Source of the DNA: a virus
Virus record (IMG/VR): IMGVR_UViG_3300047476_001238
Location: 79,712-137,196 of that record
Reading direction: 5' to 3' (one strand)
DNA length: 57,485 bases
The notes under the pieces: model-generated
Told to the model about the DNA's origin: nothing
Seen by the model: only the letters and a program-made list of their open reading frames with translations
Database searches by the model: none
Translations under genes and position numbers: made by a program
Part shown: piece by piece, positions 1 through 57,485 of the stretch
Numbering within the stretch: the stretch's first letter is position 1
How the letters are laid out: each line of letters begins with the position of its first letter

Positions 1-1148
1 TAATTTTCCTTTGATAAATTCCTACTTAGTAGTTTTTTGTACTCTTCTAAACTTTGTGCTTTTGGGGCACAGAACCCACACATACAAATGTCTTTTACAC
101 ATTTTATAATAGGAGGCTCAGTGCTGTCAAGTTGTATTTTTAATTGTTTTAATATAGATTGGTAATTATTTAGATTGCCCAATGGTTCGACCCGACCTGT
201 TGTGCTGGTTTTGCAATCTTTGTTTGTGAATACTGCGCCATCCAGTTGCCTTACAAATAGAAAAAACCAATTTACACTACAATACCAATCCTTGAAACCT
301 TGTTTTGGTACATACGACGCACAAGATTTTAAATCTCCATTGAGACTGAGTTTTCTGCCACCACAACAAGGTCTTCCTTGATCAATGCTTGATACTTCAC
401 TTTTTTGTTCTGTGATGTTGATAAATTTCTGATACTGATCTTTTTTTGATTCCGGTACTTCACCAATCCAAAATGTTTTTAATTTTGAAAATTGTTCAGC
501 CGAGTATTTCCATTCTGGTCCAGAATTGTCAAGCGGTTTTAGTACATATCGAATATTATTGTCCTTACAGAACTGTACCAAGGATTCAGCATCTTCGAAT
601 AATTCTTTGTTGTTGTGCATCATAACAGCACATTTAAATCGCTTGTTTTGCGACTTGAGATACATGATGTTATCTTTGTACTGTTGTTTTTGTTTGGGTA
701 AACTTTCCGAATGATAACTCATTGTAAAATCATCAACTAGCGAAACTATCCGTTCCCATTGATTTTTTCCTACTACCCCGTTTGTGGTACATGCAATAGT
801 AAGATGCCATTTGTCTTTGAACGGCTGATACCTATTTCTACATTCTTTTAATATTTCAACTATGTCTGGATGAAACAAACTTTCACCACCGTAGACGTTT
901 AGTATAACTTTTCGTTGGCTGGGTTTTTTATGTTGCATGTATAAATCAACATACTGGTACATAAAATCAATAGTTTGTAAACATTGTTCTTTTGGTGGAT
1001 GCTTGGTTGTGTTATCGTGTCCACCATCGATACCTTGAGCGCAATAACTGCAATCAAGATTGCAAAGCTTGGTCAATTCCCAATCCAGTAAAAATGCAGG
1101 AACATTGGTTGGATCTAGTGCAAATGCTATTGAATTTACTTCATCCAT
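1..1148 (-). CDS. Radical SAM protein with C-terminal SPASM-like Cys cluster (3' end outside window)
   Basis: The frame is open from an ATG at 1148 to the window edge, about 382 codons, so the 3' end is missing. Residues 29-36 read CNLDCSYC, the CxxxCxxC signature that binds the radical-SAM [4Fe-4S] cluster. A YGGES segment follows, equivalent to the GGE(P) SAM-contacting motif. The C-terminal third has many cysteines (PCCGG, CMCGFC), as in SPASM/twitch domains that hold auxiliary Fe-S clusters. The start codon lies inside the end of the upstream radical-SAM gene (8-nt overlap), which implies translational coupling. The family makes a 5'-deoxyadenosyl radical to modify a substrate; the substrate here is unknown. 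It is the last visible member of a five-gene operon downstream of gp32. Confidence 0.85.
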   Translation of the reverse strand, partial: MDEVNSIAFALDPTNVPAFLLDWELTKLCNLDCSYCAQGIDGGHDNTTKHPPKEQCLQTIDFMYQYVDLYMQHKKPSQRKVILNVYGGESLFHPDIVEILKECRNRYQPFKDKWHLTIACTTNGVVGKNQWERIVSLVDDFTMSYHSESLPKQKQQYKDNIMYLKSQNKRFKCAVMMHNNKELFEDAESLVQFCKDNNIRYVLKPLDNSGPEWKYSAEQFSKLKTFWIGEVPESKKDQYQKFINITEQKSEVSSIDQGRPCCGGRKLSLNGDLKSCASYVPKQGFKDWYCSVNWFFLFVRQLDGAVFTNKDCKTSTTGRVEPLGNLNNYQSILKQLKIQLDSTEPPIIKCVKDICMCGFCAPKAQSLEEYKKLLSRNLSKEN

Positions 1149-2289
1149 ATTGATACAATTCTTTAAAAATGTTCTTACTGTTTAGTCCTCGACGAGTGTC
1201 AATCTGTTCAATCATTTCAAATGCCTGAGCTAGATTTTTTACTATGGGTTTATCTAGACACAATGCAAGATTTCTATAACTGTTTTCTAACAAAAATCCT
1301 GGCAATTGATTTATACGATTATGCAGCTCGTTTTTAATTGTGTCTAACACACTGTCTGGCAGATGCCGTATATCTAGATATCCAGGATTGGTCACTGGTC
1401 CAATAATAAAACTGTTATTATGAAATCCTAATCCTTTTAAAAAATCAATACAATCAAATAGCGATCGATGATTTAACAAAAAATGCAACATGTTAAATGA
1501 AATTTTATGATTTAAACTTTTAATGGTAGTTAAATTATCAACAAAGTCGTGCCATGATCCGCCGTATCTGATATATTCGTATTCTTCTTCAACAGTTTCT
1601 ACACTAACTGTCCAATGCACATTTTTGAATTTACAGATCAATTCAAATATTTTTGTGTCGACTTTACTTAAATTTGTATTAACACGTAAATTTACATCTG
1701 GATTATCTACATACAGATGTTCGAGTAATTCTAAATTTTCTTTCATTAACAATGGCTCGCCGCCAGCTAGATAAACGTGCTTTAGTTTCTTGGCGCTGCC
1801 TAATATATAGTCTTTGAATTGTTGTCTTTGTTGATCGGTAGGTACAGGTATTTTTACATTTAATTCGTTAGCCCATCGGCTGCTAAAATCTGGTCCGCAA
1901 TAAACACAGGCCATATTGCACAAATTGGTCCAACGTACATCAACTGTGTGTAAATCAAATTTATCTGGCTGTTGATAAAGAGTCAGCGGAACTTGTTTTA
2001 ATTCTCGCAAATAAAATACTCGGTCACTGATAATATCAAATTTATTTTTCTCCTGCTCTAATTCATAACAAGGAAAACAATTTGAGCCAGGACTATTACC
2101 AATCATTTTGGTTCGAGTTTCAGTATTTTTAAATCCGTTTACTATCTCTTGTATAGAATTGTTTTGAATATTGCCAATTGGTCCTGCACTCCTGATACAG
2201 TTTTTTACATTGCCATCAAAATTGTACATCAGCCCAGTCCATGGCATGGGGCAAAAATTACGATTGGTTAGATATTCTTTGCTATCCAT
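1141..2289 (-). CDS. Radical SAM protein, N-terminal SPASM/twitch-like region
   Basis: This is a 382-residue protein. Residues 124-131 read CNMACVYC (CxxxCxxC cluster motif) and residues 176-179 read GGEP, so it is a radical SAM enzyme. The N-terminal 80 residues have the look of a SPASM/twitch region: FCPMPW near residue 12, C31 after a DGNV turn, a GNI..NSIQEI stretch, and CFPC at 71-74. The auxiliary cysteines therefore precede the catalytic core, the reverse of the usual order. The ATG at 2289 overlaps the stop of the upstream SDR gene by 8 nt, and its own stop overlaps the next radical-SAM start. The substrate is unknown. Proteins of this layout are known from marine phage genomes, where their role is also unclear. 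Confidence 0.88.
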   Translation of the reverse strand: MDSKEYLTNRNFCPMPWTGLMYNFDGNVKNCIRSAGPIGNIQNNSIQEIVNGFKNTETRTKMIGNSPGSNCFPCYELEQEKNKFDIISDRVFYLRELKQVPLTLYQQPDKFDLHTVDVRWTNLCNMACVYCGPDFSSRWANELNVKIPVPTDQQRQQFKDYILGSAKKLKHVYLAGGEPLLMKENLELLEHLYVDNPDVNLRVNTNLSKVDTKIFELICKFKNVHWTVSVETVEEEYEYIRYGGSWHDFVDNLTTIKSLNHKISFNMLHFLLNHRSLFDCIDFLKGLGFHNNSFIIGPVTNPGYLDIRHLPDSVLDTIKNELHNRINQLPGFLLENSYRNLALCLDKPIVKNLAQAFEMIEQIDTRRGLNSKNIFKELYQYG

Positions 2290-2827
2290 AATTTACGCCC
2301 AAAGATATTTCACTTACCTCCAAGTTAGGACCAGCATCTAATATTGCTATCAACTGAGCTGCCCATTCGTTTACATCGGCATAGGGCCTGGGGGCAGTTT
2401 GACCTGGCTGTGTAGCAACTGCGCCTGGCTTGACCAAACAAATTTTTGGACCAGTGTGAAAATTTTTCAATTGCGAAACAGCTTCCTCTAAAGATTTTTT
2501 CTGCACATAGTATTCGGTCATTTCTATTCCGGGCAACACACTCACAGGCAAAGAAGTGAGCATGGTACTGATATTGATAATTTTTTTATTGGGTTGCTGT
2601 TGCCACAATTTGTACACTGCAAACAGTAGTTCAGTTTGAGCGAACCCTACTTGTGCATTGTTAATAAAAATATCACAAGATTCAATTGCGGAAGCCACTT
2701 TGGTAATACTTCTAATGTTATATCCGTTGCGTCTACTCAAGCCAACAATTTCATGTCCGTTGCTGGCATATATTTCTGCCAATGCCTGACCTATACCTGC
2801 TGTATGACCTGTTATCGCTATTTTCAT
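2282..2827 (-). CDS. Short-chain dehydrogenase/reductase (SDR) family protein
   Basis: This 181-residue protein begins with a Rossmann nucleotide-binding motif TGHTAGIG (residues 6-13). It also has the structural NNA motif (56-58), a serine in the INIST segment (S87) and a YxxxK catalytic pair near Y107/K111. These are the classic SDR landmarks, so an NAD(P)-dependent oxidoreductase fold is expected. It is short for the family (usually about 250 residues) and has little substrate-binding C-terminal region. Its ATG follows directly on the TAA of the upstream radical-SAM gene (TAAATG), and its stop overlaps the next radical-SAM start, so it belongs to the same translationally coupled operon. 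It may act on the product of the radical-SAM enzymes; the substrate is unknown. Confidence 0.85.
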   Translation of the reverse strand: MKIAITGHTAGIGQALAEIYASNGHEIVGLSRRNGYNIRSITKVASAIESCDIFINNAQVGFAQTELLFAVYKLWQQQPNKKIINISTMLTSLPVSVLPGIEMTEYYVQKKSLEEAVSQLKNFHTGPKICLVKPGAVATQPGQTAPRPYADVNEWAAQLIAILDAGPNLEVSEISLGVNYG

Positions 2828-3772
2828 TTATAAGCCCCGCAATGTTTTTTGTTCAGTGATAAATGCATCCAATTCTGTTTGATTATTTTTGTCTACTGAT
2901 ACTATACCTGGAAAAATATTTTTGTACGGAAGTGTTAAATTATTTTCGTACTTGACATTGATTGGATCAGGGCTATGCAAAAATGCATACGAGTGTGCCA
3001 GTTGATGATCGGCTGTAAATTGTTTAATAGCTGTAAAGTTATGGATATTTAATGCACTGACTGTGGTCCATGTATTTAAATCTAACTTATCTATTGCTTG
3101 GTAATGCATTAAATTTTTATAAAAATTATCCCACTTGATAGGCCAACGTACAAAATCGTGTGTTTCTTCAATCCCGTCTAAGCTGACTGTGACAGTTATT
3201 TTAATTCCTCTATTGATCAATTCCTCTATTTCATCAATTATTATTGAACCGTTGGTATTGATTCTAATAGATTTAACATTGGGAGGAGGATTTTTTAAAA
3301 TGTTCTTATAATTTTTACTTGCACTGGGTTCGCCGCCATTGACGTCCAGATGTACTATTCTATCCATTGGCAAATTCCAAAACTTAGAGGAATTGTCCAC
3401 AATTGGATATATTCGTGATTTTAAACTACCAATCTTGGTACTGTGGGTTTCGTTGCAGGTCATGCATCCACTATTACAAATATTGTCAAGCACTCCGCCC
3501 ACAATGAGATAGTCTGGTTGTGTTTGTGTTTGATCAAATTGAATCGCATTCAATCTGATGCTGGTATTTTCGGCTGTTTCGGTCTGCTTGCATCTCAGAC
3601 ACTCTGCAGGCCATAGCCCCTTATGCATATACAATTTTGCATTGCGTAGCCAGAGACTTTGATCCATTTCTTCCATGGAATCAAATTGAGGTGCATTGAC
3701 CATGTGTCCGCAACGACTCACTGTTCCGTTAGAATTAAATCGAACAAAATGACTTAGTCTAGGACATCGCAT
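2828..3772 (-). CDS. Radical SAM protein, N-terminal auxiliary Cys region
   Basis: This is a 314-residue protein. Residues 99-106 read CNSGCMTC (CxxxCxxC) and 146-149 read GGEP, the radical-SAM core signatures. Upstream of the core lie C3, C21 and a C58xxC61 pair, which could ligate an additional Fe-S cluster. This is the same auxiliary-first arrangement as in the radical-SAM gene at 1141-2289, although overall similarity is low. A TVSLDG segment fits a later beta strand of the partial TIM barrel. The start at 3772 overlaps the sulfotransferase-like gene by 19 nt. It is the second gene of the operon after gp32. Substrate not predictable from sequence. Confidence 0.85.
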   Translation of the reverse strand: MRCPRLSHFVRFNSNGTVSRCGHMVNAPQFDSMEEMDQSLWLRNAKLYMHKGLWPAECLRCKQTETAENTSIRLNAIQFDQTQTQPDYLIVGGVLDNICNSGCMTCNETHSTKIGSLKSRIYPIVDNSSKFWNLPMDRIVHLDVNGGEPSASKNYKNILKNPPPNVKSIRINTNGSIIIDEIEELINRGIKITVTVSLDGIEETHDFVRWPIKWDNFYKNLMHYQAIDKLDLNTWTTVSALNIHNFTAIKQFTADHQLAHSYAFLHSPDPINVKYENNLTLPYKNIFPGIVSVDKNNQTELDAFITEQKTLRGL

Positions 3773-4362
3773 AAATCCATGCTCCGTTGAACAACTTCTT
3801 TGTATACTTCAGGATAACGATGTTGAATCGTTTGTACAATTAATTTAAATGGTACAGTTTTTCCCAATAGGTCTTCAGTTAATACTTTATCAATGGACAA
3901 ATAAAAATGTAGCTTTTCTGTATTAACAGCTTCATCTAACAATGGATCTTGACTTTGGTTAAATTTTAGTGAGGTAATATCCGACAATGCGTCTATAGAA
4001 TTAATTCTAATTTTGGCACGAGTAAATCGTTGCAAATTTACTAGCCAATGAAACTGCGGACAAAAATGTCTGTTTAGAAAAAGATAATTGTTAACGAAGT
4101 GCAGTACTGTGGCTCTATCAAGATTGTTGTTGTGCTGTAAAAATGTATTTACACCAGTGACAAAGCGATCGTAAGGGTTGCGAACATAAATGTCCACTAC
4201 TGAAATATTGGGCAATTCATCATGATTCACAAGTCTAAATCCTGAATTATATAAACTGCTACTGCCGTTTTTATATATAGGATAGACATACCGTTGTGAC
4301 GGTACTATTTCTAGCACATCACAACGGTCCGGGAATATAATGTTATCTAGCTGCGATAACAT
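3754..4362 (-). CDS. Sulfotransferase-like protein
   Basis: This 202-residue protein has two segments typical of PAPS-dependent sulfotransferases. PIYKNGSSSL (residues 28-37) resembles the 5'-phosphosulfate-binding P-loop-like motif. YVRNPYDRF (59-67) resembles the 3'-phosphate-binding motif. The family transfers a sulfuryl group from PAPS to hydroxyls or amines on sugars, peptides or lipids. It lacks a signal peptide and is shorter than most family members. It begins 8 nt after the gp32 stop and its 3' end overlaps the next radical-SAM gene by 19 nt, so it is the promoter-proximal member of the five-gene island. Function is a family-level inference; acceptor unknown. Confidence 0.65.
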   Translation of the reverse strand: MLSQLDNIIFPDRCDVLEIVPSQRYVYPIYKNGSSSLYNSGFRLVNHDELPNISVVDIYVRNPYDRFVTGVNTFLQHNNNLDRATVLHFVNNYLFLNRHFCPQFHWLVNLQRFTRAKIRINSIDALSDITSLKFNQSQDPLLDEAVNTEKLHFYLSIDKVLTEDLLGKTVPFKLIVQTIQHRYPEVYKEVVQRSMDLCDVLD

Positions 4363-4370
4363 TAAACGCC

Positions 4371-5372
4371 TTATTTGCTACGGTTTCGAATCATGGCCAA
4401 GATATCCTCGGCTTTCTGACTTGAAGGTTTTGCAGCCGGTGTTTGCACAGGTGCAGTTGCTACTGGTGGCTCGTCATCCTCAAGATCCGGACTCACTGTT
4501 GGCACGAATGGAGCAGCGGGTGCTGCCTTTGCTACAGGAGTAGGTGCTGCGGATTCAGCTGCGTCATCGCTGCTCTTGCCGCCAGTAAAGCCGCTAGGCT
4601 TGAAGTATTGGCTCCAACGATCTGGATCATATGCTTGACCGTCTACGCTTGCTTCAAACATCTCTTTGATCACTTTGAGTTCAACTTCACCTGGACGTTT
4701 TGGTAGGAAGTCGCTCAAGTTGTATAGACCGTGTGAGTCAATTGCTGCTTGCTCTTGTGCAGTTAGAGCAGTCTCTTTGCGGCTCCACTTGCTGGTTGAG
4801 TAGTCTGCATATCCGCCTTTACTAGTCTTTGTGACAGTAAAATCCAGTCCAGCGGTGTAATCAGTAGGCATGCTTTCTAGTTCTGGGTCCATTAGTGCAG
4901 CCTTGATCAAATTAAAAATCTGTGGACTAATAACGAATCTGCGAATAGGATTCTCTGGTGACTTGTCATCCGCTAGAGGATTTTCTCTCACAAAACCTTG
5001 GAACAGATACGATTTCTTCTTCCAGTACTTACGACCCATTTCCTCAAGACCAGGGTCTTTGAACCATGTGCGTACTTCGGCTAGGATGGGGCAAGCGTCG
5101 CCATACATCTCAACACAAGGTACTTGTACAACAACAGGTTTACTATCAGATTGTCCTTTGATTCCTGCAAACGGCAGTCGAATCATTAGTCGCTCAACCC
5201 AGAAGAAGTCGTTCTTGGTATTTGCGTCTGGTAGGAAACGGATTTTTGCACTGGAACCTTCTGGAATGTTCCAGTGTGCGTAGATGGCGTTATCGCCTTG
5301 TGATTGTCCGCCTTGCGAACGAGTTTCTTGCGCTTGTAGTTTTGCGCGGATTTCTGCTAATGAAGTGGCCAT
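4371..5372 (-). CDS. 32: gp32-like single-stranded DNA-binding protein
   Basis: This 333-residue protein matches the T4 gp32 family. It has a basic N-terminal segment (cooperativity region), then an OB-fold core with IRFLPD, PFAGIKG, KKSYLFQGFV and FVISPQIFNLI. A disordered Ala/Pro-rich linker with an acidic DLEDDEPP patch follows. Unlike T4, the extreme C-terminus is basic (MIRNRSK). The T4 zinc site (His plus C-x9-C-x2-C) is eroded: only PC...GDACPIL remains and the last Cys is Leu, so zinc binding is doubtful. The protein coats ssDNA during replication, recombination and repair. An AAGGAG ribosome site precedes the ATG. The roughly 70-nt leader has a strong hairpin and two overlapping promoter-like elements, suggesting autoregulation as in T4. 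Confidence 0.88.
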   Translation of the reverse strand: MATSLAEIRAKLQAQETRSQGGQSQGDNAIYAHWNIPEGSSAKIRFLPDANTKNDFFWVERLMIRLPFAGIKGQSDSKPVVVQVPCVEMYGDACPILAEVRTWFKDPGLEEMGRKYWKKKSYLFQGFVRENPLADDKSPENPIRRFVISPQIFNLIKAALMDPELESMPTDYTAGLDFTVTKTSKGGYADYSTSKWSRKETALTAQEQAAIDSHGLYNLSDFLPKRPGEVELKVIKEMFEASVDGQAYDPDRWSQYFKPSGFTGGKSSDDAAESAAPTPVAKAAPAAPFVPTVSPDLEDDEPPVATAPVQTPAAKPSSQKAEDILAMIRNRSK

Positions 5373-5413
5373 AATGTTTCTCCTTATAAAATGCCATAAT
5401 GTGTGTGCCTAGA

Positions 5414-5440
5414 TATACAACTGCACCGTGCAATTATATA
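5414..5440 (-). promoter_or_regulatory. Leader hairpin/dyad upstream of gp32
   Basis: In the minus-strand RNA a 12-bp stem can form around a 3-nt loop, centred near 5427 on the dyad TGCACCGTGCA. Two positions that mismatch in the DNA palindrome become G-U pairs in the RNA, which points to RNA-level folding. The base of the stem lies about 42 nt upstream of the gp32 ATG. T4 gp32 represses its own mRNA by nucleating on a 5'-terminal pseudoknot at a similar distance. The dyad also overlaps a sigma70-like -10 box. Confidence 0.6.
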
Positions 5441-5462
5441 ACAATACTATTTATGCTGTCAA
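5433..5462 (-). promoter_or_regulatory. Sigma70-type promoter for gp32
   Basis: On the minus strand TTGACA (5462-5457) is followed after 18 nt by TATAAT (5438-5433), an essentially consensus bacterial promoter. Predicted start of transcription is near 5426, inside the dyad. It would permit early expression of gp32 by unmodified host polymerase. Confidence 0.65.
5448..5455 (-). promoter_or_regulatory. Late-promoter-like octamer CATAAATA (gp32)
   Basis: This T4-late-like octamer sits within the spacer of the sigma70-type promoter. With T4 spacing, transcription would start near 5442, just ahead of the leader hairpin. Confidence 0.45.
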
Positions 5463-5472
5463 ATGAATTTTT

Positions 5473-6036
5473 TTATTTTTTTAACTTGTAGGTACCAAAA
5501 TTGGTATAGCTTGAAACTCTAAATTGCTGCACCGGTGCGAGCATGCCGTGCCATTGTAATGGTTGACTTCCATCTTGATTTGGTCCATTCAACATTAGAT
5601 ACCCAGAGTTTGCTTTGAACTTGCATTGATATTTTACACAATTTGCGTTCTTGAACTCAAAAAATGTAGTACCGTAATTGTCAGAATCAGCGGCCCAATA
5701 TATTTGCATACTAGCTGGCAGGTGCCCATCGGTATGTATCGGAACAATAAAATTTGGTTCGTCGTACCACCACATGGTAAACGGATAATACTCGAATTGA
5801 ATTCCCAATTCTTGTTCAATTTGAATCTTATTTTTTAAAACTTGATCATCAAATTTTTGAAAAAGTTCAAAATTTGAAATGTCTAATTGTCGACGTCGCC
5901 AAGTTTCTTGTTGTTCACCTCTGGTCCACTGAATATTGTCCCAGTTTGTATCAAGAACTCGTTCAGCCAAATCGTTTGGTAAAAAATTTTCAACGGAGAA
6001 TAGTCGGTAGTCTTTGTCTACCGGCTTAATAATCAT
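5473..6036 (-). CDS. 2-oxoglutarate/Fe(II)-dependent oxygenase-like protein
   Basis: This 187-residue protein has the facial-triad arrangement of 2OG-Fe(II) dioxygenases: H101-x-D103 in PIHTDGH, a distal H163 in QWHG, and R173 in FRVSSY as the likely 2-oxoglutarate anchor. Predicted strands around IYWAA and GTTFFEF fit a double-stranded beta-helix. Phage members of the superfamily hydroxylate proteins or nucleobases; which applies here is unknown. It lies 2 nt downstream of the upstream gene and 100 nt before gp32, which has its own promoter. Together with the radical-SAM/SDR/sulfotransferase genes it makes the flank of gp32 rich in modification enzymes. Confidence 0.65.
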   Translation of the reverse strand: MIIKPVDKDYRLFSVENFLPNDLAERVLDTNWDNIQWTRGEQQETWRRRQLDISNFELFQKFDDQVLKNKIQIEQELGIQFEYYPFTMWWYDEPNFIVPIHTDGHLPASMQIYWAADSDNYGTTFFEFKNANCVKYQCKFKANSGYLMLNGPNQDGSQPLQWHGMLAPVQQFRVSSYTNFGTYKLKK

Positions 6037-6037
6037 A

Positions 6038-7480
6038 TTAGAATTTTAAGCCAGCTAGACGACGTAAAAAAGACAAATCTTCTGATACTACCGGTTCATC
6101 CATTGTGGTTGCACCAGTGGGCTGCGGCTGCGGTGTAGGCTGTTGTGGAGCCGGCTGTGTATTGGCATTTTGTTGCTGCATTATCTGCATAAACTGGTTA
6201 GCCAATGCGTTTTCTCCATTTGATGCTAACCAACCAATAATGGTTCTTCTAGCATCTGCATCCGGTCCTTGTACCTTACTTAATTTTATCAAGGCTTGAT
6301 TTAAATCTTCGCTATTAAGAAAATTGATATTTGATAGAGCTGCAATAGCGTCAGAAGCGTCAATACCAACTGCAATTGGAGTTTGCATTAGATCGCTTAG
6401 ATCTTGTTCATCTCTGTCATCGGTGTCGTCGGTCCAGGTCTGTTCTGTAATGTCGTTGGCCCAAGACTCAAATTCCACAGTCATTGGGGTGTCCATTTTT
6501 TGTTTATTTTTGTAGGCGCGATACACATAAGGCAATGCCTCGTTGAATCTGTCATCGTAAATTTTCTTAACAAAACGTTCGCGCAATGAATCAACGTCAA
6601 CTTCATCTAGTTCCTGCGATTGACCACACATATTCATTAACAATTCGTGTCCTTTGCGACCTTGTAAACGCTTTAAATTGTTTTTGACTTCGTTGTAGCG
6701 ATGTATAGCAGATTCAACCATGCCACTTGTTTCTGCGTCCTCAAATGTACGATTACGCATTGAACGCACAAAGTGTTTCATGCTGGCCATTTCCTTGACC
6801 ATTTCATTGATTAATGCTGCGCCTTCGTCATCCATGCGTCCTTCGTGGCGTAAATGATTGGCTATAGCTCTAGCGCCATGCAAGTTTGTATGGGGCAATA
6901 AGAATCTTTCTCCTAATGGAGTTTCTACGAACACATGCTCAATCTGACGTCCACGAGCACCGTGGCGTTCTGGATCAATTTGATCCTTGTGTTTAATTAT
7001 TAGCTTGTGTGTTCCAACATCACCGTAGCTGACTCTGCGGTTGTTTCCATGTCCGTACAATTTGCTTTCTGCTATAGCCAGCTCTTCTTTGTCGTATGTG
7101 GCATCAGATACACTTTGCTGTTTGATGTCTTTGAGATCTAAATTGCTACGATTGATATCTCTTACATCAAACGATAACATGTTGCGTCGTGCAAATTCTC
7201 TCAGGCCGCGAAGAAATCTATACCATTCTGTTTCTTGCTCTTCATCTAAAGCATTGGTAATGTTTGATCCAAAATAAACTTTGATGCTGTCTTCGTCAAT
7301 TAAACTGACAGTGACATTACCAAAGTTTTCTCCGCTTTCGCTGATATAATCAAAATTAAAAAAACGGGCTTGTTCGGGATCGGTGACTCGTTGAGCGTTT
7401 TCGTCACCAATATTGACGTGGTCAAAACGGGCACGTATTTTATCAAATAAAGCAGCTGAAATTTTGTTTAGTTCTCGCAT
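6038..7480 (-). CDS. Conserved-looking phage protein of unknown function with C-terminal RRLAGL motif
   Basis: This 480-residue, mostly hydrophilic protein is not recognised. The N-terminal half looks globular (alternating strands such as FGNVTVSLIDEDSIKVYFG, then KLIIKHK and GERFLLPHTNLHG). The middle is helical and charged. Near the C-terminus lies a Gln/Pro-rich stretch followed by SFLRRLAGLKF at the very end. That terminal motif resembles the C-terminus of the gp22 scaffold and segments in several internal-protein candidates in this window, which suggests a link to the prohead core. It is the first gene after large terminase, starting 17 nt after its stop. A GATAAATA late-promoter-like octamer lies 8 nt upstream of the ATG. 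Confidence 0.7.
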   Translation of the reverse strand: MRELNKISAALFDKIRARFDHVNIGDENAQRVTDPEQARFFNFDYISESGENFGNVTVSLIDEDSIKVYFGSNITNALDEEQETEWYRFLRGLREFARRNMLSFDVRDINRSNLDLKDIKQQSVSDATYDKEELAIAESKLYGHGNNRRVSYGDVGTHKLIIKHKDQIDPERHGARGRQIEHVFVETPLGERFLLPHTNLHGARAIANHLRHEGRMDDEGAALINEMVKEMASMKHFVRSMRNRTFEDAETSGMVESAIHRYNEVKNNLKRLQGRKGHELLMNMCGQSQELDEVDVDSLRERFVKKIYDDRFNEALPYVYRAYKNKQKMDTPMTVEFESWANDITEQTWTDDTDDRDEQDLSDLMQTPIAVGIDASDAIAALSNINFLNSEDLNQALIKLSKVQGPDADARRTIIGWLASNGENALANQFMQIMQQQNANTQPAPQQPTPQPQPTGATTMDEPVVSEDLSFLRRLAGLKF

Positions 7481-7487
7481 AGTATAT

Positions 7488-7495
7488 TATTTATC
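7488..7495 (-). promoter_or_regulatory. Late-promoter-like octamer GATAAATA
   Basis: It lies 8 nt upstream of the ATG at 7480. T4 spacing would start transcription about 2 nt before the start codon, giving an almost leaderless mRNA. Confidence 0.35.
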
Positions 7496-7496
7496 G

Positions 7497-9059
7497 TTAA
7501 ATCATTATAAAGGGCATAGGCGCTATATAGTCATCAATGCTGTCTTTTAGCTTTTCATCCAGTTCCGAATCATAGCTTTGCAAGCCCTGCACCATTCTGA
7601 GTACCAGCAGGGTTGAAGTCACCAAATCGTCGGTTTCGCCAATTTTTGCAGCAAATCCAGGTCCATTTGCAACAAAAGTCTTTAGCTCACTGATTAAATT
7701 TTTGCTTGAAATTGTCATCTTTTTATTTTCAATGAGATTCTTGAGTTTGGCGCAAACTGCAATTTTGGTTTTATTGGTTGTAGTAAATCCTTTGCGATGT
7801 ATTCTAGCCTGACCTACTTTGACTGGCTGACTTAGGAATGTTCCTTTGATATTTTCTTCTCCTATTTCGTTGATAACAACCAGTGCCGCTTCGCCCAGGG
7901 TATTATTTTCAACGCTGTAGTAGATGTCGTTTTGTGTCCCAATCGAATCATACAAGTATTCGCATATTTCTTTAAGAATAGCAATTTGTCGTTGAATTGG
8001 GGTTTTGTTGTGCTGCCATTCACCAATTTGAATCATTGTGGGTAATTCAAACACTTGTATAGCAGCAGGGTCGCCACCGGTGCCCAAGCTTGGGTCCAGC
8101 CCAAGCACATAAGTTTTGCCACGTTGTGGTTTTTGATACCAACGTACTTGGCCTTGTCGTTCTATTGGCTCGCGTCCTTCAAGTTCGGCAAGAGTAGATG
8201 CATTAATTAGTGTTTCATCGTAAATCAAAAACTCACATCCGTGTTCACGTCTGAAACGCTCTTCGCCAATACGGCCAATTTCTTCAGATTTCCATTTCTC
8301 ATCACGATCTGGGTGTTCGTCCCAGCGAGCGCGGTATGCTTTGAATCCGTTTATGCCTATTGCTGTTGGATTCCCGAATTCGTCCGTACACTTGTTGGCC
8401 TGTTTCCATATTGTAGCAAATTGGTCTTCGTCACTGTTTGGCGTTGATGTAATAATTGCTTTACCGCCAGTGCTCAGTGTAGGTGATATGGAAGTCCAAA
8501 ACTCTTTGGCTATAGTGGGGCGCACAAACGCAAATTCGTCACAGTATAGTAGTGTAATACTCATACCTCGTCCGGTTGTTTCTGTTGTTGTTTGTGCAAC
8601 AATACGCGAACCATTTTCAAAATCTATACTGCCTTTGTTATAACTGGTGACACCGGCTCTAATAAAATCCGGACACAGTTCGTATGCATAACGCACACGT
8701 TGCATAATCTCTTGGGCGCCAGTATATTTGTGTGCTGCAATCAAGATTGTACTATCTGGTTTAAACATTGCATACCAAAGCAAGTATCCTGCTGCCGACG
8801 TAGACTTACCGGTCTGTCGAGGCATGAGACTGATACTGAATCTATTGTGATGATAAGTATCTATTAGCTTTACTTGATATTCAAACGGGTGATATAACAT
8901 TTTCCCTTTAACGGGATGTTGTATATAAAAATAATTGTCCATAAAATATTGCGGACCGTCAACTGGATCAGCACACCTTGCGAATTCCAGAATCTGGTCC
9001 TCGGTCATGTTGACTTTTTGATACGGACTCTTTATAATACTATTTGCATCGTTTTTCAT
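7497..9059 (-). CDS. 17: Terminase large subunit (gp17-like packaging ATPase/nuclease)
   Basis: This 520-residue protein has the two-domain large terminase layout. The N-terminal ATPase has Walker A MPRQTGKS (79-86), Walker B LLYCDE (170-175) and a coupling motif STPN near 205. The C-terminal RNase H-like nuclease has its first catalytic Asp in LGLDPSLG (D322) and a late acidic motif in GETDDLV. It docks at the portal, pumps DNA into the prohead and cuts concatemers. The ATG at 9059 is preferred over one at 9095 because the longer form would overlap the divergent HNH gene and adds no family-like sequence. The probable small subunit is some 10 kb away at 19613, unlike T4, where genes 16 and 17 are adjacent. 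Confidence 0.95.
   Translation of the reverse strand: MKNDANSIIKSPYQKVNMTEDQILEFARCADPVDGPQYFMDNYFYIQHPVKGKMLYHPFEYQVKLIDTYHHNRFSISLMPRQTGKSTSAAGYLLWYAMFKPDSTILIAAHKYTGAQEIMQRVRYAYELCPDFIRAGVTSYNKGSIDFENGSRIVAQTTTETTGRGMSITLLYCDEFAFVRPTIAKEFWTSISPTLSTGGKAIITSTPNSDEDQFATIWKQANKCTDEFGNPTAIGINGFKAYRARWDEHPDRDEKWKSEEIGRIGEERFRREHGCEFLIYDETLINASTLAELEGREPIERQGQVRWYQKPQRGKTYVLGLDPSLGTGGDPAAIQVFELPTMIQIGEWQHNKTPIQRQIAILKEICEYLYDSIGTQNDIYYSVENNTLGEAALVVINEIGEENIKGTFLSQPVKVGQARIHRKGFTTTNKTKIAVCAKLKNLIENKKMTISSKNLISELKTFVANGPGFAAKIGETDDLVTSTLLVLRMVQGLQSYDSELDEKLKDSIDDYIAPMPFIMI
9010..9038 (+). promoter_or_regulatory. Sigma70-type promoter for HNH endonuclease gene
   Basis: TTGACT (9010-9015), a 17-nt spacer and TATAAT (9033-9038) form a near-consensus promoter pointing at the HNH gene. 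The predicted start near 9045 leaves a 25-nt leader. It lies inside the first codons of the oppositely oriented terminase gene. Confidence 0.6.
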
Positions 9060-9069
9060 AATAATACTT

Positions 9070-9597
9070 ATGAGCCACACTTTACTTTTAAACAAAGATT
9101 ATACACCAATTAGCGTACTTCCGCTAAGTGTTATCCATTGGCAACATGCTGTTAAGCTTATGTTTTTGGGACGTATTCAGGTTATCGAAACTTACCCAGA
9201 CTGGATGATCCACAGCGAAAAACTATCTATTAATGTACCCAGTGTGGCTATTACTCGAGAGTACTTTAATTTCAAACGCAAAGTAAACTTTACTCGACAT
9301 AATATGTACTTGCGTGATTTGTACCAGTGCCAATACTGCGAAGATACGTTCGACTTTAAGGACTTAACCATCGACCATGTTATTCCTGTAAGCCACGGTG
9401 GCGGTACTACGTGGGAAAATTGTGTGACTAGTTGCAAACCTTGCAACTTTAAAAAAGCAGATAAGTTAATGCGTCCTATACGCAAGCCGTATCGCCCGGA
9501 TTATTGGGCATTGGCTGCTGCTTGGAAGAACAGTCCGTTTAGAGTTAAGGATCCTAAGTGGAATCAGTATTTGGGTAGAGATGCAGAAGCTGCTTAA
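9070..9597 (+). CDS. HNH endonuclease
   Basis: This 175-residue protein has a clear HNH (His-Me finger) nuclease core. C87xxC90 is followed by the DH pair of IDHVIPVSHGG (102-103), the central Asn of WENC (N117) and C122xxC125N126. The four cysteines probably hold a structural zinc. The N-terminal 80 residues are a family-typical beta-rich region. It sits antiparallel to all its neighbours, between the terminase gene and the micro-gene cluster, and has its own sigma70-type promoter. This placement is typical of a free-standing homing-type endonuclease, though a packaging role next to terminase is also possible. Its TAA overlaps the converging stop of the 69-residue gene in a TTAA. No clear Shine-Dalgarno is visible. 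Confidence 0.88.
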   Translation: MSHTLLLNKDYTPISVLPLSVIHWQHAVKLMFLGRIQVIETYPDWMIHSEKLSINVPSVAITREYFNFKRKVNFTRHNMYLRDLYQCQYCEDTFDFKDLTIDHVIPVSHGGGTTWENCVTSCKPCNFKKADKLMRPIRKPYRPDYWALAAAWKNSPFRVKDPKWNQYLGRDAEAA

Positions 9598-9803
9598 ATG
9601 GGCCGTTCGCCTGTTAGATAAGGCTTACTGAACCACAATTTAAACCACTCTTCAGTCCCAGGGCGAATATCATGTCGTTTCATGAGTTCGCCTTTTTCAT
9701 TTCCTGTGACTGATATGTTGCTACCAGCAAAGCCTTTGTATTCCTGCATTACTGCACGATTACCAATGCCTGCAAGTACCTTTAGTTGTTCAATATCGTT
9801 CAT
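9594..9803 (-). CDS. Small protein of unknown function with N-terminal LAGI motif
   Basis: This 69-residue protein is not recognised. It begins IEQLKVLAGIGNRA, a variant of the hxxhxxLAG[LI] motif seen in several putative head-core proteins of this window. The rest is a charged region ending in a WFKLWFSKPYLTG segment. The start overlaps the preceding 49-residue membrane-protein gene by 14 nt. The gene is the last link in a chain of overlapping small genes that starts at the secreted nuclease-like gene. The stop converges with that of the HNH gene. Confidence 0.6.
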   Translation of the reverse strand: MNDIEQLKVLAGIGNRAVMQEYKGFAGSNISVTGNEKGELMKRHDIRPGTEEWFKLWFSKPYLTGERPI

Positions 9804-9939
9804 TGTGTTCTTCTAATTCTTCTGCCATAGTAAACAAAAATAAGAAGCCGGCAGTAGATAAAAAAATTCCTATCGCATCGCCCCTGCTAATAGCAAAAGT
9901 TGTTAAAAACCAAAAAAATAAAAAAATAATTGTTTTCAT
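9790..9939 (-). CDS. 49-residue membrane protein with two hydrophobic segments
   Basis: This small gene starts MKTIIFLFFWFLTTF. It has hydrophobic stretches at about residues 3-17 and 23-38 separated by a short polar SRGD turn, then an acidic tail (EELEEHNERY). The topology is compatible with a hairpin of two membrane helices. Its ATG overlaps the stop of the 55-residue gene (ATGA), strong evidence for coupled translation despite its size. Two-helix small membrane proteins include phage class II holins, but nothing in the sequence proves that role. Confidence 0.55.
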   Translation of the reverse strand: MKTIIFLFFWFLTTFAISRGDAIGIFLSTAGFLFLFTMAEELEEHNERY

Positions 9940-10103
9940 GGTGTTAATTGTTTTGCCGAACAATAGGCCTTAATTTTATCTTCTCTGTGATACGTTATAA
10001 CAGATATCACTTCTTCGCATTGGGCGAGCGTAGGATAAGAATTCCAGGCACGCCATTGTCCATCATCAGCAACCAAAACCATTAAAACAAAAACGTACTT
10101 CAT
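9936..10103 (-). CDS. 55-residue small protein, hydrophobic N-terminus, two cysteines
   Basis: The frame begins MKYVFVLMVLVADDG and then has a compact YPTLAQCEEVI segment and a second Cys near the C-terminus (KAYCSAK). The spaced cysteines could form a disulfide if the product reaches the periplasm. The N-terminal hydrophobic run is short for a signal peptide and could equally be a beta strand. The ATG overlaps the stop of the preceding 20-codon frame (TGATG), and its own stop overlaps the next ATG by 4 nt. Function unknown. Confidence 0.55.
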   Translation of the reverse strand: MKYVFVLMVLVADDGQWRAWNSYPTLAQCEEVISVITYHREDKIKAYCSAKQLTP

Positions 10104-10165
10104 CAGTGTTCGCCATATGGCACCACCGGAAGATCATTTTCTGAATCTTGGTTTTCGTTGCCCAT
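10103..10165 (-). CDS. 20-codon micro-gene between nuclease-like gene and small-protein chain
   Basis: An ATG overlapping the nuclease-like gene's stop (TAATG) opens a 20-codon acidic frame. It ends in TGA overlapping the next ATG (TGATG). It may encode a genuine micropeptide or simply carry terminating ribosomes to the next gene. Confidence 0.35.
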   Translation of the reverse strand: MGNENQDSENDLPVVPYGEH

Positions 10166-10599
10166 TACTGGCACCACGATTGCTTGGCTTCGCCGTAGTA
10201 TTCTCTAGCAAATCCATTGGCAATCAATTGAGCACGTAAGCTTTGTCCATCTAGTATCATGTCGCCTAGTACACGGCCACCAAACTTGTCCCAACCGTAA
10301 AGGATCACTTGACGCTTGACTGACTTGGCTACTGCATTCTTGGTAAATGCAGTTGCAGCTTCACCTCGCTGTGCTTCGCTAGCACATTGAGCACGATGTC
10401 CTTTTTCTGGTGTATCAACTCCATACACACGAACAGCCAATTCAGGCTTGAGTGGCTGTGGTAAAAATGGTGCTGCAATAACAACTGTGTCGCCGTCATT
10501 GACACGAACAATTTGTGCATCATATGTGACGCCTTGTGGTGCCTTTTGTGCAAATGCTAAAGCAGGTGCTAGTAATAGAATTGCGAATAGTTTTTTCAT
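10165..10599 (-). CDS. Secreted SNase-family nuclease (thermonuclease-like)
   Basis: This 144-residue protein starts with a typical signal peptide (MKKLFAILLLAPALAFA, likely cleavage after AFA). The mature part is a staphylococcal-nuclease fold. NDGDTV supplies the calcium-binding Asp residues. RVYGVDTPE gives R57, D62 and E65, matching SNase R35, D40 and E43. GGRVLGD provides the second catalytic Arg. All catalytic residues are present, so it should be an active calcium-dependent nuclease exported to the periplasm. A role in degrading competing DNA or host DNA released at lysis is possible. Its stop overlaps the ATG of a 20-codon frame, which starts a chain of overlapping small genes. Confidence 0.85.
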   Translation of the reverse strand: MKKLFAILLLAPALAFAQKAPQGVTYDAQIVRVNDGDTVVIAAPFLPQPLKPELAVRVYGVDTPEKGHRAQCASEAQRGEAATAFTKNAVAKSVKRQVILYGWDKFGGRVLGDMILDGQSLRAQLIANGFAREYYGEAKQSWCQ

Positions 10600-10611
10600 T
10601 GATTTTTTCCT

Positions 10612-11043
10612 TTAAGATTTTGTGTAAGTTGTTACATAATTGCCGCCGGGTTTGATGTCTTTTCCTACTCCACCAAATCCAATGCCTTTATCCATTCTAA
10701 CTGTGTGTGTCTGTCCAGGAGTACCTAATGCTCCTGTTGTATCCTTGTATGCAGCAGAGACACTTGTGGTACCTCCCATTTGCCCCTTATTATAAGCCGG
10801 GGTGCTTTTTTGAGCTGAAAGATCTACACCATTTATATTTGTTTTTACTCCAACAGTTGATGCACCACCAGGATTGAAATCTCGAGTTGCTGTTAATTGC
10901 GTAGTATCATCTACATCAAGTTGTCCAGTAAATGTTTTAGTAGGTTTGTCTGCTGTAAATTTTGCATTGCCAAGATCTAAAGTGGCAGAGTCTTGTTCAT
11001 CAAGAATATCTAAATATCGTCTAAAGAATCTTGGGTCAGACAT
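10612..11043 (-). CDS. Putative internal head protein with CTS-like N-terminus (143 aa)
   Basis: The start at the ATG overlapping the upstream stop (TAATG, 11043) gives MSDPRFFRRYLDILDEQ. That is an amphipathic N-terminal tag ending in LDE, which fits T4 gp21 cleavage specificity ([L/I]xE). The remainder is rich in Gly, Thr, Asp and Lys with little hydrophobic core, so it is probably disordered or beta-repeat-like. The protein is not recognised beyond this. It is the last gene of the 19.6-10.6 kb cassette, several of whose products carry similar tags. An AGGAG precedes the ATG. Confidence 0.6.
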   Translation of the reverse strand: MSDPRFFRRYLDILDEQDSATLDLGNAKFTADKPTKTFTGQLDVDDTTQLTATRDFNPGGASTVGVKTNINGVDLSAQKSTPAYNKGQMGGTTSVSAAYKDTTGALGTPGQTHTVRMDKGIGFGGVGKDIKPGGNYVTTYTKS

Positions 11044-12071
11044 TACCAACTCCTACACGACCAATAACGTGCCTTCCATCTTGGTCCCGGATTAGCGCAG
11101 TTGTGTCTTGCTCTGAAACTCTTACGACGTTTAGGGTTTGACTTTTTGATACGCATGTTAGGATCACCAAATTCAACTTTAACAATGTTGCCGTTTGGCT
11201 TTCTTACATACACTTTGGATTTCTTAACATCACCAGGCATTTTCTTGCCCAGTGGAACTGTGCGGCCTCTGTACTTTGCTTCATTGGTAGTGGCACGAAA
11301 TTGTGCCATTGGGCCTTGTCCACCTTTTTCAGTGTAGTCCATCCAAGGCTTACTTACATCCTGCTGAAACTCTTGTTCGTAGCTGTCGTCTTTCATTTTA
11401 TTGATAAGATAATCGCCGGCACCAGTTTTGGGATCTCTAGCAAAGGTGCGAGAAGTGTACTCTTGACTGAATTTTGGTTCACCTTTACTAGAATTAGAAT
11501 ATGTGGCTCTTTGATCTGCATAGGCCGATACCAGAGTTTTATTGTCTTTAGGAACCACTGGGCTTGTTGACTTATAGCTGTCAGATTTGGGATCGTACTT
11601 GTTTACACCACCGTGCTTGTCAGTCCAGCTATCTTGCCCCCACTTGAAATCATCTTCATGAACCATATAATCCTTGGGATCTTTTTTTGCTTTTGGTTCA
11701 GTTAACGGACTTGTATCAACAGGATTTCTTGTAGGCTTCTTTGGAGCAGTTGCTCCTGTATCTTTGGACATGTACTTGTTTTCAAGATCGTCATCGGCGC
11801 TTTTATCTTTGTTTACATTTGAATGTATTGGGCTTATAGTTTGAGTAGCAGGGGGCATGTTTGTTGGATTCTCTGTAATGTATCCCGCATGCGTTAAAAT
11901 TTTCATCATTGTGTCGTCTGCTTCTAATACTATTCCATCTTCAAATACATCAACAATGTATGTTTCAATCAAAGTTTCGTCTCTAGCGATTTCTAATTCA
12001 AACACATCACCTACCGCAGGATTACCTTCAGTTAATTCTGCTTCGGTTAGATAGTCACGAAAACTTTTCAT
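11043..12071 (-). CDS. Putative internal head protein with CTS-like tag and Cys/Trp-rich C-terminus
   Basis: This gives a 342-residue protein when started at the ATG 1 nt after the upstream stop. The N-terminus MKSFRDYLTEAELTEG closely resembles the T4 internal-protein capsid-targeting sequence (MKTYQEFIAEA) and contains two LxE-type sites. A small globular segment follows (VGDVFELEIARDETL...VLEADD). A long disordered Lys/Asp/Ser-rich middle comes next. The basic C-terminus has RRKSFRARHNC, NPGP, KARYW and SC, whose His and two Cys could bind metal. The start at 12131 is rejected because it lies within the upstream gene and lacks the tag. The gene is tightly packed between neighbours of the same cassette. 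Confidence 0.65.
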   Translation of the reverse strand: MKSFRDYLTEAELTEGNPAVGDVFELEIARDETLIETYIVDVFEDGIVLEADDTMMKILTHAGYITENPTNMPPATQTISPIHSNVNKDKSADDDLENKYMSKDTGATAPKKPTRNPVDTSPLTEPKAKKDPKDYMVHEDDFKWGQDSWTDKHGGVNKYDPKSDSYKSTSPVVPKDNKTLVSAYADQRATYSNSSKGEPKFSQEYTSRTFARDPKTGAGDYLINKMKDDSYEQEFQQDVSKPWMDYTEKGGQGPMAQFRATTNEAKYRGRTVPLGKKMPGDVKKSKVYVRKPNGNIVKVEFGDPNMRIKKSNPKRRKSFRARHNCANPGPRWKARYWSCRSW

Positions 12072-12072
12072 A

Positions 12073-14430
12073 TCACTTGCCTTTCCACTGCTGAGGTGGT
12101 AATACTTTAATTGGCTCTCCATCTTTACCAACTACTTCGCCTTTGTCGGCTTGGAGTCTATTTAAGTGTGTATCATATCGATCATTGACTTGTTTTTCGT
12201 ACTCGGTACCTTTGTACTGCTTACGCATGGCGTCAAGATCACGTAATTGTTGACTGGTTCTTAGCTTGCTGGCCTCTGTACCTACTAGGTCACCAACAAA
12301 GTTTGAAACGTCGTCCCATCCTTCGTCAACTTCTTTTTCATCACCGCTACCAATTGTGACATGGCGTGGGCCACCAACACGATCATCCGAGGAGTGAGTT
12401 GTTAAAGGAAGTTTGGATTGATCTGGGGCGCCAGATTTTTTTGGTGGCGGAAATGTTGCACGTACTCTGCCTGTTTCTGGATCTTTTTTGATTTCAGGAT
12501 CATCTTTGTTGTCCCTAATCAAGATACTTTCCAACATGGCATCCAAATCTGCATCAAGCGTACTTTCGGCCATTGGATTGTCCCCCAACTTTGGCTTGTC
12601 TGCATATTGACGCTTTTCTCTATTTAGATCATTGCCTTGACGAATAATGCTGTCCACGGTTTGATATTCTTCTTCTGGAGTGTTTTCGTATTCTGTTTCT
12701 CTATCAGCTTCCATCATTTCTTCATCGCCGTCGGACATGACAACCATTGCTGGGCGATCGCTACTGTTCATACCTGCTAGTTTGAGCATTGATAATAGTT
12801 CGTCTGCTTTGTCGCCTTGAGCTGAGATGTTTACACTCTTTGTGCCGTTGCTGCTCATATTGGTGCTTACATTCATAGTGTCATGACTATTCATACCCAT
12901 GTCGCCGCATTCGTCTAATTTGCTTTCACTTAGTCCAGCCAAGCGAGCCAATTCACTTAAAGTATTATCCACAACTGGCTGTTCGGTCACAACAGACTCG
13001 CTCATGCTGCTGCCCATATCTGCATAGAAACGCTCCTCAACCCACTGATACGGATCACCTTCGCGACCTTTAGCAACGCCGTATGGCATTTCGCCTGTAT
13101 CAAGATAGTAATCGTACAGTGCATCGTATAGATTTTCTGCCATAAATCCATTGTTCATGAAATTTTTGACTTCATGTTTGAATCTATTAGCAATATGCTT
13201 TAGTGCATTGCCACCTTCATCTAACATAACATCTTCGTTGACTTTCTTAGGAAGGCCTTTGTGTTTGGTGCTTGCGAAATCTTTTGTGTCTTTTTTGCTC
13301 ATAGTTTTAGCTGCTTTCTTTAATTCAGGACTAGCGCCTTTGACCTTTTCACCTTTTTGCATAGCATGTACCATGCCCATAAATTTTTGTTGCTGTTTAC
13401 TAACAGCTTTTTCGTTTAATGCAAGTCCACTTAGGCGCATCATTTCTTCTAATTCCATGTTATCTTGTTCCTCTAATTCATCTTCGGCGAATTGTCCATA
13501 GCCACCAGCGGGTTTAGTAGCGGTAGTTGTAGCAGGTTCTGGGGCAGCATTCAGTGCTGCTGTGGCCGCTTGATCTGAAGTTTGTGTTGGTGCTGATTTA
13601 CTTGCCATTGCGGTAGCGGCATTATTTGTTGGCTGATTACCACCAAACATTCCTTTAACTTTGTCTCCTACTGCACTAGCAAAATCTCCAAAGCTGGCAT
13701 AGCTTTTTGTTGCTTGATTTTGTTGTCCATAAAGACCGCCAGCTTTTTGATCTGCTGCAATTTTGTCTGACGTTCTAGACACTACATTAGTGGTTCCTGC
13801 AACAGGTTGATAATCGCTTTTAGAGGCAGTAGCGGTGTTGGTCGCTGCTGGTGCAGTCTGCGGATTTACTTGTGCAACTGGCTTGTATGCACCGCTATTT
13901 ACTTGTGCTTGCAGTCTATCTCGTGCGGCAGTTGCTTCTTGATCTACGTTGGCATCTGCTGCTGGTGCTGTATTAAGTGCTGCTGTAGCAGTCTGGTCCG
14001 AGGTTTGTGTTGGTGCAGACTTACTTGCCATAGCTGCTGCGCCTCTTGTGTCAGTTGCTGGATTGTCAACTACTTCTTCGCCAGCATCTAATGATTGATC
14101 TGCTGGCACTGTTTGTGCCGCTTGATTGGTATCTGTAGCTGCAGGTTTTGCTACTCCGGCAACGTTGATATCTGTAGCAGCGCGATCTGAGATAGTTGGT
14201 GCAACAGCCGCTGTACCGGCTGGCTGCGGTTGGCTGAATTTCTTTGCTAGTGCCATGTTAGCTGCGGCTGTTCCGGCTGTAAACCCTGGACCTAGTGCTG
14301 CATCAACTTTGGCTTGATTCAATCTATCTGCTTTGTTCATGAACTGGCCGCCGCTTGTTTGTGCAAGTTTTGTCCCAGTTGCGCCTTGTGCCGGCGCTTC
14401 GAATAAGTCTATTAAGTCTCGCATGTTCAT
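12073..14430 (-). CDS. Large low-complexity protein with DUF3008-like segment and three LAGL-type motifs
   Basis: This 785-residue, mostly disordered protein is Ala/Thr/Gln-rich in its first 330 residues and opens MNMRDLIDLFEAP, a CTS-like amphipathic tag. AMASKSAPTQTSDQ is duplicated about 145 residues apart. Around residues 340-397 lies a KAVSKQQQKFMGMVHAMQ...FASTKHKGLP segment that matches DUF3008 (function unknown). Three copies of an hxxhxxL[AS]G[LM] motif occur: EEMMRLSGL, ELARLAGL and SMLKLAGM. A small Tyr-rich helical segment (YDALYDYYLD) may be a folded domain. A DEGWDD element near the C-terminus is shared with the 264-residue neighbour. It is probably virion-internal; no catalytic motif is visible. 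Confidence 0.65.
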   Translation of the reverse strand: MNMRDLIDLFEAPAQGATGTKLAQTSGGQFMNKADRLNQAKVDAALGPGFTAGTAAANMALAKKFSQPQPAGTAAVAPTISDRAATDINVAGVAKPAATDTNQAAQTVPADQSLDAGEEVVDNPATDTRGAAAMASKSAPTQTSDQTATAALNTAPAADANVDQEATAARDRLQAQVNSGAYKPVAQVNPQTAPAATNTATASKSDYQPVAGTTNVVSRTSDKIAADQKAGGLYGQQNQATKSYASFGDFASAVGDKVKGMFGGNQPTNNAATAMASKSAPTQTSDQAATAALNAAPEPATTTATKPAGGYGQFAEDELEEQDNMELEEMMRLSGLALNEKAVSKQQQKFMGMVHAMQKGEKVKGASPELKKAAKTMSKKDTKDFASTKHKGLPKKVNEDVMLDEGGNALKHIANRFKHEVKNFMNNGFMAENLYDALYDYYLDTGEMPYGVAKGREGDPYQWVEERFYADMGSSMSESVVTEQPVVDNTLSELARLAGLSESKLDECGDMGMNSHDTMNVSTNMSSNGTKSVNISAQGDKADELLSMLKLAGMNSSDRPAMVVMSDGDEEMMEADRETEYENTPEEEYQTVDSIIRQGNDLNREKRQYADKPKLGDNPMAESTLDADLDAMLESILIRDNKDDPEIKKDPETGRVRATFPPPKKSGAPDQSKLPLTTHSSDDRVGGPRHVTIGSGDEKEVDEGWDDVSNFVGDLVGTEASKLRTSQQLRDLDAMRKQYKGTEYEKQVNDRYDTHLNRLQADKGEVVGKDGEPIKVLPPQQWKGK

Positions 14431-14431
14431 T

Positions 14432-17400
14432 TTATTTTTTTGCCCTTCCAGCTAACCATAAAATATCTTTAAGTTCAGTATTTACCGATTCGGGAACTCG
14501 TATTGTTTCCCGATCAGCGGGCGGGCGTCGATTACCAGTAAGGGTATCAATTCCTTGATTCCATTTATCAACAAATGATTCTGGTTCTTGAGTTGATAGA
14601 TTTGGACTGATTTTTTCTAATTCTTTTCTGGCTTTTTCGTCGTCTATCTTTTTCTGTAGTTCTGCCTTGGCACGCTCAATATCTTGTTTGTCACTTGTGC
14701 CTGTTCCCCATGGCTTCCCAGTTCCAGAAACAACAGGAGTGCCGTCGGTGGAACGTAATACATCTGCGGGCTTACTACTAGCTAGACTAGCTGCAGAGGC
14801 AGAATCATCGGATGATACATCAAATCCGTGTATCCATAACTTGGCATCTCTAAGTCTTCTTTCGCGTTCCTCTGGAGATAATGCATCCATTTCTTTTCGT
14901 ATAGGATCCCACAACTCGTCGCTTTTTATTTCATCGGCGGTACGCGGTGCGGGTCTCACATCAGGATCCTGGCTTAATATTCTTTCTAGATCATCTGCAC
15001 GGCGTAATTTGGCTCTAGCACTTGCTTGGGCGTCTGCTGCTGCTTTATAACCTGCGCCAATTTTACTACCACTAGCATCTAAGTCTGCTTGTGATGGTCT
15101 GCTGACTTTTACCTTGGGAGCAACTTCATCAGCATAGTCAGTTGTGAATTGTGCTTCTTTACCAGTGACCGGATCTTTGAAAGTAAATGTTCCGCCACTG
15201 CCTTTACCAGTGTCCTGAATTTGTTTTGCTCTAGCTGCTGCAAATGCTTTTTCAAACTCTTTGCGAACATTAACTTTGGTATCTGCATCTGCCTTAGGTT
15301 CGGCATCTGCCTTTGGTTCTGACACTACCTTTGTACTTTTCTTTTCTTTCTTATCTACTGTTGCTACAGAAGCAGGTACTGCCGCAGGAGGTTCTGATTT
15401 GGCTGGAACTGTTGCTGTACTCACTCCCTTTGCAGGCTTAGCTAAGTCGGAGTCTGCTTTTGCAGATTGCGGTCCTATAGCAGGTACACTACTAGCGCGA
15501 CCAGACACAGACTGTTGCGTTGTTGTCTTTTCTGCTTTTTTGGTTGTTTTACCAGGTTCAATTACATTGCCAAAATCATCAACTGCTGGCATCTCTTTAG
15601 GTACTGGCGACGACTTTTTAGGTGTTTGTGTTTTTTCATCATTCCACCATTTTTGAAGTCTGTCGGCGATAGATCCTGGTTCTGTAGTTATAGAAATTTT
15701 AGTGTCAGTTCCTTTGTCTGAAGCTGCTTTATCCTTTGCGTAATCTTGCTTTAATTTCTCTAGCTGTTGTTTAAGTTCGCCTGTTTTCTTTCCTGCTGCT
15801 TCTGCTTGTTTAATAATGTTTTCAAGCTCTTTAACAGGATCTTTATAATTTTGTAATTGCTTATTGATTTTTGCCAATTCTGCTGCATCTGGGGCTCTTG
15901 GAGTCTTCCCGGAGCGATCGGCTTTTTCTGGCCCACCTTGATTGGATGGAAGTTCACCAGCAACTGCACTACCAATTGGTAGCATGTTAGTGATATTTTT
16001 AGCAATAGTTTTGTATCCTTTGGGATCAAGATGCAAATTCATTGGATCCTTTTTTGAGGCAGGTCCCAAATCAACTATTGGCGCTATTGTTTGTCCTTGT
16101 GTCATTGCTTGGCGCAACTGATCGCGCATTTGCTTTGTCTTGGGATTGTCAGTGGCAGTAGGTAATAAATGAACCACTTGAAGACCACGAGCTTTGGCAG
16201 CAGCAATCAGTTTGTTTACTTGACTGGTGATAACTTCTGGCTTGGCCGACGCAACATCGTTGCCTCCTCCGCTAATGGCCACAACACTACCTGGAGGAAT
16301 TTTTTCTATATTGGCCAAATGAACTTTAAACTGCTTGGGATCTAGTATACTGGCTCCACGATAGGCCATGCTTTTGTCCCACTGTTCGCCACCATAACCA
16401 GCCACACCCTGTGCTTGACTGTCGCCCACAGCATAATACCCTGGTCTTGCTGCTTTGGTGTCCCGCTTGGGTTCTGCGGTTTTTTGATCAACTCGTGCTA
16501 CTTGTGTTCCATCAATGCTGGTATCAATACCGTGAATCTGTTTAAGATCAGCAACTTGATCGTTTACCCATTTCCAACTTTTTGGTCCGTATCCTTGTTT
16601 GATTTCTGTTGCAGGTAAACTGGCCCATTGGCTTTTTAATTTTTTTACTGCATTTGTGTAGTCGCCTTTTAGTACAGAATCTAATGCACCTCGGTCGGCA
16701 ATCATTTGTATTGCAATTTTGTCTTGCGATTCCGGTCCAAAATCTTTAAGGCCTAATTTTTTAGAGTAAGGACCCCAATTGGCTCCCATAATTTGGTATT
16801 TACCGGCTGCATCACTAGGTATTGTTTTACCGCGTGATTTTAAATAAACTGTTTTGTTAGGATGCGAACTGAAGTCGTTGAATTTGCCGCCACCTACAAG
16901 TGTATTGTAATTGGTATTACCTTCTGCTCTTGCTATTAGATCCAGCATAACACGGATATTAGGATTTGTTCTAAGATCGTCTAAATCTAGTTCCTTTCGT
17001 TCCGACAGTTGAGCTTTGTAATCAAGATACTTTTCTGCTAATGTTTTTTCTTTACCCGCAGGTGCTTTGCCTTGTGGCGGCAAGTCTTTGATTGGAGATT
17101 CTGGTTCGGCTGCAGGTTTTTGAGGTGCAGGCGATGCCGGTGCCGGTTGATCTGTCGCTGGTGCAGGCGCTGGTGCTGATTGTTGCGTGTTTTGTTTATC
17201 TATAATGTCAGACAGTAATTCGCCTTCTTCGCCTTTTTTAATAATATCTTTTTCTGGTCCTCGGCGCCACCAGTCTATACCTTTTTGAACCACATCTGGT
17301 CCATAATAAAATCCGGTGCCCAGTGCCGCACCAGACCCACCCCACCGTAATCCTGTGCCTAATGCTTTTTTGCCAAACTCTTTTGCTGCACCTGTCAATG

Positions 17401-18175
17401 TTCCGCGCTCGAGTTCGCGCATCTTTAAAAGAGTGTCTAACTGTTGAGCGTGTTTGGCTGCATATTCTGGTCCCATGGCCGCTACTCTATCTGAGTAGGC
17501 CTTATCAGTCTCAAGACGTCCTCTTTTTGGTAATTCTACAGTTGTTGATGGTTCTCCGACTATTGGCGTATCGCCATCTGATTTTGGTTTCCCGCGACGA
17601 TCAATAACTTTAACTTCTTTTTCTGCTCGACGTGCTGCTTCTTCTTCTGCTCTAGCAATAGCATCGCGTTCAGCTGCGCTTAAAGGTGGCTTGGGTTCAA
17701 TACGAGGAGGAGCTTCGGGTGCACCTTTTCTAAGATTTTTAATCCAGTCCATGGCCATTGAGCCATATTTTTTAGGATTAAAAAGTATGTCTCTCAATCC
17801 GGCTTCGTCAAGCTGACCTGACTGTTCAAGACGATCTAGTTCTTCAAATCCCTCAGGTAAAAAACTAGGATCGTATTCTTGATTCTTTATTGAATCGTAA
17901 TACTCTTTACCAAGATTTACCCAGCCGCCTTTTTCTTTAGCATAATCACGCAATTGGTTTAGCGCATCAAGACCATAACTAGCCGCAGTAGCACCTCCGT
18001 GTGGTATAAAACCAATTCCAGTGGCTGCACCAGCAATGCCTGCACCAAGGTAATCGCCTTGTCCTGCTCTGATTGCAGCATCAACAAAACCAACACCCGG
18101 GGCTGACTTTTTTAAAACTTTAACAGCATCCCCTTCGTTAAGAGGCGACTGCTTGGCTATTTCATGGATTTTCAT
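14432..18175 (-). CDS. 1247-aa multidomain protein: lambda-R-like transglycosylase plus SGNH hydrolase
   Basis: The N-terminus MKIHEIAKQSPLNEG is CTS-like with an LNE|G cleavage-type site. A Gly/Ala-rich hydrophobic segment follows (about 25-75). A second Gly-rich stretch lies near 265-290. At about 405-555 there is a lambda endolysin R-like lytic transglycosylase: ARAEGNTNY (catalytic Glu near 417), VGGGKFNDFSSHP, AGKYQIMGANW and ESQDKIAIQMI. At about 578-730 there is an SGNH/GDSL hydrolase: VGDSQ, ISGGGNDV and a catalytic His in NLHLDPKGY. The last 500 residues are disordered and Lys/Ala/Asp-rich and end ILWLAGRAKK. The combination suggests a virion-borne enzyme that opens peptidoglycan and de-esterifies envelope sugars during entry. 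It overlaps its upstream neighbour by 4 nt. Confidence 0.8.
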   Translation of the reverse strand: MKIHEIAKQSPLNEGDAVKVLKKSAPGVGFVDAAIRAGQGDYLGAGIAGAATGIGFIPHGGATAASYGLDALNQLRDYAKEKGGWVNLGKEYYDSIKNQEYDPSFLPEGFEELDRLEQSGQLDEAGLRDILFNPKKYGSMAMDWIKNLRKGAPEAPPRIEPKPPLSAAERDAIARAEEEAARRAEKEVKVIDRRGKPKSDGDTPIVGEPSTTVELPKRGRLETDKAYSDRVAAMGPEYAAKHAQQLDTLLKMRELERGTLTGAAKEFGKKALGTGLRWGGSGAALGTGFYYGPDVVQKGIDWWRRGPEKDIIKKGEEGELLSDIIDKQNTQQSAPAPAPATDQPAPASPAPQKPAAEPESPIKDLPPQGKAPAGKEKTLAEKYLDYKAQLSERKELDLDDLRTNPNIRVMLDLIARAEGNTNYNTLVGGGKFNDFSSHPNKTVYLKSRGKTIPSDAAGKYQIMGANWGPYSKKLGLKDFGPESQDKIAIQMIADRGALDSVLKGDYTNAVKKLKSQWASLPATEIKQGYGPKSWKWVNDQVADLKQIHGIDTSIDGTQVARVDQKTAEPKRDTKAARPGYYAVGDSQAQGVAGYGGEQWDKSMAYRGASILDPKQFKVHLANIEKIPPGSVVAISGGGNDVASAKPEVITSQVNKLIAAAKARGLQVVHLLPTATDNPKTKQMRDQLRQAMTQGQTIAPIVDLGPASKKDPMNLHLDPKGYKTIAKNITNMLPIGSAVAGELPSNQGGPEKADRSGKTPRAPDAAELAKINKQLQNYKDPVKELENIIKQAEAAGKKTGELKQQLEKLKQDYAKDKAASDKGTDTKISITTEPGSIADRLQKWWNDEKTQTPKKSSPVPKEMPAVDDFGNVIEPGKTTKKAEKTTTQQSVSGRASSVPAIGPQSAKADSDLAKPAKGVSTATVPAKSEPPAAVPASVATVDKKEKKSTKVVSEPKADAEPKADADTKVNVRKEFEKAFAAARAKQIQDTGKGSGGTFTFKDPVTGKEAQFTTDYADEVAPKVKVSRPSQADLDASGSKIGAGYKAAADAQASARAKLRRADDLERILSQDPDVRPAPRTADEIKSDELWDPIRKEMDALSPEERERRLRDAKLWIHGFDVSSDDSASAASLASSKPADVLRSTDGTPVVSGTGKPWGTGTSDKQDIERAKAELQKKIDDEKARKELEKISPNLSTQEPESFVDKWNQGIDTLTGNRRPPADRETIRVPESVNTELKDILWLAGRAKK

Positions 18176-18966
18176 TTTGCAAATTTGTCTTTCTTGGGAC
18201 GGCCACGGCCTTTCTTTGCTACCTCACCTGTTTCATTGTCTGTGTCTGGTTCGTCTTTTTGTGCTGATCCACCATAACGTTTACCGGCTTTGATTCCACT
18301 ACCGCCGCTGGGCTGAGGGCCGCTGCGTTCTTTGGCAGCTTTCATCATGTCGTCCCATCCCTCGTGTACTGGCTCCATTTCGCCGTCGCCGTCTAGGTCA
18401 GCTTGCTTTAAACCTTGTGCTCTGGCTTTTGCAAGATTGCCTGAAAACTTATTACCTTCAGTTTTCTTGTCTTTCTTGGCGCCTGCAATTTTGTCTGCGT
18501 AAGTAATTTTGTCTTTGGGCTCAGCTAACGCTGCAAACTTCTTTTGTGCAGGTGACAGCATGTCTTCGTTGTATTCACCTTCATCCATCTTGTCGTGTTT
18601 AGCACGAATCTTGGCCATTTTTTCTTTGCTAGCACCATCGCGCCCAGCTTGTTGTAGGGCCTTCATGCCTTGCTCGCCGTATTTCTTTTTACCCAAGTAA
18701 GCTTGTAAGCCGCTTTCTTCCATCTCGCGTTCGCTCAATTGTTTTTTGTGATTGTTGTATTTCTCTGCCAACTGTTTTTCAACACGAGCAACTGCTTCGC
18801 CAATAGCACCTTTACTTTTTTCTTTGGCAGCTTTTTTCAATGGTTCTTTCTTGTCACTATCTTTATCAAGGAAATCAGGCTTGGCTTTTTTGCCTTCATT
18901 TAGGCTCTGCTTGGGTGCTTCTAGGTTTTCCATCTTCTTTAAGATGTCATAGATATTGTTGCTCAT
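18172..18966 (-). CDS. Lys-rich putative internal protein with AT-hook-like tail and EF-hand-like loop
   Basis: This 264-residue, highly charged, largely disordered protein starts with an amphipathic tag (IYDILKKMENLE) and an SLNEG site that fits gp21-type cleavage. LAEKYNNHKKQLSER is nearly repeated in the adjacent 1247-residue protein (LAEKYLDYKAQLSER). LSPAQKKFAALAEPKDKITY is a helical segment. DLDGDGEMEPVH has the spacing of an EF-hand calcium loop. The C-terminus KKGRGRPKKDK is an AT-hook-like minor-groove-binding motif. An HEGWDD element is shared with the 785-residue protein. The features suggest a DNA-associated core protein. It overlaps both neighbours by 4 nt. Confidence 0.65.
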   Translation of the reverse strand: MSNNIYDILKKMENLEAPKQSLNEGKKAKPDFLDKDSDKKEPLKKAAKEKSKGAIGEAVARVEKQLAEKYNNHKKQLSEREMEESGLQAYLGKKKYGEQGMKALQQAGRDGASKEKMAKIRAKHDKMDEGEYNEDMLSPAQKKFAALAEPKDKITYADKIAGAKKDKKTEGNKFSGNLAKARAQGLKQADLDGDGEMEPVHEGWDDMMKAAKERSGPQPSGGSGIKAGKRYGGSAQKDEPDTDNETGEVAKKGRGRPKKDKFAK

Positions 18967-19586
18967 TTGTTTTTTCCTTTAATGGGTGGTAATTTATTTT
19001 GTTGGCTTCCTACCGGGCTCTTAGTGCCTTGTGGTAGTGCATTAGTTGTTTGCGCTGGCTTGGTTCTTTCGCTGGCACGGGTTGAAGTTAATTCTGGCTC
19101 TTTAAATCCAGTTAACTTAGGTGACTGTGCGTCTAGTTCTTTTAATAAACTGTCTTTGCGTTTGTCGCCCACTAGGTCCTGTCCGCCAGGAACGTCTTGA
19201 AGTTCACTGTCCAATAGCAATGACCCTTCGTGGTCTTTGCCATATGCTTCAGCATAATCATTTTGATCGGCTTGTTGTTTACCGTAAACACAAACCCACT
19301 CAGCTTGCATGCCGGTGCGCTCTTTTAACAGTTGTGCAATTTGTACACTGGTTGTGGGGTAAGCAACTGTGGCTTCAAACTGCCAGCATTCGCAAGGTCC
19401 CCATTTTGGAAACTCTCTGTGTTCTTGTACGGGCATACTTTTTGGTGCGGTAATATCTACCAGCTCGTACGCATCAAGAGCATTCTTAATTTCTTCCATA
19501 ATATCTTTAGGATCTTGCTTTGCTACTTTGATCCTAAAAGCATAATTTGAATTTCGTTCGGCTATATAATCGTGAAGACTTTTCAT
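18963..19586 (-). CDS. Putative virion-internal protein with CTS-like tag and small globular domain
   Basis: This 207-residue protein begins MKSLHDYIAERN, very close to the T4 capsid-targeting consensus, with a YIAE cleavage-type site. Residues about 14-105 look globular with alternating strands and helices (AFRIKVAKQDPKDI, ELVDITAPK, WQFEATVAYPTTSVQIAQLL, AEWVCVY), possibly ferredoxin-like. The last 80 residues are a disordered Pro/Thr/Lys tail. Similar domains occur in cyanophage structural proteins, as far as I can recall. It is the first gene of the tagged cassette, with a CATAAATA late-promoter-like octamer 24 nt upstream. Confidence 0.6.
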   Translation of the reverse strand: MKSLHDYIAERNSNYAFRIKVAKQDPKDIMEEIKNALDAYELVDITAPKSMPVQEHREFPKWGPCECWQFEATVAYPTTSVQIAQLLKERTGMQAEWVCVYGKQQADQNDYAEAYGKDHEGSLLLDSELQDVPGGQDLVGDKRKDSLLKELDAQSPKLTGFKEPELTSTRASERTKPAQTTNALPQGTKSPVGSQQNKLPPIKGKNK

Positions 19587-19609
19587 AGGTTTTATCCTGT
19601 TTTATAGAG

Positions 19610-19617
19610 TATTTATG
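19610..19617 (-). promoter_or_regulatory. Late-promoter-like octamer CATAAATA (internal-protein cassette)
   Basis: It lies 24 nt upstream of the ATG at 19586, leaving room for an AGGAT ribosome site in an 18-nt leader. It overlaps the end of the upstream gene. Confidence 0.45.
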
Positions 19618-20110
19618 TGTTTTTGTTCTTTTGGAGAATCTGTTCCAGTAGTGCATTGCGATCCAGCACAATACCTTGTCCATCTATAGGACGATCCTCG
19701 GGACTATCTTTGCTCATTTGATGATCTAATCTGGCCTTTTGTAGCTGTAATTGTACCATACGCAGCTTCTTGTCCATCTTGGCTGTTTTTGCAGTAATAG
19801 CATGCCCCAACAGTGTGCCGGCAGTTTGAAATACTACCCCGCCAAAACGCGGATCCATATTCATTCCTAGGTCCATTAGATCTTCAAACTTGCTTTTTGC
19901 TAAGTCAGCCAGTTCATCCATTTCTTCGTCGCTGGCTTCAAGATCGCGCACAGTGGGCAACGCTATATCAATCTTGTCTATAGCATCATCAACCCTGGCA
20001 ATGATGTCTTTGTTTTCGGCAATTGTTTTGAGTGCGTCATCGGACTCTGCAGAATCTGTTGACGGGAGATCTGTGGGTAGATCAAATAGTTCAGATAATT
20101 TTTTGGTCAT
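19613..20110 (-). CDS. Possible terminase small subunit (gp16-like)
   Basis: This 165-residue, mainly helical acidic protein has an N-terminal KLSELFDLPTD tag-like segment. A central FGGVVFQTAGTLLGHAITAKTAKMDKKLRMVQLQLQ portion forms two long helices. Its size (T4 gp16 is about 164 residues), the central helical hairpin and the location among head-completion genes fit a small terminase subunit, which recognises DNA and stimulates gp17. No residue-level signature proves it; a small chaperone or core protein is the alternative. A GGTAAATA octamer lies 6 nt before the ATG. Confidence 0.5.
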   Translation of the reverse strand: MTKKLSELFDLPTDLPSTDSAESDDALKTIAENKDIIARVDDAIDKIDIALPTVRDLEASDEEMDELADLAKSKFEDLMDLGMNMDPRFGGVVFQTAGTLLGHAITAKTAKMDKKLRMVQLQLQKARLDHQMSKDSPEDRPIDGQGIVLDRNALLEQILQKNKNT

Positions 20111-20115
20111 GCTCG

Positions 20116-20123
20116 TATTTACC
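20116..20123 (-). promoter_or_regulatory. Late-promoter-like octamer GGTAAATA in a small inverted repeat
   Basis: The octamer sits largely in the loop between GCTCG (20111-20115) and CGAGC (20123-20127). T4 spacing would place the transcription start exactly at the ATG (20110). Confidence 0.35.
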
Positions 20124-20556
20124 GAGCTCGTCCTTGATGAAACATATCATTTTCTGTTAGTACCCGGAATCGCAGTCCGTTTTGGCTGCACCAGGCTTGT
20201 GCAGCTTGCCATTTATACATGTTCAATACTGCTGCTGCTTGATCTCTAGCACTACGTGCTTCTTGTAAGTTTGTTTGTTTATTTGGTTTAATTTCAATCA
20301 GCTCGCCAAATTTTTCACCATTTTTGTTTACATACATGATCATGAAATCAGGTACGTAGATTGTGTTCTTGTTTGTAAACGGATTACGATAGGGAATGTG
20401 TATAGCTTCACTGGCCCATTGCAACACTGCTGGATTGGTATCACAGAAGCGCATGAAAGTATGTTCCCAACTGCTTCTGAAATGCGGAACTTTCTTTCCC
20501 ACATACTTGTCTGGGTTCATGATTTGATAGAACCCGTTTGCAAACTTTGCAGCCAT
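20119..20556 (-). CDS. 4: Head completion protein (gp4-like, TnsA/restriction-nuclease-type fold)
   Basis: This 145-residue protein has the strongly conserved features of T4 gp4 (gp50/65) head completion proteins: FRSSWEHTFMRF, IPYRNPF, IYVPDFMIMYV, ELIEIKPNKQT, VLNMYKWQAAQAWC and FRVLTE. The E...PD...EIK pattern is that of a PD-(D/E)xK-type nuclease fold. In T4 the protein acts after packaging to make heads competent for tail joining. Its ATG overlaps the upstream stop in TAATG. Confidence 0.88.
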   Translation of the reverse strand: MAAKFANGFYQIMNPDKYVGKKVPHFRSSWEHTFMRFCDTNPAVLQWASEAIHIPYRNPFTNKNTIYVPDFMIMYVNKNGEKFGELIEIKPNKQTNLQEARSARDQAAAVLNMYKWQAAQAWCSQNGLRFRVLTENDMFHQGRAR

Positions 20557-20951
20557 TATGGTCTAATAGATCTTTGTATATATTTGTTAACTTGAGGCTG
20601 GTTGCTTAACCCTAGGTAGCTGGTACCTTTGCGTTCAAAATTTAAAAACATCGCTGTGTATGCATCAAGTTCGCCTTTTGGCAGTTTTTGAAATTCTTTC
20701 AATGTTTCCATTGGATTAAGTCCTTGCTTGACACTGGTATATATAACCGCACTGGCAAGAGCTCGAGCCGATTCTTTGTTGTCTGTGACTTGTTCAAAAT
20801 ATGCCACAATAGCTGAATCAACGTTGCTGCTGACTTCAACTGGTATTTCAAAAAAATTATTAAAATACTTGTTGGTATCTTTTGTCTCAATAGCATTTAA
20901 ATTGATTTGTCCTAGATTGGTAGGTTCTTTTGCTCGTATTAAATTGGCCAT
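20556..20951 (-). CDS. Conserved T4-like phage protein of unknown function (131 aa)
   Basis: This helical acidic protein contains ESARALASAVIYTSVKQGLNPMETLKEFQKLP, LDAYTAMFLNFER and TSYLGL. The NPMETLxEFQKLPKGELDAY pattern is one I associate with a conserved gene near gp4 in cyanophage-type T4-like phages, but no function is established. It starts 1 nt after the upstream stop and its stop overlaps the gp4 ATG, so it is co-translated with head completion protein. Confidence 0.65.
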   Translation of the reverse strand: MANLIRAKEPTNLGQINLNAIETKDTNKYFNNFFEIPVEVSSNVDSAIVAYFEQVTDNKESARALASAVIYTSVKQGLNPMETLKEFQKLPKGELDAYTAMFLNFERKGTSYLGLSNQPQVNKYIQRSIRP

Positions 20952-20952
20952 A

Positions 20953-21135
20953 TCAATCTTTCATTATTTTTTGATTGCTGGGCACTCGAGGAATAGTGGT
21001 ACCCATTGAGCTGGTATTTGTTGATTCCAGGTATTTTTCCTGTGTGATCCGATCTGCGTTTGCCTGCTGTTCTGCAGTAAGGCCGCTGCTATTTCCAAAT
21101 AGTGTAGTTGAAAAAATTTGACTGTTTGCTGTCAT
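20953..21135 (-). CDS. Small hydrophilic protein (60 aa), unknown
   Basis: Starting at the ATG one base after the upstream stop (21135) gives MTANSQIFSTTLFGNS followed by a polar, probably disordered Thr/Ser/Asn-rich chain. The longer frame from 21183 would lie inside the upstream gene and is not favoured. Not recognised. Position between a tail-tube-associated protein and head-completion genes suggests a virion or assembly role. Confidence 0.5.
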   Translation of the reverse strand: MTANSQIFSTTLFGNSSGLTAEQQANADRITQEKYLESTNTSSMGTTIPRVPSNQKIMKD

Positions 21136-21136
21136 T

Positions 21137-22792
21137 TTATGTGTTCTCTGGGTTAGTTGAGCGTCCCACTTGATTGCCAGCATAGCTAAGTGCCGGTTGC
21201 GGATTACCGTTATCTACAAACTGTTTGGCTTCATTGCTGGCCAAGTTAGTAAATGCCACTGATGTGGTACTGGTTCCTGGTATCACTGTTCTATTGTACG
21301 GTGTCTGTGCCAATGGACTGGTTGATGTCACTTCAGTCGCTGTACCAGTTGTAAACGTTGGTGTGGTTGCACCAGGGCCTGTAGTATAATATGATCTATA
21401 AGCATCAGCCTGTTCTTTGTTCTTCTTTTCTTGTTCGGCTTTTGCTTTGGCTTCTCTTTCTTTTGCCACTTTCTGCAGCGATGCGCCAAAGCTAAAGAAG
21501 TCCAACGGCGAACTGCTAGACACTGCTTGTAATGCTTCAGTATTACTGGTTTCTGCGGGTTTTTCAATATTCACTGTTTTATCCAATGAGCCACCGGTGA
21601 TCTGATTCTTGTTGTTGACCAATAGACCAGCTATAGCAAGACCGGCTCCTATTTCTGGTTTACCGGCAATGGCCAATGCTGCGCCACCTCCTATTAGTCC
21701 TGTACCAAGACTGATACTTGATCCATTGCTGTTAACGCTGCCAGGAGCTACCCCGGCTTCGCCCGGTGTTGTTGATGGAGTTCGGCCAGGTCTATTTGCT
21801 AAACTTCCAGCAGCTGGAATAAAGAATCTATCTCTTGGGTCTCTTCCGTTTAATATGTCCATGCCGGATGTTAAAAGCTCTGCACTGGCAAGACCTTTGA
21901 GGTCAACATTTTTGTTTTTGTTGTATGATCTGAATAGGCCAAATGCTCCCGCGGCGGGATTTCTAACAAATCCATCAAGTGCTGAAACTATACCACCTGG
22001 ACCAAGTATACTGTTAGTACCTCCACCAGCTGCCGTTAACGGACTAGGCGACTTGTCATAATGTAAATCTGCAAATCCTTTTACAGTATTTTTTGTCACA
22101 TAACCACTGGCATATAACATTGTGGTGTACGCTAGTGTCATTGAATGTTCAAGTCCGCCATTGCTGCTGGCATTGTGATTGCCGTGACTGAACTGAACAA
22201 TCATGGGATTAACCAATGTGTATTCGCTGAATTTTTTCTGGTGTAAACTATAAATTCTAATAGCCTGGATATACTGCGGACCGTTAACTCCACCACCGTT
22301 TCTTGGAGTATATCCAAAATTATTTAAAATATCTCTTTGCCCAAGTCTATACTGACTTTTTGAATGATACAAAGGATGCACGGTTCCTGCACTGTCTGAA
22401 TAGCTAGCATCCATATCTCTATAGTAGTGATTAAAATAATCAAACCATAGATTTCTAACTACATCAGACTGATCGTCGTGAAATGTTATTTGTACTGTGT
22501 CGTATTTTACTTTGGTTTGTACAACTTCTGGTCTGTTGTACATGTTGAATGTTTTTGTGTCAATGCTGAATTTGGGAAGATCAACTGATTTGACCAGCAT
22601 GCCAGCTTCAAGTACTCGATCTCTGGCAACTTTTGTCAGTGTAGGATCTAGATCAAAATAAACATGATACAACCAGTCGTACTTTGGGCTCAGTGCGTAG
22701 TTGTTGTCAACATACAATCTACTGGCGTGCTTAAAATCTTTAATCTGGTCGCCAGTGGCCAATTGTGTCAAAAAGCCGTCAAAAATTCCCAT
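21137..22792 (-). CDS. Tail tube/baseplate-associated virion protein
   Basis: This 551-residue protein has an N-terminal 240-residue domain: FKHASRLYVDNNYALSPK, WLYHVYFDLDP, VKSVDLPKFSIDTKTFNMYNR, VKYDTVQITFHDD and VRNLWFDYFNHYYRD. This resembles the gp19-adjacent structural protein of cyanophage-type T4-like phages and has the strand pattern of tail-tube-like folds, possibly a tube-baseplate initiator analogous to gp48/gp54. The C-terminal half is Gly/Ser/Thr-rich with a hydrophobic GGAALAIAGKPEIGAGLAIA stretch and a Lys/Glu coiled coil. It lies directly downstream of gp19, separated by a terminator and a CATAAATA octamer, so it is a separate transcription unit. Confidence 0.65.
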   Translation of the reverse strand: MGIFDGFLTQLATGDQIKDFKHASRLYVDNNYALSPKYDWLYHVYFDLDPTLTKVARDRVLEAGMLVKSVDLPKFSIDTKTFNMYNRPEVVQTKVKYDTVQITFHDDQSDVVRNLWFDYFNHYYRDMDASYSDSAGTVHPLYHSKSQYRLGQRDILNNFGYTPRNGGGVNGPQYIQAIRIYSLHQKKFSEYTLVNPMIVQFSHGNHNASSNGGLEHSMTLAYTTMLYASGYVTKNTVKGFADLHYDKSPSPLTAAGGGTNSILGPGGIVSALDGFVRNPAAGAFGLFRSYNKNKNVDLKGLASAELLTSGMDILNGRDPRDRFFIPAAGSLANRPGRTPSTTPGEAGVAPGSVNSNGSSISLGTGLIGGGAALAIAGKPEIGAGLAIAGLLVNNKNQITGGSLDKTVNIEKPAETSNTEALQAVSSSSPLDFFSFGASLQKVAKEREAKAKAEQEKKNKEQADAYRSYYTTGPGATTPTFTTGTATEVTSTSPLAQTPYNRTVIPGTSTTSVAFTNLASNEAKQFVDNGNPQPALSYAGNQVGRSTNPENT

Positions 22793-22808
22793 AATATACC
22801 TTTTAAAA

Positions 22809-22816
22809 TATTTATG
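22809..22816 (-). promoter_or_regulatory. Late-promoter-like octamer CATAAATA
   Basis: It lies 17 nt upstream of the ATG at 22792 and directly after the gp19 terminator. The AAAAGG ribosome site sits between. Confidence 0.45.
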
Positions 22817-22818
22817 CC

Positions 22819-22846
22819 AAAAAAAATACCCGGATTTCTCCGGGTA
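22819..22846 (-). terminator. Rho-independent terminator after gp19
   Basis: The minus-strand RNA folds UACCCGGA/UCCGGGUA (8 bp) around a GAAA tetraloop and is followed by eight U. It separates gp19 from the downstream unit. Confidence 0.9.
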
Positions 22847-22868
22847 CTCAAAAGTAAAACTTTTTTAA

Positions 22869-23492
22869 TTAGGTCACGCCTGTGATCAATGTGCCTAGAG
22901 TACGTCCTACTGCTGTTCCAACTCCGGTACCAGTTGGAGTTTGGATTGCATTGTCGTATGTGACTGTTAGTGTGATATCTGCAGGACTATTTTCTGAATA
23001 TGACATTTCACCGTAGTTTACTTGGTTAACAAATGCGCCATACAGCTCCCATGTTTCTAATACGTTAGGTTGATTAGCTCCGTTGCCGCCATCTAACATT
23101 TCAAATTTTAGAACAAATTTATAATCAATACCAGAGCTGGCCGATGCTTGTTCCATAAAATCAAACTGCTTCTGAATCTGTTCACCAACTAACTTAGACA
23201 CGTTGCCGCCTGCATCATCTCGTAATACAACTGTCACTGGTTCCCAACTTGGTTTACCAACTAAGTTAACCTTGCTGTTATAAGCCTCAATAACAAAAGG
23301 ATTGAAGTTTACATTAGGACGGCTAATGCTATTAACTTGTTTGGTTAATTCTACTCTGTCGCTACTTACACCAAAATTTTCAAATACCGCACGGAAGCGA
23401 TATTTTAACTTAGGCATTAGCAGACCTTGTGTGCTAGCACTCTGATTAGTTGCTAAAGGTACTGTAAATCTGTTTAATGAGGCTATTGCCAT
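22869..23492 (-). CDS. 19: Tail tube protein (gp19-like)
   Basis: This 207-residue protein matches the contractile-tail tube family. It has an N-terminal NRFTVPLA, YRFRAVFENFG, VELTKQVNSISRPNVNFNP, WEPVTVVLRDD and a C-terminal ADITLTVTYDNA. Polymerised hexameric rings form the rigid inner tube through which DNA passes. It is somewhat longer than T4 gp19 (163 residues), mainly at a Gly/Thr-rich C-terminus. It lies directly downstream of the sheath gene, the T4 order 18-19. It has its own GATAAATA octamer and AGGAG ribosome site, and ends in a strong terminator, consistent with high-level expression. Confidence 0.9.
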   Translation of the reverse strand: MAIASLNRFTVPLATNQSASTQGLLMPKLKYRFRAVFENFGVSSDRVELTKQVNSISRPNVNFNPFVIEAYNSKVNLVGKPSWEPVTVVLRDDAGGNVSKLVGEQIQKQFDFMEQASASSGIDYKFVLKFEMLDGGNGANQPNVLETWELYGAFVNQVNYGEMSYSENSPADITLTVTYDNAIQTPTGTGVGTAVGRTLGTLITGVT

Positions 23493-23512
23493 TTATATTC
23501 TCCTGTTATAGG

Positions 23513-23520
23513 TATTTATC
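23513..23520 (-). promoter_or_regulatory. Late-promoter-like octamer GATAAATA (gp19)
   Basis: It lies 21 nt upstream of the gp19 ATG with AGGAGA between. It would allow gp19 to be transcribed independently of gp18. Confidence 0.45.
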
Positions 23521-23541
23521 AATTTTTTTCCAAAATTTTTC

Positions 23542-23560
23542 GGGGGTAAAAATTACCCCC
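23542..23560 (-). terminator. Hairpin after gp18, possible weak terminator
   Basis: A perfect 8-bp stem GGGGGTAA/TTACCCCC with a 3-nt loop follows the sheath stop by 9 nt. No direct U-run follows (GAAAAAUUUU instead), so it may be an mRNA 3' stabiliser or a partial terminator. Confidence 0.5.
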
Positions 23561-23568
23561 TACCCATA

Positions 23569-26500
23569 TTATACGCCTGCTGCTATGTCACCTGGATTCT
23601 TTAATCTAATTGGAATAAAGATAAACTCAACATCCTTCATTGGTTCGATCGCAATGTCTACATACAATTCATTACGAGCAATACGTGTAGGTGTGTTGTT
23701 GGTGTCATCACAAACAACTAGATAATCGTAAATACCGCGTTTAGCTACAAGATCATTAATTGCACCTGAGATAATATTCTTGATCTGGTCGCGAGTAATT
23801 TTATCATTAGGTTCAAACAAGAATCCGTTGCCAACATTGGCCAGTATTGTACGGATGTAGTTAACTAGACGTGCAACATTGATACGATCAAGACTGCTTG
23901 CAGTTGGGTTGCGAGTCTTTTGACCCCAAACAACTAGGCCAACACCTGGTAAGTTAGTGATTGGATTGATCTTGTTTTCGTATAATGTGTCACGTAAACC
24001 AGTACGAATACTGTTGAATTCAAATTCGCCTGTGGTAGCATTGATATAACCAATGCTGCTTGCATTGTCAACTAGTCCACGACGTGTACCAGCTGGTGCA
24101 AACCATTGATATGCAACGTTATCGTTAAAAATCATTGTGCGTAATGCCATATGACTTGCAGGAACAACAATGTCATTGCCTTGTAAGTCGCTGCTTCTAC
24201 CGCAAGGATAGTAAACGCCCAAGTAAGGATCAGCAGTTGCTAGACCGTCTCCGTTGGTATTATTGCTCCAGTTTGCAATGTCAATTGCATTAGGTGCCAG
24301 TCTCATTGGAGTGTCGCCAATGATAAATGCAGTGTTTGCACGATCATTGTTTAATGCTACCATTTCATCAATTAGTTCTGGATAACCTGGAGCACAAATA
24401 ATATTAAATGCATACTGTTCTTCTCTTACTTCTGTGTTTGCAATAATTGCTGCTTGCATAGCCGCTGTGACCATGCGACGCTGTGCTTGGCGACCCATAT
24501 AAGGACTGCCGTTATCCTTCAATCCGCTAGCTGTTTGCCATGTATCTTTGACAGCCGGTAAAGAACTGCCTGCACCTGGAACAGCTGGTAGATCAGGATA
24601 AGCGTTTGCATTGAACTTGTTGCTAACAAATTGTTTTACATTATAACCGCTACGACGGGTGTTGAATAACAACATACCACGTGGATATAGTCTGTAGTCT
24701 GGTGCATCCTGATCTAGATAATCACTTTCTAGTAGATCAGTAATTGCAGGCAATGAACCTGTAATAATGTCAGTGGTGCCGTCAGTGTCCCAACGTGCAT
24801 CAGCAAACACAATACCGTTTTGGCTTACTTGATCAGTGTTGTCAATCAAGATCCATGTATTGTTGTCGTCGTATCTGTATAGTGCAGGATAGTTTTCCAA
24901 GTCGCCGGTATCTAGCCATAGATCACCTGGAACTAAAGAAGTCACGCCGTCGCTTTGTTTTGTTGGCTCGCTTGCGCTAATAATAACACCGTTTGTGTCT
25001 GTAGCTGACAAATCATATCCTCGTGCATCAGTGGTGCTACCATCATAGTATGAACTATGATATGCTCTCCATCCACCAATTTCGTTGATCATGATGTCAA
25101 CTGATGCTGGATCACTGTAGTACCATAAAGTACCTTCTGCAGGTGCTCGGTATGGCTCAGTGGTGCTGTAAGTCAATACAAACGACGAAGTGTTTGGAAT
25201 TTCCCAGTTGGTCAATGCCAATGTGCTGCCGTATTGTAAAATACCAGTACTGCCGTCTACTGTGGTTGCACTAAATCCTGCATCCGAAGTTGGTGTACCC
25301 ACACTGTCTGTCAAATAAATGTCACCACCGTAAATGTGTGTAAATGTGATTACACCGCTGGTACTAACAGAGATATTAAGTTCAGGAATATTTAAAGCCA
25401 ACACATCACTAACAAACGATGCACGTGATGTACCAGTTAGAACTACAGTATATTCAATGATATTAGCTGATCCAATTTCAGTGACACCAATTACCAATTC
25501 GTCACTTGCTGTAAATGGGTTTGCGCCAACAGCGGTACCACCAATTACAGTTTGCCCGCTGGTGCGTCTACGGAATACTTTGTATCCACCTGTATCAGTA
25601 CGTAATGGATCGTATGCTACCCATAAGGTGCCTGCTGCGATACCATTTCCGCCGCCACTAGAATCTAATCCATAAATTGCATCTTCTGCACGATTGTAGA
25701 ATGGTGCTGCCAAAGTTGCCCAGGTATCGGTGCTGGAACTGTATCGTTTGACAACAATATCTGCACCGCTACCAGTTGCGCCAACTTTTGCAAACACGCT
25801 ACCGCTTGGACGAGGAACTGTGTCTGTGCTTCTCCAGCTTGGCATGGCTGCAAAATCACCGTATGTTAAAATAGGATTAGCATATGTACCAGCTGTAATT
25901 CCTAACAGTGTTAATGGAGCACCTGACAAGTTAGACGAAATAGCAATTTTACCATCAGCAGTTGAACCGTTGCTTTGTGCCAAGTTGCTTGCATATAGAT
26001 ATATTTTTCCGTTTACATTGGCTGCTGTGACACCAGTAATTGCTGCTGTATTAATTGCATTAACAATGTAATCTAGACTTCTTGTGACCGAAGTGTTCTG
26101 TAAATCAACAGTTTCAGTGTTGATAGTAATTGTATAAGAAGTTCCGTTTACAGGAGCTAATGGATTAGATGCTGTACCTTTGATTGCTGGCCAAGCAGTT
26201 TGCCATGCAGTGGTTCCCAATCTTACCCAAGTGTTGTAGTTTGCATTGTCTGTACGTAAATTATTACCTGCTTTGTAGAATAGGTTAGCATTTGTGCCTG
26301 TCCATGCTACAGCGTACTGACCAATTTGACCAATGCTGGTTTTTGGAACGTAAATACCACCGGATAAAGTAGCGTCAGTTGCATTGTCGGTGATTAGTAA
26401 TGGAGTCTTTAAACTGAACACATTGTTTACTGCGTCCCATTCATTGATGCCCCAAGTTGACTCTGCTAGATCCATCCAATGAGTTCCGTTTTCAACAGCA

Positions 26501-26880
26501 CCTGTTGGACGTACACTAGTACCTTCTAGTGCATTAAGATCTACGTCTGCACGGATAGCATAAATTCTGTTCACGTTGCCTAGTGCGCTATAAGCTGCCA
26601 TTAAGCCATATTCGTTTCGCTCATCTCCATGCAAAGGAGTGCCTGCTGCGCTTTGCTTGAAGCTAGGATATCCCATTGCGCTAATAAGTTCGCGCTGGCT
26701 ACTAAATGCCAATAGTCTACCTGCTCTAGCAGCGGTAGTATCAGACGCTAGGGCACCTGATGGATTTGTTTTATTTTGTGCAGTGGCCATTACAATTAAT
26801 GGAACAGTGCCAACTGCGCCTGGTACGTATTGACTTTCGTCGGTTACGCTAATTTCTAAACCTGGAGATACTAGTGCCAT
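23569..26880 (-). CDS. 18: Tail sheath protein (gp18-like), unusually long
   Basis: This 1103-residue protein has contractile sheath hallmarks at both ends. The N-terminus has LVSPGLEISVTDESQYVPG and VPLIVMATAQNK. The C-terminus has DNVAYQWFAPAGTRRGLVDN, YENKINPITNLPGVGLVVWGQKT, SSLDRINVARLVNYI, ANVGNGFLFEPND and an EFIFIPIRLK-type ending. T4 gp18 has 659 residues; the extra length is in the middle (about 140-720), with repeated WYYSDP-, GDLWLDT- and WILID-type beta modules that look like surface-exposed insertions. The ATG at 26880 is chosen over 26898 because AAAGGA precedes it. TATAAATA lies 30 nt upstream. The sheath contracts to drive the tube into the host. Confidence 0.92.
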   Translation of the reverse strand: MALVSPGLEISVTDESQYVPGAVGTVPLIVMATAQNKTNPSGALASDTTAARAGRLLAFSSQRELISAMGYPSFKQSAAGTPLHGDERNEYGLMAAYSALGNVNRIYAIRADVDLNALEGTSVRPTGAVENGTHWMDLAESTWGINEWDAVNNVFSLKTPLLITDNATDATLSGGIYVPKTSIGQIGQYAVAWTGTNANLFYKAGNNLRTDNANYNTWVRLGTTAWQTAWPAIKGTASNPLAPVNGTSYTITINTETVDLQNTSVTRSLDYIVNAINTAAITGVTAANVNGKIYLYASNLAQSNGSTADGKIAISSNLSGAPLTLLGITAGTYANPILTYGDFAAMPSWRSTDTVPRPSGSVFAKVGATGSGADIVVKRYSSSTDTWATLAAPFYNRAEDAIYGLDSSGGGNGIAAGTLWVAYDPLRTDTGGYKVFRRRTSGQTVIGGTAVGANPFTASDELVIGVTEIGSANIIEYTVVLTGTSRASFVSDVLALNIPELNISVSTSGVITFTHIYGGDIYLTDSVGTPTSDAGFSATTVDGSTGILQYGSTLALTNWEIPNTSSFVLTYSTTEPYRAPAEGTLWYYSDPASVDIMINEIGGWRAYHSSYYDGSTTDARGYDLSATDTNGVIISASEPTKQSDGVTSLVPGDLWLDTGDLENYPALYRYDDNNTWILIDNTDQVSQNGIVFADARWDTDGTTDIITGSLPAITDLLESDYLDQDAPDYRLYPRGMLLFNTRRSGYNVKQFVSNKFNANAYPDLPAVPGAGSSLPAVKDTWQTASGLKDNGSPYMGRQAQRRMVTAAMQAAIIANTEVREEQYAFNIICAPGYPELIDEMVALNNDRANTAFIIGDTPMRLAPNAIDIANWSNNTNGDGLATADPYLGVYYPCGRSSDLQGNDIVVPASHMALRTMIFNDNVAYQWFAPAGTRRGLVDNASSIGYINATTGEFEFNSIRTGLRDTLYENKINPITNLPGVGLVVWGQKTRNPTASSLDRINVARLVNYIRTILANVGNGFLFEPNDKITRDQIKNIISGAINDLVAKRGIYDYLVVCDDTNNTPTRIARNELYVDIAIEPMKDVEFIFIPIRLKNPGDIAAGV

Positions 26881-26909
26881 GTTTTTATCCTTTAACAAAC
26901 ATTTTGTAG

Positions 26910-26917
26910 TATTTATA
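26910..26917 (-). promoter_or_regulatory. Late promoter TATAAATA (gp18)
   Basis: This is an exact match to the T4 late promoter octamer, 30 nt upstream of the sheath ATG, with an AAAGGAT ribosome site between. It is divergent from another TATAAATA at 26967. Confidence 0.65.
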
Positions 26918-26948
26918 AAAGGATATCTATTTTTGGTGGTTAGAGGTG

Positions 26949-26960
26949 CCTTTCGAAAGG
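26949..26960. repeat. Palindrome CCTTTCGAAAGG in divergent intergenic region
   Basis: This perfect 12-bp palindrome, with AGGT and ACCT also pairing on the outside, sits between the divergent TATAAATA octamers of gp18 and the HNH-like gene. It could be an operator or a hairpin; function unknown. Confidence 0.5.
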
Positions 26961-26966
26961 TTTACC

Positions 26967-26974
26967 TATAAATA
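26967..26974 (+). promoter_or_regulatory. Late promoter TATAAATA (plus strand, HNH-like gene)
   Basis: Exact T4-type octamer only 5 nt upstream of the ATG at 26980. T4 spacing would start the transcript at the ATG itself. No ribosome site is visible. Confidence 0.5.
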
Positions 26975-26979
26975 TCTGT

Positions 26980-27324
26980 ATGAATAGACCTTTATGTACC
27001 ATATGTCATGGCAATCCTGTTGCAATCAATTACCATTCTGAGGGAAAAGTACGTTATAGGAAACTGTGTTCCAGTTGTGCTCGCAAAGGAAAACGCACTC
27101 GTGCTTTACCCGGGTGGATTAAAGCAGGCTACAAGAAGAAAACTGTGTGTGATAAATGTGGCTTTAAAGCCAAATCAATCAATCAAATATTCGTGTTCCA
27201 CATTGATGGTAATTTAAAGAACAACGATTGGAGCAATCTTAAATCAGTGTGTGCAAACTGTAGGATTGAGATACACAATACTAAGACGACCTGGCGCGAG
27301 AGTCCGTTAGTAGCAGATTATTAA
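26980..27324 (+). CDS. HNH-like protein with two zinc-ribbon Cys clusters
   Basis: This 114-residue basic protein has C6xxC9 and C30xxC33 pairs, then C57xxC60 with a downstream HIDGN motif (H74, D76), a WSNL segment and C91xxC94. The second half is the HNH/His-Me-finger pattern (H-x-D-G-N...N...CxNC). The first half is a separate zinc-ribbon-like module. It is therefore probably a small DNA-binding nuclease. It lies antiparallel to gp18 and gp1, between them, and its 3' end overlaps the gp1 3' end by 44 nt. This is an insertion-like context typical of free-standing homing endonucleases. Confidence 0.75.
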   Translation: MNRPLCTICHGNPVAINYHSEGKVRYRKLCSSCARKGKRTRALPGWIKAGYKKKTVCDKCGFKAKSINQIFVFHIDGNLKNNDWSNLKSVCANCRIEIHNTKTTWRESPLVADY

Positions 27325-27946
27325 CTTGAGCGTATAGTTCTTCAACTGTACCGTTATTATCAAGCTCGTAGTTGAACGTTTGTCCTATCCAGGCCCATTC
27401 GCTGTGATGTACGTTAGGATACCGCTGGGGCATCAATTGCTCTGCATCTTCCAGTAGCCATTGCTCATCTTCGTGGGTGGTATTTTCTGTTAAAGCACAA
27501 TCGTACCACTCAGGCAATTCGCCACGTTTTACCCATACACAAATGCCACCAGCTTTACGTATAGCTGTTAACTCGTTAGGGAATCTGACGTCACTGATCA
27601 CGATGTTTTCAGTAGTTTTACGCAGTCGGTTTTCTAGACTAGCAATCCAGATGTCGTTATGAAAGCCTCGACGGCACACTTCAGTTCCCCAAAGTTGCAG
27701 CATGTATCGGGGAGTGAGTCGGGGCATATCCAATCTTTTAGACCACCACGGATCCACTTGTTCGCGCCATTCACGGGCTTCAGGAGTGAGTCCTTCTAGT
27801 AGTTCTCTGTCCCACCCAAATACCTTTGCTACTGCATCTTTGAGTGTGCCAGCAAAGCTGTCTCTAACAAACCCGTGTTTGGCTACCAAGTAGTTGGCCG
27901 CAGTATCTTTACCTGAACCAATGAATCCTGTAATTCCTATGATCAT
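27281..27946 (-). CDS. 1: Deoxynucleoside monophosphate kinase (T4 gp1-like)
   Basis: This 221-residue P-loop kinase has Walker A GFIGSGKDT (residues 7-15), DSFAGTLKDAV, a WGTEVCR segment, ISDVRFPNE (Walker B-like/acceptor region) and a C-terminal HHSEWAW region, in the order seen in T4 gp1. The enzyme phosphorylates dNMPs for the phage nucleotide pool. Family membership is clear but base specificity cannot be read. The ATG lies directly after the U-tract of an upstream terminator, so it needs its own promoter or read-through. The 3' end overlaps the convergent HNH-like gene by 44 nt. Confidence 0.85.
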   Translation of the reverse strand: MIIGITGFIGSGKDTAANYLVAKHGFVRDSFAGTLKDAVAKVFGWDRELLEGLTPEAREWREQVDPWWSKRLDMPRLTPRYMLQLWGTEVCRRGFHNDIWIASLENRLRKTTENIVISDVRFPNELTAIRKAGGICVWVKRGELPEWYDCALTENTTHEDEQWLLEDAEQLMPQRYPNVHHSEWAWIGQTFNYELDNNGTVEELYAQVNNLLLTDSRARSS

Positions 27947-27973
27947 AAAAAATGCCCCTTATAGGAGCATTTT
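27947..27973 (-). terminator. Rho-independent terminator before gp1
   Basis: The minus-strand RNA folds a UGCUCCU/AGGGGCA stem (one G-U pair) around a short loop, followed by six U. The U-run abuts the gp1 ATG. It ends the gp13 unit. Confidence 0.8.
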
Positions 27974-27993
27974 AGTTTATTTGTTGTCAAAAG

Positions 27994-28368
27994 TCAAACA
28001 CCATATTTGTTCTTTTTCTTAGATGCTACGGGGCTTGCTCGGTTAACTGTTGGGCCTTCTTGACTGCGTAGATCACCTTTATTGATATCTTCTACGTTGG
28101 CATCAACTGCTTTATACGCTAAATTTAACATGTCTTGTTCAAGTTGAGTGTAAGGTGCTGCCAGTTTCCATTTACCTACCCACGACTCGTCGTCTACATC
28201 GGGCATGGTTTTGCCATCTGTGCTAGCTACTGCTAGTCCTAAACGATAAAGAGTATAATCGCCATTCCATTTTTTAGCATCAGAAAATTTGTTCATGCCG
28301 CGTTGGGCCAGTCGCTGCCTATCCTTTAATACCCCGGCTTGTTCTAGCACTATTTCTTTAATTTTCAT
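27994..28368 (-). CDS. Small phage protein downstream of gp13, CTS-like N-terminus (124 aa)
   Basis: Starting at the ATG that overlaps the gp13 stop in TAATG (28368), the protein begins MKIKEIVLEQAGVLKDRQ, an amphipathic tag with a VLE cleavage-type site. The body is helical and polar (LYRLGLAVAS, LEQDMLNLAYKAVDANVED) and the C-terminus is basic (ASPVASKKKNKYGV). The longer frame from 28383 reads into gp13 and is not favoured. MKIRE-type N-termini occur on small conserved proteins of T4-like marine phages as far as I recall; function unknown. A terminator follows. Confidence 0.65.
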   Translation of the reverse strand: MKIKEIVLEQAGVLKDRQRLAQRGMNKFSDAKKWNGDYTLYRLGLAVASTDGKTMPDVDDESWVGKWKLAAPYTQLEQDMLNLAYKAVDANVEDINKGDLRSQEGPTVNRASPVASKKKNKYGV

Positions 28369-29288
28369 TATCCAATTACCCAAGTTAACGGCATACTGCC
28401 ATCTACATAATCTTTTAATTGTTGCTCAAGAGCATCCATCTCTGTTTGTGCTTCTGCTTTCAAGCTGGCACCGTTTAACTGTGTACCGCCTTGAGGGCCA
28501 GCAATACTTGCAAACTTTTCTCTTGCTTCGCCTAAAATACGTTTGGCAAAGCTGTAAGCATACTCTTGGATCCACGGAAATGCTTGGAAGTCGTTTAGTA
28601 GCATCGAGTCTGGCTTGTAGTTGTACAAGTGCAGTAATACATCTTCCATTTGTTCTTCTTGTTGATTCGCACCGGCATAGGGAATTTTACGTATCAACGT
28701 TAGTTTTTTTGATGTCTTATTAAAATAAAAATTTAAATAACCGCCAAACATTTTCATTGACATTTTTTGATAATCAACAAAAAGTTCGTAGCTCAGTAGC
28801 CCGCCAACACGACCTGCTACCAACATGTATGTATTCAAATAGCCCGAGCTGAATGGCTCAAATTGGCTTGCTGTTGTACCGGTCACGCTGCCAATACCGC
28901 GGCGGTATGCTGCCCTAACTTCCATCACTTCGTTGGGCAGTATATATTCTTGTGTTTCTGGTTTGAGCTTTAAGAAAGCGTAGGATTCTTCTTGACTGTT
29001 TGAAGCTCGTTGACGGTATTTGATTAGAGCTTGTTTGATAGCCAGCTCGTAGTGTTCTTTGTCTAACTCAACATCAACAATCCCGTCTGCTAGACGCAAG
29101 CGGATATAATCAGTGATTTCAGTGCGCTTGTTGTTTACAGTGTCTAGCTCTGGTGCTGTAATTGAACCCAAATTTTCATTGGGATCGTAAGCAATATGCC
29201 CGGTACCTGTGCCAGTACCTGGATTGTAAAGACTGTCTGTGACCATTACGCCGTTAGCGTAAAAATTAGTTGTATCTGCTGTAGCCAT
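28368..29288 (-). CDS. 13: Neck protein (gp13-like)
   Basis: This 306-residue protein has a long helical segment (EITDYIRLRLADGIVDVEL, KEHYELAIKQALIKYRQR, EESYAFLKL), then PETQEYILPNEVMEVRAAYRRGIG, and a helical C-terminal part with LNDFQAFPWIQEYAYSFAKRILGEAREKF. This pattern is that of gp13-type connector proteins of cyanophage-like T4 relatives, which bind the portal and complete the head-tail joint with gp14. A GGTAAATA octamer within an inverted repeat lies just upstream of the ATG. The partner genes gp14 and gp15 are on the opposite strand 2 kb away. Confidence 0.82.
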   Translation of the reverse strand: MATADTTNFYANGVMVTDSLYNPGTGTGTGHIAYDPNENLGSITAPELDTVNNKRTEITDYIRLRLADGIVDVELDKEHYELAIKQALIKYRQRASNSQEESYAFLKLKPETQEYILPNEVMEVRAAYRRGIGSVTGTTASQFEPFSSGYLNTYMLVAGRVGGLLSYELFVDYQKMSMKMFGGYLNFYFNKTSKKLTLIRKIPYAGANQQEEQMEDVLLHLYNYKPDSMLLNDFQAFPWIQEYAYSFAKRILGEAREKFASIAGPQGGTQLNGASLKAEAQTEMDALEQQLKDYVDGSMPLTWVIG

Positions 29289-29291
29289 TTA

Positions 29292-29322
29292 GGTGTCCTA
29301 GTAATGTATTTACCAGGACACC
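29292..29322. repeat. Inverted repeat GGTGTCCT/AGGACACC enclosing a late-promoter-like octamer
   Basis: Perfect 8-bp arms (29292-29299 and 29315-29322) flank a 15-nt loop that contains GGTAAATA. Located between gp13 and the upstream gene; may act as hairpin in read-through mRNA or as an operator. Confidence 0.55.
29307..29314 (-). promoter_or_regulatory. Late-promoter-like octamer GGTAAATA (gp13)
   Basis: It lies 19 nt upstream of the gp13 ATG, in the loop of the inverted repeat. Confidence 0.4.
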
Positions 29323-29328
29323 CAGGAC

Positions 29329-30516
29329 TTAGTTGATTCGAAGTAGGATCATATCTGCATTGATACGCCCGTTCCCGATAGTTTCTGTTGCTTTGATTTC
29401 GTCTAGGAACTTGCGTAGCTGTACCTTGCTAGCCTTAGCAAACTCCTTGAGCTTTTCTTCGGGCTTACGCAAAGTCTTGCCCACGCTCTTTGTTTCATCA
29501 AACCCAGTCAAACTGGTACCTTTAACGCCCAATGGACCATGTAAACTGTCGGCAATGTACTTGTACAGTTTACGAGTTTTGGTATTGTAAGCCCACAGCT
29601 CTTGTGCGCCAATAATGTCCACAGGATTGATTGACACCAACTTCAGCGTCTTTTCTTCCCGCATGTACTTGAGTTTGGCCACGAGCTTTTCTTTACTTGG
29701 GCTCTTTTTAACACGAGCCTTTTTAGTTGCTTTTTTGACATTACGATACTGGTCAAGCGCATCCAAAATACTTTGGATAAAGGCGTGGTGTCGCTTGAAG
29801 TCTGCTGCTTTGTAATGTTTATATGCTTCAATCACTTGTTCGTCAAGCTTACCCAACGCTTCGCCTAGCTCTGTTTTACGGCGCATAAACAAGTCTTCGA
29901 ACTTTTTAATCTGACTTTGTGGCACTGTATTAGACACCAAGTAGTCGTATGCTTTGGGATCCACTGTGCCGCCCAAAACGACTTCGTCATACAAGCCTTC
30001 GAAGTGTGCTAGATGCTCGCTGGTCTTCTCGTTCAAGCGGTCTTGAATTGTTGGTACCTTGATTGCTGGTGCTGGCTCTGGAGATTTTGCACCAGTTGCA
30101 GTATCTGCCGGTTCAGAATCTGCCGAGTTAATTGCATTGTGTATTTGTTGTTTGAAATAATTTAATTCTTTTTCGCGGAACGGCATGCCCTGCTTGTGCG
30201 ACATAAGAAGACCGTATGCTGTCATTGGCATCGCACGGTCAGGACTGCGAATGAAGGCACTAACATCTGCCTTGCTGTATTTTTGTTCTTGCATCCAACT
30301 TACTGCATGCTTTTTGAGATCTTTTTGGGTATAAAAATAATTGTAATAGAAAAAACTTTTACGCAGGAAGTGGTCGAATTCTGCTTGCGTCATTTTTAGA
30401 GCACGTTCAGTATCCCATACAGGTTCGCCGCCTGTGTACTTTTCATCAGAGAACAACGGGTCGCGAGTTTTTTTGGGTGCTTTTTTGGGTGCTTTAACGC
30501 TTTGTGCTGTAGCCAT
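29329..30516 (-). CDS. Lys-rich phage protein of unknown function (395 aa)
   Basis: The ATG at 30516 is used because AAGGAG precedes it; the longer frame from 30588 has no ribosome site. The N-terminus is basic and Ala/Lys-rich. A helical part follows (ERALKMTQAEFDHFLRKSFFYYNYF). The centre is a long charged helix around KKATKKARVKKSPSKEKL. The C-terminal 110 residues look globular (KLVSINPVDIIGAQELWAYN, KLYKYIADSLHGPLGVKG, KSVGKTLRKPEEKL). I have seen similar proteins only as hypothetical entries of T4-like aquatic phages. No catalytic motif is visible. It is co-oriented between the small coiled-coil gene and gp13. Confidence 0.65.
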   Translation of the reverse strand: MATAQSVKAPKKAPKKTRDPLFSDEKYTGGEPVWDTERALKMTQAEFDHFLRKSFFYYNYFYTQKDLKKHAVSWMQEQKYSKADVSAFIRSPDRAMPMTAYGLLMSHKQGMPFREKELNYFKQQIHNAINSADSEPADTATGAKSPEPAPAIKVPTIQDRLNEKTSEHLAHFEGLYDEVVLGGTVDPKAYDYLVSNTVPQSQIKKFEDLFMRRKTELGEALGKLDEQVIEAYKHYKAADFKRHHAFIQSILDALDQYRNVKKATKKARVKKSPSKEKLVAKLKYMREEKTLKLVSINPVDIIGAQELWAYNTKTRKLYKYIADSLHGPLGVKGTSLTGFDETKSVGKTLRKPEEKLKEFAKASKVQLRKFLDEIKATETIGNGRINADMILLRIN

Positions 30517-30553
30517 TTGGATAGCTCCTTGTACTGTGCAAAATGCTATTATA

Positions 30554-30835
30554 CTATTCTTGGGGTTTTTCGTCAAGTAATGTTGCAAACATGAGCCAAG
30601 ATTGCAATTCTTGCAACTCTTGTTGCACTTTTAGCAACTGTTCGTCATACTTAGTACTACGCCCAAAACGGCGCCTATCAACGTCCAACTTGCTGAGTTT
30701 TGTAATACTTTGTAATAAGTTTTTATACATTCGTTCAAGCTGCCGCTTGTGCTGCAAATTATACAATGCCCACATTGAACGCTTGATTTGCGCTTCAATT
30801 TGTTGCCAGTCGTGCAGGGATTGAAATTCGCTCAT
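30554..30835 (-). CDS. Small coiled-coil protein (93 aa) with consensus promoter
   Basis: Almost entirely helical and rich in Gln, Leu, Lys and Arg (LHDWQQIEAQIKRSMWALYNLQHKR, QLLKVQQELQELQSWLM), it should form a coiled coil. Not recognised. An opposite-strand frame of equal length is Cys/Ser-rich and judged an antisense shadow. The gene has a perfect sigma70 consensus promoter immediately upstream, with the predicted start at or 1 nt before the ATG, so the mRNA could be leaderless. Its early-type promoter sets it apart from its late structural neighbours. Confidence 0.6.
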   Translation of the reverse strand: MSEFQSLHDWQQIEAQIKRSMWALYNLQHKRQLERMYKNLLQSITKLSKLDVDRRRFGRSTKYDEQLLKVQQELQELQSWLMFATLLDEKPQE

Positions 30836-30842
30836 ATTGCAT

Positions 30843-30871
30843 ATTATATGCTATACCCTAATTTATGTCAA
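30843..30871 (-). promoter_or_regulatory. Perfect sigma70 promoter TTGACA-N17-TATAAT
   Basis: On the minus strand TTGACA (30871-30866) and TATAAT (30848-30843) are separated by exactly 17 nt. Predicted start is 30836, one base before the ATG of the 93-residue gene. Confidence 0.75.
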
Positions 30872-30882
30872 TTTGGGTCGCC

Positions 30883-30890
30883 GCTAAATA
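30883..30890 (+). promoter_or_regulatory. Late-promoter-like octamer GCTAAATA (gp14-gp15 unit)
   Basis: It lies 20 nt upstream of the GTG start of the gp14-like gene on the plus strand, with AGGAT between. Confidence 0.4.
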
Positions 30891-30910
30891 TAAAATAATA
30901 GGATACAATT

Positions 30911-32296
30911 GTGCCAAGATTATCACTTTGGAAAGACGGACGTCACAGCAACGACTACAAATTTTTTGATCGCAGAATAAGCGAAATGTTTACCGTTGGC
31001 GGTACTGGAATTTTGGTACACAAATATCTGGGCACAAACGAACAAAATACAGTAAAAACCACAACTGTATCTCAGGCCAACGTTGGTCCAACATTGACAT
31101 TTAGTACCACCGGTGATGTACTGTTAGGCAATTATGTGGTAGGTACTGGTATTGCCGCCAATACTACTGTAATAGCCAAGACAGCAAACACCGTCACCCT
31201 AAGTTCTAATACCACTGCTGCGCTATCAAGCAATTCTACAGTAAAATTTTACGAGAGTGCCAGCAGGCCAAGTTATATCAATCAGAGCGCACAAAACATA
31301 CAAGACTTGTTTTTCTTGGAAAACAGGGACAGAAAATATGATCCAGATGTGTATGTCATGCGAGGTGTTTATCAAACGCAAGACGTCACATTTGACCTAA
31401 GTCAATTTGGTATGTTTTTACAAACTGGCACACTGTTCATGGTGTTCCACATCAACGACATGATAGCAACGATAGGCCGTAAACTCATGCCCGGAGATGT
31501 AATTGAACTCATGCATCTTAAAGATTATAACCCATTGGATGACAGTCTTCCTGTGGCACTAAAAAGATTTTATGTCATAAGTGATTGCAATAATGCATCA
31601 GAAGGATTCAGTCCCACTTGGTGGCCACACCTGTGGCGTTGCAAGATCAATCCGCTAACTGACAGCCAAGAATACAAAGACATACTCAATCAAATCAAGA
31701 TTGATGCACCCGAAGGCGACCCAACAGCTGGCAATATTACACTGGGTTCTGTTTCTAGCATTATCAGCAAATACCAAACTATTAACAACGCTATCCTTGA
31801 AGAAGCTGAATCTAATGTTCCTTACAGCGGATACGATACCAGTCACTTGTACATCAAGTCAAAAACTGTTTTTGAAGAGCCCGGAGATCCAATTGGCATT
31901 ACCACCGATAGCGGAGCTGTCACTGGTGATACGGTGGTCATTGGTGCCGATGCTGGTATATTGTCACCCGATGATGTTGTTCGAGGATATTTAACCGGAG
32001 ATGGTGGACCGCCAAATGGACTACCTATAACTTCTGGAGTATCATTTCCAACATCACCCAAGACCGGTGACTACGCTTTACGCACAGATTACTTGCCCAA
32101 TAGATTGTTTAGATGGGACGGACGCCGTTGGGTCAAGATTGAAGACAATGTTAGAACCACGCTTACCCTGGGAGCAGATAATAAAACTCAGCGTAGCAGT
32201 TTTGTTAACAACACTGATACCTATGTAAACAATTCTGGCAACGTGACAGTACGTCAAAGTTTAAGCCAAGCACTAAGACCCAAGGCAGATAATTAA
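30911..32296 (+). CDS. 14: Neck protein (gp14-like) with inserted beta module
   Basis: This 461-residue protein starts with GTG after an AGGAT site. The core has RPSYINQSAQNIQDLFFLENRDR, VYVMRGVYQTQDV, a FGMFLQTGTLFMVFHINDM segment, GDVIELMHLKDY, KRFYVISD and WWPHLWRCK followed by DSQEYKDIL, the layout of gp14-type connector proteins. Residues about 45-112 are a Thr/Val/Asn-rich beta module (GDVLLGNYVVGTGIAANTT) inserted near the N-terminus. The C-terminal extension includes TGDYALRTDYLPNRLFRWDG followed by RRWVK. The assignment is supported by the gp15-like gene directly downstream (TAATG overlap), the T4 order 14-15. The unit is on the plus strand, opposite to gp13. Confidence 0.72.
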   Translation: MPRLSLWKDGRHSNDYKFFDRRISEMFTVGGTGILVHKYLGTNEQNTVKTTTVSQANVGPTLTFSTTGDVLLGNYVVGTGIAANTTVIAKTANTVTLSSNTTAALSSNSTVKFYESASRPSYINQSAQNIQDLFFLENRDRKYDPDVYVMRGVYQTQDVTFDLSQFGMFLQTGTLFMVFHINDMIATIGRKLMPGDVIELMHLKDYNPLDDSLPVALKRFYVISDCNNASEGFSPTWWPHLWRCKINPLTDSQEYKDILNQIKIDAPEGDPTAGNITLGSVSSIISKYQTINNAILEEAESNVPYSGYDTSHLYIKSKTVFEEPGDPIGITTDSGAVTGDTVVIGADAGILSPDDVVRGYLTGDGGPPNGLPITSGVSFPTSPKTGDYALRTDYLPNRLFRWDGRRWVKIEDNVRTTLTLGADNKTQRSSFVNNTDTYVNNSGNVTVRQSLSQALRPKADN

Positions 32297-33651
32297 TGAG
32301 TCAACAATTTTTTTATGATGGTCAAATAAGACGATTCCTAGTACAATTTATGCGAATTGTCAGCGGAATTGATGTAGAGTTTGGCAAAAACAGTCAAGGA
32401 GTTCGCTCTTTACAGCGTGTACCTGTATACTACGGTGATCAGAGTCGACAAGCCGCAGTTATACTCAAAGGCAATAGCGAAAACACTTTAAACGCTGTAC
32501 CAGCAATGGCTGCATACATTGATGGATTAAATTACGATCAGTCAAGAATGCAAGAACCAAATTTTGTTAGCAAGATGCATTTGCGCGAGCGCGAGTTTGA
32601 CCCTGATACTGGAATGTACAATTCAAATCAAGGTGATAGTTATACTATCGAACGCTTGATGCCGGTACCATATAAACTATCTGTCAAGCTGGACATCTGG
32701 ACCAGTAATACCGAACAAAAAATGCAGATCATTGAACAGTTGGCAGTGTTGTTCAATCCCAGTCTGGAAATTCAAAGCACAGACAATTATATAGATTGGG
32801 CCAGTTTAACTTATGTACAATTGACAGAGGTACTGTGGAGTTCTCGAACTGTGCCAACTAGCACCGAAGAGCCTATTGATGTTGCTACGCTAACATTTGA
32901 AATGCCTATCTGGATCAGTGCACCAGCCAAAGTCAAACGTCTGGGCGTTATACAAAAATTTATTGCAAATATATACGACGAGCAGGGCGGATTCAGCGAG
33001 GAAACAGTTCTTTCCAATTTGGTAGGACGATCAAGAATTACTCCATTGAATTATGGTATATTTTATTCCGGCAATCAATTGAGATTGCTCAAACCACAAG
33101 AAGTAGTAGACGACGAATCAAATATTACAAAAGTAGGAGCCCCAGACACCTGGCGAGCGTTTATTGACATATACGGAAGCTTGGTCACGGGTCAAAGCGA
33201 AATCAGAATTGAATTACCTACCGGTAATGAATTAATTGGTTCTATCACTTATCATCCATCGGATCCTAACATATTGTTGTTTACTCCTATCGAAGATACT
33301 ATGCCCATTAACACAATAGATGCAGTGGATGCAATTATAAATCCGCTCAATATTGATGTTGATAATGCGCTGCTTACTCCTGCTGCGGGCACAAGATATC
33401 TACTAACAGATGATATTGGTGCAGACGAAAATCAATACTATAGTGCCTGGGGATCAGTAGTGGCCTATCAAAATGATATCATCGAATTTAATGGCACTCA
33501 ATGGATCAAAGTTTTTGATAGCACAGTCAGCAACGAGATAGAATATATTACCAATACAAATACAAATGTCCAATATAGATGGACTGGTGCCGAATGGGTC
33601 AAGAGTGTAGAAGGTGTTTATCGAGGTGGTGAGTGGAGTCTAATCATATAG
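32296..33651 (+). CDS. 15: Tail terminator/sheath stabiliser (gp15-like)
   Basis: This 451-residue protein begins FFYDGQIRRFLVQFMRIVSG, followed by RVPVYYGDQSRQA, LPxMAAYI-type and PVPYKLSVKLDIWTSNTEQKMQIIEQLAVLFNP. This closely follows T4 gp15 (YFYNSSFRRYA, RVPITYAS, YELSIFTRYEDDM, IVEQILPYFQP). The protein caps the finished tail and connects to the neck. T4 gp15 has about 272 residues; the added C-terminal region has two WDG/FNG-type modules (IIEFNGTQWIKVFD and YRWTGAEWVK) ending GGEWSLII. These resemble modules in phage fibres and may be a surface-exposed decoration. It overlaps both neighbours. Confidence 0.85.
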   Translation: MSQQFFYDGQIRRFLVQFMRIVSGIDVEFGKNSQGVRSLQRVPVYYGDQSRQAAVILKGNSENTLNAVPAMAAYIDGLNYDQSRMQEPNFVSKMHLREREFDPDTGMYNSNQGDSYTIERLMPVPYKLSVKLDIWTSNTEQKMQIIEQLAVLFNPSLEIQSTDNYIDWASLTYVQLTEVLWSSRTVPTSTEEPIDVATLTFEMPIWISAPAKVKRLGVIQKFIANIYDEQGGFSEETVLSNLVGRSRITPLNYGIFYSGNQLRLLKPQEVVDDESNITKVGAPDTWRAFIDIYGSLVTGQSEIRIELPTGNELIGSITYHPSDPNILLFTPIEDTMPINTIDAVDAIINPLNIDVDNALLTPAAGTRYLLTDDIGADENQYYSAWGSVVAYQNDIIEFNGTQWIKVFDSTVSNEIEYITNTNTNVQYRWTGAEWVKSVEGVYRGGEWSLII

Positions 33652-34079
33652 GTTGTGGTGCTTTAGTTTATAGCAAATCAACTCAAAGATATCTTTTTTT
33701 ACTAAGAAATCAAAAACGTCATGCAGGTTCGTGGGGACTAGTTGGCGGCGGAGTTGAGCTTGGCGAAACCGCAATCGAAGCCTTGCACAGAGAGATTCAA
33801 GAGGAAATTGGATCAATTCAGATTGGTAAAGTGATCCCGCTTGAAAAGTTTACCAGCGATACTAACAATTTTGAATACCACACTTATCTTATTGTGGTTA
33901 ACGAAGAATTTATTCCTAGATTAAACAACGAACATCGTGGGTATGCGTGGACTGAATTAGACGATCATCCCAAACCCCTGCATCCAGGAGTATGGCGTAC
34001 TTTTAATTTTAAATCAATAATAGACAAAATTAAAACTGTGGAAAAAGTTATAGCCCAACCTCAGATGCAAACTGTCTAA
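33633..34079 (+). CDS. NUDIX hydrolase
   Basis: This 148-residue protein has a complete Nudix box, GGVELGETAIEALHREIQEE (GX5EX7REUXEE) followed by IG, with the final hydrophobic position occupied by Ser. The flanking RNQKRHAGSWGLVGGG is typical of the fold. Family enzymes hydrolyse nucleoside diphosphate derivatives; substrate cannot be read from sequence. It starts with GTG inside the 3' end of the gp15-like gene, so translation is coupled to a structural gene. Its 3' end overlaps a convergent minus-strand gene by 32 nt. Confidence 0.85.
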   Translation: MESNHIGCGALVYSKSTQRYLFLLRNQKRHAGSWGLVGGGVELGETAIEALHREIQEEIGSIQIGKVIPLEKFTSDTNNFEYHTYLIVVNEEFIPRLNNEHRGYAWTELDDHPKPLHPGVWRTFNFKSIIDKIKTVEKVIAQPQMQTV

Positions 34080-34803
34080 AATCAATTTGTCTATAGTTTA
34101 AACAGTATTTCCAAAGCTCAGGAGTTCTGAAACTGGCAGTAGGTGCCACTCTAACAAATTCTGTTTCGTTATAGGCAGACATCACTTCTTTTAAACTCAA
34201 TACCCAGTAATCTTCTGTAATTGGAGAATTTTCCGACGGGTATCCTGTCGTTCCATTATATACATTATAATTGTAGTTAGGAGTATCATTGCCATCAAAT
34301 CCAAGCATGTACACTTTTTTATGTCCATCAAATGCAGCAAGATACGCAGCAATTGCTCCGCTGTTGAATTGAGGGTTTTGTGGTATCAGATGAAATTTAC
34401 CTGGAAAGTTTACCAACGGGCTATTGTTTGCATACACCACTCTACTATCGCAGTATCCGCTATTGGCTATTTCTGTTAGCAGTGTGTCTCCAGTGGCAAT
34501 CAAGAAGTCTGGTCTATAATCTCTAAATAATGCATTACAACCGTAAGTTAAAAAATTAACTTTGTTTTCTTTTGCTCTCCAGGTATTAGGTGGAACGCGA
34601 TACTCTAAAAATCTTGAGCAGTCAAATTCTAATCTAGTAGGCCCATTTCCTAAAACTACTGCGTTTGTGCTGGTAGGTTCGACGTTAAAGCTATTTGATA
34701 CGAATTCTACTGTGGGATTCCATTTTGAGTTTCGATAAACTCTATTTGTAATAACGTCCTCGCCGCGATAATCTTTACGATATAATTTTTTTATTGTTTG
34801 CAT
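34048..34803 (-). CDS. MptE/DUF115-like Rossmann protein, possible glycan-related enzyme
   Basis: This 251-residue protein has a NAVVLGNGPTRLEFD nucleotide-binding-type motif, TYGCNALFRDYRPDFLIATGD, and SGAIAAYLAAFDGHKKVYMLGFDG. This order is that of DUF115/MptE-like and Maf-type proteins, several of which transfer activated sugars (for example to flagellin). Phage members are often next to fibre or glycan genes, as here. No signal peptide or membrane segment is present. It ends convergently with the NUDIX gene. A role in modifying virion or host glycans is inference. Confidence 0.6.
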   Translation of the reverse strand: MQTIKKLYRKDYRGEDVITNRVYRNSKWNPTVEFVSNSFNVEPTSTNAVVLGNGPTRLEFDCSRFLEYRVPPNTWRAKENKVNFLTYGCNALFRDYRPDFLIATGDTLLTEIANSGYCDSRVVYANNSPLVNFPGKFHLIPQNPQFNSGAIAAYLAAFDGHKKVYMLGFDGNDTPNYNYNVYNGTTGYPSENSPITEDYWVLSLKEVMSAYNETEFVRVAPTASFRTPELWKYCLNYRQIDFRQFASEVGL

Positions 34804-34807
34804 AATC

Positions 34808-35122
34808 TTATTCCGGTTTAGGATACTTATCTTTTACTGCTTGAATTTCTGCTCGCCATGCGTCGTATCCTCCATGATACAAGGTGTCAAATTGATCAGC
34901 AAAACTGGGGTATTCTTCCCTACGCAATCGCTGATACTCTAGAGCATCGTATTCGGCTTGTAGTCTAGCTATTTCTGCTTCAACTTCTTCCTGTGTTGGG
35001 CACGGTATCGTTTCGTCTTTCCATTCAATACCCGCATAACCGTCGCCGCGATGCACCCACTGTGCTGCGGGATACAAGCTAACTAGTGCTGCCGGTACAT
35101 CAAAAATTCTTCTTGTTGCCAT
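34808..35122 (-). CDS. Small fibre-associated protein (104 aa), possible fibre assembly factor
   Basis: The N-terminus (RRIFDVPAALVSLYPAAQW) is followed by a charged coiled coil (TQEEVEAEIARLQAEYDALEY) and a C-terminal RREEYPSFADQFDTLYHGG and DAWRAEIQAVKDKYPKP. That C-terminal pattern is widespread in phage proteins located at the end of fibre operons, some annotated as XkdW- or assembly-related. It lies directly downstream of the fibre-tip-like array. A chaperone role is inference from location. Confidence 0.6.
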   Translation of the reverse strand: MATRRIFDVPAALVSLYPAAQWVHRGDGYAGIEWKDETIPCPTQEEVEAEIARLQAEYDALEYQRLRREEYPSFADQFDTLYHGGYDAWRAEIQAVKDKYPKPE

Positions 35123-35134
35123 TTTTATAACCTC

Positions 35135-35728
35135 TCATGCTATTGCCATTATTGTTAACACCGGGATACCTAGTTGCACACTGCCGCCACCATCCCAGTA
35201 TGTGGTTCCGTGTACATTCATTGGGTTTCCTGATCCATACCGTCTAAATTGCATTTTTAGTGTTTTAGCAGACGACCATGTTGCTTGTCTACCTGTATTG
35301 GCATCTGCATTTCCTCCTATAGCAATAGTCCATTCAAAAGCAAATCGACCTTCAGGATAAAATCCTGATCTACTGTGTCTTGCATAAACTACTTCTGCTG
35401 CATCAATGAAAAATTTATGATGGCTAATACAATGGGTTCCTGACGGCCAATACCAGTTATAATCAAAGATATATTTAACTCTAGTGGTGCCAGCAGGAGG
35501 TGTGTATGCAATACTTGACCCAGTGATGTCAGCATAAGCATCGGTCCCAGTTTGTACTCCAGTGACATTTTGAAATGTGTACGTACCGGATCCCACAGTG
35601 ACAGAAGATCCGTCGCATGGACTGCTTAAATATTCAATTATTTGTCCCGGCTGACGAGGATAGCCGTTGACTAACACAGCGGTACCAGCTGAGTTTTTAA
35701 TATCGTCTACCCTTATTGATGATGCCAT
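35135..35728 (-). CDS. Fibre-tip-like protein A2 (paralogue pair A)
   Basis: This 197-residue beta-rich protein contains VDDIKNSAGTAVLVNGYPRQ, PGQIIEYLS..CDGSSVTVGSGTY, TPPAGTTRVKYIFDY, and HHKFFIDAAEVVYARHSRSGFYPEG. It is a clear paralogue of the gene immediately upstream. The N-terminal stub with an IIEYLS strand recalls short fibre attachment segments of aquatic T4-like phages. Likely a receptor-facing or capping protein on a fibre; function is inference. Confidence 0.65.
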   Translation of the reverse strand: MASSIRVDDIKNSAGTAVLVNGYPRQPGQIIEYLSSPCDGSSVTVGSGTYTFQNVTGVQTGTDAYADITGSSIAYTPPAGTTRVKYIFDYNWYWPSGTHCISHHKFFIDAAEVVYARHSRSGFYPEGRFAFEWTIAIGGNADANTGRQATWSSAKTLKMQFRRYGSGNPMNVHGTTYWDGGGSVQLGIPVLTIMAIA

Positions 35729-35747
35729 TTTGATTCCTTTATTCTAT

Positions 35748-36356
35748 TTACGCTGCTGCAATAATGTCTAACTGGGGCATGCTAAAATTGGCGGCAGTTC
35801 CTGCTCCGCCGCCACCGTCCCAATAATAGGTTCCATGTAAATTGCTATCGTCACTGGATCCGTAATTTCTTACCATCATGTATAATTTTTTTGAAGTAGA
35901 CCAAGTTGCTTGCCTGCCAGTATTAGTATTGTCAGCTCCGCCAATGTCTATTGTCCAGCTAAAAGTATATCTATCTTCTATATATCTGCCAGATCTATTG
36001 TGTCTAGCATATACTACTTCATTGTTGTCAATAAAAAATTTGTAATGATTGATTGCATGGTCGGTATCCCAGTATGTTGTAAAATGAAATCTGTAAGTCA
36101 CGGCGGTTGTTCCCGGCGGCGGTACATAATCTATTACTGACCCTCTTATTACTGCGTATGTTGTTGTAGTTGTTGCAGTGAGCAATTGCTGCGTGAACAC
36201 GCTTTGAAATTTGTATGTTCCCGAACCTACAGTGACCGAAGATCCGTCGCACACACCAGACAAGTATTCAATAATCCTACCTGGTCGTCTAGGATAGCCG
36301 TTAACCAGTAGATCTTGACCTGAAGAATTTTTGATGGTGTCAATCTTGGCACTCAT
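35748..36356 (-). CDS. Fibre-tip-like protein A1 (paralogue pair A)
   Basis: Starting at the ATG that overlaps the upstream stop (ATGA, 36356) aligns the N-terminus MSAKIDTIKNSSGQDLLVN with its paralogue, giving 202 residues. Shared blocks include NGYPRRPGRIIEYLS, CDGSSVTVGSGTYKF, PPPGTTAVTYRF, FFIDNNEVVYARHNRSGRY and TGRQATWS. The frame from 36380 is therefore too long. Beta-rich, Gly at the end (WDGGGG). Part of an array of six small co-oriented genes. Confidence 0.65.
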   Translation of the reverse strand: MSAKIDTIKNSSGQDLLVNGYPRRPGRIIEYLSGVCDGSSVTVGSGTYKFQSVFTQQLLTATTTTTYAVIRGSVIDYVPPPGTTAVTYRFHFTTYWDTDHAINHYKFFIDNNEVVYARHNRSGRYIEDRYTFSWTIDIGGADNTNTGRQATWSTSKKLYMMVRNYGSSDDSNLHGTYYWDGGGGAGTAANFSMPQLDIIAAA

Positions 36357-36916
36357 TGTGCGATCTCCGTCAAATGCCACCCGTATTCCATGTATTGATC
36401 TACTAAGTAGTTGGTAGCAGTACTTGATATATTTCTGTAGCTTAATTTGTACACAATATTGCCCGCGACACCAGGCGTGTCAACGAATCTGACTTTTTGC
36501 TGTGCCCATCCGTTTGAATTGTAATTCCATCCGTATTGATATCTTGATCCTGCATTAGTAAATGGAGTTAAATTAACAAAACTAGATCCTCCATTATTAC
36601 TTCTATATAGCTGCAAAATGATTGCATTAGCAGCTCCGTATATCATTTGCGAATACCATTCGACTATAATTTTACTTGAGGCGTATTCTGGTGTGATCCA
36701 AATTTTTAATCCTAAATCAGTTTCGGTCAATGATGTAATAGTCAATGCAGAAGTAGTAGAAGCATTAGAATTGACCTGTTGAACAATTTCTCCCACCCTA
36801 GGCGGTGACATAAACACATTGGCGCTAGTGCCAAGCATTTTGTTGCCTGTAGGTATGACTATAGTGCCACTTTGACTATACGATGCGATACTGTCTGTTC
36901 TAAGAATGCCGGGCAT
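36353..36916 (-). CDS. Fibre-tip-like protein B2 (paralogue pair B)
   Basis: This 187-residue beta-rich protein contains ILRTDSIASYSQSGTIVIP, PPRVGEIVQQVNSNAS, WITPEYASSKIIVEWYSQM, LYRSNNGG, NAGSRYQYGWNYNS and a terminal YMEYGWHLTEIAQ. It is paralogous to the gene upstream, with the same order of blocks. Its ATG overlaps the upstream stop in TAATG. Putative virion surface or fibre protein. Confidence 0.65.
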   Translation of the reverse strand: MPGILRTDSIASYSQSGTIVIPTGNKMLGTSANVFMSPPRVGEIVQQVNSNASTTSALTITSLTETDLGLKIWITPEYASSKIIVEWYSQMIYGAANAIILQLYRSNNGGSSFVNLTPFTNAGSRYQYGWNYNSNGWAQQKVRFVDTPGVAGNIVYKLSYRNISSTATNYLVDQYMEYGWHLTEIAQ

Positions 36917-37473
36917 TAGGCGTATATCTCCGTTAATGTCCAGCCGTATTCCATATACTGGTGTGTGAAATAATTAGTTGTTGTTCCTGCCCAATTTCTG
37001 TAATTCACCCTATAGGTCACTGTAGATGTTGTGTTTGGCGAATCTAGATATGTATGGACTGCTGAATTCCAATTGGATTGTATATAACTCCACCCGTATG
37101 CGTATCTAGACGCTGCGCCAGTTAGGGGTGTCAACACATTGTACCCGGCGCCGCCAATATCCCTATATAATAGTAAACACATTGGGTTCCCGGATGCTCC
37201 ATATTGCATAGTGGACCACGACTCTACTCGAATCTTACTAGTGGCATATCTGGGTGTGATACTTGCAGTTAGGGGTGCGGCCACCTCTCCAGTGGAGGCT
37301 ACACTCAAATGTGAGATTGGCATGGCATTGGCTGTGACCATTTGAACTATGCCGCCAACTCTTGGAGGTCCGTCGAACGTGCCCGGATCTGTCCCTACAA
37401 ATCTAGTGTTAGCAGGAATAACAATATTGCCAGTTCCAGCTGATGCTGTAATTTGATCTACTCGTAATGTCAT
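36916..37473 (-). CDS. Fibre-tip-like protein B1 (paralogue pair B)
   Basis: This 185-residue protein has LRVDQITASAGTGNIVIPANT, PPRVGGIVQMVTANA, ASITPRYATSKIRVESWS, LLYRDIGG, AASRYAYGWSY and terminal YMEYGWTLTEIYA, paralleling its downstream neighbour block by block. The ATG overlaps the upstream stop by 4 nt (ATGA). Putative fibre-associated protein. Confidence 0.65.
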   Translation of the reverse strand: MTLRVDQITASAGTGNIVIPANTRFVGTDPGTFDGPPRVGGIVQMVTANAMPISHLSVASTGEVAAPLTASITPRYATSKIRVESWSTMQYGASGNPMCLLLYRDIGGAGYNVLTPLTGAASRYAYGWSYIQSNWNSAVHTYLDSPNTTSTVTYRVNYRNWAGTTTNYFTHQYMEYGWTLTEIYA

Positions 37474-38051
37474 TGTGCAATCTCCCAGGCCATACTTATA
37501 CTTGAGCCATTTTCATAATTGGTAGTCCCAAGACTGCCCGCTGTTCGATTCAAGAACCAGGTATAACTAGTTCCTGCTGTATTCTGCACTCCCGGGGCGT
37601 AGGTAATCAAATCTGTTGTTTTAGGAAAATCAAAGTATCTCATGGTTGATGTGAATGGTGTGCTGTTATAATCTGTTTCGTATGGCAGCGGCATGGCATA
37701 GCCTGACCAGAATTGTCTTCCGGCTTGATTATTAAAGCCAGCATACGGACCATCAGGGACGGCACCGTTTTTAAAAATAGTCATTACATAATCGTGTGTG
37801 CTAGCACCTTCGCCAAATACCTGAAATGTACACATTATCATGCTATTAGATCTTTTTGGTCTGATGCTGACTCTTAAATCTGTCATTTCTACACCACCTA
37901 AGCTATTTCCGGTTGTGTAAGTTGTTGGCGCATCATACCGCGTGATTACACATTGTATAACTGAGCCAGGGCTTATTATAGAATGGCCGCCGGGCATGAC
38001 TATTGTGTTGCCAGATAAGGCTTTGATATTTCCTACTGTTAATACGGTCAC
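37470..38051 (-). CDS. Fibre-tip-like protein C2 (paralogue pair C), GTG start
   Basis: GTG at 38051 overlaps the upstream stop by 4 nt (GTGA) and aligns the start with its paralogue; a TTG at 38066 is a less likely alternative. The 193-residue product has HSIISPGSVIQCVITRYD, TGNSLGGVEMTDLRVSIRPK, FQVFGEGASTHDYVMTIFKNG, WSGYAMPLPYETDYNSTPFT and terminal SSISMAWEIAQ. The last blocks are nearly identical in the paralogue. Confidence 0.65.
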   Translation of the reverse strand: MTVLTVGNIKALSGNTIVMPGGHSIISPGSVIQCVITRYDAPTTYTTGNSLGGVEMTDLRVSIRPKRSNSMIMCTFQVFGEGASTHDYVMTIFKNGAVPDGPYAGFNNQAGRQFWSGYAMPLPYETDYNSTPFTSTMRYFDFPKTTDLITYAPGVQNTAGTSYTWFLNRTAGSLGTTNYENGSSISMAWEIAQ

Positions 38052-38635
38052 TGTGCTATTTCCCAAGCAATGCTTACACTTACACCGTTTTCTTGATTAG
38101 TAGTGCCAGTGCTGCTAACTGTTCTATTCAAATACCAAACATAACTAGTGGCCGCCGATACCTTGACTCCAGGTGCGTAAGTAATGGCACTAGTGACTCC
38201 AGGAAAATCATAATACATAAAATTTTGTGTAAATGGTGTGGAGCTGTAATCACCTTCGTACGGCAATGCCATTGCAATACCAGACCAGTGATTATCGCCG
38301 GCTGCTGTGTTATAACCAGCATATGTTCCTGCAGGCACTGTACCGTTTTTAAATACTCTGAATATATAATTGTGGTCCGATGCGCCTTCGCCATGCACTT
38401 GAAACTGGCACACAATTAAACTATTGGCTCGCTTTGGTGTGATACTTACTCGCAAGTCTGTCAATTCCACGCCATTTAAGCCAGTACCAGTAGTGTATGT
38501 AGTTTGTGTGTCGTACCTTGTGACTTTACATTGTATTATAGATCCAGGATTAATTAGTGTATGCCCATTGGTCACAAGAATTTGATTGTTGTTAGACACT
38601 GTGCCTGACAGTCCGCTAACTGTTAGATTACTCAT
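38048..38635 (-). CDS. Fibre-tip-like protein C1 (paralogue pair C)
   Basis: The ATG at 38635, one base after the upstream stop, gives MSNLTVSGLSG and 195 residues; the 38668 start runs into the upstream gene. Blocks HTLINPGSIIQCKVTRYD, TGLNGVELTDLRVSITPK, FQVHGEGASDHNYIFRVFKNG, WSGIAMALPYEGDYSSTPFT and VSIAWEIAQ match the downstream paralogue. Pairs A, B and C share a general plan (N-terminal stub, PG/PP-x-[VI]IQ strand, SITP or SIRPK strand), so all six may be one superfamily. Confidence 0.65.
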   Translation of the reverse strand: MSNLTVSGLSGTVSNNNQILVTNGHTLINPGSIIQCKVTRYDTQTTYTTGTGLNGVELTDLRVSITPKRANSLIVCQFQVHGEGASDHNYIFRVFKNGTVPAGTYAGYNTAAGDNHWSGIAMALPYEGDYSSTPFTQNFMYYDFPGVTSAITYAPGVKVSAATSYVWYLNRTVSSTGTTNQENGVSVSIAWEIAQ

Positions 38636-38636
38636 A

Positions 38637-39482
38637 TTATACAATACTCCATTCGCCGCCGTCGGCAATTACTACTTCAACTCCATCGGCTATTGTCATT
38701 GGGCCAACACTCATAGCATTTTCTGTGGCAGCAATTGTCACATTTGCTGAGATAGTTCTTGTGTTATAATAAAATTGTCCAGTATTGTTTACTCTTGCTG
38801 CTGTAAGATTATTAGTTGTACTGATATTTCCGCTGGTGCTAATATTTCCAGTAGTACTAATAAGTCCAGAAGTGTTAATATTTCCAGCTACTCCTATACC
38901 GCCAGCGACAACCAATGCACCTGTAGTTGTGGATGTTGACGGAATTGGGGACGCAGCAACTATGTTTCCGGCTGCTATTACTTCTCCAGCAATACCCACG
39001 CCACCTCGAACTACCAATGCTCCTGTGTCTGTTGACGTAGAAGCAGTAGTGGCTCCAATGACAGTATTACCGCGAACTGTAGTTGATAGTGCCACGCTAC
39101 CATCTCTAGCAATTAAATGCAGCATTGGTACTGCATTGTCAAACACTGATCTAGCAGTTGAATCAATTACCACACCATTTCCAGAATTGCCCACTGATGC
39201 AGACACATACATTGTGCCGGTGGTACCAGCACCGTTGTTATTAACATACATCCGATAACCATTGCCGTTTGTTGTACCGGCAAAAATATTTCCAGTGGTG
39301 GTTATCCCTCCGGATGTTGTTAAAGAATCACTACCAGAATTAGTCAATACCAATTTGTCAAAAGTTAAGGTAGCTGATGCATTAGATGTTCTTACCCAAG
39401 CGTCTTTTGTTGAGTTATAGGTGTAAACAACATTGTTTACAATGGCCTGTTGACCGTTTGTTGGGTTAGTTGGAAAAGACAT
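38637..39482 (-). CDS. Fibre protein with GALVV repeats (281 aa)
   Basis: The N-terminus FPTNPTNGQQAIVNNVVYTY and DAWVR is a module common in T4-like phage fibres. It is followed by Thr/Ser/Asn-rich beta repeats with two copies of STxTGALVVxGGxGxAG. The C-terminus ends VEVVIADGGEWSIV, reminiscent of the gp15 C-terminus GGEWSLII. Repetitive glycine-valine strands suggest a trimeric beta-helical shaft. Its ATG overlaps the upstream stop (TAATG). Confidence 0.7.
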   Translation of the reverse strand: MSFPTNPTNGQQAIVNNVVYTYNSTKDAWVRTSNASATLTFDKLVLTNSGSDSLTTSGGITTTGNIFAGTTNGNGYRMYVNNNGAGTTGTMYVSASVGNSGNGVVIDSTARSVFDNAVPMLHLIARDGSVALSTTVRGNTVIGATTASTSTDTGALVVRGGVGIAGEVIAAGNIVAASPIPSTSTTTGALVVAGGIGVAGNINTSGLISTTGNISTSGNISTTNNLTAARVNNTGQFYYNTRTISANVTIAATENAMSVGPMTIADGVEVVIADGGEWSIV

Positions 39483-41506
39483 TAAAATCTCCCTACCACA
39501 ACTTCAATTATTTTCAATTCGTTGTCCTTTATATCTTCAAGGCTCTTGCCTATTACACAACCTGGAGTATACTTTAAAATATTTAATCGTTCGGCTGCTC
39601 CTGACGTTGAACTTGATACCAACAGATCGCCTTTGGTCACTGGTCCAAGAACTTGGCACGGAACTCTTCCTGTAAGTGCAACTGGCAACCCGTTAGCAGT
39701 TGAATTCATTATATAAGCCGGATTGGTAGAAATCACCCCAGCTATTCTTGAATCATGATCTACGGTAGAAATAGTAATTTCTTTTGCTCCGCCAAATACC
39801 ACAACTGTACCAGCAGCGTAGTTGCTGTCTGATTCATAAATCTCGGCCAAGTCAGCATATTGTGCTGACGTTGCTCTAGCAAAAATTGTATTAAACGATG
39901 CACCCGATGATCCAATATTACCAACGCCGTTGGTTCCACCATTGGCAATGGCTATTGTTTGCCCATCTGAATTGACCGAAAGCAGTCTTGTAGTGCTTAA
40001 TGTGTTGGCTGTTAACCCTCTTGTAATTGCTGCATTACTGTTGATTACGAGATTTCCTGCTGTCAGAGTCTGATTTACTATTATGGTGTTGGCTACTAAA
40101 ACATTGGCCACGTTTGCTGCGGCTGAACCAGTATCTACCCAAAGACTACTTGTTCCATCTGATATTCTAGAAAATAAAATGTCTGTATCAGTGTCGTACC
40201 AATAATCACCAAGTCTAGGCGAACTAGGTGCAGTACTTGCTGCTGTAAATTTTATACCAGTAAAGGGTTCGTTGTTTGCTGACCAGAATACCCCTGATCC
40301 TGTATAAAGACTACCCACAGTTGTGTTTCCGGCGATATTGGCCGATGGAGGATTAAATTCTACATTTGAACCTAAATTAACTGTAGTACCACCGCTAGTG
40401 AAAGACCATCGACCGGACGAGTCTACACTCATTGACTCTGGTCCAAGATAGATTGTATTACCGCTTAACCAAAGATCCTTCCATCTTAGATTGCTTGAAC
40501 CCAAGCTATAGGTGACATTTGCATCTGGAATTACGTGACCTTGCACTCTTACATTACCGCTGCTTGGTATAATATTGCTGTCAATGGTTAACGATCCAAT
40601 TCTTAGTGGATCGTATACTAATCCTGGGTCAGACCAATTTATTGTAGCACCTGGCTCCGAAGTCACATTACTAAACAGGTTCCATTGATTTGTAGTGTAA
40701 TCTCGAACAAGGCCGGTATGTTGATAAACGTTTGCGCTGCCGCCAACGAAGTGGCTAAAAAATCCAATATCGTATATGTACGGATAAGCAACGTTGGCAT
40801 TTAAATACAATAAAGGATCTTGTACATTTAATGTATGCGATGCAATTGACAGCAGATTCGAAGCAAATATGTTTCCAGTGACAAAAAGATTTCCAACTAT
40901 GCCGGCTCCACCTTTAACAACCAGAGCACCTGTAGTTGACGAAATAGATTCTGTAATTGAATTAATAACCACATTACTAGTAGTCGAATTACCTAGTATA
41001 ACGTTTCCAGTGGCAATAACATTACCAGTTTCAGCGTAATAGTTAAAATCAGCTGCGCCAGCAAATGCGCCTGAACTGTTGTACTGAACATTTCTATTGG
41101 CTCCTGCAACACCACCTGCTGCACCTGCAGAATCAACAAAAGTTAAATTAGTGGTACCAAGCGTAATAGGATTGCCTGTAGTCAAGCGCCAGGCTTTTCC
41201 AACATAAGTTCCGTCCTCGATTGTGGTAGTTAAACCAGGCGTGACTCGATCGCTAGAATTGGCGTCAAAACTGCGGACCCAAGTTCCGTTGCTTCCTGCA
41301 CCCAGCGTTTGCACTATGTAAATACCGTTCTGACTTGCTGTGCTCTGTCCTGCTACCAAAATACGGTCACCTGCTGCTAAACTTACGCCGTCGTATGTGT
41401 TTGGTGCGCCACCACTTAAGGTAATATTTGTTGTGGTTACAATTCTACAGCTAGCTTTGTAGTCAGTGTCAACAATGTTGCTGTATTTTGGTCTAGTTAA
41501 TGCCAT
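39482..41506 (-). CDS. Fibre protein with C-terminal YADLAE domain (674 aa)
   Basis: The N-terminus (RPKYSNIVDTDYKASCRI, YDGVSLAAGDRILVAGQ, SQNGIYIVQT) is a module shared by many phage fibre proteins. The middle is beta-repeat with NLFVTGNIFAS, a GALVVKGGAGIVGN motif, VQDPLLYLN and SLGSSNLRWKDLWLSGNTI. The last 130 residues form a distinct domain: QYADLAEIYESDSNYAAGT, IAGVISTNPAYIMN, TGRVPCQVLGPVTKGDLLV and IIEVVVGRF. This domain makes up nearly the whole of the gene at 41583. A GCTAAATA octamer lies 20 nt upstream of the ATG. Confidence 0.75.
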   Translation of the reverse strand: MALTRPKYSNIVDTDYKASCRIVTTTNITLSGGAPNTYDGVSLAAGDRILVAGQSTASQNGIYIVQTLGAGSNGTWVRSFDANSSDRVTPGLTTTIEDGTYVGKAWRLTTGNPITLGTTNLTFVDSAGAAGGVAGANRNVQYNSSGAFAGAADFNYYAETGNVIATGNVILGNSTTSNVVINSITESISSTTGALVVKGGAGIVGNLFVTGNIFASNLLSIASHTLNVQDPLLYLNANVAYPYIYDIGFFSHFVGGSANVYQHTGLVRDYTTNQWNLFSNVTSEPGATINWSDPGLVYDPLRIGSLTIDSNIIPSSGNVRVQGHVIPDANVTYSLGSSNLRWKDLWLSGNTIYLGPESMSVDSSGRWSFTSGGTTVNLGSNVEFNPPSANIAGNTTVGSLYTGSGVFWSANNEPFTGIKFTAASTAPSSPRLGDYWYDTDTDILFSRISDGTSSLWVDTGSAAANVANVLVANTIIVNQTLTAGNLVINSNAAITRGLTANTLSTTRLLSVNSDGQTIAIANGGTNGVGNIGSSGASFNTIFARATSAQYADLAEIYESDSNYAAGTVVVFGGAKEITISTVDHDSRIAGVISTNPAYIMNSTANGLPVALTGRVPCQVLGPVTKGDLLVSSSTSGAAERLNILKYTPGCVIGKSLEDIKDNELKIIEVVVGRF

Positions 41507-41525
41507 CGTTTCATCCGTTATGCAA

Positions 41526-41533
41526 TATTTAGC
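41526..41533 (-). promoter_or_regulatory. Late-promoter-like octamer GCTAAATA
   Basis: It lies 20 nt upstream of the fibre gene ATG at 41506 and just after the hairpin that ends the preceding unit. Confidence 0.35.
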
Positions 41534-41541
41534 CGTAAATA

Positions 41542-41559
41542 AAGGGCCTTGCGGCCCTT
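41542..41559 (-). terminator. Hairpin terminator AAGGGCC-GCAA-GGCCCTT
   Basis: A 7-bp GC-rich stem with a GCAA tetraloop follows the 172-residue gene. The U-tract is interrupted (UUAUUU), so termination may be partial. The same stem-loop recurs after gp23. Confidence 0.65.
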
Positions 41560-41582
41560 ATATTTTTTAGTTTGTAGTGTTT

Positions 41583-42101
41583 TTATAAACGCCCTACTAC
41601 TACTTCAATTGTACCAGATTCACCGTTAAAGTTTTCTAAAGCTTTTCCGATAACTGACCCAACTGTTGGGCTACTACAAGCACTAGCAAAGCCACCGCCT
41701 GCAGAAACAAGCATATCGCCTTTTTCTACTGGGCCTAATACTTGGCAAGGGACTCGCCCAATAAGTGCGACCGCGGTGATATGACTACCTGTTAAACTAT
41801 CGTTCATTAAGTAAGCAGGATTAGTAGATACTACGCCAGCCACTCGTGTTGTACCGGGGCTGGCTTGTGTAATTTCTTCTGTTCCACCAAACTGTACAAC
41901 AGTACCAGGACCATACAGCTGATCAGCTGTATACATTTCAGCCAAGTCAGCGTACAAGGCATTGTGCGACACACCATAGATAGTAGCAAACCTAAAAGTT
42001 AAATTTCCTAAATATACGTTTGCATTTGCCTGGGGTTGTACATTCCCATTAAATCTAATAGGATTTCCGCCCCCAGTTGTTTCTATTCTTTGTAATGCCA
42101 T
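41583..42101 (-). CDS. YADLAE-domain virion protein (172 aa)
   Basis: A short N-terminal stub (ANVYLGNLTFRFATIYG) precedes a complete YADLAE domain: LYADLAEMYTADQLYGPGTV, VAGVVSTNPAYLMN, IGRVPCQVLGPVEKGDMLV and IEVVVGRL. It is strikingly similar to the C-terminus of the adjacent 674-residue fibre, suggesting duplication of the domain as a free-standing gene or its fusion to a shaft. Similar domains recur at fibre C-termini in aquatic phages; function not established. Confidence 0.7.
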   Translation of the reverse strand: MALQRIETTGGGNPIRFNGNVQPQANANVYLGNLTFRFATIYGVSHNALYADLAEMYTADQLYGPGTVVQFGGTEEITQASPGTTRVAGVVSTNPAYLMNDSLTGSHITAVALIGRVPCQVLGPVEKGDMLVSAGGGFASACSSPTVGSVIGKALENFNGESGTIEVVVGRL

Positions 42102-42116
42102 AATTTCTTTTCCTTT

Positions 42117-44696
42117 TTATGCCTGGTTTTCTTGCCAACGCAAACTTGCTCTAGCAGTGTACGCAACGTTGGCGTTTAACGGTTGCACCACAATACTCAA
42201 TGTATCTGGGCCGTTAGGATATGTTTCAAATCCTCCCAAAATACCATTGTTTAATTCTTTAATCTTGCTTAGGTCAAAACTTGTGACACCAAAGTTAACA
42301 CCAGTTGTGATTGGTTGACCAAAGTAGTTAAAATAGGTTTGACGAGCCGGTGCTGGTTGTGTGTATGCTTGGAACACTACTTCTCCGCCGGTCACTACAG
42401 TAGCAGCATCATCATATTGTGTTAGGCTATTACCTCCCACATTCTGCCAATTTGGACTCGGACTGCTCAATGTACCATTTAAAATGACGCTGACAATAAC
42501 CGAGTCGGTTGAAGCTACGTCGCAACCTAGTGGCCATAGCTGCATGCGGTTTGTAAGATCGCGAACACCATATCCGGCTGCAATACCGTTATCAGCAGTT
42601 GGAGCCAGTCTGATGTTTAACAAGCAATACGGATTGCCGGTGTTAACACTATTAAGTGTGCCTGCTCTAGAGAATGTATAACCTCTATCTTCATCAAACC
42701 TACCATCCATTATCAATGATGTACCCCAATGGAACAGGGTCGGAGCGTATGAAGGTGTACCCACGTTAACAACTTCGTATCTAATGGGCAAATTACCTGC
42801 TCTAAAATAAGCTTCAATCTTGTTGTTGCCGTGTACAAATTTATGTAAGTACGTTATTTCACCGTCTTGATCTTTGACACCAAAACGAATTGTACCAGCG
42901 CCGTACCATGCATAGTCAATGTACCACATCAGGATCTTGTTGATGTCTAGTTGGAAGCCAGATAAACCAGTTCCATCTGCTTTGTCAATGTTGAATCCTG
43001 ATTGCGGAATACGTGCATCTACTGTGACGCTGATTCGTACACCAGACAAAGTTGTGATGGTAGGATCTGCACGATAAGCAGGTACCACTTCCATGCTGGT
43101 GTCGCTGTTAATTTGTGCCACTTTGTAGCTTTGACCTTTGATAACCACTCGGCTACCAACCGAGAATTCAGTCTGGAATTGCGTACCCGAACCTGATATC
43201 AATCCGGAACCGTTGGTCACAGTGACAGTACCTGTTCCTTGTCTAACTGAACTACGTCTTACTGCCCAAAGTGTACCACCATCCCACTCAAAAAATGCTC
43301 CGTTCTGATCATCAAATACACCGGCACGGTTAGCAATACTGCTAGTAGGCTGTGCTGGGTTATTGAACGCAACAGCGAACGACACCTGAACGCCTTTACC
43401 TGATTGGTAGCGGAAATACTTACGACTCTGTCTAATAATACGTGCATTAGGTTGTGTATCATTGGTAGTCATTACAATGCCACCATCTTGTGGCTGAGCA
43501 TAAGCAATACCTTGTGGCCTTACATACACATTACCTGCTGCCGATGAACCGGCAGTTGGCGAGCTGGTGATTGTATATTCAAATGCTCTACTGTTAGATT
43601 GTGTAGCAATTGTGTGTGCTCCGTTTACTGCTGCGGTAGCAAAATTAACTACAGAAATTGTGTTATTGACTTCTAGACCGTGAGCAGTCTGAGAGATAAC
43701 TTGTACTGTAGTATTACCAAAAGTTTTTACTGCTGTAATTGCAATATTTGCACCAGTGAAGAATGCACCTGGTATAATTGCCACTCCGTTCTGTAATATT
43801 GATCCTGCAGTGACAGTGCCTAATCCTGTGTATCTAAACGACGTTGCCCCTGTATTTGATACCAAGAATTGACCGTTTGCCTGTTCGTCTGTAGTACCAA
43901 CCACCTGAATTGGTTGCCCGTCTGTAAGTCCGTGTGCTGTAGCCGTGGTCACTGAAACAATTGATGTACCGTTTCCTTGCATGGTTGCAACGTTTGCAGT
44001 CAATGTTGCATCTGTGTTGCGCCCATAACTGGCAAATTGATTGTTGATCAATGATAGGGTTTGCCATTTGGTTGGTTGAGGTCCGTATTCAAAGTCTGTG
44101 TCAATTAACGACTGTGGAGTTGACACTCTTAATTTGCCAACTGGATCTACCAAGAAATCTCTAAACGAAACCAATGGAGCAGGTTCCGCATCGGTGATAA
44201 TCAATAATTTATCATCAGCACTGTATGCTGATGTATCAACAGGAATATTACTTAATCTAGTCACATAACTAGCGTCAGTGTAAGTCAAACTTACATTGGT
44301 TCCAGTGGCTGTAGCTGGTACGTCTAGGAAAATTGTGCTAACACCATCAGTGTAATCCACAACATTGCCCTGCAAAGGCATGCCTGTGCCAGAAATTCTC
44401 CAACCTTGTCCCACGCCGCCGTTGTTGTATTTTAATGCACTGTATTGACCACCGGTCATTGCAATTGCGGTTGATCCCGAAACAGTGTTTCCTGCTACCG
44501 AATAGCTTCGCTGTACATAACTAAAAACCACATTGTTAAATGTAGAATCGTTAAACGAGTACAGTGTAGTTTTACTCGGTACGTGAATGATTAACAGTAT
44601 TTGTTCTGGTGTAGCTTTTTCTGGTAGTGTTACAACGGTATTGCCCGAAGTACCTGGAGTAAATTGATACCCGCTGGTGTAAGTTTTCTTTGCCAT
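42117..44696 (-). CDS. Large virion structural protein (859 aa), fibre/baseplate-associated
   Basis: The protein is beta-rich throughout. The N-terminus (TYTSGYQFTPGTSGNTVV) resembles other structural proteins. It contains repeated AHGL[TE][DV] modules (TTATAHGLTDGQPIQVVGT and SQTAHGLEVNNTISVVNF) of about 90 residues. A larger conserved-looking C-terminal half has RQSRKYFRYQSGKGVQVSFA, FFEWDGGTLWAVRRSSVR, ILMWYIDYAWYGAGTIRFGV and YLHKFVHGNNKIEAYFRAGN. This C-terminal region is reminiscent of proteins found in virions of T4-like marine phages. An AATAAATA octamer and AAAGGA site precede it. No enzymatic motif. Confidence 0.65.
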   Translation of the reverse strand: MAKKTYTSGYQFTPGTSGNTVVTLPEKATPEQILLIIHVPSKTTLYSFNDSTFNNVVFSYVQRSYSVAGNTVSGSTAIAMTGGQYSALKYNNGGVGQGWRISGTGMPLQGNVVDYTDGVSTIFLDVPATATGTNVSLTYTDASYVTRLSNIPVDTSAYSADDKLLIITDAEPAPLVSFRDFLVDPVGKLRVSTPQSLIDTDFEYGPQPTKWQTLSLINNQFASYGRNTDATLTANVATMQGNGTSIVSVTTATAHGLTDGQPIQVVGTTDEQANGQFLVSNTGATSFRYTGLGTVTAGSILQNGVAIIPGAFFTGANIAITAVKTFGNTTVQVISQTAHGLEVNNTISVVNFATAAVNGAHTIATQSNSRAFEYTITSSPTAGSSAAGNVYVRPQGIAYAQPQDGGIVMTTNDTQPNARIIRQSRKYFRYQSGKGVQVSFAVAFNNPAQPTSSIANRAGVFDDQNGAFFEWDGGTLWAVRRSSVRQGTGTVTVTNGSGLISGSGTQFQTEFSVGSRVVIKGQSYKVAQINSDTSMEVVPAYRADPTITTLSGVRISVTVDARIPQSGFNIDKADGTGLSGFQLDINKILMWYIDYAWYGAGTIRFGVKDQDGEITYLHKFVHGNNKIEAYFRAGNLPIRYEVVNVGTPSYAPTLFHWGTSLIMDGRFDEDRGYTFSRAGTLNSVNTGNPYCLLNIRLAPTADNGIAAGYGVRDLTNRMQLWPLGCDVASTDSVIVSVILNGTLSSPSPNWQNVGGNSLTQYDDAATVVTGGEVVFQAYTQPAPARQTYFNYFGQPITTGVNFGVTSFDLSKIKELNNGILGGFETYPNGPDTLSIVVQPLNANVAYTARASLRWQENQA

Positions 44697-44723
44697 ATGT
44701 TCAAAAATCCTTTTCCTATGTTA

Positions 44724-44731
44724 TATTTATT
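44724..44731 (-). promoter_or_regulatory. Late-promoter-like octamer AATAAATA
   Basis: It lies 28 nt upstream of the ATG at 44696, with AAAGGA in between. Confidence 0.4.
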
Positions 44732-44735
44732 AAAT

Positions 44736-45785
44736 TTAAAGTCCGCCAAAAACTACCGCATACTTAATTGCAGTCTCAGTCACTGACGCTTCAGATGACG
44801 ATGTAGCAGCTACCCATTTACCTTGAGCGGAGTTATATTGTAAGAATTGTCCGTTTGTAGGAGATGTGGTAAAATTAATGTCCCCTAGTGTTCCTAATAA
44901 TTGTGCGCCGGCGCCGGCTAATATCTTGACCTCTGCCCTGGTGCCGGTAGGAATGGCTTCAGAAAACGTAATTTGATTGCCAGAAATAGTATATGTATCT
45001 TTTGGTTGATAGATACCGTTCCACCAAACAGATACTTGGTCTGCGTCAGCGGGTGTGTATGGTAAATTAAATGGACCAACTGTGCCACCACCAGTTAGTG
45101 TGGCTGTTAGCATACCATTACCAGACGATGTAGAAACCAATTGACCTTGCTGATAAATGTTTCCACCTACATACAAATTACCGCTTTGAACTACCACATT
45201 ACTACTGGCAGTAATTAACTTGTCCGATGCAACTACTAAATTTGCTGCTGCTGAACCTGGATCACTGTCTACTGTGTTAATCCAGGTAAATTTTGCTTCT
45301 GTAGTGGTGCGTACCTCAGCAAACCCTTTACCAACATCTGCTGCCACCCTTACGTATACGTCCCAACTTGTGCCCGTACCTACTCCTGATACAGACTTTA
45401 CTTTCATGTCTGTTATAGATTGCTTATGTCCTAGACTATAGAATCTACTTTCTATATTAGGAGAGCCGCCTGACAAGAATCTGACTACAAGAAAATCTTT
45501 ACTATCACTTTCGCCAGCAAAACCTGCACCTGCTGTGATAATAATCTCAAGTGCTTCGCCCGCACCAGCACCACTGTTAACACTAAATGTGCCTAACTTA
45601 TACCAAGCAGGTGCTCCTAGATTGTCAGGCAATTGCATTACATATTTTGTCACTGCAATTTGCTGAATACTTGCCGAGTTCGTGCTAGTTAAATTACCCG
45701 TAGTAATAATGTCGCTGTTGGCTGCGAATATTTTAACACCACCAACTTCAAGACCATTATGTACTATAAAATTTTTATTTGCCAT
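44736..45785 (-). CDS. Fibre protein (349 aa)
   Basis: The N-terminus NFIVHNGLEVGGVKIFAANS is a standard fibre attachment-like segment. The centre (WYKLGTFSVNSGAGAGEALEI, RFYSLGHKQSITDMKVKSV) is a compact beta domain. A shared module VSVWWNGIYQPKDTYTISGN followed by QITF lies near residue 260. The C-terminus has SPTNGQFLQYNSAQGKWVAA. It is located between two larger fibre genes in the same orientation and is a probable component of the same fibre set. Confidence 0.65.
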   Translation of the reverse strand: MANKNFIVHNGLEVGGVKIFAANSDIITTGNLTSTNSASIQQIAVTKYVMQLPDNLGAPAWYKLGTFSVNSGAGAGEALEIIITAGAGFAGESDSKDFLVVRFLSGGSPNIESRFYSLGHKQSITDMKVKSVSGVGTGTSWDVYVRVAADVGKGFAEVRTTTEAKFTWINTVDSDPGSAAANLVVASDKLITASSNVVVQSGNLYVGGNIYQQGQLVSTSSGNGMLTATLTGGGTVGPFNLPYTPADADQVSVWWNGIYQPKDTYTISGNQITFSEAIPTGTRAEVKILAGAGAQLLGTLGDINFTTSPTNGQFLQYNSAQGKWVAATSSSEASVTETAIKYAVVFGGL

Positions 45786-45815
45786 GGTTCCATGTTCCCC
45801 TATGTATTATTTTTA

Positions 45816-48800
45816 TTATATCTTCATCAGCGTTGCGAATGATTTAACATTGACATTGCCAACTGGCGTAGCGTTCAAGTTCACGTCATTACCAGATATG
45901 TTAGCACTAAATGTTGCTAGATTTGCTGTACCGGTGAATGTGACAGCATATGTTGCTATTGTGGCAGTTGTACCGTTGTGTACACAAATAACTTCTGCTG
46001 ATTGATATTCGCCGGAGTCTTCGTCACTGACCTGCACAAAGAACTTGCCACTTCTATGTACGGTTTTGTCAAAGCTTTGAATCTTTCCAGTTGTACCTGA
46101 CGATACTTGTGTATTTGATGTATTGTCAATTGTCATTAGGCCAGCAATGATTGTGACGCTGGTATTGGCCTGGAATACGTTGGCAGTTAGAGTGGTGAAA
46201 TTACCGGTGTTGCCTACATTACCACCAATTGGTGTATCGTCAATCGGGCCGCCTGTTAATGCTACACCGCTGATTGTACCGCCGCTTAGATTGATGTTGC
46301 TTGCATACAAGTAGTCAACACGGTAGTCTGGTGCACCAATATTTGATTTTGTGACTGGATAAAGATCACCGTTAGTGTCCATTCTCCAGTTTTCCACAGT
46401 GCCCAATGCTACATTACCAGTATAGAAACTCAACGAAGTATTATTGGCAACAAATTGATTAAATCCGTTATCACTGGCCAATTGGTTAACAACTGAAGTG
46501 GTAGTTAATATTCTTGTATCAATAACGTCGCCTAATGCCGGGGCTTCAGTGAATTCTAGTGTTGACCCTGAAACACTGTATGCAGTACTTGGTATCTGTA
46601 ATACACCGTTGATACTTACCATAGTACCAGCAGTTGTGCCGGTTCCTGCTAAAGTAAATGTAGTATTAACACCATCAACATTACCGTATGGCGATCCTGA
46701 TGCTAATTCAAATACTCTGGTTGTGATAACTGTAAATGCTGATCCAGCATTGTTCCACTGGCTATTTCCGTAATACTCAAGAACTCCTGTGGTTGAGTTG
46801 TATCGTAGCATCCCGTCAACATCAGTATATCCTTGGCCGCTTGGTCTTTGAGCACTGGTTCCTACTGGCACAATCAATGAGTCGTTGCTGCTAACTGTTA
46901 ATTTTGCACCTTGCGATACGTTTGCGGCTACCAGATTGCCACCAATGGTCACTTGATCATATGTGCCATCAGACACAGCGTACAATAACGATCTATCGTT
47001 AACACCACGAATTATGGTATCGTGTATGCTTTGTGAACCATTAATAACAGTACCTTGACCAACGTATAAATTGCCACCAACGGCTGCACCACCTGTACCA
47101 GGTATCACCAATGCGCCGCCGGTGCTGGCTGTGGCTGCTGCGGCAGTGTAGTTTGTGGTCACACGCGAATTGGCTAGTACATTACCGTTTAGTACTGATA
47201 CTTGATCAACACGTAAATTTTCGTTGATGCCCAAGCTGGCAGCAAAATAACTGTCGCCGCCAACTGCTAATCCTCCAGAACTGACTCTCAATGATTGTCC
47301 AGCATTTGCTGTATTGCTAGCTGTTCCGCCACTTAGTCCGCTAAGTGCGCCGCCTGTAATTTGAACATTGCCTGAACTAAAGTTAGTCACTACACCTGTA
47401 GTAGTGGCAGAAGAAGTAATTAAAGCATTGGCTGTGCTAGAGTTATTGGCTTGTAAATCAACATTATAAATTACGCCTGCAGAAATTAACACATTACCAG
47501 AACTGAAGTTGGTAATTTGTCCGGTTGTTGTTGACAATGTGGTAATAGTGGCAGTGTTGTTGACCCTTAAGGTATCAACGTTGGCAAATGTAAAATAGCC
47601 AGCTGCCGGTGTCACTGCACCAATTGGTATATTGTTGATGCCATTTGTACCAGATCCGCCTCTTAACCATATTGTTCCTGTTGGGGTAGCAAACAAACTG
47701 GTAGTTGCTCGCATGTTTGTAGCAACAACGTTTGCAGCACTGGTAGCACCAATTGACATATTATCAATGGTACCAATAATTAATGGATCAATTGCTACTG
47801 TTGCTCCGCCAGTTTGCGGTTTTAGATAAACGTTTGATGTTATGTTTAATGTAGGAGCAATTACCTGCTTGTTAAAATTCCAACTGTCGCCTGTGCTTGC
47901 ATAAAGAATAGTAGCATTGGCACCTTCTAATGTAATTCCACCACCATCGGCCGCTGATGAATTTACTGCGCCTTTGGCGATTGTAATATTTTTGTCTTCT
48001 ACGTCTAAAGTGTTGGTGTTAAGAGTAGTTGTTGTACCTTGTACAGTTAAATTACCGGCAACATATAAATCCTCGCCAACATTGACATTTCCGCCAATAC
48101 CAGCACCACCAACTACAACCAATGCGCCAGTGGTTGTACTGGTACTTGATTGCGAACTAGCTGCTACTAAATTACCACCTATTGTTGCAACTTCTGTTGT
48201 TGCAATGTTTGCTATTCCAGTTATATAACCGCCGGTGATAACTGCATTGGCGGTGCTAAAATTATCAGTTCTACCAGTTGTGATATACGCATTTGTTAAT
48301 GCACTTATATATCCACCAGAAATTACAATATTGCCAGTGCTGGCATTGGTAGCATTGAATGTAGTAAAATAACCGCTGGCCGCAGTTTCAGTGCCAATTG
48401 GAGTGTTTTGAATACTTCCAGCATATACTGTACCTGTAATGCCCGCGCCACCTGCTACTATCACTGCGCCAGTTGATGTACTTGAACTGACTGTGTTGGC
48501 GTATACTATCAATCCATTGCTAGAAAAAGCGCCTTTAACTGCGCCACTGCCAAAGTCGCCAACCTGGAACGCAATACCATTTGCTGGTCCGCTGGTATGA
48601 TTAACAATAAATAGGTTTCCGGTACTACCAACTCCATGATGAATCAGATATCCATCATTTGCTCCCATAGAAGGAAAGTTAGTGGGATCCAAGAACGTAC
48701 TGCTGTTGATACCCATGTTGATGTAGCCTTCGGTATCTGTTCCGTTGTCCGCTGTGGCTACAAAGTCAGTTGATGCAAAGCAGTTGCTACTTAAATTTTG

Positions 48801-49622
48801 GAAGTTAACCTGTGCATAAGTGTCAACATTGCCGGACAGTTGTAATACTGTAGTAGGCAGTGCAGTGTATGTTGATGTTCCAGCGTACAGCGCACCAATG
48901 CCACCGGCATTACCGTAGAATACACCAGTATTGCTAAATGTGCCACCAACTGGCACATTGATGTTTCCGCTTAGTTGGATATTACCTGCTGATATATTAC
49001 CCGCAAAGGTACTAGGTCCTTGCACCCATAGATCGCCAGTAATACCGGCGCCACCGCCATTGGACACTACCAGAGCACCGGTTGTATAGTTTGTTGCGTT
49101 AACTCCGGACGCTGCGACTATGTTGCCAGAGGCAGTATAAACACCGCTGACATTTAAATTTGTAATTCTTGCAGTTTGAATTGCGGCCGTGTTGGCTACT
49201 GTTATATTACCAGCAATTAAGTTTGCTTTGAAATTTTGGCTGACAGCGCCTTTTGTTGCACCAGTTTCTGATGTTAAAAGAGCAATGAATGCGCCGTCAG
49301 TTTCAGACCATACAAGTGCTGCGTTAACTGAGCCGTAATTGCCAAGACTACCAAGGCTTCGATCAACCAAAAAGCCCACATCGTATGATGGGGTTCCTAC
49401 ATAACCTGCATTAAAAACAATTAAAGGATCATTGACAGTAGTATCAATGGAATTTACAGTAGTGGTATTTCCATTAACTGTAAGATTTCCAGTGATCGAA
49501 ACATTGGAATTTAATGTAAGATTAGCATTAAAAACTGATCCAACAAGAGTTCCTGGAGCAATTTTTTGATAGGTAATGGTACTATCAGTAATCTGATTAT
49601 TCTTAATTCTTGTAACGGCCAT
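45816..49622 (-). CDS. Very long tail-fibre protein (1268 aa)
   Basis: The N-terminus TRIKNNQITDSTITYQKIAPG is followed by VNDPLIVFNAGYVGTPSYDVG, a module of T4-like aquatic phage fibres. Four variants of the TTGALVVxGGxGIxG motif and repeated NIVISGGYISALTN-type strands give a beta-repeat shaft. A VEDKNITIAKGAVNSSAADG module lies near residue 550. A VSINGVLQIPSTAYSVSG module lies near 1040. The C-terminus (KTVHRSGKFFVQVSDEDSG, VICVHNGTTATIATYAVTF) looks like a distinct tip domain. Probably a long fibre subunit; which T4 fibre it corresponds to is unclear. Confidence 0.75.
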   Translation of the reverse strand: MAVTRIKNNQITDSTITYQKIAPGTLVGSVFNANLTLNSNVSITGNLTVNGNTTTVNSIDTTVNDPLIVFNAGYVGTPSYDVGFLVDRSLGSLGNYGSVNAALVWSETDGAFIALLTSETGATKGAVSQNFKANLIAGNITVANTAAIQTARITNLNVSGVYTASGNIVAASGVNATNYTTGALVVSNGGGAGITGDLWVQGPSTFAGNISAGNIQLSGNINVPVGGTFSNTGVFYGNAGGIGALYAGTSTYTALPTTVLQLSGNVDTYAQVNFQNLSSNCFASTDFVATADNGTDTEGYINMGINSSTFLDPTNFPSMGANDGYLIHHGVGSTGNLFIVNHTSGPANGIAFQVGDFGSGAVKGAFSSNGLIVYANTVSSSTSTGAVIVAGGAGITGTVYAGSIQNTPIGTETAASGYFTTFNATNASTGNIVISGGYISALTNAYITTGRTDNFSTANAVITGGYITGIANIATTEVATIGGNLVAASSQSSTSTTTGALVVVGGAGIGGNVNVGEDLYVAGNLTVQGTTTTLNTNTLDVEDKNITIAKGAVNSSAADGGGITLEGANATILYASTGDSWNFNKQVIAPTLNITSNVYLKPQTGGATVAIDPLIIGTIDNMSIGATSAANVVATNMRATTSLFATPTGTIWLRGGSGTNGINNIPIGAVTPAAGYFTFANVDTLRVNNTATITTLSTTTGQITNFSSGNVLISAGVIYNVDLQANNSSTANALITSSATTTGVVTNFSSGNVQITGGALSGLSGGTASNTANAGQSLRVSSGGLAVGGDSYFAASLGINENLRVDQVSVLNGNVLANSRVTTNYTAAAATASTGGALVIPGTGGAAVGGNLYVGQGTVINGSQSIHDTIIRGVNDRSLLYAVSDGTYDQVTIGGNLVAANVSQGAKLTVSSNDSLIVPVGTSAQRPSGQGYTDVDGMLRYNSTTGVLEYYGNSQWNNAGSAFTVITTRVFELASGSPYGNVDGVNTTFTLAGTGTTAGTMVSINGVLQIPSTAYSVSGSTLEFTEAPALGDVIDTRILTTTSVVNQLASDNGFNQFVANNTSLSFYTGNVALGTVENWRMDTNGDLYPVTKSNIGAPDYRVDYLYASNINLSGGTISGVALTGGPIDDTPIGGNVGNTGNFTTLTANVFQANTSVTIIAGLMTIDNTSNTQVSSGTTGKIQSFDKTVHRSGKFFVQVSDEDSGEYQSAEVICVHNGTTATIATYAVTFTGTANLATFSANISGNDVNLNATPVGNVNVKSFATLMKI

Positions 49623-49632
49623 CGCAAAGTCC

Positions 49633-49665
49633 TTGGTTTATACTAATATTGTTAGTATTTACCAA
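49633..49665. repeat. Imperfect inverted repeat upstream of long fibre gene
   Basis: Arms TTGGTTTATACTAA and TTAGTATTTACCAA (14 nt, two mismatches) flank a 5-nt loop. It lies directly before the ribosome site of the 1268-residue fibre gene and includes a GGTAAATA octamer. Confidence 0.55.
49656..49663 (-). promoter_or_regulatory. Late-promoter-like octamer GGTAAATA (long fibre)
   Basis: It lies 34 nt upstream of the ATG at 49622, inside an inverted-repeat arm, with AAGGA ahead of the start. Confidence 0.35.
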
Positions 49666-49695
49666 AAATTAGAATTAACTTGTTTTGCCAAGAAT

Positions 49696-52041
49696 TTAAG
49701 ACTTCATTATGTAGCAGAGTGCGTAGTACGGTGGTAAATTAGCGTTTGTACCCGACGTACCTTCTGTACTAATTCCAACAGAAATACCAGTTCTACTGCT
49801 TGTAGTTGCAACGTTTGCAGTATTTTTCTCATCAGGCCCGGTTCTACCTGATGAGTCCACCGTGCCGTCACCTGAGAAAGGATCACTGATAAATCTCCAG
49901 GTCGAAGGAGGATAGTGAACGTGCCCGGGATCTGTGACTGTTGCAGTGTGACTGTGACTCACCACAACAGCATCAGCAGTACCGCCTGTTGCCCCTACAG
50001 CATACGAAGATCCTGTTCCAGCGCCAACAACGAATCTATTACGTAAATCTGGTGTACCGTTTGATCCATTACATAACAGCCAACCTGTTGGGATGTTCGC
50101 TTCTGACCCTGACCACATAATGATTCCACCAGGTGGTATTACTCCGCCGCCGGTGCCGGCAATAATTAAACTGCCAGTGACTACAACATTCCCGTTAGCA
50201 ACAACAGCATTACCTGATCCAGATCCAACATTAATATTACCTGCTATACCCACACCGCCACGCACAACCAGGGCGCCGGTGGTAGTTGATGTAGAGTTCG
50301 TAGTTGCCACAACAACTAAGTTGCCATTGGAATTTGTGCCAATTTTGGTATTTGCGTAGGCTTGGAATGCGCCAAGATTAGCACTAGTTGCTATATTTTC
50401 AGAAACTATATTTCCAATGTTGGCATTGGCGTATGTTTGATACGAGCCCAAATTGGCCTGTATTGCCACAACATTAGCATTAGCGTAAGTCTGATACGAA
50501 CTTGAACTAGTGTTAGCATAGATTTGGTACGCACCCAAATTGGCTCTAATAGCATTAATAAGCGGGTCAAAGTTCAGATATTCTGCCACTACAACATTAC
50601 CGTAGCTGCCTGCAACAAATAGAGCATCTGCTAAACCTGCATCAACATAGGTTTTCATTGCAGTGTTGGCAGTAATCATAGCAACGTTAGCTGCTGCCAC
50701 ATTGGCATTTATTGCTGCTATGTTGGATTCAATTCCAGTCACATCAACATTTGCTCCGCCAACTGTTGAACCGGCTGGAAGCTGAATGGTGTTGCCTACT
50801 GCACTTAGTGTAGCTGATCCTATATTAATTGTATTGCCACTCAACCATAGATCACGCCATCTAAAATTAGGTGATCCTAAATCATAAGTCACGTTGGCAC
50901 TAGGGCTTACGTTGCTGGCTATATTAGCAAAGTTGATTGTCAATGCTGCCACACCAGACGCCAAGAATCTAATTTCAATTACATCTGTGACCAACGGAAC
51001 TTCGGCAAAGGTAATTTGATTACCTGACACACTGTATGCACCTGCGCCAGCCTGTTGAATTGTACCGTTAATATTAACTAGTACAGCATTTTCTACCGTA
51101 GATTGATTTAGAGTATAAGTGTCGCTGGTACCATTAGGGACAATTTGTTGCGTACTGATCAAGTTTGATCCTGCGACCCATTGTGATCCTCCCCACCACT
51201 CAATTGATCCAATATCTGTATTATATCTTACATAACCGTAATCAGGACTAGGCGGTCTTTCTGCGGTTGTACCGGATGGAATATCAAATGCACTAACACT
51301 GTCAAATCTGATTATGTTATTGGGGTCTGCTGTACCGGCACTGATGTGTAGATCACCGGTGGGGCTGGTAATTTTCTGCGCTACAACGTTTCCGGTTGCG
51401 GTCATTGTACCGTTTACATTTACTGTATTGAAATTTCCGTACGATCCTGCAACATTACCTTCAAGCCAACCAGAATATAAATTGCCGCTGAATTCGCCAA
51501 AGGTTCCTGTGATGTTTCCTGTCAGATTGGCAGTCACATTACCACTGGAAGTATTCAAATTACCTGTGAGATTGCTGGCATAAACATTGCCAGCATAGAA
51601 ATCATTTGAGGTGGTCACTGAACCAACCCCATTAGCTGACAATATTAGATTACCGTCAGTATTGGTAATAGAAATAGTATTATTGGTTAATAATAAATTA
51701 CCCCAACTGACATCTAGGTCGCTGATTTGACCCCATGCTAGATTTCCATTGCCGTCAGTGTAAATTACATAATTAGCGGATCCGCCGGCGATAGTGATGT
51801 TAGAGATACTTCCCAAGTCAACAACACCGGTGTTCGAGGAAATAGAATTTCCTTGAATAAGAATATTTGCTAGACGTACATTACCTGGATTGTCTATAGA
51901 ATATTGAGGCGAGGTATTATTAATACCCACCCTTCTATTAGTGACATCTAAATAAACTAGATTAGAATCAAATGCTAGATCAACCCCTTGTCGTTCAAGG
52001 TTGCTAAACAGCATTGGTCCGGATATACGCCCAATTGCCAT
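49696..52041 (-). CDS. Tail fibre with C-terminal phage tail-collar domain (short-fibre-like)
   Basis: This 781-residue protein starts with ISGPMLFSNLERQGVDLAFD, then beta repeats, a LRWRDLWLSGNTI segment and an Ala/Asn/Tyr heptad-like stretch (YQTYANANV repeated about four times) that could be a coiled coil. One GALVVRGGVGIAGN motif follows. The C-terminal 130 residues match the phage tail-collar domain: PPGGIIMWSGSEANIPTGWL, LCNGSNGTPDLRNRFVVGAG, a SHSHTATVTDPGHVH histidine cluster that could bind metal, and LPPYYALCYIMK. T4 gp12 and many receptor-binding tips end this way, so it is the best candidate for a receptor-contacting fibre. Confidence 0.85.
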   Translation of the reverse strand: MAIGRISGPMLFSNLERQGVDLAFDSNLVYLDVTNRRVGINNTSPQYSIDNPGNVRLANILIQGNSISSNTGVVDLGSISNITIAGGSANYVIYTDGNGNLAWGQISDLDVSWGNLLLTNNTISITNTDGNLILSANGVGSVTTSNDFYAGNVYASNLTGNLNTSSGNVTANLTGNITGTFGEFSGNLYSGWLEGNVAGSYGNFNTVNVNGTMTATGNVVAQKITSPTGDLHISAGTADPNNIIRFDSVSAFDIPSGTTAERPPSPDYGYVRYNTDIGSIEWWGGSQWVAGSNLISTQQIVPNGTSDTYTLNQSTVENAVLVNINGTIQQAGAGAYSVSGNQITFAEVPLVTDVIEIRFLASGVAALTINFANIASNVSPSANVTYDLGSPNFRWRDLWLSGNTINIGSATLSAVGNTIQLPAGSTVGGANVDVTGIESNIAAINANVAAANVAMITANTAMKTYVDAGLADALFVAGSYGNVVVAEYLNFDPLINAIRANLGAYQIYANTSSSSYQTYANANVVAIQANLGSYQTYANANIGNIVSENIATSANLGAFQAYANTKIGTNSNGNLVVVATTNSTSTTTGALVVRGGVGIAGNINVGSGSGNAVVANGNVVVTGSLIIAGTGGGVIPPGGIIMWSGSEANIPTGWLLCNGSNGTPDLRNRFVVGAGTGSSYAVGATGGTADAVVVSHSHTATVTDPGHVHYPPSTWRFISDPFSGDGTVDSSGRTGPDEKNTANVATTSSRTGISVGISTEGTSGTNANLPPYYALCYIMKS

Positions 52042-52050
52042 CGTCGACCC

Positions 52051-52473
52051 TTATGTAGCGTTAGTGCTGTTTAGGTTATGAACAACAACAATTTTGTTTG
52101 GGTTCACTCCTGGAGCAGGCGGCGGGCTGGTAAAACTTATTGTGGTTCCAGAAACAGTATATGCTGTGGTTGGTTGCTGATAAACACCACCAATAGAAAC
52201 TAACACTGCACTGTCTGAGCTTTCGCTTTGACTCATGACAAAATTGGTTTGTATGCCGTCACCAGTAAATTCATCTACAACAATTGCCACTGTTCCTATT
52301 TTGGCCACTTGATTCCATGCACCGTTATAAAATAATTCAACTTTTGTATTAGTCAAATTAAATCTAATTTGTCCGGTGACTGGAACATCTGGACCAACAC
52401 TACTGTATCCTAGAGGCAGTTGTAGTGCGTAGCTCCCGCCTTTTAATTGAGTATTCTTTAAGAATCGTGCCAT
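52051..52473 (-). CDS. Small fibre/attachment protein with VSI-G-Q module (140 aa)
   Basis: The N-terminal half (TQLKGGSYALQLPLGYSSVG, VTGQIRFNLTNTKVELFYNG) is a module that in other phages displays W/Y-rich short strands. The C-terminal half is EFTGDGIQTNFVMSQSESSD and VLVSIGGVYQQPTTAYTVSG, the module shared by four fibre-region proteins in this window. It lies 10 nt upstream of the collar fibre gene, in the same unit. Confidence 0.6.
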   Translation of the reverse strand: MARFLKNTQLKGGSYALQLPLGYSSVGPDVPVTGQIRFNLTNTKVELFYNGAWNQVAKIGTVAIVVDEFTGDGIQTNFVMSQSESSDSAVLVSIGGVYQQPTTAYTVSGTTISFTSPPPAPGVNPNKIVVVHNLNSTNAT

Positions 52474-52475
52474 TA

Positions 52476-52799
52476 TTACAAACCTATAGTGCTTACTGTA
52501 GCAATCAAACTATCGCCTGCCGAAGTATTAGCACGGATAGTGTCGCCGGTTCCAAAAACTAGTTTTTCCCAATCTACAACCAATGTATCACCGCCTGTAA
52601 TAGTCACATTGCTATATACAATATTATTAGCATTTGCTATAAAACTTCCAGGAACTACATATACATTTACTGTTAAATTGGCAGCGGTACGATTGCAAAG
52701 ATACATTGTTGTTAATGCATCACCATTAGTGCTAGAGCAAGCAAATATATTTGCTGCTGGTTGTCCCGAATCTACGACTGCTGTGTTATGAATTGCCAT
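52476..52799 (-). CDS. Small virion-region protein (107 aa), unknown
   Basis: A beta-rich protein with NIFACSSTNGDALTTMYLCN, LTVNVYVVPGSF, VTITGGDTLVVDWEKLVFGT and GDTIRANTSAGDSLIATVS. The pattern is that of a compact beta sandwich seen in small tail-associated proteins; no specific family recognised. It is embedded in the fibre operon with gaps of only 2-9 nt. Confidence 0.6.
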   Translation of the reverse strand: MAIHNTAVVDSGQPAANIFACSSTNGDALTTMYLCNRTAANLTVNVYVVPGSFIANANNIVYSNVTITGGDTLVVDWEKLVFGTGDTIRANTSAGDSLIATVSTIGL

Positions 52800-52808
52800 G
52801 TTAAATCC

Positions 52809-53450
52809 TTATAATACCATTGAATAGACAATTGCTTTTCTTGTACTGGCCAATTCTCTATTTGTATTTGTTGTGTTTGTCACGAACAGCCCTGACCCAC
52901 CTGAGTTAGGAGCTTGAGTGTAAATTACATTATACCCGGCTATGGCACTGGGTACGGTGTTTGTATTTTTTATTGCCAAATTGCTATCAATTATGACTTG
53001 TGCAGTATTTGAGCTGAAGATCGTTCTTGCTAATACATCTAAGTTGCCGCCAAGTTGCGGAGCCGAGTCGTCAATGATAGCAACTGCTGCTGCGCCCGAA
53101 CTGGTAGTGATGTTTCCGTATGTTGTTCCGTCATTTGTAATTTGCCATTTGTCAAAAGTTTCGTTCCAACGAATAGAAACGTTTGCAAGTCCTGACCCGG
53201 TTCCATCTTTTCTATCAACTTCGATACCAGCTACACCTAAAACTACACCACCGGCTCCGCCGCCGCCCTTGTTGAGTGTGATAGTATTATCACTAACTTC
53301 CATTTCTACTTTTGTGACAGTTGTAGTATTGCCGCCAACAGTCAGGTTTCCATCAATAAAAACGGTACGTGTAGCTAAAGTGATATCCGCTGCGGGATTG
53401 ACTTTATTGGTGATAACAAGATCTGTATTTAAATTTTGTACAGAAGGCAT
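52809..53450 (-). CDS. Fibre-region structural protein (213 aa)
   Basis: The N-terminus VQNLNTDLVITNKVNPAADI and IDGNLTVGGNTTTVTKVEM is followed by VSDNTITLNKGGGGAGGVVL, a version of the VEDKNITIAKG module of the long fibre. IRWNETFDKWQITNDGTTYG and AAVAIIDDSAPQLGGNLDV follow; the latter is common in T4-like structural proteins. The C-terminus RKAIVYSMVL is hydrophobic. First gene of the fibre unit, with CATAAATA 22 nt upstream of the ATG. Confidence 0.65.
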   Translation of the reverse strand: MPSVQNLNTDLVITNKVNPAADITLATRTVFIDGNLTVGGNTTTVTKVEMEVSDNTITLNKGGGGAGGVVLGVAGIEVDRKDGTGSGLANVSIRWNETFDKWQITNDGTTYGNITTSSGAAAVAIIDDSAPQLGGNLDVLARTIFSSNTAQVIIDSNLAIKNTNTVPSAIAGYNVIYTQAPNSGGSGLFVTNTTNTNRELASTRKAIVYSMVL

Positions 53451-53471
53451 TTATATAGTCCTTATTCAGTG

Positions 53472-53479
53472 TATTTATG
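53472..53479 (-). promoter_or_regulatory. Late-promoter-like octamer CATAAATA (fibre unit)
   Basis: It lies 22 nt upstream of the ATG at 53450, directly after the terminator of the upstream gene. Confidence 0.5.
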
Positions 53480-53503
53480 CGGGCTAAAGGTTTGTGAATC
53501 CAT

Positions 53504-53527
53504 AAAAAAACCCGCCGAAGCGGGTTT
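53504..53527 (-). terminator. Rho-independent terminator with UUCG tetraloop
   Basis: The minus-strand RNA AAACCCGC-UUCG-GCGGGUUU (8-bp stem, very stable tetraloop) is followed by U-rich sequence. It ends the single-gene unit 53544-54035. Confidence 0.9.
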
Positions 53528-53543
53528 AATTATTACGTTGCGA

Positions 53544-54035
53544 TTAATGACATTCTACGTTAGCAAAAGTGCTTGTAGCTACATTGTCGCTTGTGCGCCA
53601 ACGATATCTGTTGTTGCTAAAATCCCAAACATATTTGTTAGAAATTCTCTTAACATAGAAACGAACATTACTGGTATTGTATCCTGTGACTGTCATTGCG
53701 GCTGCTCCGGATGCTGGGGCTGCATTTGCTGCATCTGCTCCAGCAGTTAAAGTAGCTACGGTGACGCTTGCATTGCTGTGAGTGGCATCTTCAATTGAGC
53801 CAACTGCGTTTGCTACCAAGAATTGTCTTGCACCTTTTTGTGCAACAATATATGCATTGCCGTGATATATGCTTGCATCTGTATTAAATTGAACTTTAAC
53901 AGTTTTTACACCTTGTACAGTGATCCACTGTGGGCGACCGCCAGTACCACCAATTGAGCTAATTGTTGTGCTTACTTCTTGATCAACTAGTGTACCATCA
54001 CTTCTTTCATGACTGATTTTTAAACCACGTGCCAT
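53544..54035 (-). CDS. Abundant small virion protein downstream of gp23, possible capsid decoration
   Basis: This 163-residue beta-rich protein has LKISHERSDGTLVDQEVSTT, GVKTVKVQFNTDASIYHGNA, YIVAQKGARQFLVANAVG, an Ala-rich central segment, and NVRFYVKRISNKYVWDFSNN and RYRWRTSDN. It has no recognised family. The gene is isolated: an AATAAATA octamer and a structured 65-nt leader upstream, and strong terminators on both sides. Being a monocistronic, well-insulated gene directly after the major capsid gene fits an abundant virion protein such as a head decoration protein. That role is inference. AAGGAGA precedes the ATG. Confidence 0.65.
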   Translation of the reverse strand: MARGLKISHERSDGTLVDQEVSTTISSIGGTGGRPQWITVQGVKTVKVQFNTDASIYHGNAYIVAQKGARQFLVANAVGSIEDATHSNASVTVATLTAGADAANAAPASGAAAMTVTGYNTSNVRFYVKRISNKYVWDFSNNRYRWRTSDNVATSTFANVECH

Positions 54036-54061
54036 TTTGTTTTCTCCTTAAATTGGCGTTC

Positions 54062-54100
54062 TAGGCCTACGCGGTTGGCTCCGCATAAGTTCTCGAGAAC
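54062..54100 (-). promoter_or_regulatory. Structured 5' leader of three short palindromes/hairpins
   Basis: The leader of the gene at 54035 contains GTTCTCGAGAAC (54089-54100), GCGG-TTGGCT-CCGC (54071-54084) and TAGGCCTA (54062-54069) back to back. The first would sit at the extreme 5' end of RNA from the AATAAATA octamer. It may stabilise the mRNA. Confidence 0.5.
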
Positions 54101-54105
54101 ATGTA

Positions 54106-54113
54106 TATTTATT
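54106..54113 (-). promoter_or_regulatory. Late-promoter-like octamer AATAAATA
   Basis: T4 spacing predicts a start near 54100, giving a 65-nt leader for the 163-residue protein. It lies just downstream of the gp23 terminator. Confidence 0.45.
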
Positions 54114-54122
54114 GTGACCAAC

Positions 54123-54145
54123 AAAAAAGGGCCTTGCGGCCCTTT
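54123..54145 (-). terminator. Rho-independent terminator after gp23
   Basis: The minus-strand RNA AAAGGGCC-GCAA-GGCCCUUU is followed by further U residues. It lies 25 nt after the gp23 stop. The inner stem and loop are identical to the hairpin at 41542. Confidence 0.88.
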
Positions 54146-54170
54146 AATGTTTCCCATCCCGAGTGGAAAA

Positions 54171-55367
54171 TTACTGGAACGATAGGTTCGAAACAGCAAT
54201 CTCACCTAGGTAGTCGGCAGCATTACCAAACGATGATGCTGTGTTTGTTAACTCGATATAACCATAACGAGTCATAAAGCCAACTACTGGCTCAAATGTT
54301 GCTGGATCTAGAACAACGCCAGAGCTCATTAGAGGGATATATGGGCAGTAGAACGCGGCTGCATCAGCCTCGCTTGAACCCTTATAACCAACTAGAACTG
54401 CTTGGCTATCGCTAGCATAGCTGTCAACGTAGATACGCATTGCGCCGTTTAGTGTACCAACAAACTTGGTGTTGGTAGGAGCTTCAAAGGTACCTTCAGT
54501 TGTACGTGCAAATGCCGAAGTTGTTGCGCTCTGTAGTACAGTTAGAGCTGCTGGACTTACAACTGCCCAGTTACCAGCGCCACGACGTGTACGTGAAGCG
54601 ATTAGGTTTGCTGTGCGGTTGATTAGAACAGCTAATGCAGCGTGTTCGTCACCAACGAAAGTAGCAGTACCACTTACAGCAGCTTGGTCGAATGTGAATT
54701 CGGTTGCTGCTAGACTACGTAGAGAACCTAAGATTTCTTGGTCGATCTCAACGGTGATCTCTTGTGCAAGAGCAGCCATGATTTCTGCTTCGATGTCAAG
54801 ACCATGCATGGCTTGTGCATCTTGAGCAGCTTCGAAAGTCCAGCGTGCGCTTAACTTACGAGTCTTGGCTTCAACTACTTGCTTTAAGATCTGAACGTTG
54901 ATACGATTACCAGTCACACCTTCAAGTGCGCTAGTAGCCGCTGCACGACCAGTAGTAGCAGTACCACCATTGGTTAAACCAGAGTATGCAACTGCAATCT
55001 TAAATGGACTTAATGCTTCGTCACCAGCAGTAGTACCAGTAGCGTATGGGCTAGCAGTATCTGTGGTAGTGTCAGCATAACGAACACGTAGAGTGTGAAT
55101 TTGTGCTACAGGGCCAGTCATCGGCTGAACACCAACGATTTCGTTAGCAATAACGGTTGGCATAACACGACGAATAACTGGTAGAATAACACGGTTTAGA
55201 GTTGCAACGTTTGATGCAGCAGTAGCGCCAGCAGTTGCAGTTTCCATTAGGTGCTTGCGGGTGTTTTCAAGAATAACGCCCATTGTGGTTCTTTTCGAAC
55301 CGTTTAAGCCTTCTAGCAGAGCGTCTTTTGTTTCGCCCCAACGGCTTTCTAATAGTGCTTGTGACAT
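54171..55367 (-). CDS. 23: Major capsid protein (gp23-like)
   Basis: This 398-residue protein has the HK97-fold major capsid pattern of T4 gp23: LNRVILPVIRRVMPTVIANE followed by IVGVQPMTGPVAQI, KTRKLSARWTFEAAQDAQAM, HGLDIEAEIMAALAQEITVE, ASRTRRGAGNWAVVSP, and a C-terminal VVGFMTRYGYIELTNT. It is shorter than T4 gp23 (521 residues). An N-terminal propeptide is expected; HLME|TATAG (after E42) fits gp21 cleavage and lies at the right distance from the conserved core. It follows gp22 and gp21 as in T4. AGGAG lies about 20 nt and AAGGAAAA immediately before the ATG; CCTAAATA lies 17 nt upstream. Confidence 0.95.
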   Translation of the reverse strand: MSQALLESRWGETKDALLEGLNGSKRTTMGVILENTRKHLMETATAGATAASNVATLNRVILPVIRRVMPTVIANEIVGVQPMTGPVAQIHTLRVRYADTTTDTASPYATGTTAGDEALSPFKIAVAYSGLTNGGTATTGRAAATSALEGVTGNRINVQILKQVVEAKTRKLSARWTFEAAQDAQAMHGLDIEAEIMAALAQEITVEIDQEILGSLRSLAATEFTFDQAAVSGTATFVGDEHAALAVLINRTANLIASRTRRGAGNWAVVSPAALTVLQSATTSAFARTTEGTFEAPTNTKFVGTLNGAMRIYVDSYASDSQAVLVGYKGSSEADAAAFYCPYIPLMSSGVVLDPATFEPVVGFMTRYGYIELTNTASSFGNAADYLGEIAVSNLSFQ

Positions 55368-55383
55368 AATTTTCCTTTTCTCC

Positions 55384-55391
55384 TATTTAGG
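55384..55391 (-). promoter_or_regulatory. Late-promoter-like octamer CCTAAATA (gp23)
   Basis: It lies 17 nt upstream of the gp23 ATG, between gp22 and gp23. It departs from TATAAATA in the first two bases only, like the other octamers in this window. Confidence 0.4.
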
Positions 55392-55393
55392 GT

Positions 55394-56500
55394 TCACTTT
55401 AGCCCTGCTAACCGCTTGATTTCAAAAACGTTATTAGCGTTTTCTTCAACTGCGGCAGTATTAGCAGATTTATCACCAGTTATTTCTACACGGCTTTCAG
55501 CTAACATAGACTTAGCTTGTTTTGCTGGTTGAGCTGTGTTGTTTAAAACAGCTGGTAGATACTTATCGTATGCACTCTGTAATTTTACAGTCTGCACACT
55601 TTCAAGAAGTTCGCTCATAACTGTAGCTTTCTCCTTGTTTAAAGGTTTTAGCAGATTCGCTAGGATTTCTTTACGTTCTGCTGACTCTTTAATAACTTTA
55701 ATTTCTTTCTCTTTTGATTCAACAATCATTGCAGCCGAATCAGCTTGTGCTCTAGCTTCCGCTAGTGCTTGCTCTTTGGCAGCAACAACAGCTTGTAGCT
55801 TGCGAATCTCTTTGTTCTCATTTAGGTGAGTCACAGCAAATTCACTTGCAAAAGCTTCAAAGATTTGACGACCAAACATGTTCTCGCGAGCCATGTGGAT
55901 GTCTTCTTTGAGTTGAGTCATTTCTGACTCTAGTTTCTTGGTAATTGATTCCTTAACTAGTTCTGCAGAACGAGCGATGAAATTCTGTTGCAGTTCAGCA
56001 AGCTTGTCTTTAGCACCAGCGATTAGACGAACTTTTGTCTCTACCACTGCTTGCTTGTCTTGCTCAAACTCTTGAATTTCCTCTGCTAGTGATTTGATCA
56101 CAAATGATTCTAGCTTACTAACACTATTTTCATATTGCTTGCGATCTTCACGTAGTTCTTTAATTTCTTCAGCTAGTTTACCAACTAAGAAATTATTAAA
56201 CTTTTCGCTGCTTTCCATCATGTGAACTTTAAATTTCGCACGATCTTCTGCTAGAGCTTGTTTCTCTGCGGCAAACTCTTCAAGTTCGCTTTGTAGAGAT
56301 TCAGTTACCATTTTGTCTAGAGCTTCAACCATAACTTGTTTGTCATGCTGATAGCGAGTGGCAAATTCTTCACGAAGTTCTGCACGTACACTTTCGCGGG
56401 CTTCAAGAAGTTTTGCTTCCCATGCTTCGCTAATAGCTGTACGAGTATCCTCGTTTATGATGCCGCTGTCTACCAATGGTTTGATAGCATCTAATAACAT
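55394..56500 (-). CDS. 22: Prohead core scaffolding protein (gp22-like)
   Basis: This 368-residue, almost entirely helical, Glu/Lys-rich protein starts MLLDAIKPLVDSG and contains long coiled coils with repeats of about 35-40 residues (FLVGKLAEEIKELREDRKQY and FVIKSLAEEIQEFEQDKQAV). Many LxE-type sites for gp21 cleavage are present. A conserved-type segment lies late (LLKPLNKEKATVMSELLESV, YLPAVLNN). The C-terminus FEIKRLAGLK carries the LAGL motif that recurs in putative core proteins elsewhere. In T4 the scaffold fills the prohead and is degraded by gp21 during maturation. Position between gp21 and gp23 confirms the call. Confidence 0.93.
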   Translation of the reverse strand: MLLDAIKPLVDSGIINEDTRTAISEAWEAKLLEARESVRAELREEFATRYQHDKQVMVEALDKMVTESLQSELEEFAAEKQALAEDRAKFKVHMMESSEKFNNFLVGKLAEEIKELREDRKQYENSVSKLESFVIKSLAEEIQEFEQDKQAVVETKVRLIAGAKDKLAELQQNFIARSAELVKESITKKLESEMTQLKEDIHMARENMFGRQIFEAFASEFAVTHLNENKEIRKLQAVVAAKEQALAEARAQADSAAMIVESKEKEIKVIKESAERKEILANLLKPLNKEKATVMSELLESVQTVKLQSAYDKYLPAVLNNTAQPAKQAKSMLAESRVEITGDKSANTAAVEENANNVFEIKRLAGLK

Positions 56501-56510
56501 CAGGTTTCTC

Positions 56511-57152
56511 CTATTTTAACTTAAGGTCTTTGATAAGGCGTGTAATGCCTTCTTTCAGGTACTTCTGTACTTTTTGATCTTGTGTGGCATCACGAGCCAC
56601 ATCTAACACTCGGTGTCCATGACGCATATTCATCAAGCCCTCATAGATTGCTTTAGGATATGCATGCGGAGCCGAAGGCTGTGCTACGATGTCAACGGTA
56701 ATAATATCAAAACCACTAACATGTCCATTACTTTCATTAACTTCGCCGCTTCCACGGCTGCTAACACCTAGCTTGACACCACTGGTAATCATAGCTTCCA
56801 CTAGTTTACCCATTGGCGTTGGTAGGATTTTTAGTTTACCGTGACCGCAAGGACCGTCCATCCACATTTCAGTGATCATATGGCTAACACGGTCCAAATT
56901 AATCTTTAGGTCATCAGGGTGATCAACTTCGCCCAAAACAGAATGTCCTGTTTTGATTTGTTCATTAATCTGACTTACGGCTTTACTGATTTCAGAAATG
57001 GGATACACACGTTCGTTGGCGTTTCTAACACCACCTTCGATGAATATCCCTTTCATATACAGATTCTTACCTTGACCGGTTGTAGAATCTTCGGTTAAGA
57101 CTTCTATCTGAGCCCGGTCAAAAGTAAGATCTTCTTTTAGGTACAAAGCCAT
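56511..57152 (-). CDS. 21: Prohead protease (gp21-like, family S73/U9)
   Basis: This 213-residue protein has the herpesvirus-type serine protease arrangement of T4 gp21: GIFIEGGVRNANERVYPISE, a catalytic His in GEVDHPDD (H78), a catalytic Ser in KLGVSSRGSGEV (S132/S133) and FDIITVDIVAQPSAPHAYP. It should cleave after [L/I]xE in gp22, gp23 and internal proteins. The ending YLKEGITRLIKDLKLK may be an autocleavage and core-binding tail. It lies 10 nt upstream of gp22. Confidence 0.93.
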   Translation of the reverse strand: MALYLKEDLTFDRAQIEVLTEDSTTGQGKNLYMKGIFIEGGVRNANERVYPISEISKAVSQINEQIKTGHSVLGEVDHPDDLKINLDRVSHMITEMWMDGPCGHGKLKILPTPMGKLVEAMITSGVKLGVSSRGSGEVNESNGHVSGFDIITVDIVAQPSAPHAYPKAIYEGLMNMRHGHRVLDVARDATQDQKVQKYLKEGITRLIKDLKLK

Positions 57153-57165
57153 ATTATTGCCCTAA

Positions 57166-57485
57166 TTAATTACCACCTGGTTCAATGCTTTTCTTCTGCA
57201 CTGGAACTGAACCGTCGGTAGTTTGCCCTTCGCCCTTCTTTGCACTAGCTTTATTGCTGTACCAGTTTTGAGCGCCTTTGTTGCCGCCTGGTTTGTTAAC
57301 GTTGCGTTTAGCTACGTCAATTTCCTGAGCGTTCTTTACTAACTTACCGTCAACTTTACCTTTTGGCGATTGGCCATCTGGAGCTTGTTCTGCAAAACCT
57401 TTAGCAATGTTGGCACTACTGCCACCCATGTCGTGTTTGCCTGCAAGTGGGGTCTTGGTATTGCCAGCTGGCTTGTCGCCGCCTG
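57166..57485 (-). CDS. Partial disordered core-like protein upstream of gp21 (5' end outside window)
   Basis: The frame is open to the window edge (106 codons visible), so the ATG at 57429 is probably internal. The visible C-terminal part is Gly/Lys/Asn-rich and charged with no hydrophobic core (SPKGKVDGKLVKNAQ, KKGEGQTTDGS) and ends in KKSIEPGGN. In T4 the genes before 21 encode small prohead-core proteins (67, 68). The position fits such a role, but no sequence match can be claimed. Confidence 0.6.
   Translation of the reverse strand, partial: GGDKPAGNTKTPLAGKHDMGGSSANIAKGFAEQAPDGQSPKGKVDGKLVKNAQEIDVAKRNVNKPGGNKGAQNWYSNKASAKKGEGQTTDGSVPVQKKSIEPGGN

Follow-up and report, generated by a model that had tools for sequence, protein, structure and literature searches.

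What do the tailoring-enzyme genes lodged beside the single-stranded DNA-binding protein gene of a large bacterial virus make, and do they act as one pathway? The window, by which we mean the whole stretch of DNA that was analysed (57,485 nucleotides), comes from a virus record 137 kb long, and the genes in question lie at its beginning.

4371..5372, minus strand: gp32, single-stranded DNA-binding protein (phrog_1192, 2.8e-69), the upstream flank of the module
3754..4362, minus strand: ST, sulfotransferase-like, 202 aa, core member
2828..3772, minus strand: rSAM_C, radical-SAM protein with N-terminal extra cysteines, 314 aa, core member
2282..2827, minus strand: SDR, short-chain dehydrogenase/reductase-like, 181 aa, core member
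1141..2289, minus strand: rSAM_B, N-twitch radical-SAM protein, 382 aa, core member
1..1148, continuing past position 1, minus strand: rSAM_A, radical-SAM protein with C-terminal extra cysteines, accessory
5473..6036, minus strand: 2OG-oxygenase-like gene across gp32 (HxD...H...R), distinct from the module gene X described below

A preliminary description had read this locus as a translationally coupled operon of five genes in one orientation, and the gene identities, coordinates and shared strand were confirmed. All of its junctions were reproduced as well: ST and rSAM_C overlap by 19 nt, rSAM_C and SDR meet in a direct TAAATG, and the SDR/rSAM_B and rSAM_B/rSAM_A junctions are overlaps of 8 nt each. 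The gap between the end of gp32 and the start of ST is 8 nt. Extraction of the record past position 1 revealed that the operon continues unbroken to uvsX; the stop of rSAM_A lies at G000:79702, ten bases beyond the window edge, and the gene shares 8 nt with uvsX, which starts at G000:79709. The genes gp32, ST, rSAM_C, SDR, rSAM_B, rSAM_A and uvsX form a single unbroken run, and the block may be co-expressed with gp32 and uvsX. In the same record, another radical-SAM gene is flanked by genes for a Toprim protein and a DnaB-type helicase, and the helicase is in turn followed by a twitch radical-SAM gene.

The gene order is not a matter of chance, since it recurs in dozens of viral contigs. Dropping the loci with a repeated last 250 amino acids left 87 distinct rSAM_C, and 62 of these were taken as full intervals, with gp32 at most four genes upstream and UvsX at most seven downstream, so the position of the 62 between gp32 and uvsX is partly due to selection. 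ST is present in all 62 of these distinct contigs, where it always overlaps rSAM_C (median 19 nt), rSAM_B in 60 and SDR in 59, while rSAM_A is found in 4; gene X, a further gene with a 2OG-oxygenase fold that is absent from the window, occurs in about half (30/62). Similarly, ST accompanies rSAM_C in 83/83 contigs having at least 700 nt upstream, and SDR and rSAM_B are present in 53 and 55 of the 56 contigs with at least 3.5 kb downstream. L143 was scored as lacking SDR, and the opposite-strand ORF picked there may hide one; at the remaining rSAM_C loci an absent flank coincides with a short contig, except at L181. The scans used degenerate patterns, gave at least 600 rows in one case and retained the best 80 loci at most, and the 8/69 obtained in the UvsX scan on this basis is not a population rate. 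L104 has an ST homologue standing alone in the gp32-uvsX gap, L120 has an SDR-like gene at the head of another cassette, and L014 retains ST and rSAM_C only.

Because of the counts in the 62 intervals, the conserved unit is ST-rSAM_C-SDR-rSAM_B, with rSAM_A as an accessory, and there is good support for treating the module as a single unit. The proposed five-gene pathway therefore holds in so far as the genes co-occur and are not isolated auxiliaries, but it shrinks to four genes with rSAM_A optional. The module genes are under purifying selection, with median dN/dS values of 0.075-0.119 (11-16 pairs per gene) versus 0.072-0.091 for UvsX and gp32, and their gene distances correlate (Mantel r 0.29-0.71, with 0/999 permutations as high). 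Mean pairwise identity is 43% for ST, 62% for rSAM_C, 56% for SDR and 62% for rSAM_B. In a tree built from 12/43 rSAM_B and 12/49 rSAM_C rows, in which long branches were flagged, each of the two proteins occupies one side of a branch.

The radical-SAM proteins show no sign of degeneration, as their cluster cysteines are retained. Extra cysteines had been reported ahead of the CxxxCxxC core in two of the three, and these proved to be rSAM_B (C13, C31, C71 and C74, then C124xxxC128xxC131) and rSAM_C (C3, C21, C58 and C61, then C99xxxC103xxC106), while in rSAM_A they lie C-terminal to the core (C29xxxC33xxC36). All seven cysteines of rSAM_C are kept in 49/49 rows, the core cysteines of rSAM_B in 43/43 and those of rSAM_A in 9/9. 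rSAM_A (32.1 bits) and rSAM_B (61 bits) exceed the PF04055 cut-off of 29.5 bits and rSAM_C (24.4) falls below it, whereas the 170-bit cut-off of NF033640 (N_Twi_rSAM) is passed by rSAM_B (257.7) and is not reached by rSAM_C (122.7) or rSAM_A (35.6). rSAM_C nevertheless shares the layout of this family, with extra cysteines before the core; the family record is shown without an assigned substrate. Residues 12-87 of the rSAM_B profile match the C-terminal twitch domain of the radical-SAM dehydrogenase BtrN (4m7s, 1.3e-4; 4m7t, 1.6e-4), a likeness limited to that domain, which in rSAM_B precedes the radical-SAM core. The best PDB sequence match of rSAM_C is the sactipeptide synthase SkfB (6efn, 3.3e-7), which is also matched by the rSAM_B profile (1.4e-5).

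The name of ST leans on its motifs and on a predicted fold of moderate strength. K31, R61 and S/T69 are each invariant (52/52) and lie in motifs resembling PAPS-binding ones, where we take the Lys to belong to the 5'-phosphosulfate loop and the Arg and Ser/Thr to the 3'-phosphate site, and PAPS would be the probable donor. Compared with PAPS-dependent sulfotransferases, ST is 202 aa long and its window copy matches no Pfam family at E<=1. It does not reach the 22-bit cut-off of Sulfotransfer_2 (PF03567), a family weakly matched by 4/50 ST relatives (best E 0.0093) and by the ST homologue of L104 (17.5 bits). The ST profile had no credible PDB sequence match, and Foldseek with the ST model (50/52 alignment rows, pLDDT 89.4) returned nothing significant. 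In a second look with VIA, 18 of 22 rows were sulfotransferases, led by heparan-sulfate 3-O-sulfotransferases (Z 6.1, 5.4 and 5.3), the best Z of 6.1 being of a size that VIA itself describes as common. SDR possesses both a glycine-rich nucleotide motif and YxxxK, with G7, G11, G13, Y106 and K110 in 44/44 rows and S87 in 42/44; it scores 22.5 bits against PF01370, above the 20.9 cut-off, and 22.6 against PF00106, under the cut-off of 26.6.

Gene X is predicted, with good support from its model, to adopt a 2-oxoglutarate oxygenase fold. H76, D78, H151 and R163, which form the HxD...H triad and the distal Arg, are present in 25/25 proteins, and the model (24/25 rows, pLDDT 96.9) matches double-stranded beta-helix folds, the closest being a nucleoside-antibiotic hydroxylase (Z 12.0); its neighbours also include AlkB, prolyl hydroxylases and aspartyl hydroxylases. 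The X profile had no credible PDB sequence match, and the X alignment found nothing elsewhere in the window's record, an empty result that carries no weight without a positive control. The 2OG-oxygenase-like gene that had been noted beyond gp32 is likewise sound, keeping H101, D103, H163 and R173 in 10/10 family rows; that it is a relocated gene X was dropped because the two show no mutual profile match.

Taken together, we tentatively read the block as a tailoring pathway, inherited vertically and with translationally coupled genes, whose product would be a sulfated modified sugar or glycan, a reading to which we give not quite an even chance. The two N-twitch radical-SAM enzymes would abstract hydrogen atoms from a sugar or another small hydroxylated substrate, in a BtrN-like oxidation, an epimerisation or a coupling, and SDR might then oxidise or reduce the resulting carbonyl. 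Where X is present, its oxygenase could hydroxylate the substrate, and ST would transfer sulfate from host PAPS onto a hydroxyl, so that a sulfated modified sugar or glycan would end up on virions or on infected cells. As substrate, a sugar, glycan or small molecule seems slightly favoured over protein, and a DNA base less likely, because the rSAM_B profile matches the BtrN twitch, the ST model is nearest to heparan-sulfate 3-O-sulfotransferases and X is nearest to a nucleoside-antibiotic hydroxylase, and because of the sugar genes in the record (epimerases, cytidylyltransferases, GT9, GT17, PIG-L and a C-methyltransferase) and the carbamoyltransferase beside a twitch-rSAM array in G002. Against this, the module contains no glycosyltransferase or sugar-activating gene, and large phages commonly carry sugar genes, which in this record are located elsewhere. 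The Foldseek result and common-range Z of ST, the AlkB, prolyl and aspartyl hydroxylase neighbours of X and the match of rSAM_C to a peptide-modifying enzyme also weigh on this side.

The same SkfB matches fit post-translational modification of a phage or host protein (a virion protein, a tail fibre or a takeover target) by radical oxidation or crosslinking, hydroxylation by X and sulfation by ST, which we regard as a serious though doubtful alternative. Many SPASM/twitch enzymes act on peptides, and weak matches to Asp_Arg_Hydrox (PF05118) were obtained for 3/24 X proteins, the best at 0.0082. Radical-SAM genes of other phages are reported among structural or host-recognition genes (PMC12390700, PMC7029224). 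However, as had been noted, no precursor peptide was seen: the module genes overlap and leave no room for a RiPP-style precursor inside the interval, although one could lie at a distance. The 73-aa ORF after uvsX was rejected as a precursor, as it occurs both with (40/55) and without (24/47) the module, and the sole PqqD match among 50 ST proteins (0.0086) looks like chance.

A modified nucleotide or DNA base is an improbable product. The block does sit between gp32 and uvsX, other radical-SAM genes of the record flank its DnaB-type helicase, and X resembles AlkB among others; on the other side, a thymidylate-synthase-type gene (PF00303) was not found in the record, which is possibly a fragment, T4-like phages often have insertions between replication genes, and we know of no DNA base that needs this enzyme set. 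Least probable is that the genes share no pathway and the gp32-uvsX gap is a hot spot gathering unrelated tailoring genes, as the other genes of at least 150 aa in 12/69 intervals and rSAM_A without the module in 3/69 (best 80 loci at most), together with the lone, displaced or reduced genes of L104, L120 and L014, might suggest, since the same four genes keep their order and overlaps despite 43-62% mean pairwise identity.

Radical-SAM genes are already known from phages, mostly without an assigned role. At this locus, two radical-SAM genes, SDR and a sulfotransferase-like gene, often with a 2OG oxygenase, form a fixed set that occupies one site in dozens of distinct contigs; with dN/dS near that of gp32 and UvsX, this conserved set argues strongly, on genomic grounds, that the product is needed by a phage lineage. 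Beyond the sugar or glycan reading, it is conceivable, if somewhat unlikely, that a dedicated pathway, forming a stable component of the replication region in an uncultured branch of giant-phage relatives, yields a previously undescribed sulfated, radical-modified molecule of the virion, host surface or DNA, and that this pathway is inherited with gp32 and uvsX instead of having been taken up as an isolated gene of host metabolism. With a minimal gene set defined, the function of phage radical-SAM and sulfotransferase genes becomes testable.

Dozens of uncultured viruses related to giant bacterial viruses keep the block together, but searches of cultured viruses did not find it; ST, rSAM_B and rSAM_C had no close match among 50,697 records of cultured phages. 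A genome scan with the rSAM_B alignment gave seven loci at 22-26% identity, six in Bdellovibrionota-type MAGs and one in a 'bacterium'. The MAG arrays (L171-L176) carry twitch-rSAM genes beside rSAM_A-like genes, as the phage block does, and in L171 an SDR-profile match adjoins the array; the seven loci were rejected as the module because they have no ST or X profile match. Aeromonas phage 332-Vera and the pelagimyophages are radical-SAM-rich and, like the window phage, have several such genes per genome, but these sit in structural or host-recognition regions, and the text concerned describes no such ST/SDR module (PMC12390700, PMC7029224). Five cultured relatives (Phosso, CBB, Atu_ph07, Vibrio 2.275.O and XbC2) share with the window phage the order terminase, structural gene, ssDNA-binding protein and UvsX, but their gp32 and uvsX are adjacent with no gene between them, and each genome has 0-4 PF04055 matches, none above the N_Twi cut-off. 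Their UvsX is 67-69% identical to that of the window phage, and the module is best assigned to large T4-like phages of an uncultured branch, with these five as the nearest relatives by UvsX.

On the minus strand of the window, a sulfotransferase-like gene (ST), three radical-SAM genes (rSAM_A, rSAM_B and rSAM_C) and a short-chain dehydrogenase/reductase-like gene (SDR) occupy the positions and show the junctions that the preliminary description had claimed. The window corresponds to G000:79712-137196, within a virus record of 137,196 bases. The gp32 gene (phrog_1192, 2.8e-69) lies upstream of ST and ends 8 nt ahead of it, while past position 1 rSAM_A has its stop ten bases outside the window and overlaps the start of uvsX; thus a single tight run extends from gp32 through the five genes to uvsX. 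The encoded UvsX shares 67–69% identity with the RecA/UvsX proteins of the closest large cultured phages examined.

Viral contigs were collected by four scans, and their ORFs were labelled with BLAST and with profiles built in this analysis. The collection holds 87 distinct rSAM_C genes, and ST is found close upstream of rSAM_C in 83 of the 83 contigs having at least 700 nt there; among the 56 that extend 3.5 kb or more downstream, SDR is present in 53 and rSAM_B in 55. In the 62 contigs with both flanks, the gp32–UvsX interval always contains ST and rSAM_C, nearly always rSAM_B (60) and SDR (59), and in 30 cases X, a 2OG-oxygenase-fold gene, with rSAM_A present in 4. The exact order is ST-rSAM_C-X-SDR-rSAM_B in 22 intervals and ST-rSAM_C-SDR-rSAM_B in 20, and ST overlaps rSAM_C in all 62 by a median of 19 nt, the value seen in the window. 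Individual contigs retain ST and rSAM_C only (L014), lack rSAM_B (L180, with L057 and L059) or SDR (L045, L043), carry the halves of the module in swapped order (L082) or place X ahead of rSAM_C (L181). The small pathway proposed earlier is right in kind, as ST, rSAM_C, SDR and rSAM_B occur together in dozens of contigs, but its membership comes down to these four core genes with rSAM_A optional, and its list lacks the frequent partner X, which is missing in the window.

The gap between gp32 and uvsX is not always filled in this way. Among the best 80 loci kept from a UvsX scan, 69 carry both flanks, and their gap is empty (110 nt or less) in 25, holds small ORFs only in 21, other genes in 12, rSAM_A without the module in 3 and the module in 8. 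Since gp32 and uvsX also adjoin directly in five cultured relatives, the gap is an insertion site where, in one branch, a particular module is now stably established. In 50,697 cultured-phage records, tblastn found no match to rSAM_C or rSAM_B at E<=1e-5, or to ST or X at E<=0.01, these four being the queries used; at E<=10 rSAM_B matched 66 records, with about 21–23% identity among the matches listed. At L120:2369-5582 the gap is filled by another four-gene cassette (an SDR-like and three unknown proteins), and gene lengths are nearly the same in L123 and L124. At L101:8038-9967 and L108:2395-4369, a 272–273 aa protein without a Pfam match stands immediately ahead of rSAM_A, and is perhaps its partner, missing in the window phage. 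Downstream of uvsX, three contigs (L179, L185, L192) encode small cysteine-rich proteins (101–106 aa) which, on visual inspection, look like a stand-alone SPASM domain; a Pfam search with one of them gave no match.

rSAM_B scores above the NF033640 cut-off, whereas rSAM_C shares its layout but scores below. In its N-terminal region, the rSAM_B profile matches the BtrN twitch domain, which supports the earlier remark that extra cysteines precede the core. Conservation is complete for C99/C103/C106 and C3/C21/C58/C61 of rSAM_C (49/49) and for C124/C128/C131 and C71/C74 of rSAM_B (43/43; C13/C31, 42/43). When 59 radical-SAM proteins were placed in a tree, the module's rSAM_B proteins made up one side of a branch (100/99), as did its rSAM_C proteins (100/100), and so two distinct radical-SAM lineages are retained side by side. 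SDR is short and keeps its catalytic residues (Y106/K110 in 44/44), and X, modelled from relatives (pLDDT 96.9), has a 2OG-oxygenase fold with H76/D78/H151/R163 conserved in 25/25. The window ST has no Pfam match, PF03567 matches weakly in 4 of 50 relatives, and Foldseek returned no hit with the ST structure, although this was predicted confidently (pLDDT 89.4). The VIA list for this model is headed by PAP-bound heparan-sulfate 3-O-sulfotransferases (Z 6.1, 5.4, 5.3), with sulfotransferases in 18 of 22 rows; together with the invariant K31/R61 (52/52) and S/T69 (52/52), this makes a PAPS-type sulfotransferase likely, though not proved. Median dN/dS, from few pairs per module gene, is 0.119 for ST, 0.084 for rSAM_C, 0.075 for SDR and 0.096 for rSAM_B, compared with 0.091 for gp32 and 0.072 for UvsX.

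This branch is rich in radical-SAM genes. The window's record has 7 PF04055 matches, and six further records that carry the module (55–145 kb) have 11, 13, 5, 4, 2 and 3; a 260 kb record (G007) has 14 without the module between gp32 and uvsX, so radical-SAM richness extends wider than the module. Three further non-module records have 0, 1 and 1, and the five cultured relatives 0–4. Arrays of similar enzyme types occur in Bdellovibrionota MAGs, and two module-bearing phage records have four or five radical-SAM genes of the twitch type arrayed together (L241:13092-19415; L242:7763-17092, near a carbamoyltransferase). The window's record (G000, sections L008–L011) also contains:

G000:16297-17430 (L008:16297-17430), a protein without a Pfam match, whose relatives recur next to arrays of radical-SAM genes in phage records (G001, G002) and in Bdellovibrionota MAGs (L172, L173, L177).
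G000:24717-27140 (L009:4717-7140), a radical-SAM gene that weakly matches B12-binding as well, flanked by Fe-S assembly genes (PF01521, IscA-type; PF01592, NifU/IscU-type).
G000:33580-38210 (L009:13580-18210), a radical-SAM gene with a Toprim primase-like gene on one side and a DnaB-type helicase on the other, and with a twitch radical-SAM gene after the helicase; a second place where such genes are interleaved among replication genes.
L010:11684-19306 and L011:5984-11077, a large nucleotide-sugar region with epimerases, a cytidylyltransferase, a PfkB-type kinase, and GT9, GT17 and sugar C-methyltransferase domains.

Given the flanking Fe-S assembly genes, the phage may supply clusters to its own radical-SAM enzymes.

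The module is a coupled, conserved enzyme set, in which rSAM_C and rSAM_B would oxidize or rearrange the substrate by radical chemistry, SDR would act on a carbonyl, X, where present, would hydroxylate, and ST would sulfate using host PAPS. The substrate is slightly more likely to be a sugar or other small hydroxylated molecule, judging by the proteins closest in fold to ST and X, by the match to BtrN, and by the presence of glycosyltransferase and nucleotide-sugar families in other parts of the record. The main rival is protein modification, to which the SkfB similarity of rSAM_B and rSAM_C points, as do radical-SAM genes placed among structural or host-recognition genes in other phages (PMC12390700, PMC7029224). 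DNA modification is suggested mainly by the position of the module.

A literature search of titles and abstract openings, with most subscription journals outside its coverage, found no description of the module, and the function of phage sulfotransferases is stated to remain unclear in PMC10580990. The module is a phage-borne tailoring gene cluster whose composition is unusual and strongly conserved.

Follow-up and report, generated by a model that had tools for sequence, protein, structure and literature searches.

The leader of gene 32 in the virus studied here is best read as a promoter-selected RNA control region, in which the late but not the early mRNA would be under strong autogenous control; we give this reading a probability of roughly 0.4. 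A sigma70-type early promoter, a T4-type late promoter octamer and an RNA hairpin are superimposed in this leader, an arrangement that, judged by comparison with the leaders of relatives, is far beyond chance and suggests that gp32 synthesis is controlled according to which promoter is used. The window, i.e., the whole stretch of DNA analyzed (57,485 nt), corresponds to positions 79712-137196 of the partial virus record G000 (137,196 bases), and no named phage with DNA near-identical to it was found. Phages with this leader form a large family that is uncultured and related to T4. The gene downstream of the leader had been taken for gp32, and this was borne out: its product (4371-5372) matched phrog_1192 (E 2.8e-69) as well as phrog_224, and a profile from 21 relatives matched the T4 and RB69 gp32 structures at E values of 1.6e-5 to 5e-4. 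The features concerned, from the -35 box to the gene, are the following:

5457-5462, minus strand: -35 box TTGACA of the predicted sigma70-type early promoter, from the sequence and from a TTGNNN that has the same spacing to the octamer in the majority of the 87 distinct relatives.
5448-5455, minus strand: T4-type late promoter octamer CATAAATA within the sigma70 spacer, in a similar place in the 87 distinct relatives.
5442, minus strand: predicted late +1, placed by the T4 rule six nt beyond the octamer end, where the hairpins of relatives begin.
5412-5442, minus strand: 5'-terminal hairpin of the predicted late transcript, supported by folding, covariation, compensatory double changes, G-U/A-C asymmetry and a model search.
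5433-5438, minus strand: -10 box TATAAT of the early promoter, within the 5' arm of the hairpin, from the sequence and relatives.
5426, minus strand: predicted early start in the hairpin loop or 3' arm, placed 7 nt beyond the -10 box.
5405-5426, minus strand: hairpin that early transcripts might form instead (GUGC 5426-5423 with GCAC 5408-5405; AG 5422-5421 with CU 5412-5411).
5405-5410, minus strand: AGGCAC, first copy of the AGGCA repeat that is enriched in gp32 leaders.
5391-5396, minus strand: TGGCAT, the second GGCA copy, degenerate and lying ahead of the Shine-Dalgarno sequence, from GGCA enrichment and positional clustering.
5380-5385, minus strand: Shine-Dalgarno sequence of gp32, AAGGAG, from the sequence.
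4371-5372, minus strand: coding sequence of gp32, the single-strand DNA-binding protein (333 aa).

The leader sequence, on the minus strand, is TTGACA-GCATAAATAGTATTGTTA-TATAAT followed by TGCACGGTGCAGTTGTATATCTAGGCACACACATTATGGCATTTTATAAGGAGAAACATTATG. The spacer of 18 nt falls inside the 15-19 nt allowed for a sigma70 promoter (16-18 nt in most relatives), and exact TTGACA-N15-19-TATAAT pairs were found twice in the window against 0.16 expected. The sole other exact pair, TTGACA-N17-TATAAT at 30843-30871 (minus strand), was located just upstream of an ORF at 30554-30835 on the same strand. The octamer CATAAATA alone occurred at chance frequency in the window (4 found, 4.07 expected), and all six [TC]ATAAATA sites in it lay shortly upstream of genes, the placement of TATAAATA-like octamers that marks T4-type late promoters. 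The preliminary description had TTGACA-N18-TATAAT reading toward gp32 with the octamer in its spacer, and each of these elements was present in its place. Genes for a gp55-type late sigma factor were present in the records of relatives (G046, of the class with the promoter overlay, and also RaK2, PA5oct and Phosso), and none was found in the partial 137-kb record G000. Elsewhere in the window, two TATAAATA octamers stood back to back as divergent late promoters (26910-26917, minus strand; 26967-26974, plus strand) between genes at 23569-26898 (minus strand) and 26980-27324 (plus strand).

In the RNA, the hairpin stem (5440-5414) comprised 12 pairs with a CGG loop and an extra closing pair, G5442-C5412, and started 2 nt past the predicted late +1. 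U5436-G5418 and U5433-G5421 were U-G pairs in the RNA and mismatches in the DNA, and 41 nt lay between the hairpin and the ATG (5372). This agrees with the earlier account of a 12-bp dyad over the -10 box, ending 42 nt before the ATG, whose two DNA mismatches become G-U pairs in the sense RNA. The late start about 2 nt before the hairpin and the early start inside it, also proposed there, correspond to the predicted positions 5442 and 5426, and the hairpins of relatives begin at the predicted late +1. Stability was high in a 39-nt context (z -3.2; 1/200 shuffles as good), the fold of the full leader was no better than shuffles, and about 20 perfect 11-bp hairpins occurred in the window. Because the octamer is at chance frequency, the full leader unremarkable and 11-bp hairpins common, the single sequence is only weakly suggestive of the overlay. 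The plus-strand fold was set aside as irrelevant to a minus-strand leader. When G000 was searched with a model of the element, exactly one site was found at E 0.01 or better, which was the gp32 leader.

In four scans that used gp32 proteins as queries, viral contigs yielded several hundred relatives and 149 distinct leaders. An octamer was located 60-105 nt before the ATG in 92/149, of which 87 were distinct over the hairpin region; these 87 had the octamer-hairpin layout in common and nearly all carried the promoter overlay. In this class the -35 box usually began 6-8 nt ahead of the octamer, spacers were 16-18 nt, and the commonest -10 boxes were TATACT, TACACT and TATAAT. When segments were cut at the predicted late +1, the first helix began at +1 in 74/87 leaders and at +2 in 10/87 (mean z -2.6); the cut exaggerates the precision of the start somewhat, as the helix began between 0 and +3 in 62/87 when upstream sequence was allowed to pair. 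Both promoter types are thus positionally conserved in relatives.

Other leaders were built differently. In a second geometry (44 leaders), the octamer was 5' of the -35 box, and the late transcript would begin with a hairpin of ~58 nt whose 5' arm takes in the entire sigma70 promoter; the helix started at +1 in 35/44 (mean z -5.1). Only 5/149 leaders (L036, L051 group) had the sigma70 promoter outside the hairpin, upstream of the octamer, and early RNA would therefore keep the hairpin in these phages. The geometry changed ~18 times on the gp32 tree, a rough count because of rooting and leader recombination. Jumbo phages found by protein had diverged leaders without the same overlay. In Cronobacter phage GAP32, Xanthomonas phage XbC2 and Serratia phage BF (L267, L269, L270), a hairpin whose 3' arm contains TATAAT was seen at a predicted late +1, ~200 nt ahead of gp32, and closer to the gene there was again a similar TGTGGTATAAT site. 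No Rfam family reached its cut-off in the leaders of 20 relatives.

The base pairs themselves were conserved in the manner of an RNA. Among the 27 leaders most like that of the window, pairs 5, 7, 8, 9, 11, 12 and 13 took two to five standard pair types. In 16 ungapped rows, 97.1% of cells paired, and the covariation score was 0.416; shuffles gave 0.169 (0/500), and sliding gave no more than 0.077. On the gp32 protein tree, 26 two-sided changes kept a pair and 12 changes broke or restored one. Covariation in homologous leaders, whose absence the preliminary description had named as grounds for abandoning the idea, was therefore found, with 26 compensatory double changes. Non-Watson-Crick cells in distinct arms, which were picked by Watson-Crick symmetry only, were sense G-U in 44 cases and A-C in 9 (p about 1e-6), against about 53:47 (53% G-U) predicted by base composition. 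Such asymmetry is expected of an RNA hairpin only, indicating that the hairpin works as sense RNA and disfavoring a DNA-palindrome operator.

Of all features, AGGCA was the most specific to gp32 leaders, although the window leader has it in a weaker form. Counted over the 70 nt next to the ATG, gp32 leaders averaged 1.77 AGGCA, compared with 0.10 for 340 other leaders that have a Shine-Dalgarno sequence and come from the same contigs; for GGCA the values were 1.99 and 0.36. Leaders of the window's class averaged 1.66 GGCA, and the window leader had only two copies. The repeat overlapped the Shine-Dalgarno sequence in 13/13 leaders with a pseudoknot (see below), in 18/44 of the second geometry and in only 1/87 of the window's class. 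GGCA was absent from all five leaders whose promoter lies outside the hairpin. Judged by the number of matches, a multi-gene AGGCA regulon was rejected, as AGGCA..AGGCA gave 8 matches in G000 and 5 in the reversed control. Many gp32 leaders (e.g., L007, L009, L010, L068) had a second small hairpin of the AAGACCAUCUU / GAGACAAUCUC or AUCUAA...UUAGAU type between AGGCA copies or near the Shine-Dalgarno sequence, which seems to covary.

The element had also been likened to the 5'-terminal pseudoknot of T4 gene 32, and here the preliminary description was not supported for the window: the best pseudoknot score of its leader was 16.9, matched by 50% of shuffles, compared with 24.9 for T4. Neither in the window nor in leader classes A and C was a T4-like pseudoknot any better than in shuffles. 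A T4-like H-type pseudoknot did occur in 13 relatives (L066, L166, L172, L173, L174, L180, L189, L198, L220, L226, L230 and others), which are far relatives of T4. It had a stem 1 of ACACAG/CUGUGU, a third loop of 7-8 nt that often contains AUAAU, and a variable stem 2 (ACAGUC/GACUGU, CCUAG/CUAGG, ACAAG/CUUGU, CAGUG/CACUG), with a covariation score of 0.381 versus 0.109 in shuffles (0/500; seven aligned rows). No good -35 box was seen by eye for a TATAAT at this third loop. Some of these leaders also have an upstream hairpin module, so that the pseudoknot is an addition and not a replacement.

Taken as a control region, the leader would act as follows. Early in infection, host sigma70 polymerase would start in the apical loop (about 5426) and produce transcripts without the 5' arm; the hairpin would be confined to late transcripts, given a -10 box within the 5' arm and an early start past it. 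Late in infection, a gp55-type polymerase would use the embedded octamer and start at 5442, so that the transcript would carry the 12-bp hairpin at its 5' end, followed by AGGCA-type repeats toward the ribosome-binding site. The hairpin would most likely nucleate gp32, the presumed binding protein, and the AGGCA array would be its gp32-specific operator; from this we infer repression of the late message and a difference in control between early and late mRNA. The T4 precedent makes autogenous control the leading reading. Several findings count against it: four other long late leaders, of other genes in the same phage, start with hairpins; the window leader has no T4-type pseudoknot or UUAAA and just the two GGCA copies; the five leaders with the promoter upstream of the hairpin have no GGCA; and early transcripts may have a 5' hairpin of their own.

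Chance superposition of AT-rich motifs would account for CATAAATA at its expected frequency in the window and for the common 11-bp hairpins, but it is refuted by positional conservation and covariation across the 87 distinct leaders and can practically be dismissed. A device at the level of DNA, in which the interleaving of sigma70 and gp55 sites lets only one polymerase bind at a time and a DNA-binding repressor recognizes the dyad, is very improbable. The octamer does lie between or beside the sigma70 boxes in nearly all leaders, from which it follows that binding by the two polymerases must be mutually exclusive; however, arm sequences vary freely while RNA pairs are kept, unlike in a DNA operator, and the excess of G-U over A-C cells speaks against it as well. 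The strongest rival to autogenous control, and one that deserves serious if tentative consideration, is that the hairpin is a general 5'-end stabilizer of late messages, blocking 5'-end-dependent decay through RNase E or pyrophosphohydrolase, with AGGCA doing a separate job and gp32 being one of several highly expressed genes with such a hairpin. The start of the helix coincides almost exactly with the predicted late +1, and in G000 there are four further long late leaders with a hairpin at or next to +1 (record positions 6360, 30213, 30761 and 133817, minus strand, the last being window position 54106), whereas short ones mostly do not; the hairpin may accordingly stabilize 5' ends. In addition, early transcripts may also form a 5'-terminal helix, and of all T4 mRNAs that of gene 32 is the most stable (PMC3014915). 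Stabilization alone nevertheless leaves over the gp32-specific AGGCA array and the embedding of the early promoter in two geometries. The two functions can hold together.

The predicted sigma70 start falls on RUGC in the leaders, and early transcripts may, according to the folding analysis, form an alternative 5' hairpin. In early leaders a helix began at +1 or +2 in 102/132, compared with about 37 in shuffles (mean z -1.3), often by pairing RUGC with the first GGCAY, and the closing pair fitted 63/80 leaders versus 55.6 ± 2.0 in shuffles. On the tree, however, RUGC and GGCAY changed together only twice and independently many times, which makes the early hairpin a tentative lead. It would be part of a bistable RNA switch set by promoter choice, in which the -10 arm pairs with the 3' arm in late messages, and RUGC with the first GGCAY in early ones, hiding the first AGGCA, so that early and late messages expose different operators. 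The position of RUGC, the helix and closing-pair counts and the lack of AGGCA in leaders with the promoter outside the hairpin are in line with this switch, yet the scarcity of coupled changes, the 4-bp core and the prospect that RUGC and GGCA are kept for other reasons make it unlikely. More broadly, it is doubtful that mutually exclusive early and late hairpins expose or hide an AGGCA operator, with promoter choice switching autogenous control, in at least two geometries of a very large phage group.

In T4, the 5' pseudoknot of gene 32 mRNA nucleates cooperative binding of gp32, which extends through the repeats and covers the ribosome-binding site (PMC535899, PMC3014915). The gene 32 operators of T4, RB69 and T2 resemble the window leader in belonging to the same gene and in having, in this order, a structured 5' element, short repeats and a ribosome-binding site (PMC535899, PMC3014915). 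The T4 element lies 67 nt before the ATG, and that of the window about 42-70 nt. The T4 operator consists of a pseudoknot and UUAAA repeats, whereas the window leader has a simple hairpin and AGGCA, with no UUAAA repeats, and, unlike the T4 operator, is tied to the late start and has the early promoter embedded. Since the pseudoknot and UUAAA features fail, it was not filed as a T4-type operator member; by analogy of gene, position and plan, it may work like one. RB49 has no conserved pseudoknot (PMC3014915), indicating that the T4 operator is not universal.

Promoter-dependent RNA structure, as proposed for the window, is found in the leaders of T4 gene e, soc, 49 and I-TevI. In gene e and I-TevI, the late promoter lies in the DNA for one hairpin strand, and promoter choice decides whether the hairpin forms (PMC3014915). 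The sense is reversed: there the early RNA has an inhibitory hairpin that the late RNA loses, while in the window the late RNA would have the hairpin and the early RNA would lose it. The Shine-Dalgarno sequence of the window leader, in contrast to these T4 leaders, is outside the stem. No described precedent for the arrangement was found in the literature searched, whose coverage is incomplete, so its novelty is provisional.

The Rfam family freshwater-2 (RF02980) is similar in being a hairpin leader that begins at a predicted late +1, but has no AGGCA and precedes a different gene; the gp32 leader scored 20.1 bits against its cut-off of 49.9 and is not a member. One true copy (52.4 bits) was present elsewhere in this phage, at 54033-54099 on the minus strand, as the leader of an ORF at 53544-54035. 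Its first nucleotide is the predicted late +1 (AATAAATA plus 5 nt); it is one of the hairpin-start late leaders of G000 and adjoins the major head gene (54171-55367, phrog_138). Matches of 38-58 bits in G002, G008, G010 and G012 were all leaders, 3/4 of them near the major head gene, and the downstream protein differed in three. The motif is listed as cis-regulatory, and freshwater-2 looks like a phage late-gene leader.

Stabilizing stem-loops at the 5' end of bacterial mRNAs, e.g., that of Escherichia coli ompA, likewise have a helix flush with the 5' end; the window stem differs in also encoding a promoter, and its stabilizing role is putative. Autoregulation by gp32, a textbook example, is known from T4 and a small number of its close relatives. 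The large comparative set adds a gp32 leader element that covaries in distant relatives, a second set of leaders with a T4-like pseudoknot and a gp32-specific repeat. Because an early promoter lies inside a late RNA hairpin and stays there when the geometry changes, promoter-dependent RNA structure can be tested directly.

Follow-up and report, generated by a model that had tools for sequence, protein, structure and literature searches.

A block of genes with short, swappable N-terminal tags in a large T4-like phage

In a large T4-like (jumbo) phage, the proteins of one gene block bear short, swappable N-terminal labels, and this block is probably a head-cargo cassette in which the labels (tags) serve as capsid-targeting propeptides cut by a gp21-type protease. 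The evidence consists of distinct tag families with conserved sites, of tags and enzymes that are swapped between relatives, and of slot genes whose products were detected by mass spectrometry in virions of phage PA5oct. A T4-like targeting function is well supported by sequence together with this proteomics-annotated relative, from which we infer targeting, cleavage, release and injection in the source phage, as well as a role for a second motif (LAG).

The tagged block and its setting

The window (the whole stretch of 57,485 nucleotides analysed, positions 79,712 to 137,196 of IMG/VR record IMGVR_UViG_3300047476_001238) lies at the right-hand end of a virus record 137,196 bases long, and its gp23 shares 63-70% identity with gp23s of jumbo phages of the GAP32/CBB/PA5oct/2.275.O type. 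The gp21 protease and gp22 core on which a T4-type capsid targeting sequence (CTS) depends are encoded by the same phage as the tagged genes. The tagged block has w19613/w20119 on one side and gp17 on the other (each gene's name is w followed by its lower coordinate within the window). Its six consecutive minus-strand genes (10612-19586), and a further gene elsewhere at 27994-28368, encode short N-terminal tags followed by a gp21-type [L/I]xE site. The relevant features are as follows (arrows mark candidate cleavage points).

56511-57152, minus: gp21-type prohead protease (phrog_207, head maturation protease, 1.4e-56)
55394-56500, minus: gp22-like scaffold of 368 aa with many gp21-type sites, ending in EIKRLAGLK (about 55397-55426)
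54171-55367, minus: gp23 major capsid protein (phrog_138, 3e-101)
27994-28368, minus: w27994, 124 aa; tag MKIKEIVLE↓Q (28342-28368), MKIxEI class
23569, minus: sheath
22869, minus: tube
18963-19586, minus: w18963, 207 aa; ferredoxin-like domain preceded by the tag MKSLHDYIAE↓R (19557-19586)
18172-18966, minus: w18172, 264 aa; low-complexity, basic body behind a NIYDIL-class tag with the site LNE24↓G (18895-18966)
14432-18175, minus: w14432, 1247 aa; tag MKIHEIAKQSPLNE↓G (18134-18175); predicted muralytic enzyme
16571-16978, minus: GH104 / lambda-type lysozyme domain of w14432, residues 400-535 (phrog_90, endolysin, 4e-34)
16010-16420, minus: SGNH/GDSL-like domain of w14432, residues 586-722
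about 14435-14473, minus: C-terminal LAG-type tail of w14432, DILWLAGRAKK
12073-14430, minus: w12073, 785 aa; tag MNMRDLIDLFE↓A (14398-14430); three internal LAG-type motifs
13240-13407, minus: DUF3008-like segment of w12073 (DUF3008 E=2.5e-4, below cut-off)
11043-12071, minus: w11043, 342 aa; tag MKSFRDYLTE↓AELTE↓G (12027-12071)
11046-11279, minus: basic C-terminal 78-aa module of w11043, 79-97% identity among relatives
10612-11043, minus: w10612, 143 aa; tag MSDPRFFRRYLDILDE↓Q (10996-11043), a tag that heads three unrelated bodies
9594-9803, minus: w9594, 69 aa; starts MNDIEQLKVLAGIGN, an N-terminal LAG motif; gp17-adjacent in relatives too
7497-9059, minus: gp17
6038-7480, minus: w6038, 480 aa, adjoining gp17; C-terminus FLRRLAGLKF; phrog_13484 virion structural protein

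All N-termini quoted in an earlier, sequence-only reading were located on the minus strand, with small corrections to their starts. The gene 27994-28368 begins with MKIKEIVLEQAG as quoted, while the piece IYDILKKMENLE is present but is preceded by MSNN, and the conserved site LNE24↓G falls outside it. The N-termini MKSFRDYL and MSDPRFF are likewise present, the former starting at the ATG at 12071 (the longer TTG-start ORF being spurious) and the latter at the ATG at 11043. A second cluster of tagged genes, absent from that reading, is present outside the window.

Behind the tags the bodies are diverse. In the w18963 family (28 sequences) K2 is invariant and Y7 near-invariant, and the structural model (mean pLDDT 70.6) places a helix at residues 4-11, within the tag, ahead of the ferredoxin-like domain. 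A fold search of the PDB with w18963 returned generic ferredoxin-like matches only (best E=1.2e-3), and Foldseek paired it with an Atu_ph07 protein of 222 aa, the gene length found in the corresponding slot of Atu_ph07. In w11043, an xE↓A(E/K)Y site usually lies just before the 78-aa module, and in phage C48C1 a protein consists of such a tag and module alone; an AlphaFold model of the module was discarded (pLDDT 42). The tag of w27994 is present in 27/32 members of its body family. Searches of PHROG and Pfam gave no match to T4 internal-protein bodies for any cassette protein, and NCBIfam searches gave no informative names.

Tag families, candidate cleavage sites and likeness to T4

Relatives were collected by gp17 (80) and by w12073 (3), ORFs were called by a simple script and grouped by body (residue 31 onward), and short segments were compared across body-unrelated families. 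N-terminal 15-mers were common to 40 pairs of such families at BLOSUM>=28 (some of these being signal peptides or short variants, and many others tags), against 4, 9, 6 and 9 pairs for control segments at residues 17-31, 32-46, 47-61 and the C-terminus, and at BLOSUM>=40 the N-terminal count was 17 against 3, 1, 0 and 1. The tags are thus not due to chance. Six tag classes occur in 154/527 genes (29%) upstream of gp17 and in 8/694 (1%) at gp17 and downstream, with an internal-Met null of 0.7%, where the counts take in homologs (the upstream tagged genes represent 15 body families) and the regex classes were defined on the sequences counted, the independent tests being the profiles applied to T4 and PA5oct. 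The core motif phi-xx-phi-phi-x-E has 8 matches in the record from which the window comes, against 2.6 in shuffled sequences (maximum 8, 300 shuffles), so that a single genome offers modest evidence only.

Tags are exchanged between bodies and bodies between tags. For example, the w12073 body (DUF3008-like segment and LAG region) carries five different tags depending on the relative (MNMRDLIDLFEAP, MNPKLLRQYSDILDEA, MKKLTDYIAEAE, MSKHNDIYNILGKL and MKDIIAKLAALSG), and MSDPRFFRRYLDILDEQ or a near copy is found at the start of three unrelated bodies. Neither clear tags nor LAG were seen in the structural genes near gp17 of phage CBB, so the tag system is not uniform among jumbo T4-likes.

A candidate gp21-type site lies at the end of the tag, at a fixed position and well above shuffled expectation. 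Among distinct N-termini, [LI]xE occurs within residues 6-22 in 83% of the MKIxEI class (23% shuffled), 69% of the MKSFxxY class (28%) and 100% of the DPRFF class (21%), compared with 23% of untagged proteins (16%), while 89% of the NIYDIL class (17%) have a site further along the protein, around residues 22-44. The fixed positions are E9, E10 and E15/16, as well as E11 in LFEAP, which is imposed by the regex of that class, and the residue after the Glu is mostly G, A or S.

In T4, a capsid targeting sequence directs IPI, IPII, IPIII and Alt (Mullaney and Black 1996; reviewed in PMC9026906 and PMC3012670), and the T4 record gives the N-termini MKTYQEFIAEA for IPII and IPIII, MLKEQLIAEA for gp22, MELITELFDED for Alt and MAKINELLRES for gp24. 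The resemblance to this sequence proposed from the window alone was upheld by a MKSFxxY profile trained on the window's record and environmental relatives, with T4 left out. Among 105 ORFs in two stretches of the T4 genome it ranked IPIII and IPII as the top two at 12.1, with the next score at 2.9 and IPI fourth. The low-entropy columns of this class after MK are 4, 7, 8 and 10, of which 4 and 7 are partly fixed by the class regex and 8 and 10 are not. Mutagenesis in T4 linked targeting mainly with positions 4 and 7, and processing with positions 8 and 10; a T4 tag with Asp at position 10 was targeted and left unprocessed (PMC9026906). The core spacing is present in 76% of MKSFxxY, 48% of MKIxEI and 100% of DPRFF tags versus 2% of untagged proteins, and the DPRFF tags match the T4 spacing shifted six residues later (14/14). 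The T4-type position pattern (a tag of 10-19 residues with a hydrophobic residue at 4, aromatic or hydrophobic residues at 7 and 8, and Glu 10) was absent from the NIYDIL, LAG and LFEAP classes, and the NIYDIL tag sequence is not T4-like.

The enzyme slot, the LAG motif and the PA5oct virion

Enzymes had been expected among the tagged proteins, and w14432 combines two predicted catalytic domains. The first is a predicted GH104 (lambda R) lysozyme, matching 1am7 at E=1e-23 over residues 419-535 with the acidic E418 just ahead of the aligned part. The second, SGNH/GDSL-like, matches PF13472 at 2e-6 (below cut-off) and PF00657 at 5e-5 (just above), and retains the GDS584 and GGND blocks, its last block being NLH, not DxxH. 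In relatives, the same slot encodes proteins with GH19 (L007, L016), SLT (L015, L023), LysM (L016) or transglycosylase (L014) domains, often with a MKIxEI-type tag and a C-terminal LAG tail. A single tagged slot therefore usually holds a predicted cell-wall-cutting enzyme whose type is exchanged between relatives. This exchangeable slot and the LAG motif are features additional to the sequence-only reading.

The LAG motif, L-x-[R/K]-L-A-G-[L/I], ends gp22 and several cassette proteins. The gp22 C-terminus is KRLAGL(x) in 80/80 relatives and RRLAGI/KRLAGI in PA5oct, Atu_ph07 and Phosso, and the motif recurs at the end of w6038, as LAGR at the end of w14432, three times within w12073 and at the start of w9594. 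Counting homologs, it occurs 103 times upstream of gp17 versus 1.15 in shuffles, and 51 times downstream, all in the w6038 body family and C-terminal in the examples listed. This distribution suggests that LAG is probably a second docking element common to scaffold and cargo.

The PA5oct record flags proteins detected by ESI-MS/MS, against which script-called ORFs, not the record's gene list, served as the non-MS set. The PA5oct slot (from the w19613 homolog to gp17) contains genes at 126689-127291 (MKSFRDYYDASKRKYSFVIKIA) and 127321-128817 (MFNINDILRLAGVQ), and the products of both are MS-positive, as is the homolog of w6038 (E=1.7e-33). The first, in which the cleavage Glu E10 is missing, is a w18963 homolog by a weak BLAST match (E=0.001), and by T4 precedent it would be packaged without being cut. 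The motif had been expected to be more frequent in virion proteins, which held for the strict MKIxEI regex (7/93 MS versus 4/313 non-MS, p=0.004) but not for looser patterns. The loose core phi-xx-phi-phi-x-E was unenriched (6/93 versus 13/313), and a loose N-terminal regex (5/93 versus 25/313) was dropped in favour of stricter patterns and external profiles. With profiles trained without the window's record, the top three PA5oct proteins were all MS-positive (p=0.012), and the overall score distributions of MS and non-MS proteins were alike (MWU p=0.95).

A head-cargo reading, its rivals and known systems

Under the head-cargo reading, each cassette protein would carry a short N-terminal capsid-targeting propeptide that binds the gp22 core during prohead formation, enclosing the protein. 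The gp21-type protease would then cut after [L/I]xE, at about residue 9 to 44 depending on tag class, and free the mature protein within the head for ejection with the DNA. Tags and bodies would recombine freely, one slot being given to a peptidoglycan hydrolase of exchangeable type, and LAG, common to the gp22 C-terminus and cassette proteins, would act as a second docking element. The fuller proposal of a two-part head-loading code, in which a cleaved, interchangeable CTS is combined with a LAG motif copying the gp22 C-terminus to load a variable payload that includes a head-delivered cell-wall hydrolase, is put forward tentatively.

It is rather unlikely that most tagged proteins are instead prohead-core or scaffold parts (compare gp67, gp68 and gp22) that help to form the head and are for the most part broken down by gp21. 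The low-complexity w12073 and w18172 fit such a role, w12073 having three gp22-like LAG motifs and somewhat more [LI]xE sites than expected (8 versus 3.9, p=0.037), and a gp67-like protein of PA5oct bears the same tag type (MKINDIITEG); these two cassette proteins may be core parts instead of injected cargo. However, the w14432 slot holds varied catalytic domains, and strict sites ([LI]xE[AGS]) lie in w14432 at residues 14, 108 and 124 only, with none in 125-1247, whereas gp22 has 8 (1.9 expected). The slot enzymes of L007 (980-2683), L014 and L016 (822-2477), which are 551-602 residues long, have a strict site at residue 9 only, and those of L089 (3450-6845) and L016 (2474-4219) have no strict N-terminal site. 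The few, mainly N-terminal sites in slot enzymes, compared with the 8 in gp22, favour trimmed enzymes over degraded scaffold, and in PA5oct both slot proteins are listed in the virion, unlike gp22.

The tail hub is the usual place of muralytic domains in T4-likes (as in T4 gp5; a hub/tail lysozyme is annotated in PA5oct) and tail genes are close to the w14432 slot, which would agree with a large muralytic protein that works at the tail or baseplate and whose tag serves another assembly step. This is unlikely, since the tag class of the slot also occurs on the gp67-like head-core protein, a related class occurs on T4 internal proteins, and the C-terminal tail of w14432 resembles that of gp22. 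The common N-termini might also have no targeting role and simply be left over from gene duplication or from recombination at gene starts, given that the tagged genes are adjacent and that gene-start recombination can spread N-termini. Such an origin is very unlikely: the sharing falls mostly within the first 15 residues, with control segments near background, the conserved columns are the functional positions of T4, and tags of a similar kind head unrelated bodies in T4 and in marine Kyanoviridae.

The proposed head-cargo cassette shares with T4 the short N-terminal propeptide with key positions 4, 7, 8 and 10, the [L/I]xE site, the gp21-type protease, the gp22 core and mature bodies unrelated to one another. 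It differs in having several tag classes, including 16-residue and 24-residue-plus types, a location adjoining gp17, large multidomain enzymes, tag swaps on homologous bodies and the LAG motif, which T4 gp22 lacks. The ejection proteins of the phiKZ-like phage SPN3US (PMC5694885) are similarly loaded into a jumbo phage head and trimmed by the prohead protease, and two paralogs share identical N-termini, but their propeptides are mostly >100 residues and are cleaved at an AxE or SxE motif, and the scaffold was not identified. In phage P1, an N-terminal signal of DarB suffices for loading a reporter into the head; no common sequence was found among the Dar proteins (PMC9024508), in contrast to the common and classed tags described here. 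A virion-carried muralytic domain is also a feature of phrog_342 ('internal virion protein with endolysin domain'), which the L015 slot enzyme matches, but here, in a T4-like phage, the enzyme is often preceded by a CTS-like tag and changes in type from one relative to the next. No paper on these tag classes, the cassette or LAG in jumbo T4-likes was found in a search that covered few subscription journals and in which short motifs search poorly. The tagged block is best read as a variant of the T4 capsid-targeting system, not a separate kind.

The tags provide a sequence rule for recognising candidate virion cargo in T4-like and jumbo phages known only from uncultured genomes, in which such genes are mostly labelled 'hypothetical', and they predict exact cleavage points that can be checked by proteomics. 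They also add candidate packaging tags beyond those of T4 and suggest that contractile-tailed phages carry a muralytic enzyme in the head, while the LAG tail makes the binding partner of scaffold and cargo a directly testable question.

Basic module and genes towards gp17

10165-10599, in the stretch separating the tagged-gene cassette from gp17, Staphylococcal-nuclease-like protein whose N-terminus resembles a signal peptide
9070-9597, opposite strand, HNH endonuclease-like gene, between w9594 and gp17
11046-11279, basic module of 78 residues (24 K+R versus 3 D+E)

The basic module, which forms the C-terminal part of the tagged cassette protein w11043, shares 79-97% identity among relatives. 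In pelagiphage Kolga, it occurs as a stand-alone gene adjoining the ribonucleotide reductase genes. At the site of the Staphylococcal-nuclease-like protein, some relatives carry a different protein with a signal peptide. The product of 9070-9597 resembles a protein of the jumbo phage PA5oct annotated as HNH endonuclease family.

Continuation past the window end

57166-57485, last gene of the window, incomplete, as the record ends inside it

The related contig L107, whose gp22 (scaffold) is 100% identical to that of the window, extends past this point and encodes gp68-like and gp67-like (MLLNELYDPAKPGY) proteins and one further upstream gene, which is probably the portal.

Tagged genes elsewhere in the record and in marine phages

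G000:C1 27170-33320 (w-52541 to w-46391, outside the window), second cluster of tagged genes, N-termini MRIREIITED, MKIRDIVSEA and MYFEFVEYLMEA

The last of these N-termini belongs to a DUF6267 protein. For some genes of this cluster, weakly similar homologs lie at 153-158 kb in PA5oct, in a cluster the majority of which is recorded as virion protein by mass spectrometry.

Similar cassettes are present in the marine Kyanoviridae HTVC008M, C48C1 and Melnitz-2, with N-termini resembling those of T4 internal proteins (MQGFKTFLSEA, MLSFKQFVSEV and MMLDFKNFITEQ). Close to these tagged genes are those for DUF6267, a cytidylyltransferase-like/DUF5824 protein, a zeta-toxin-like kinase and NT5C, some of which are themselves tagged.
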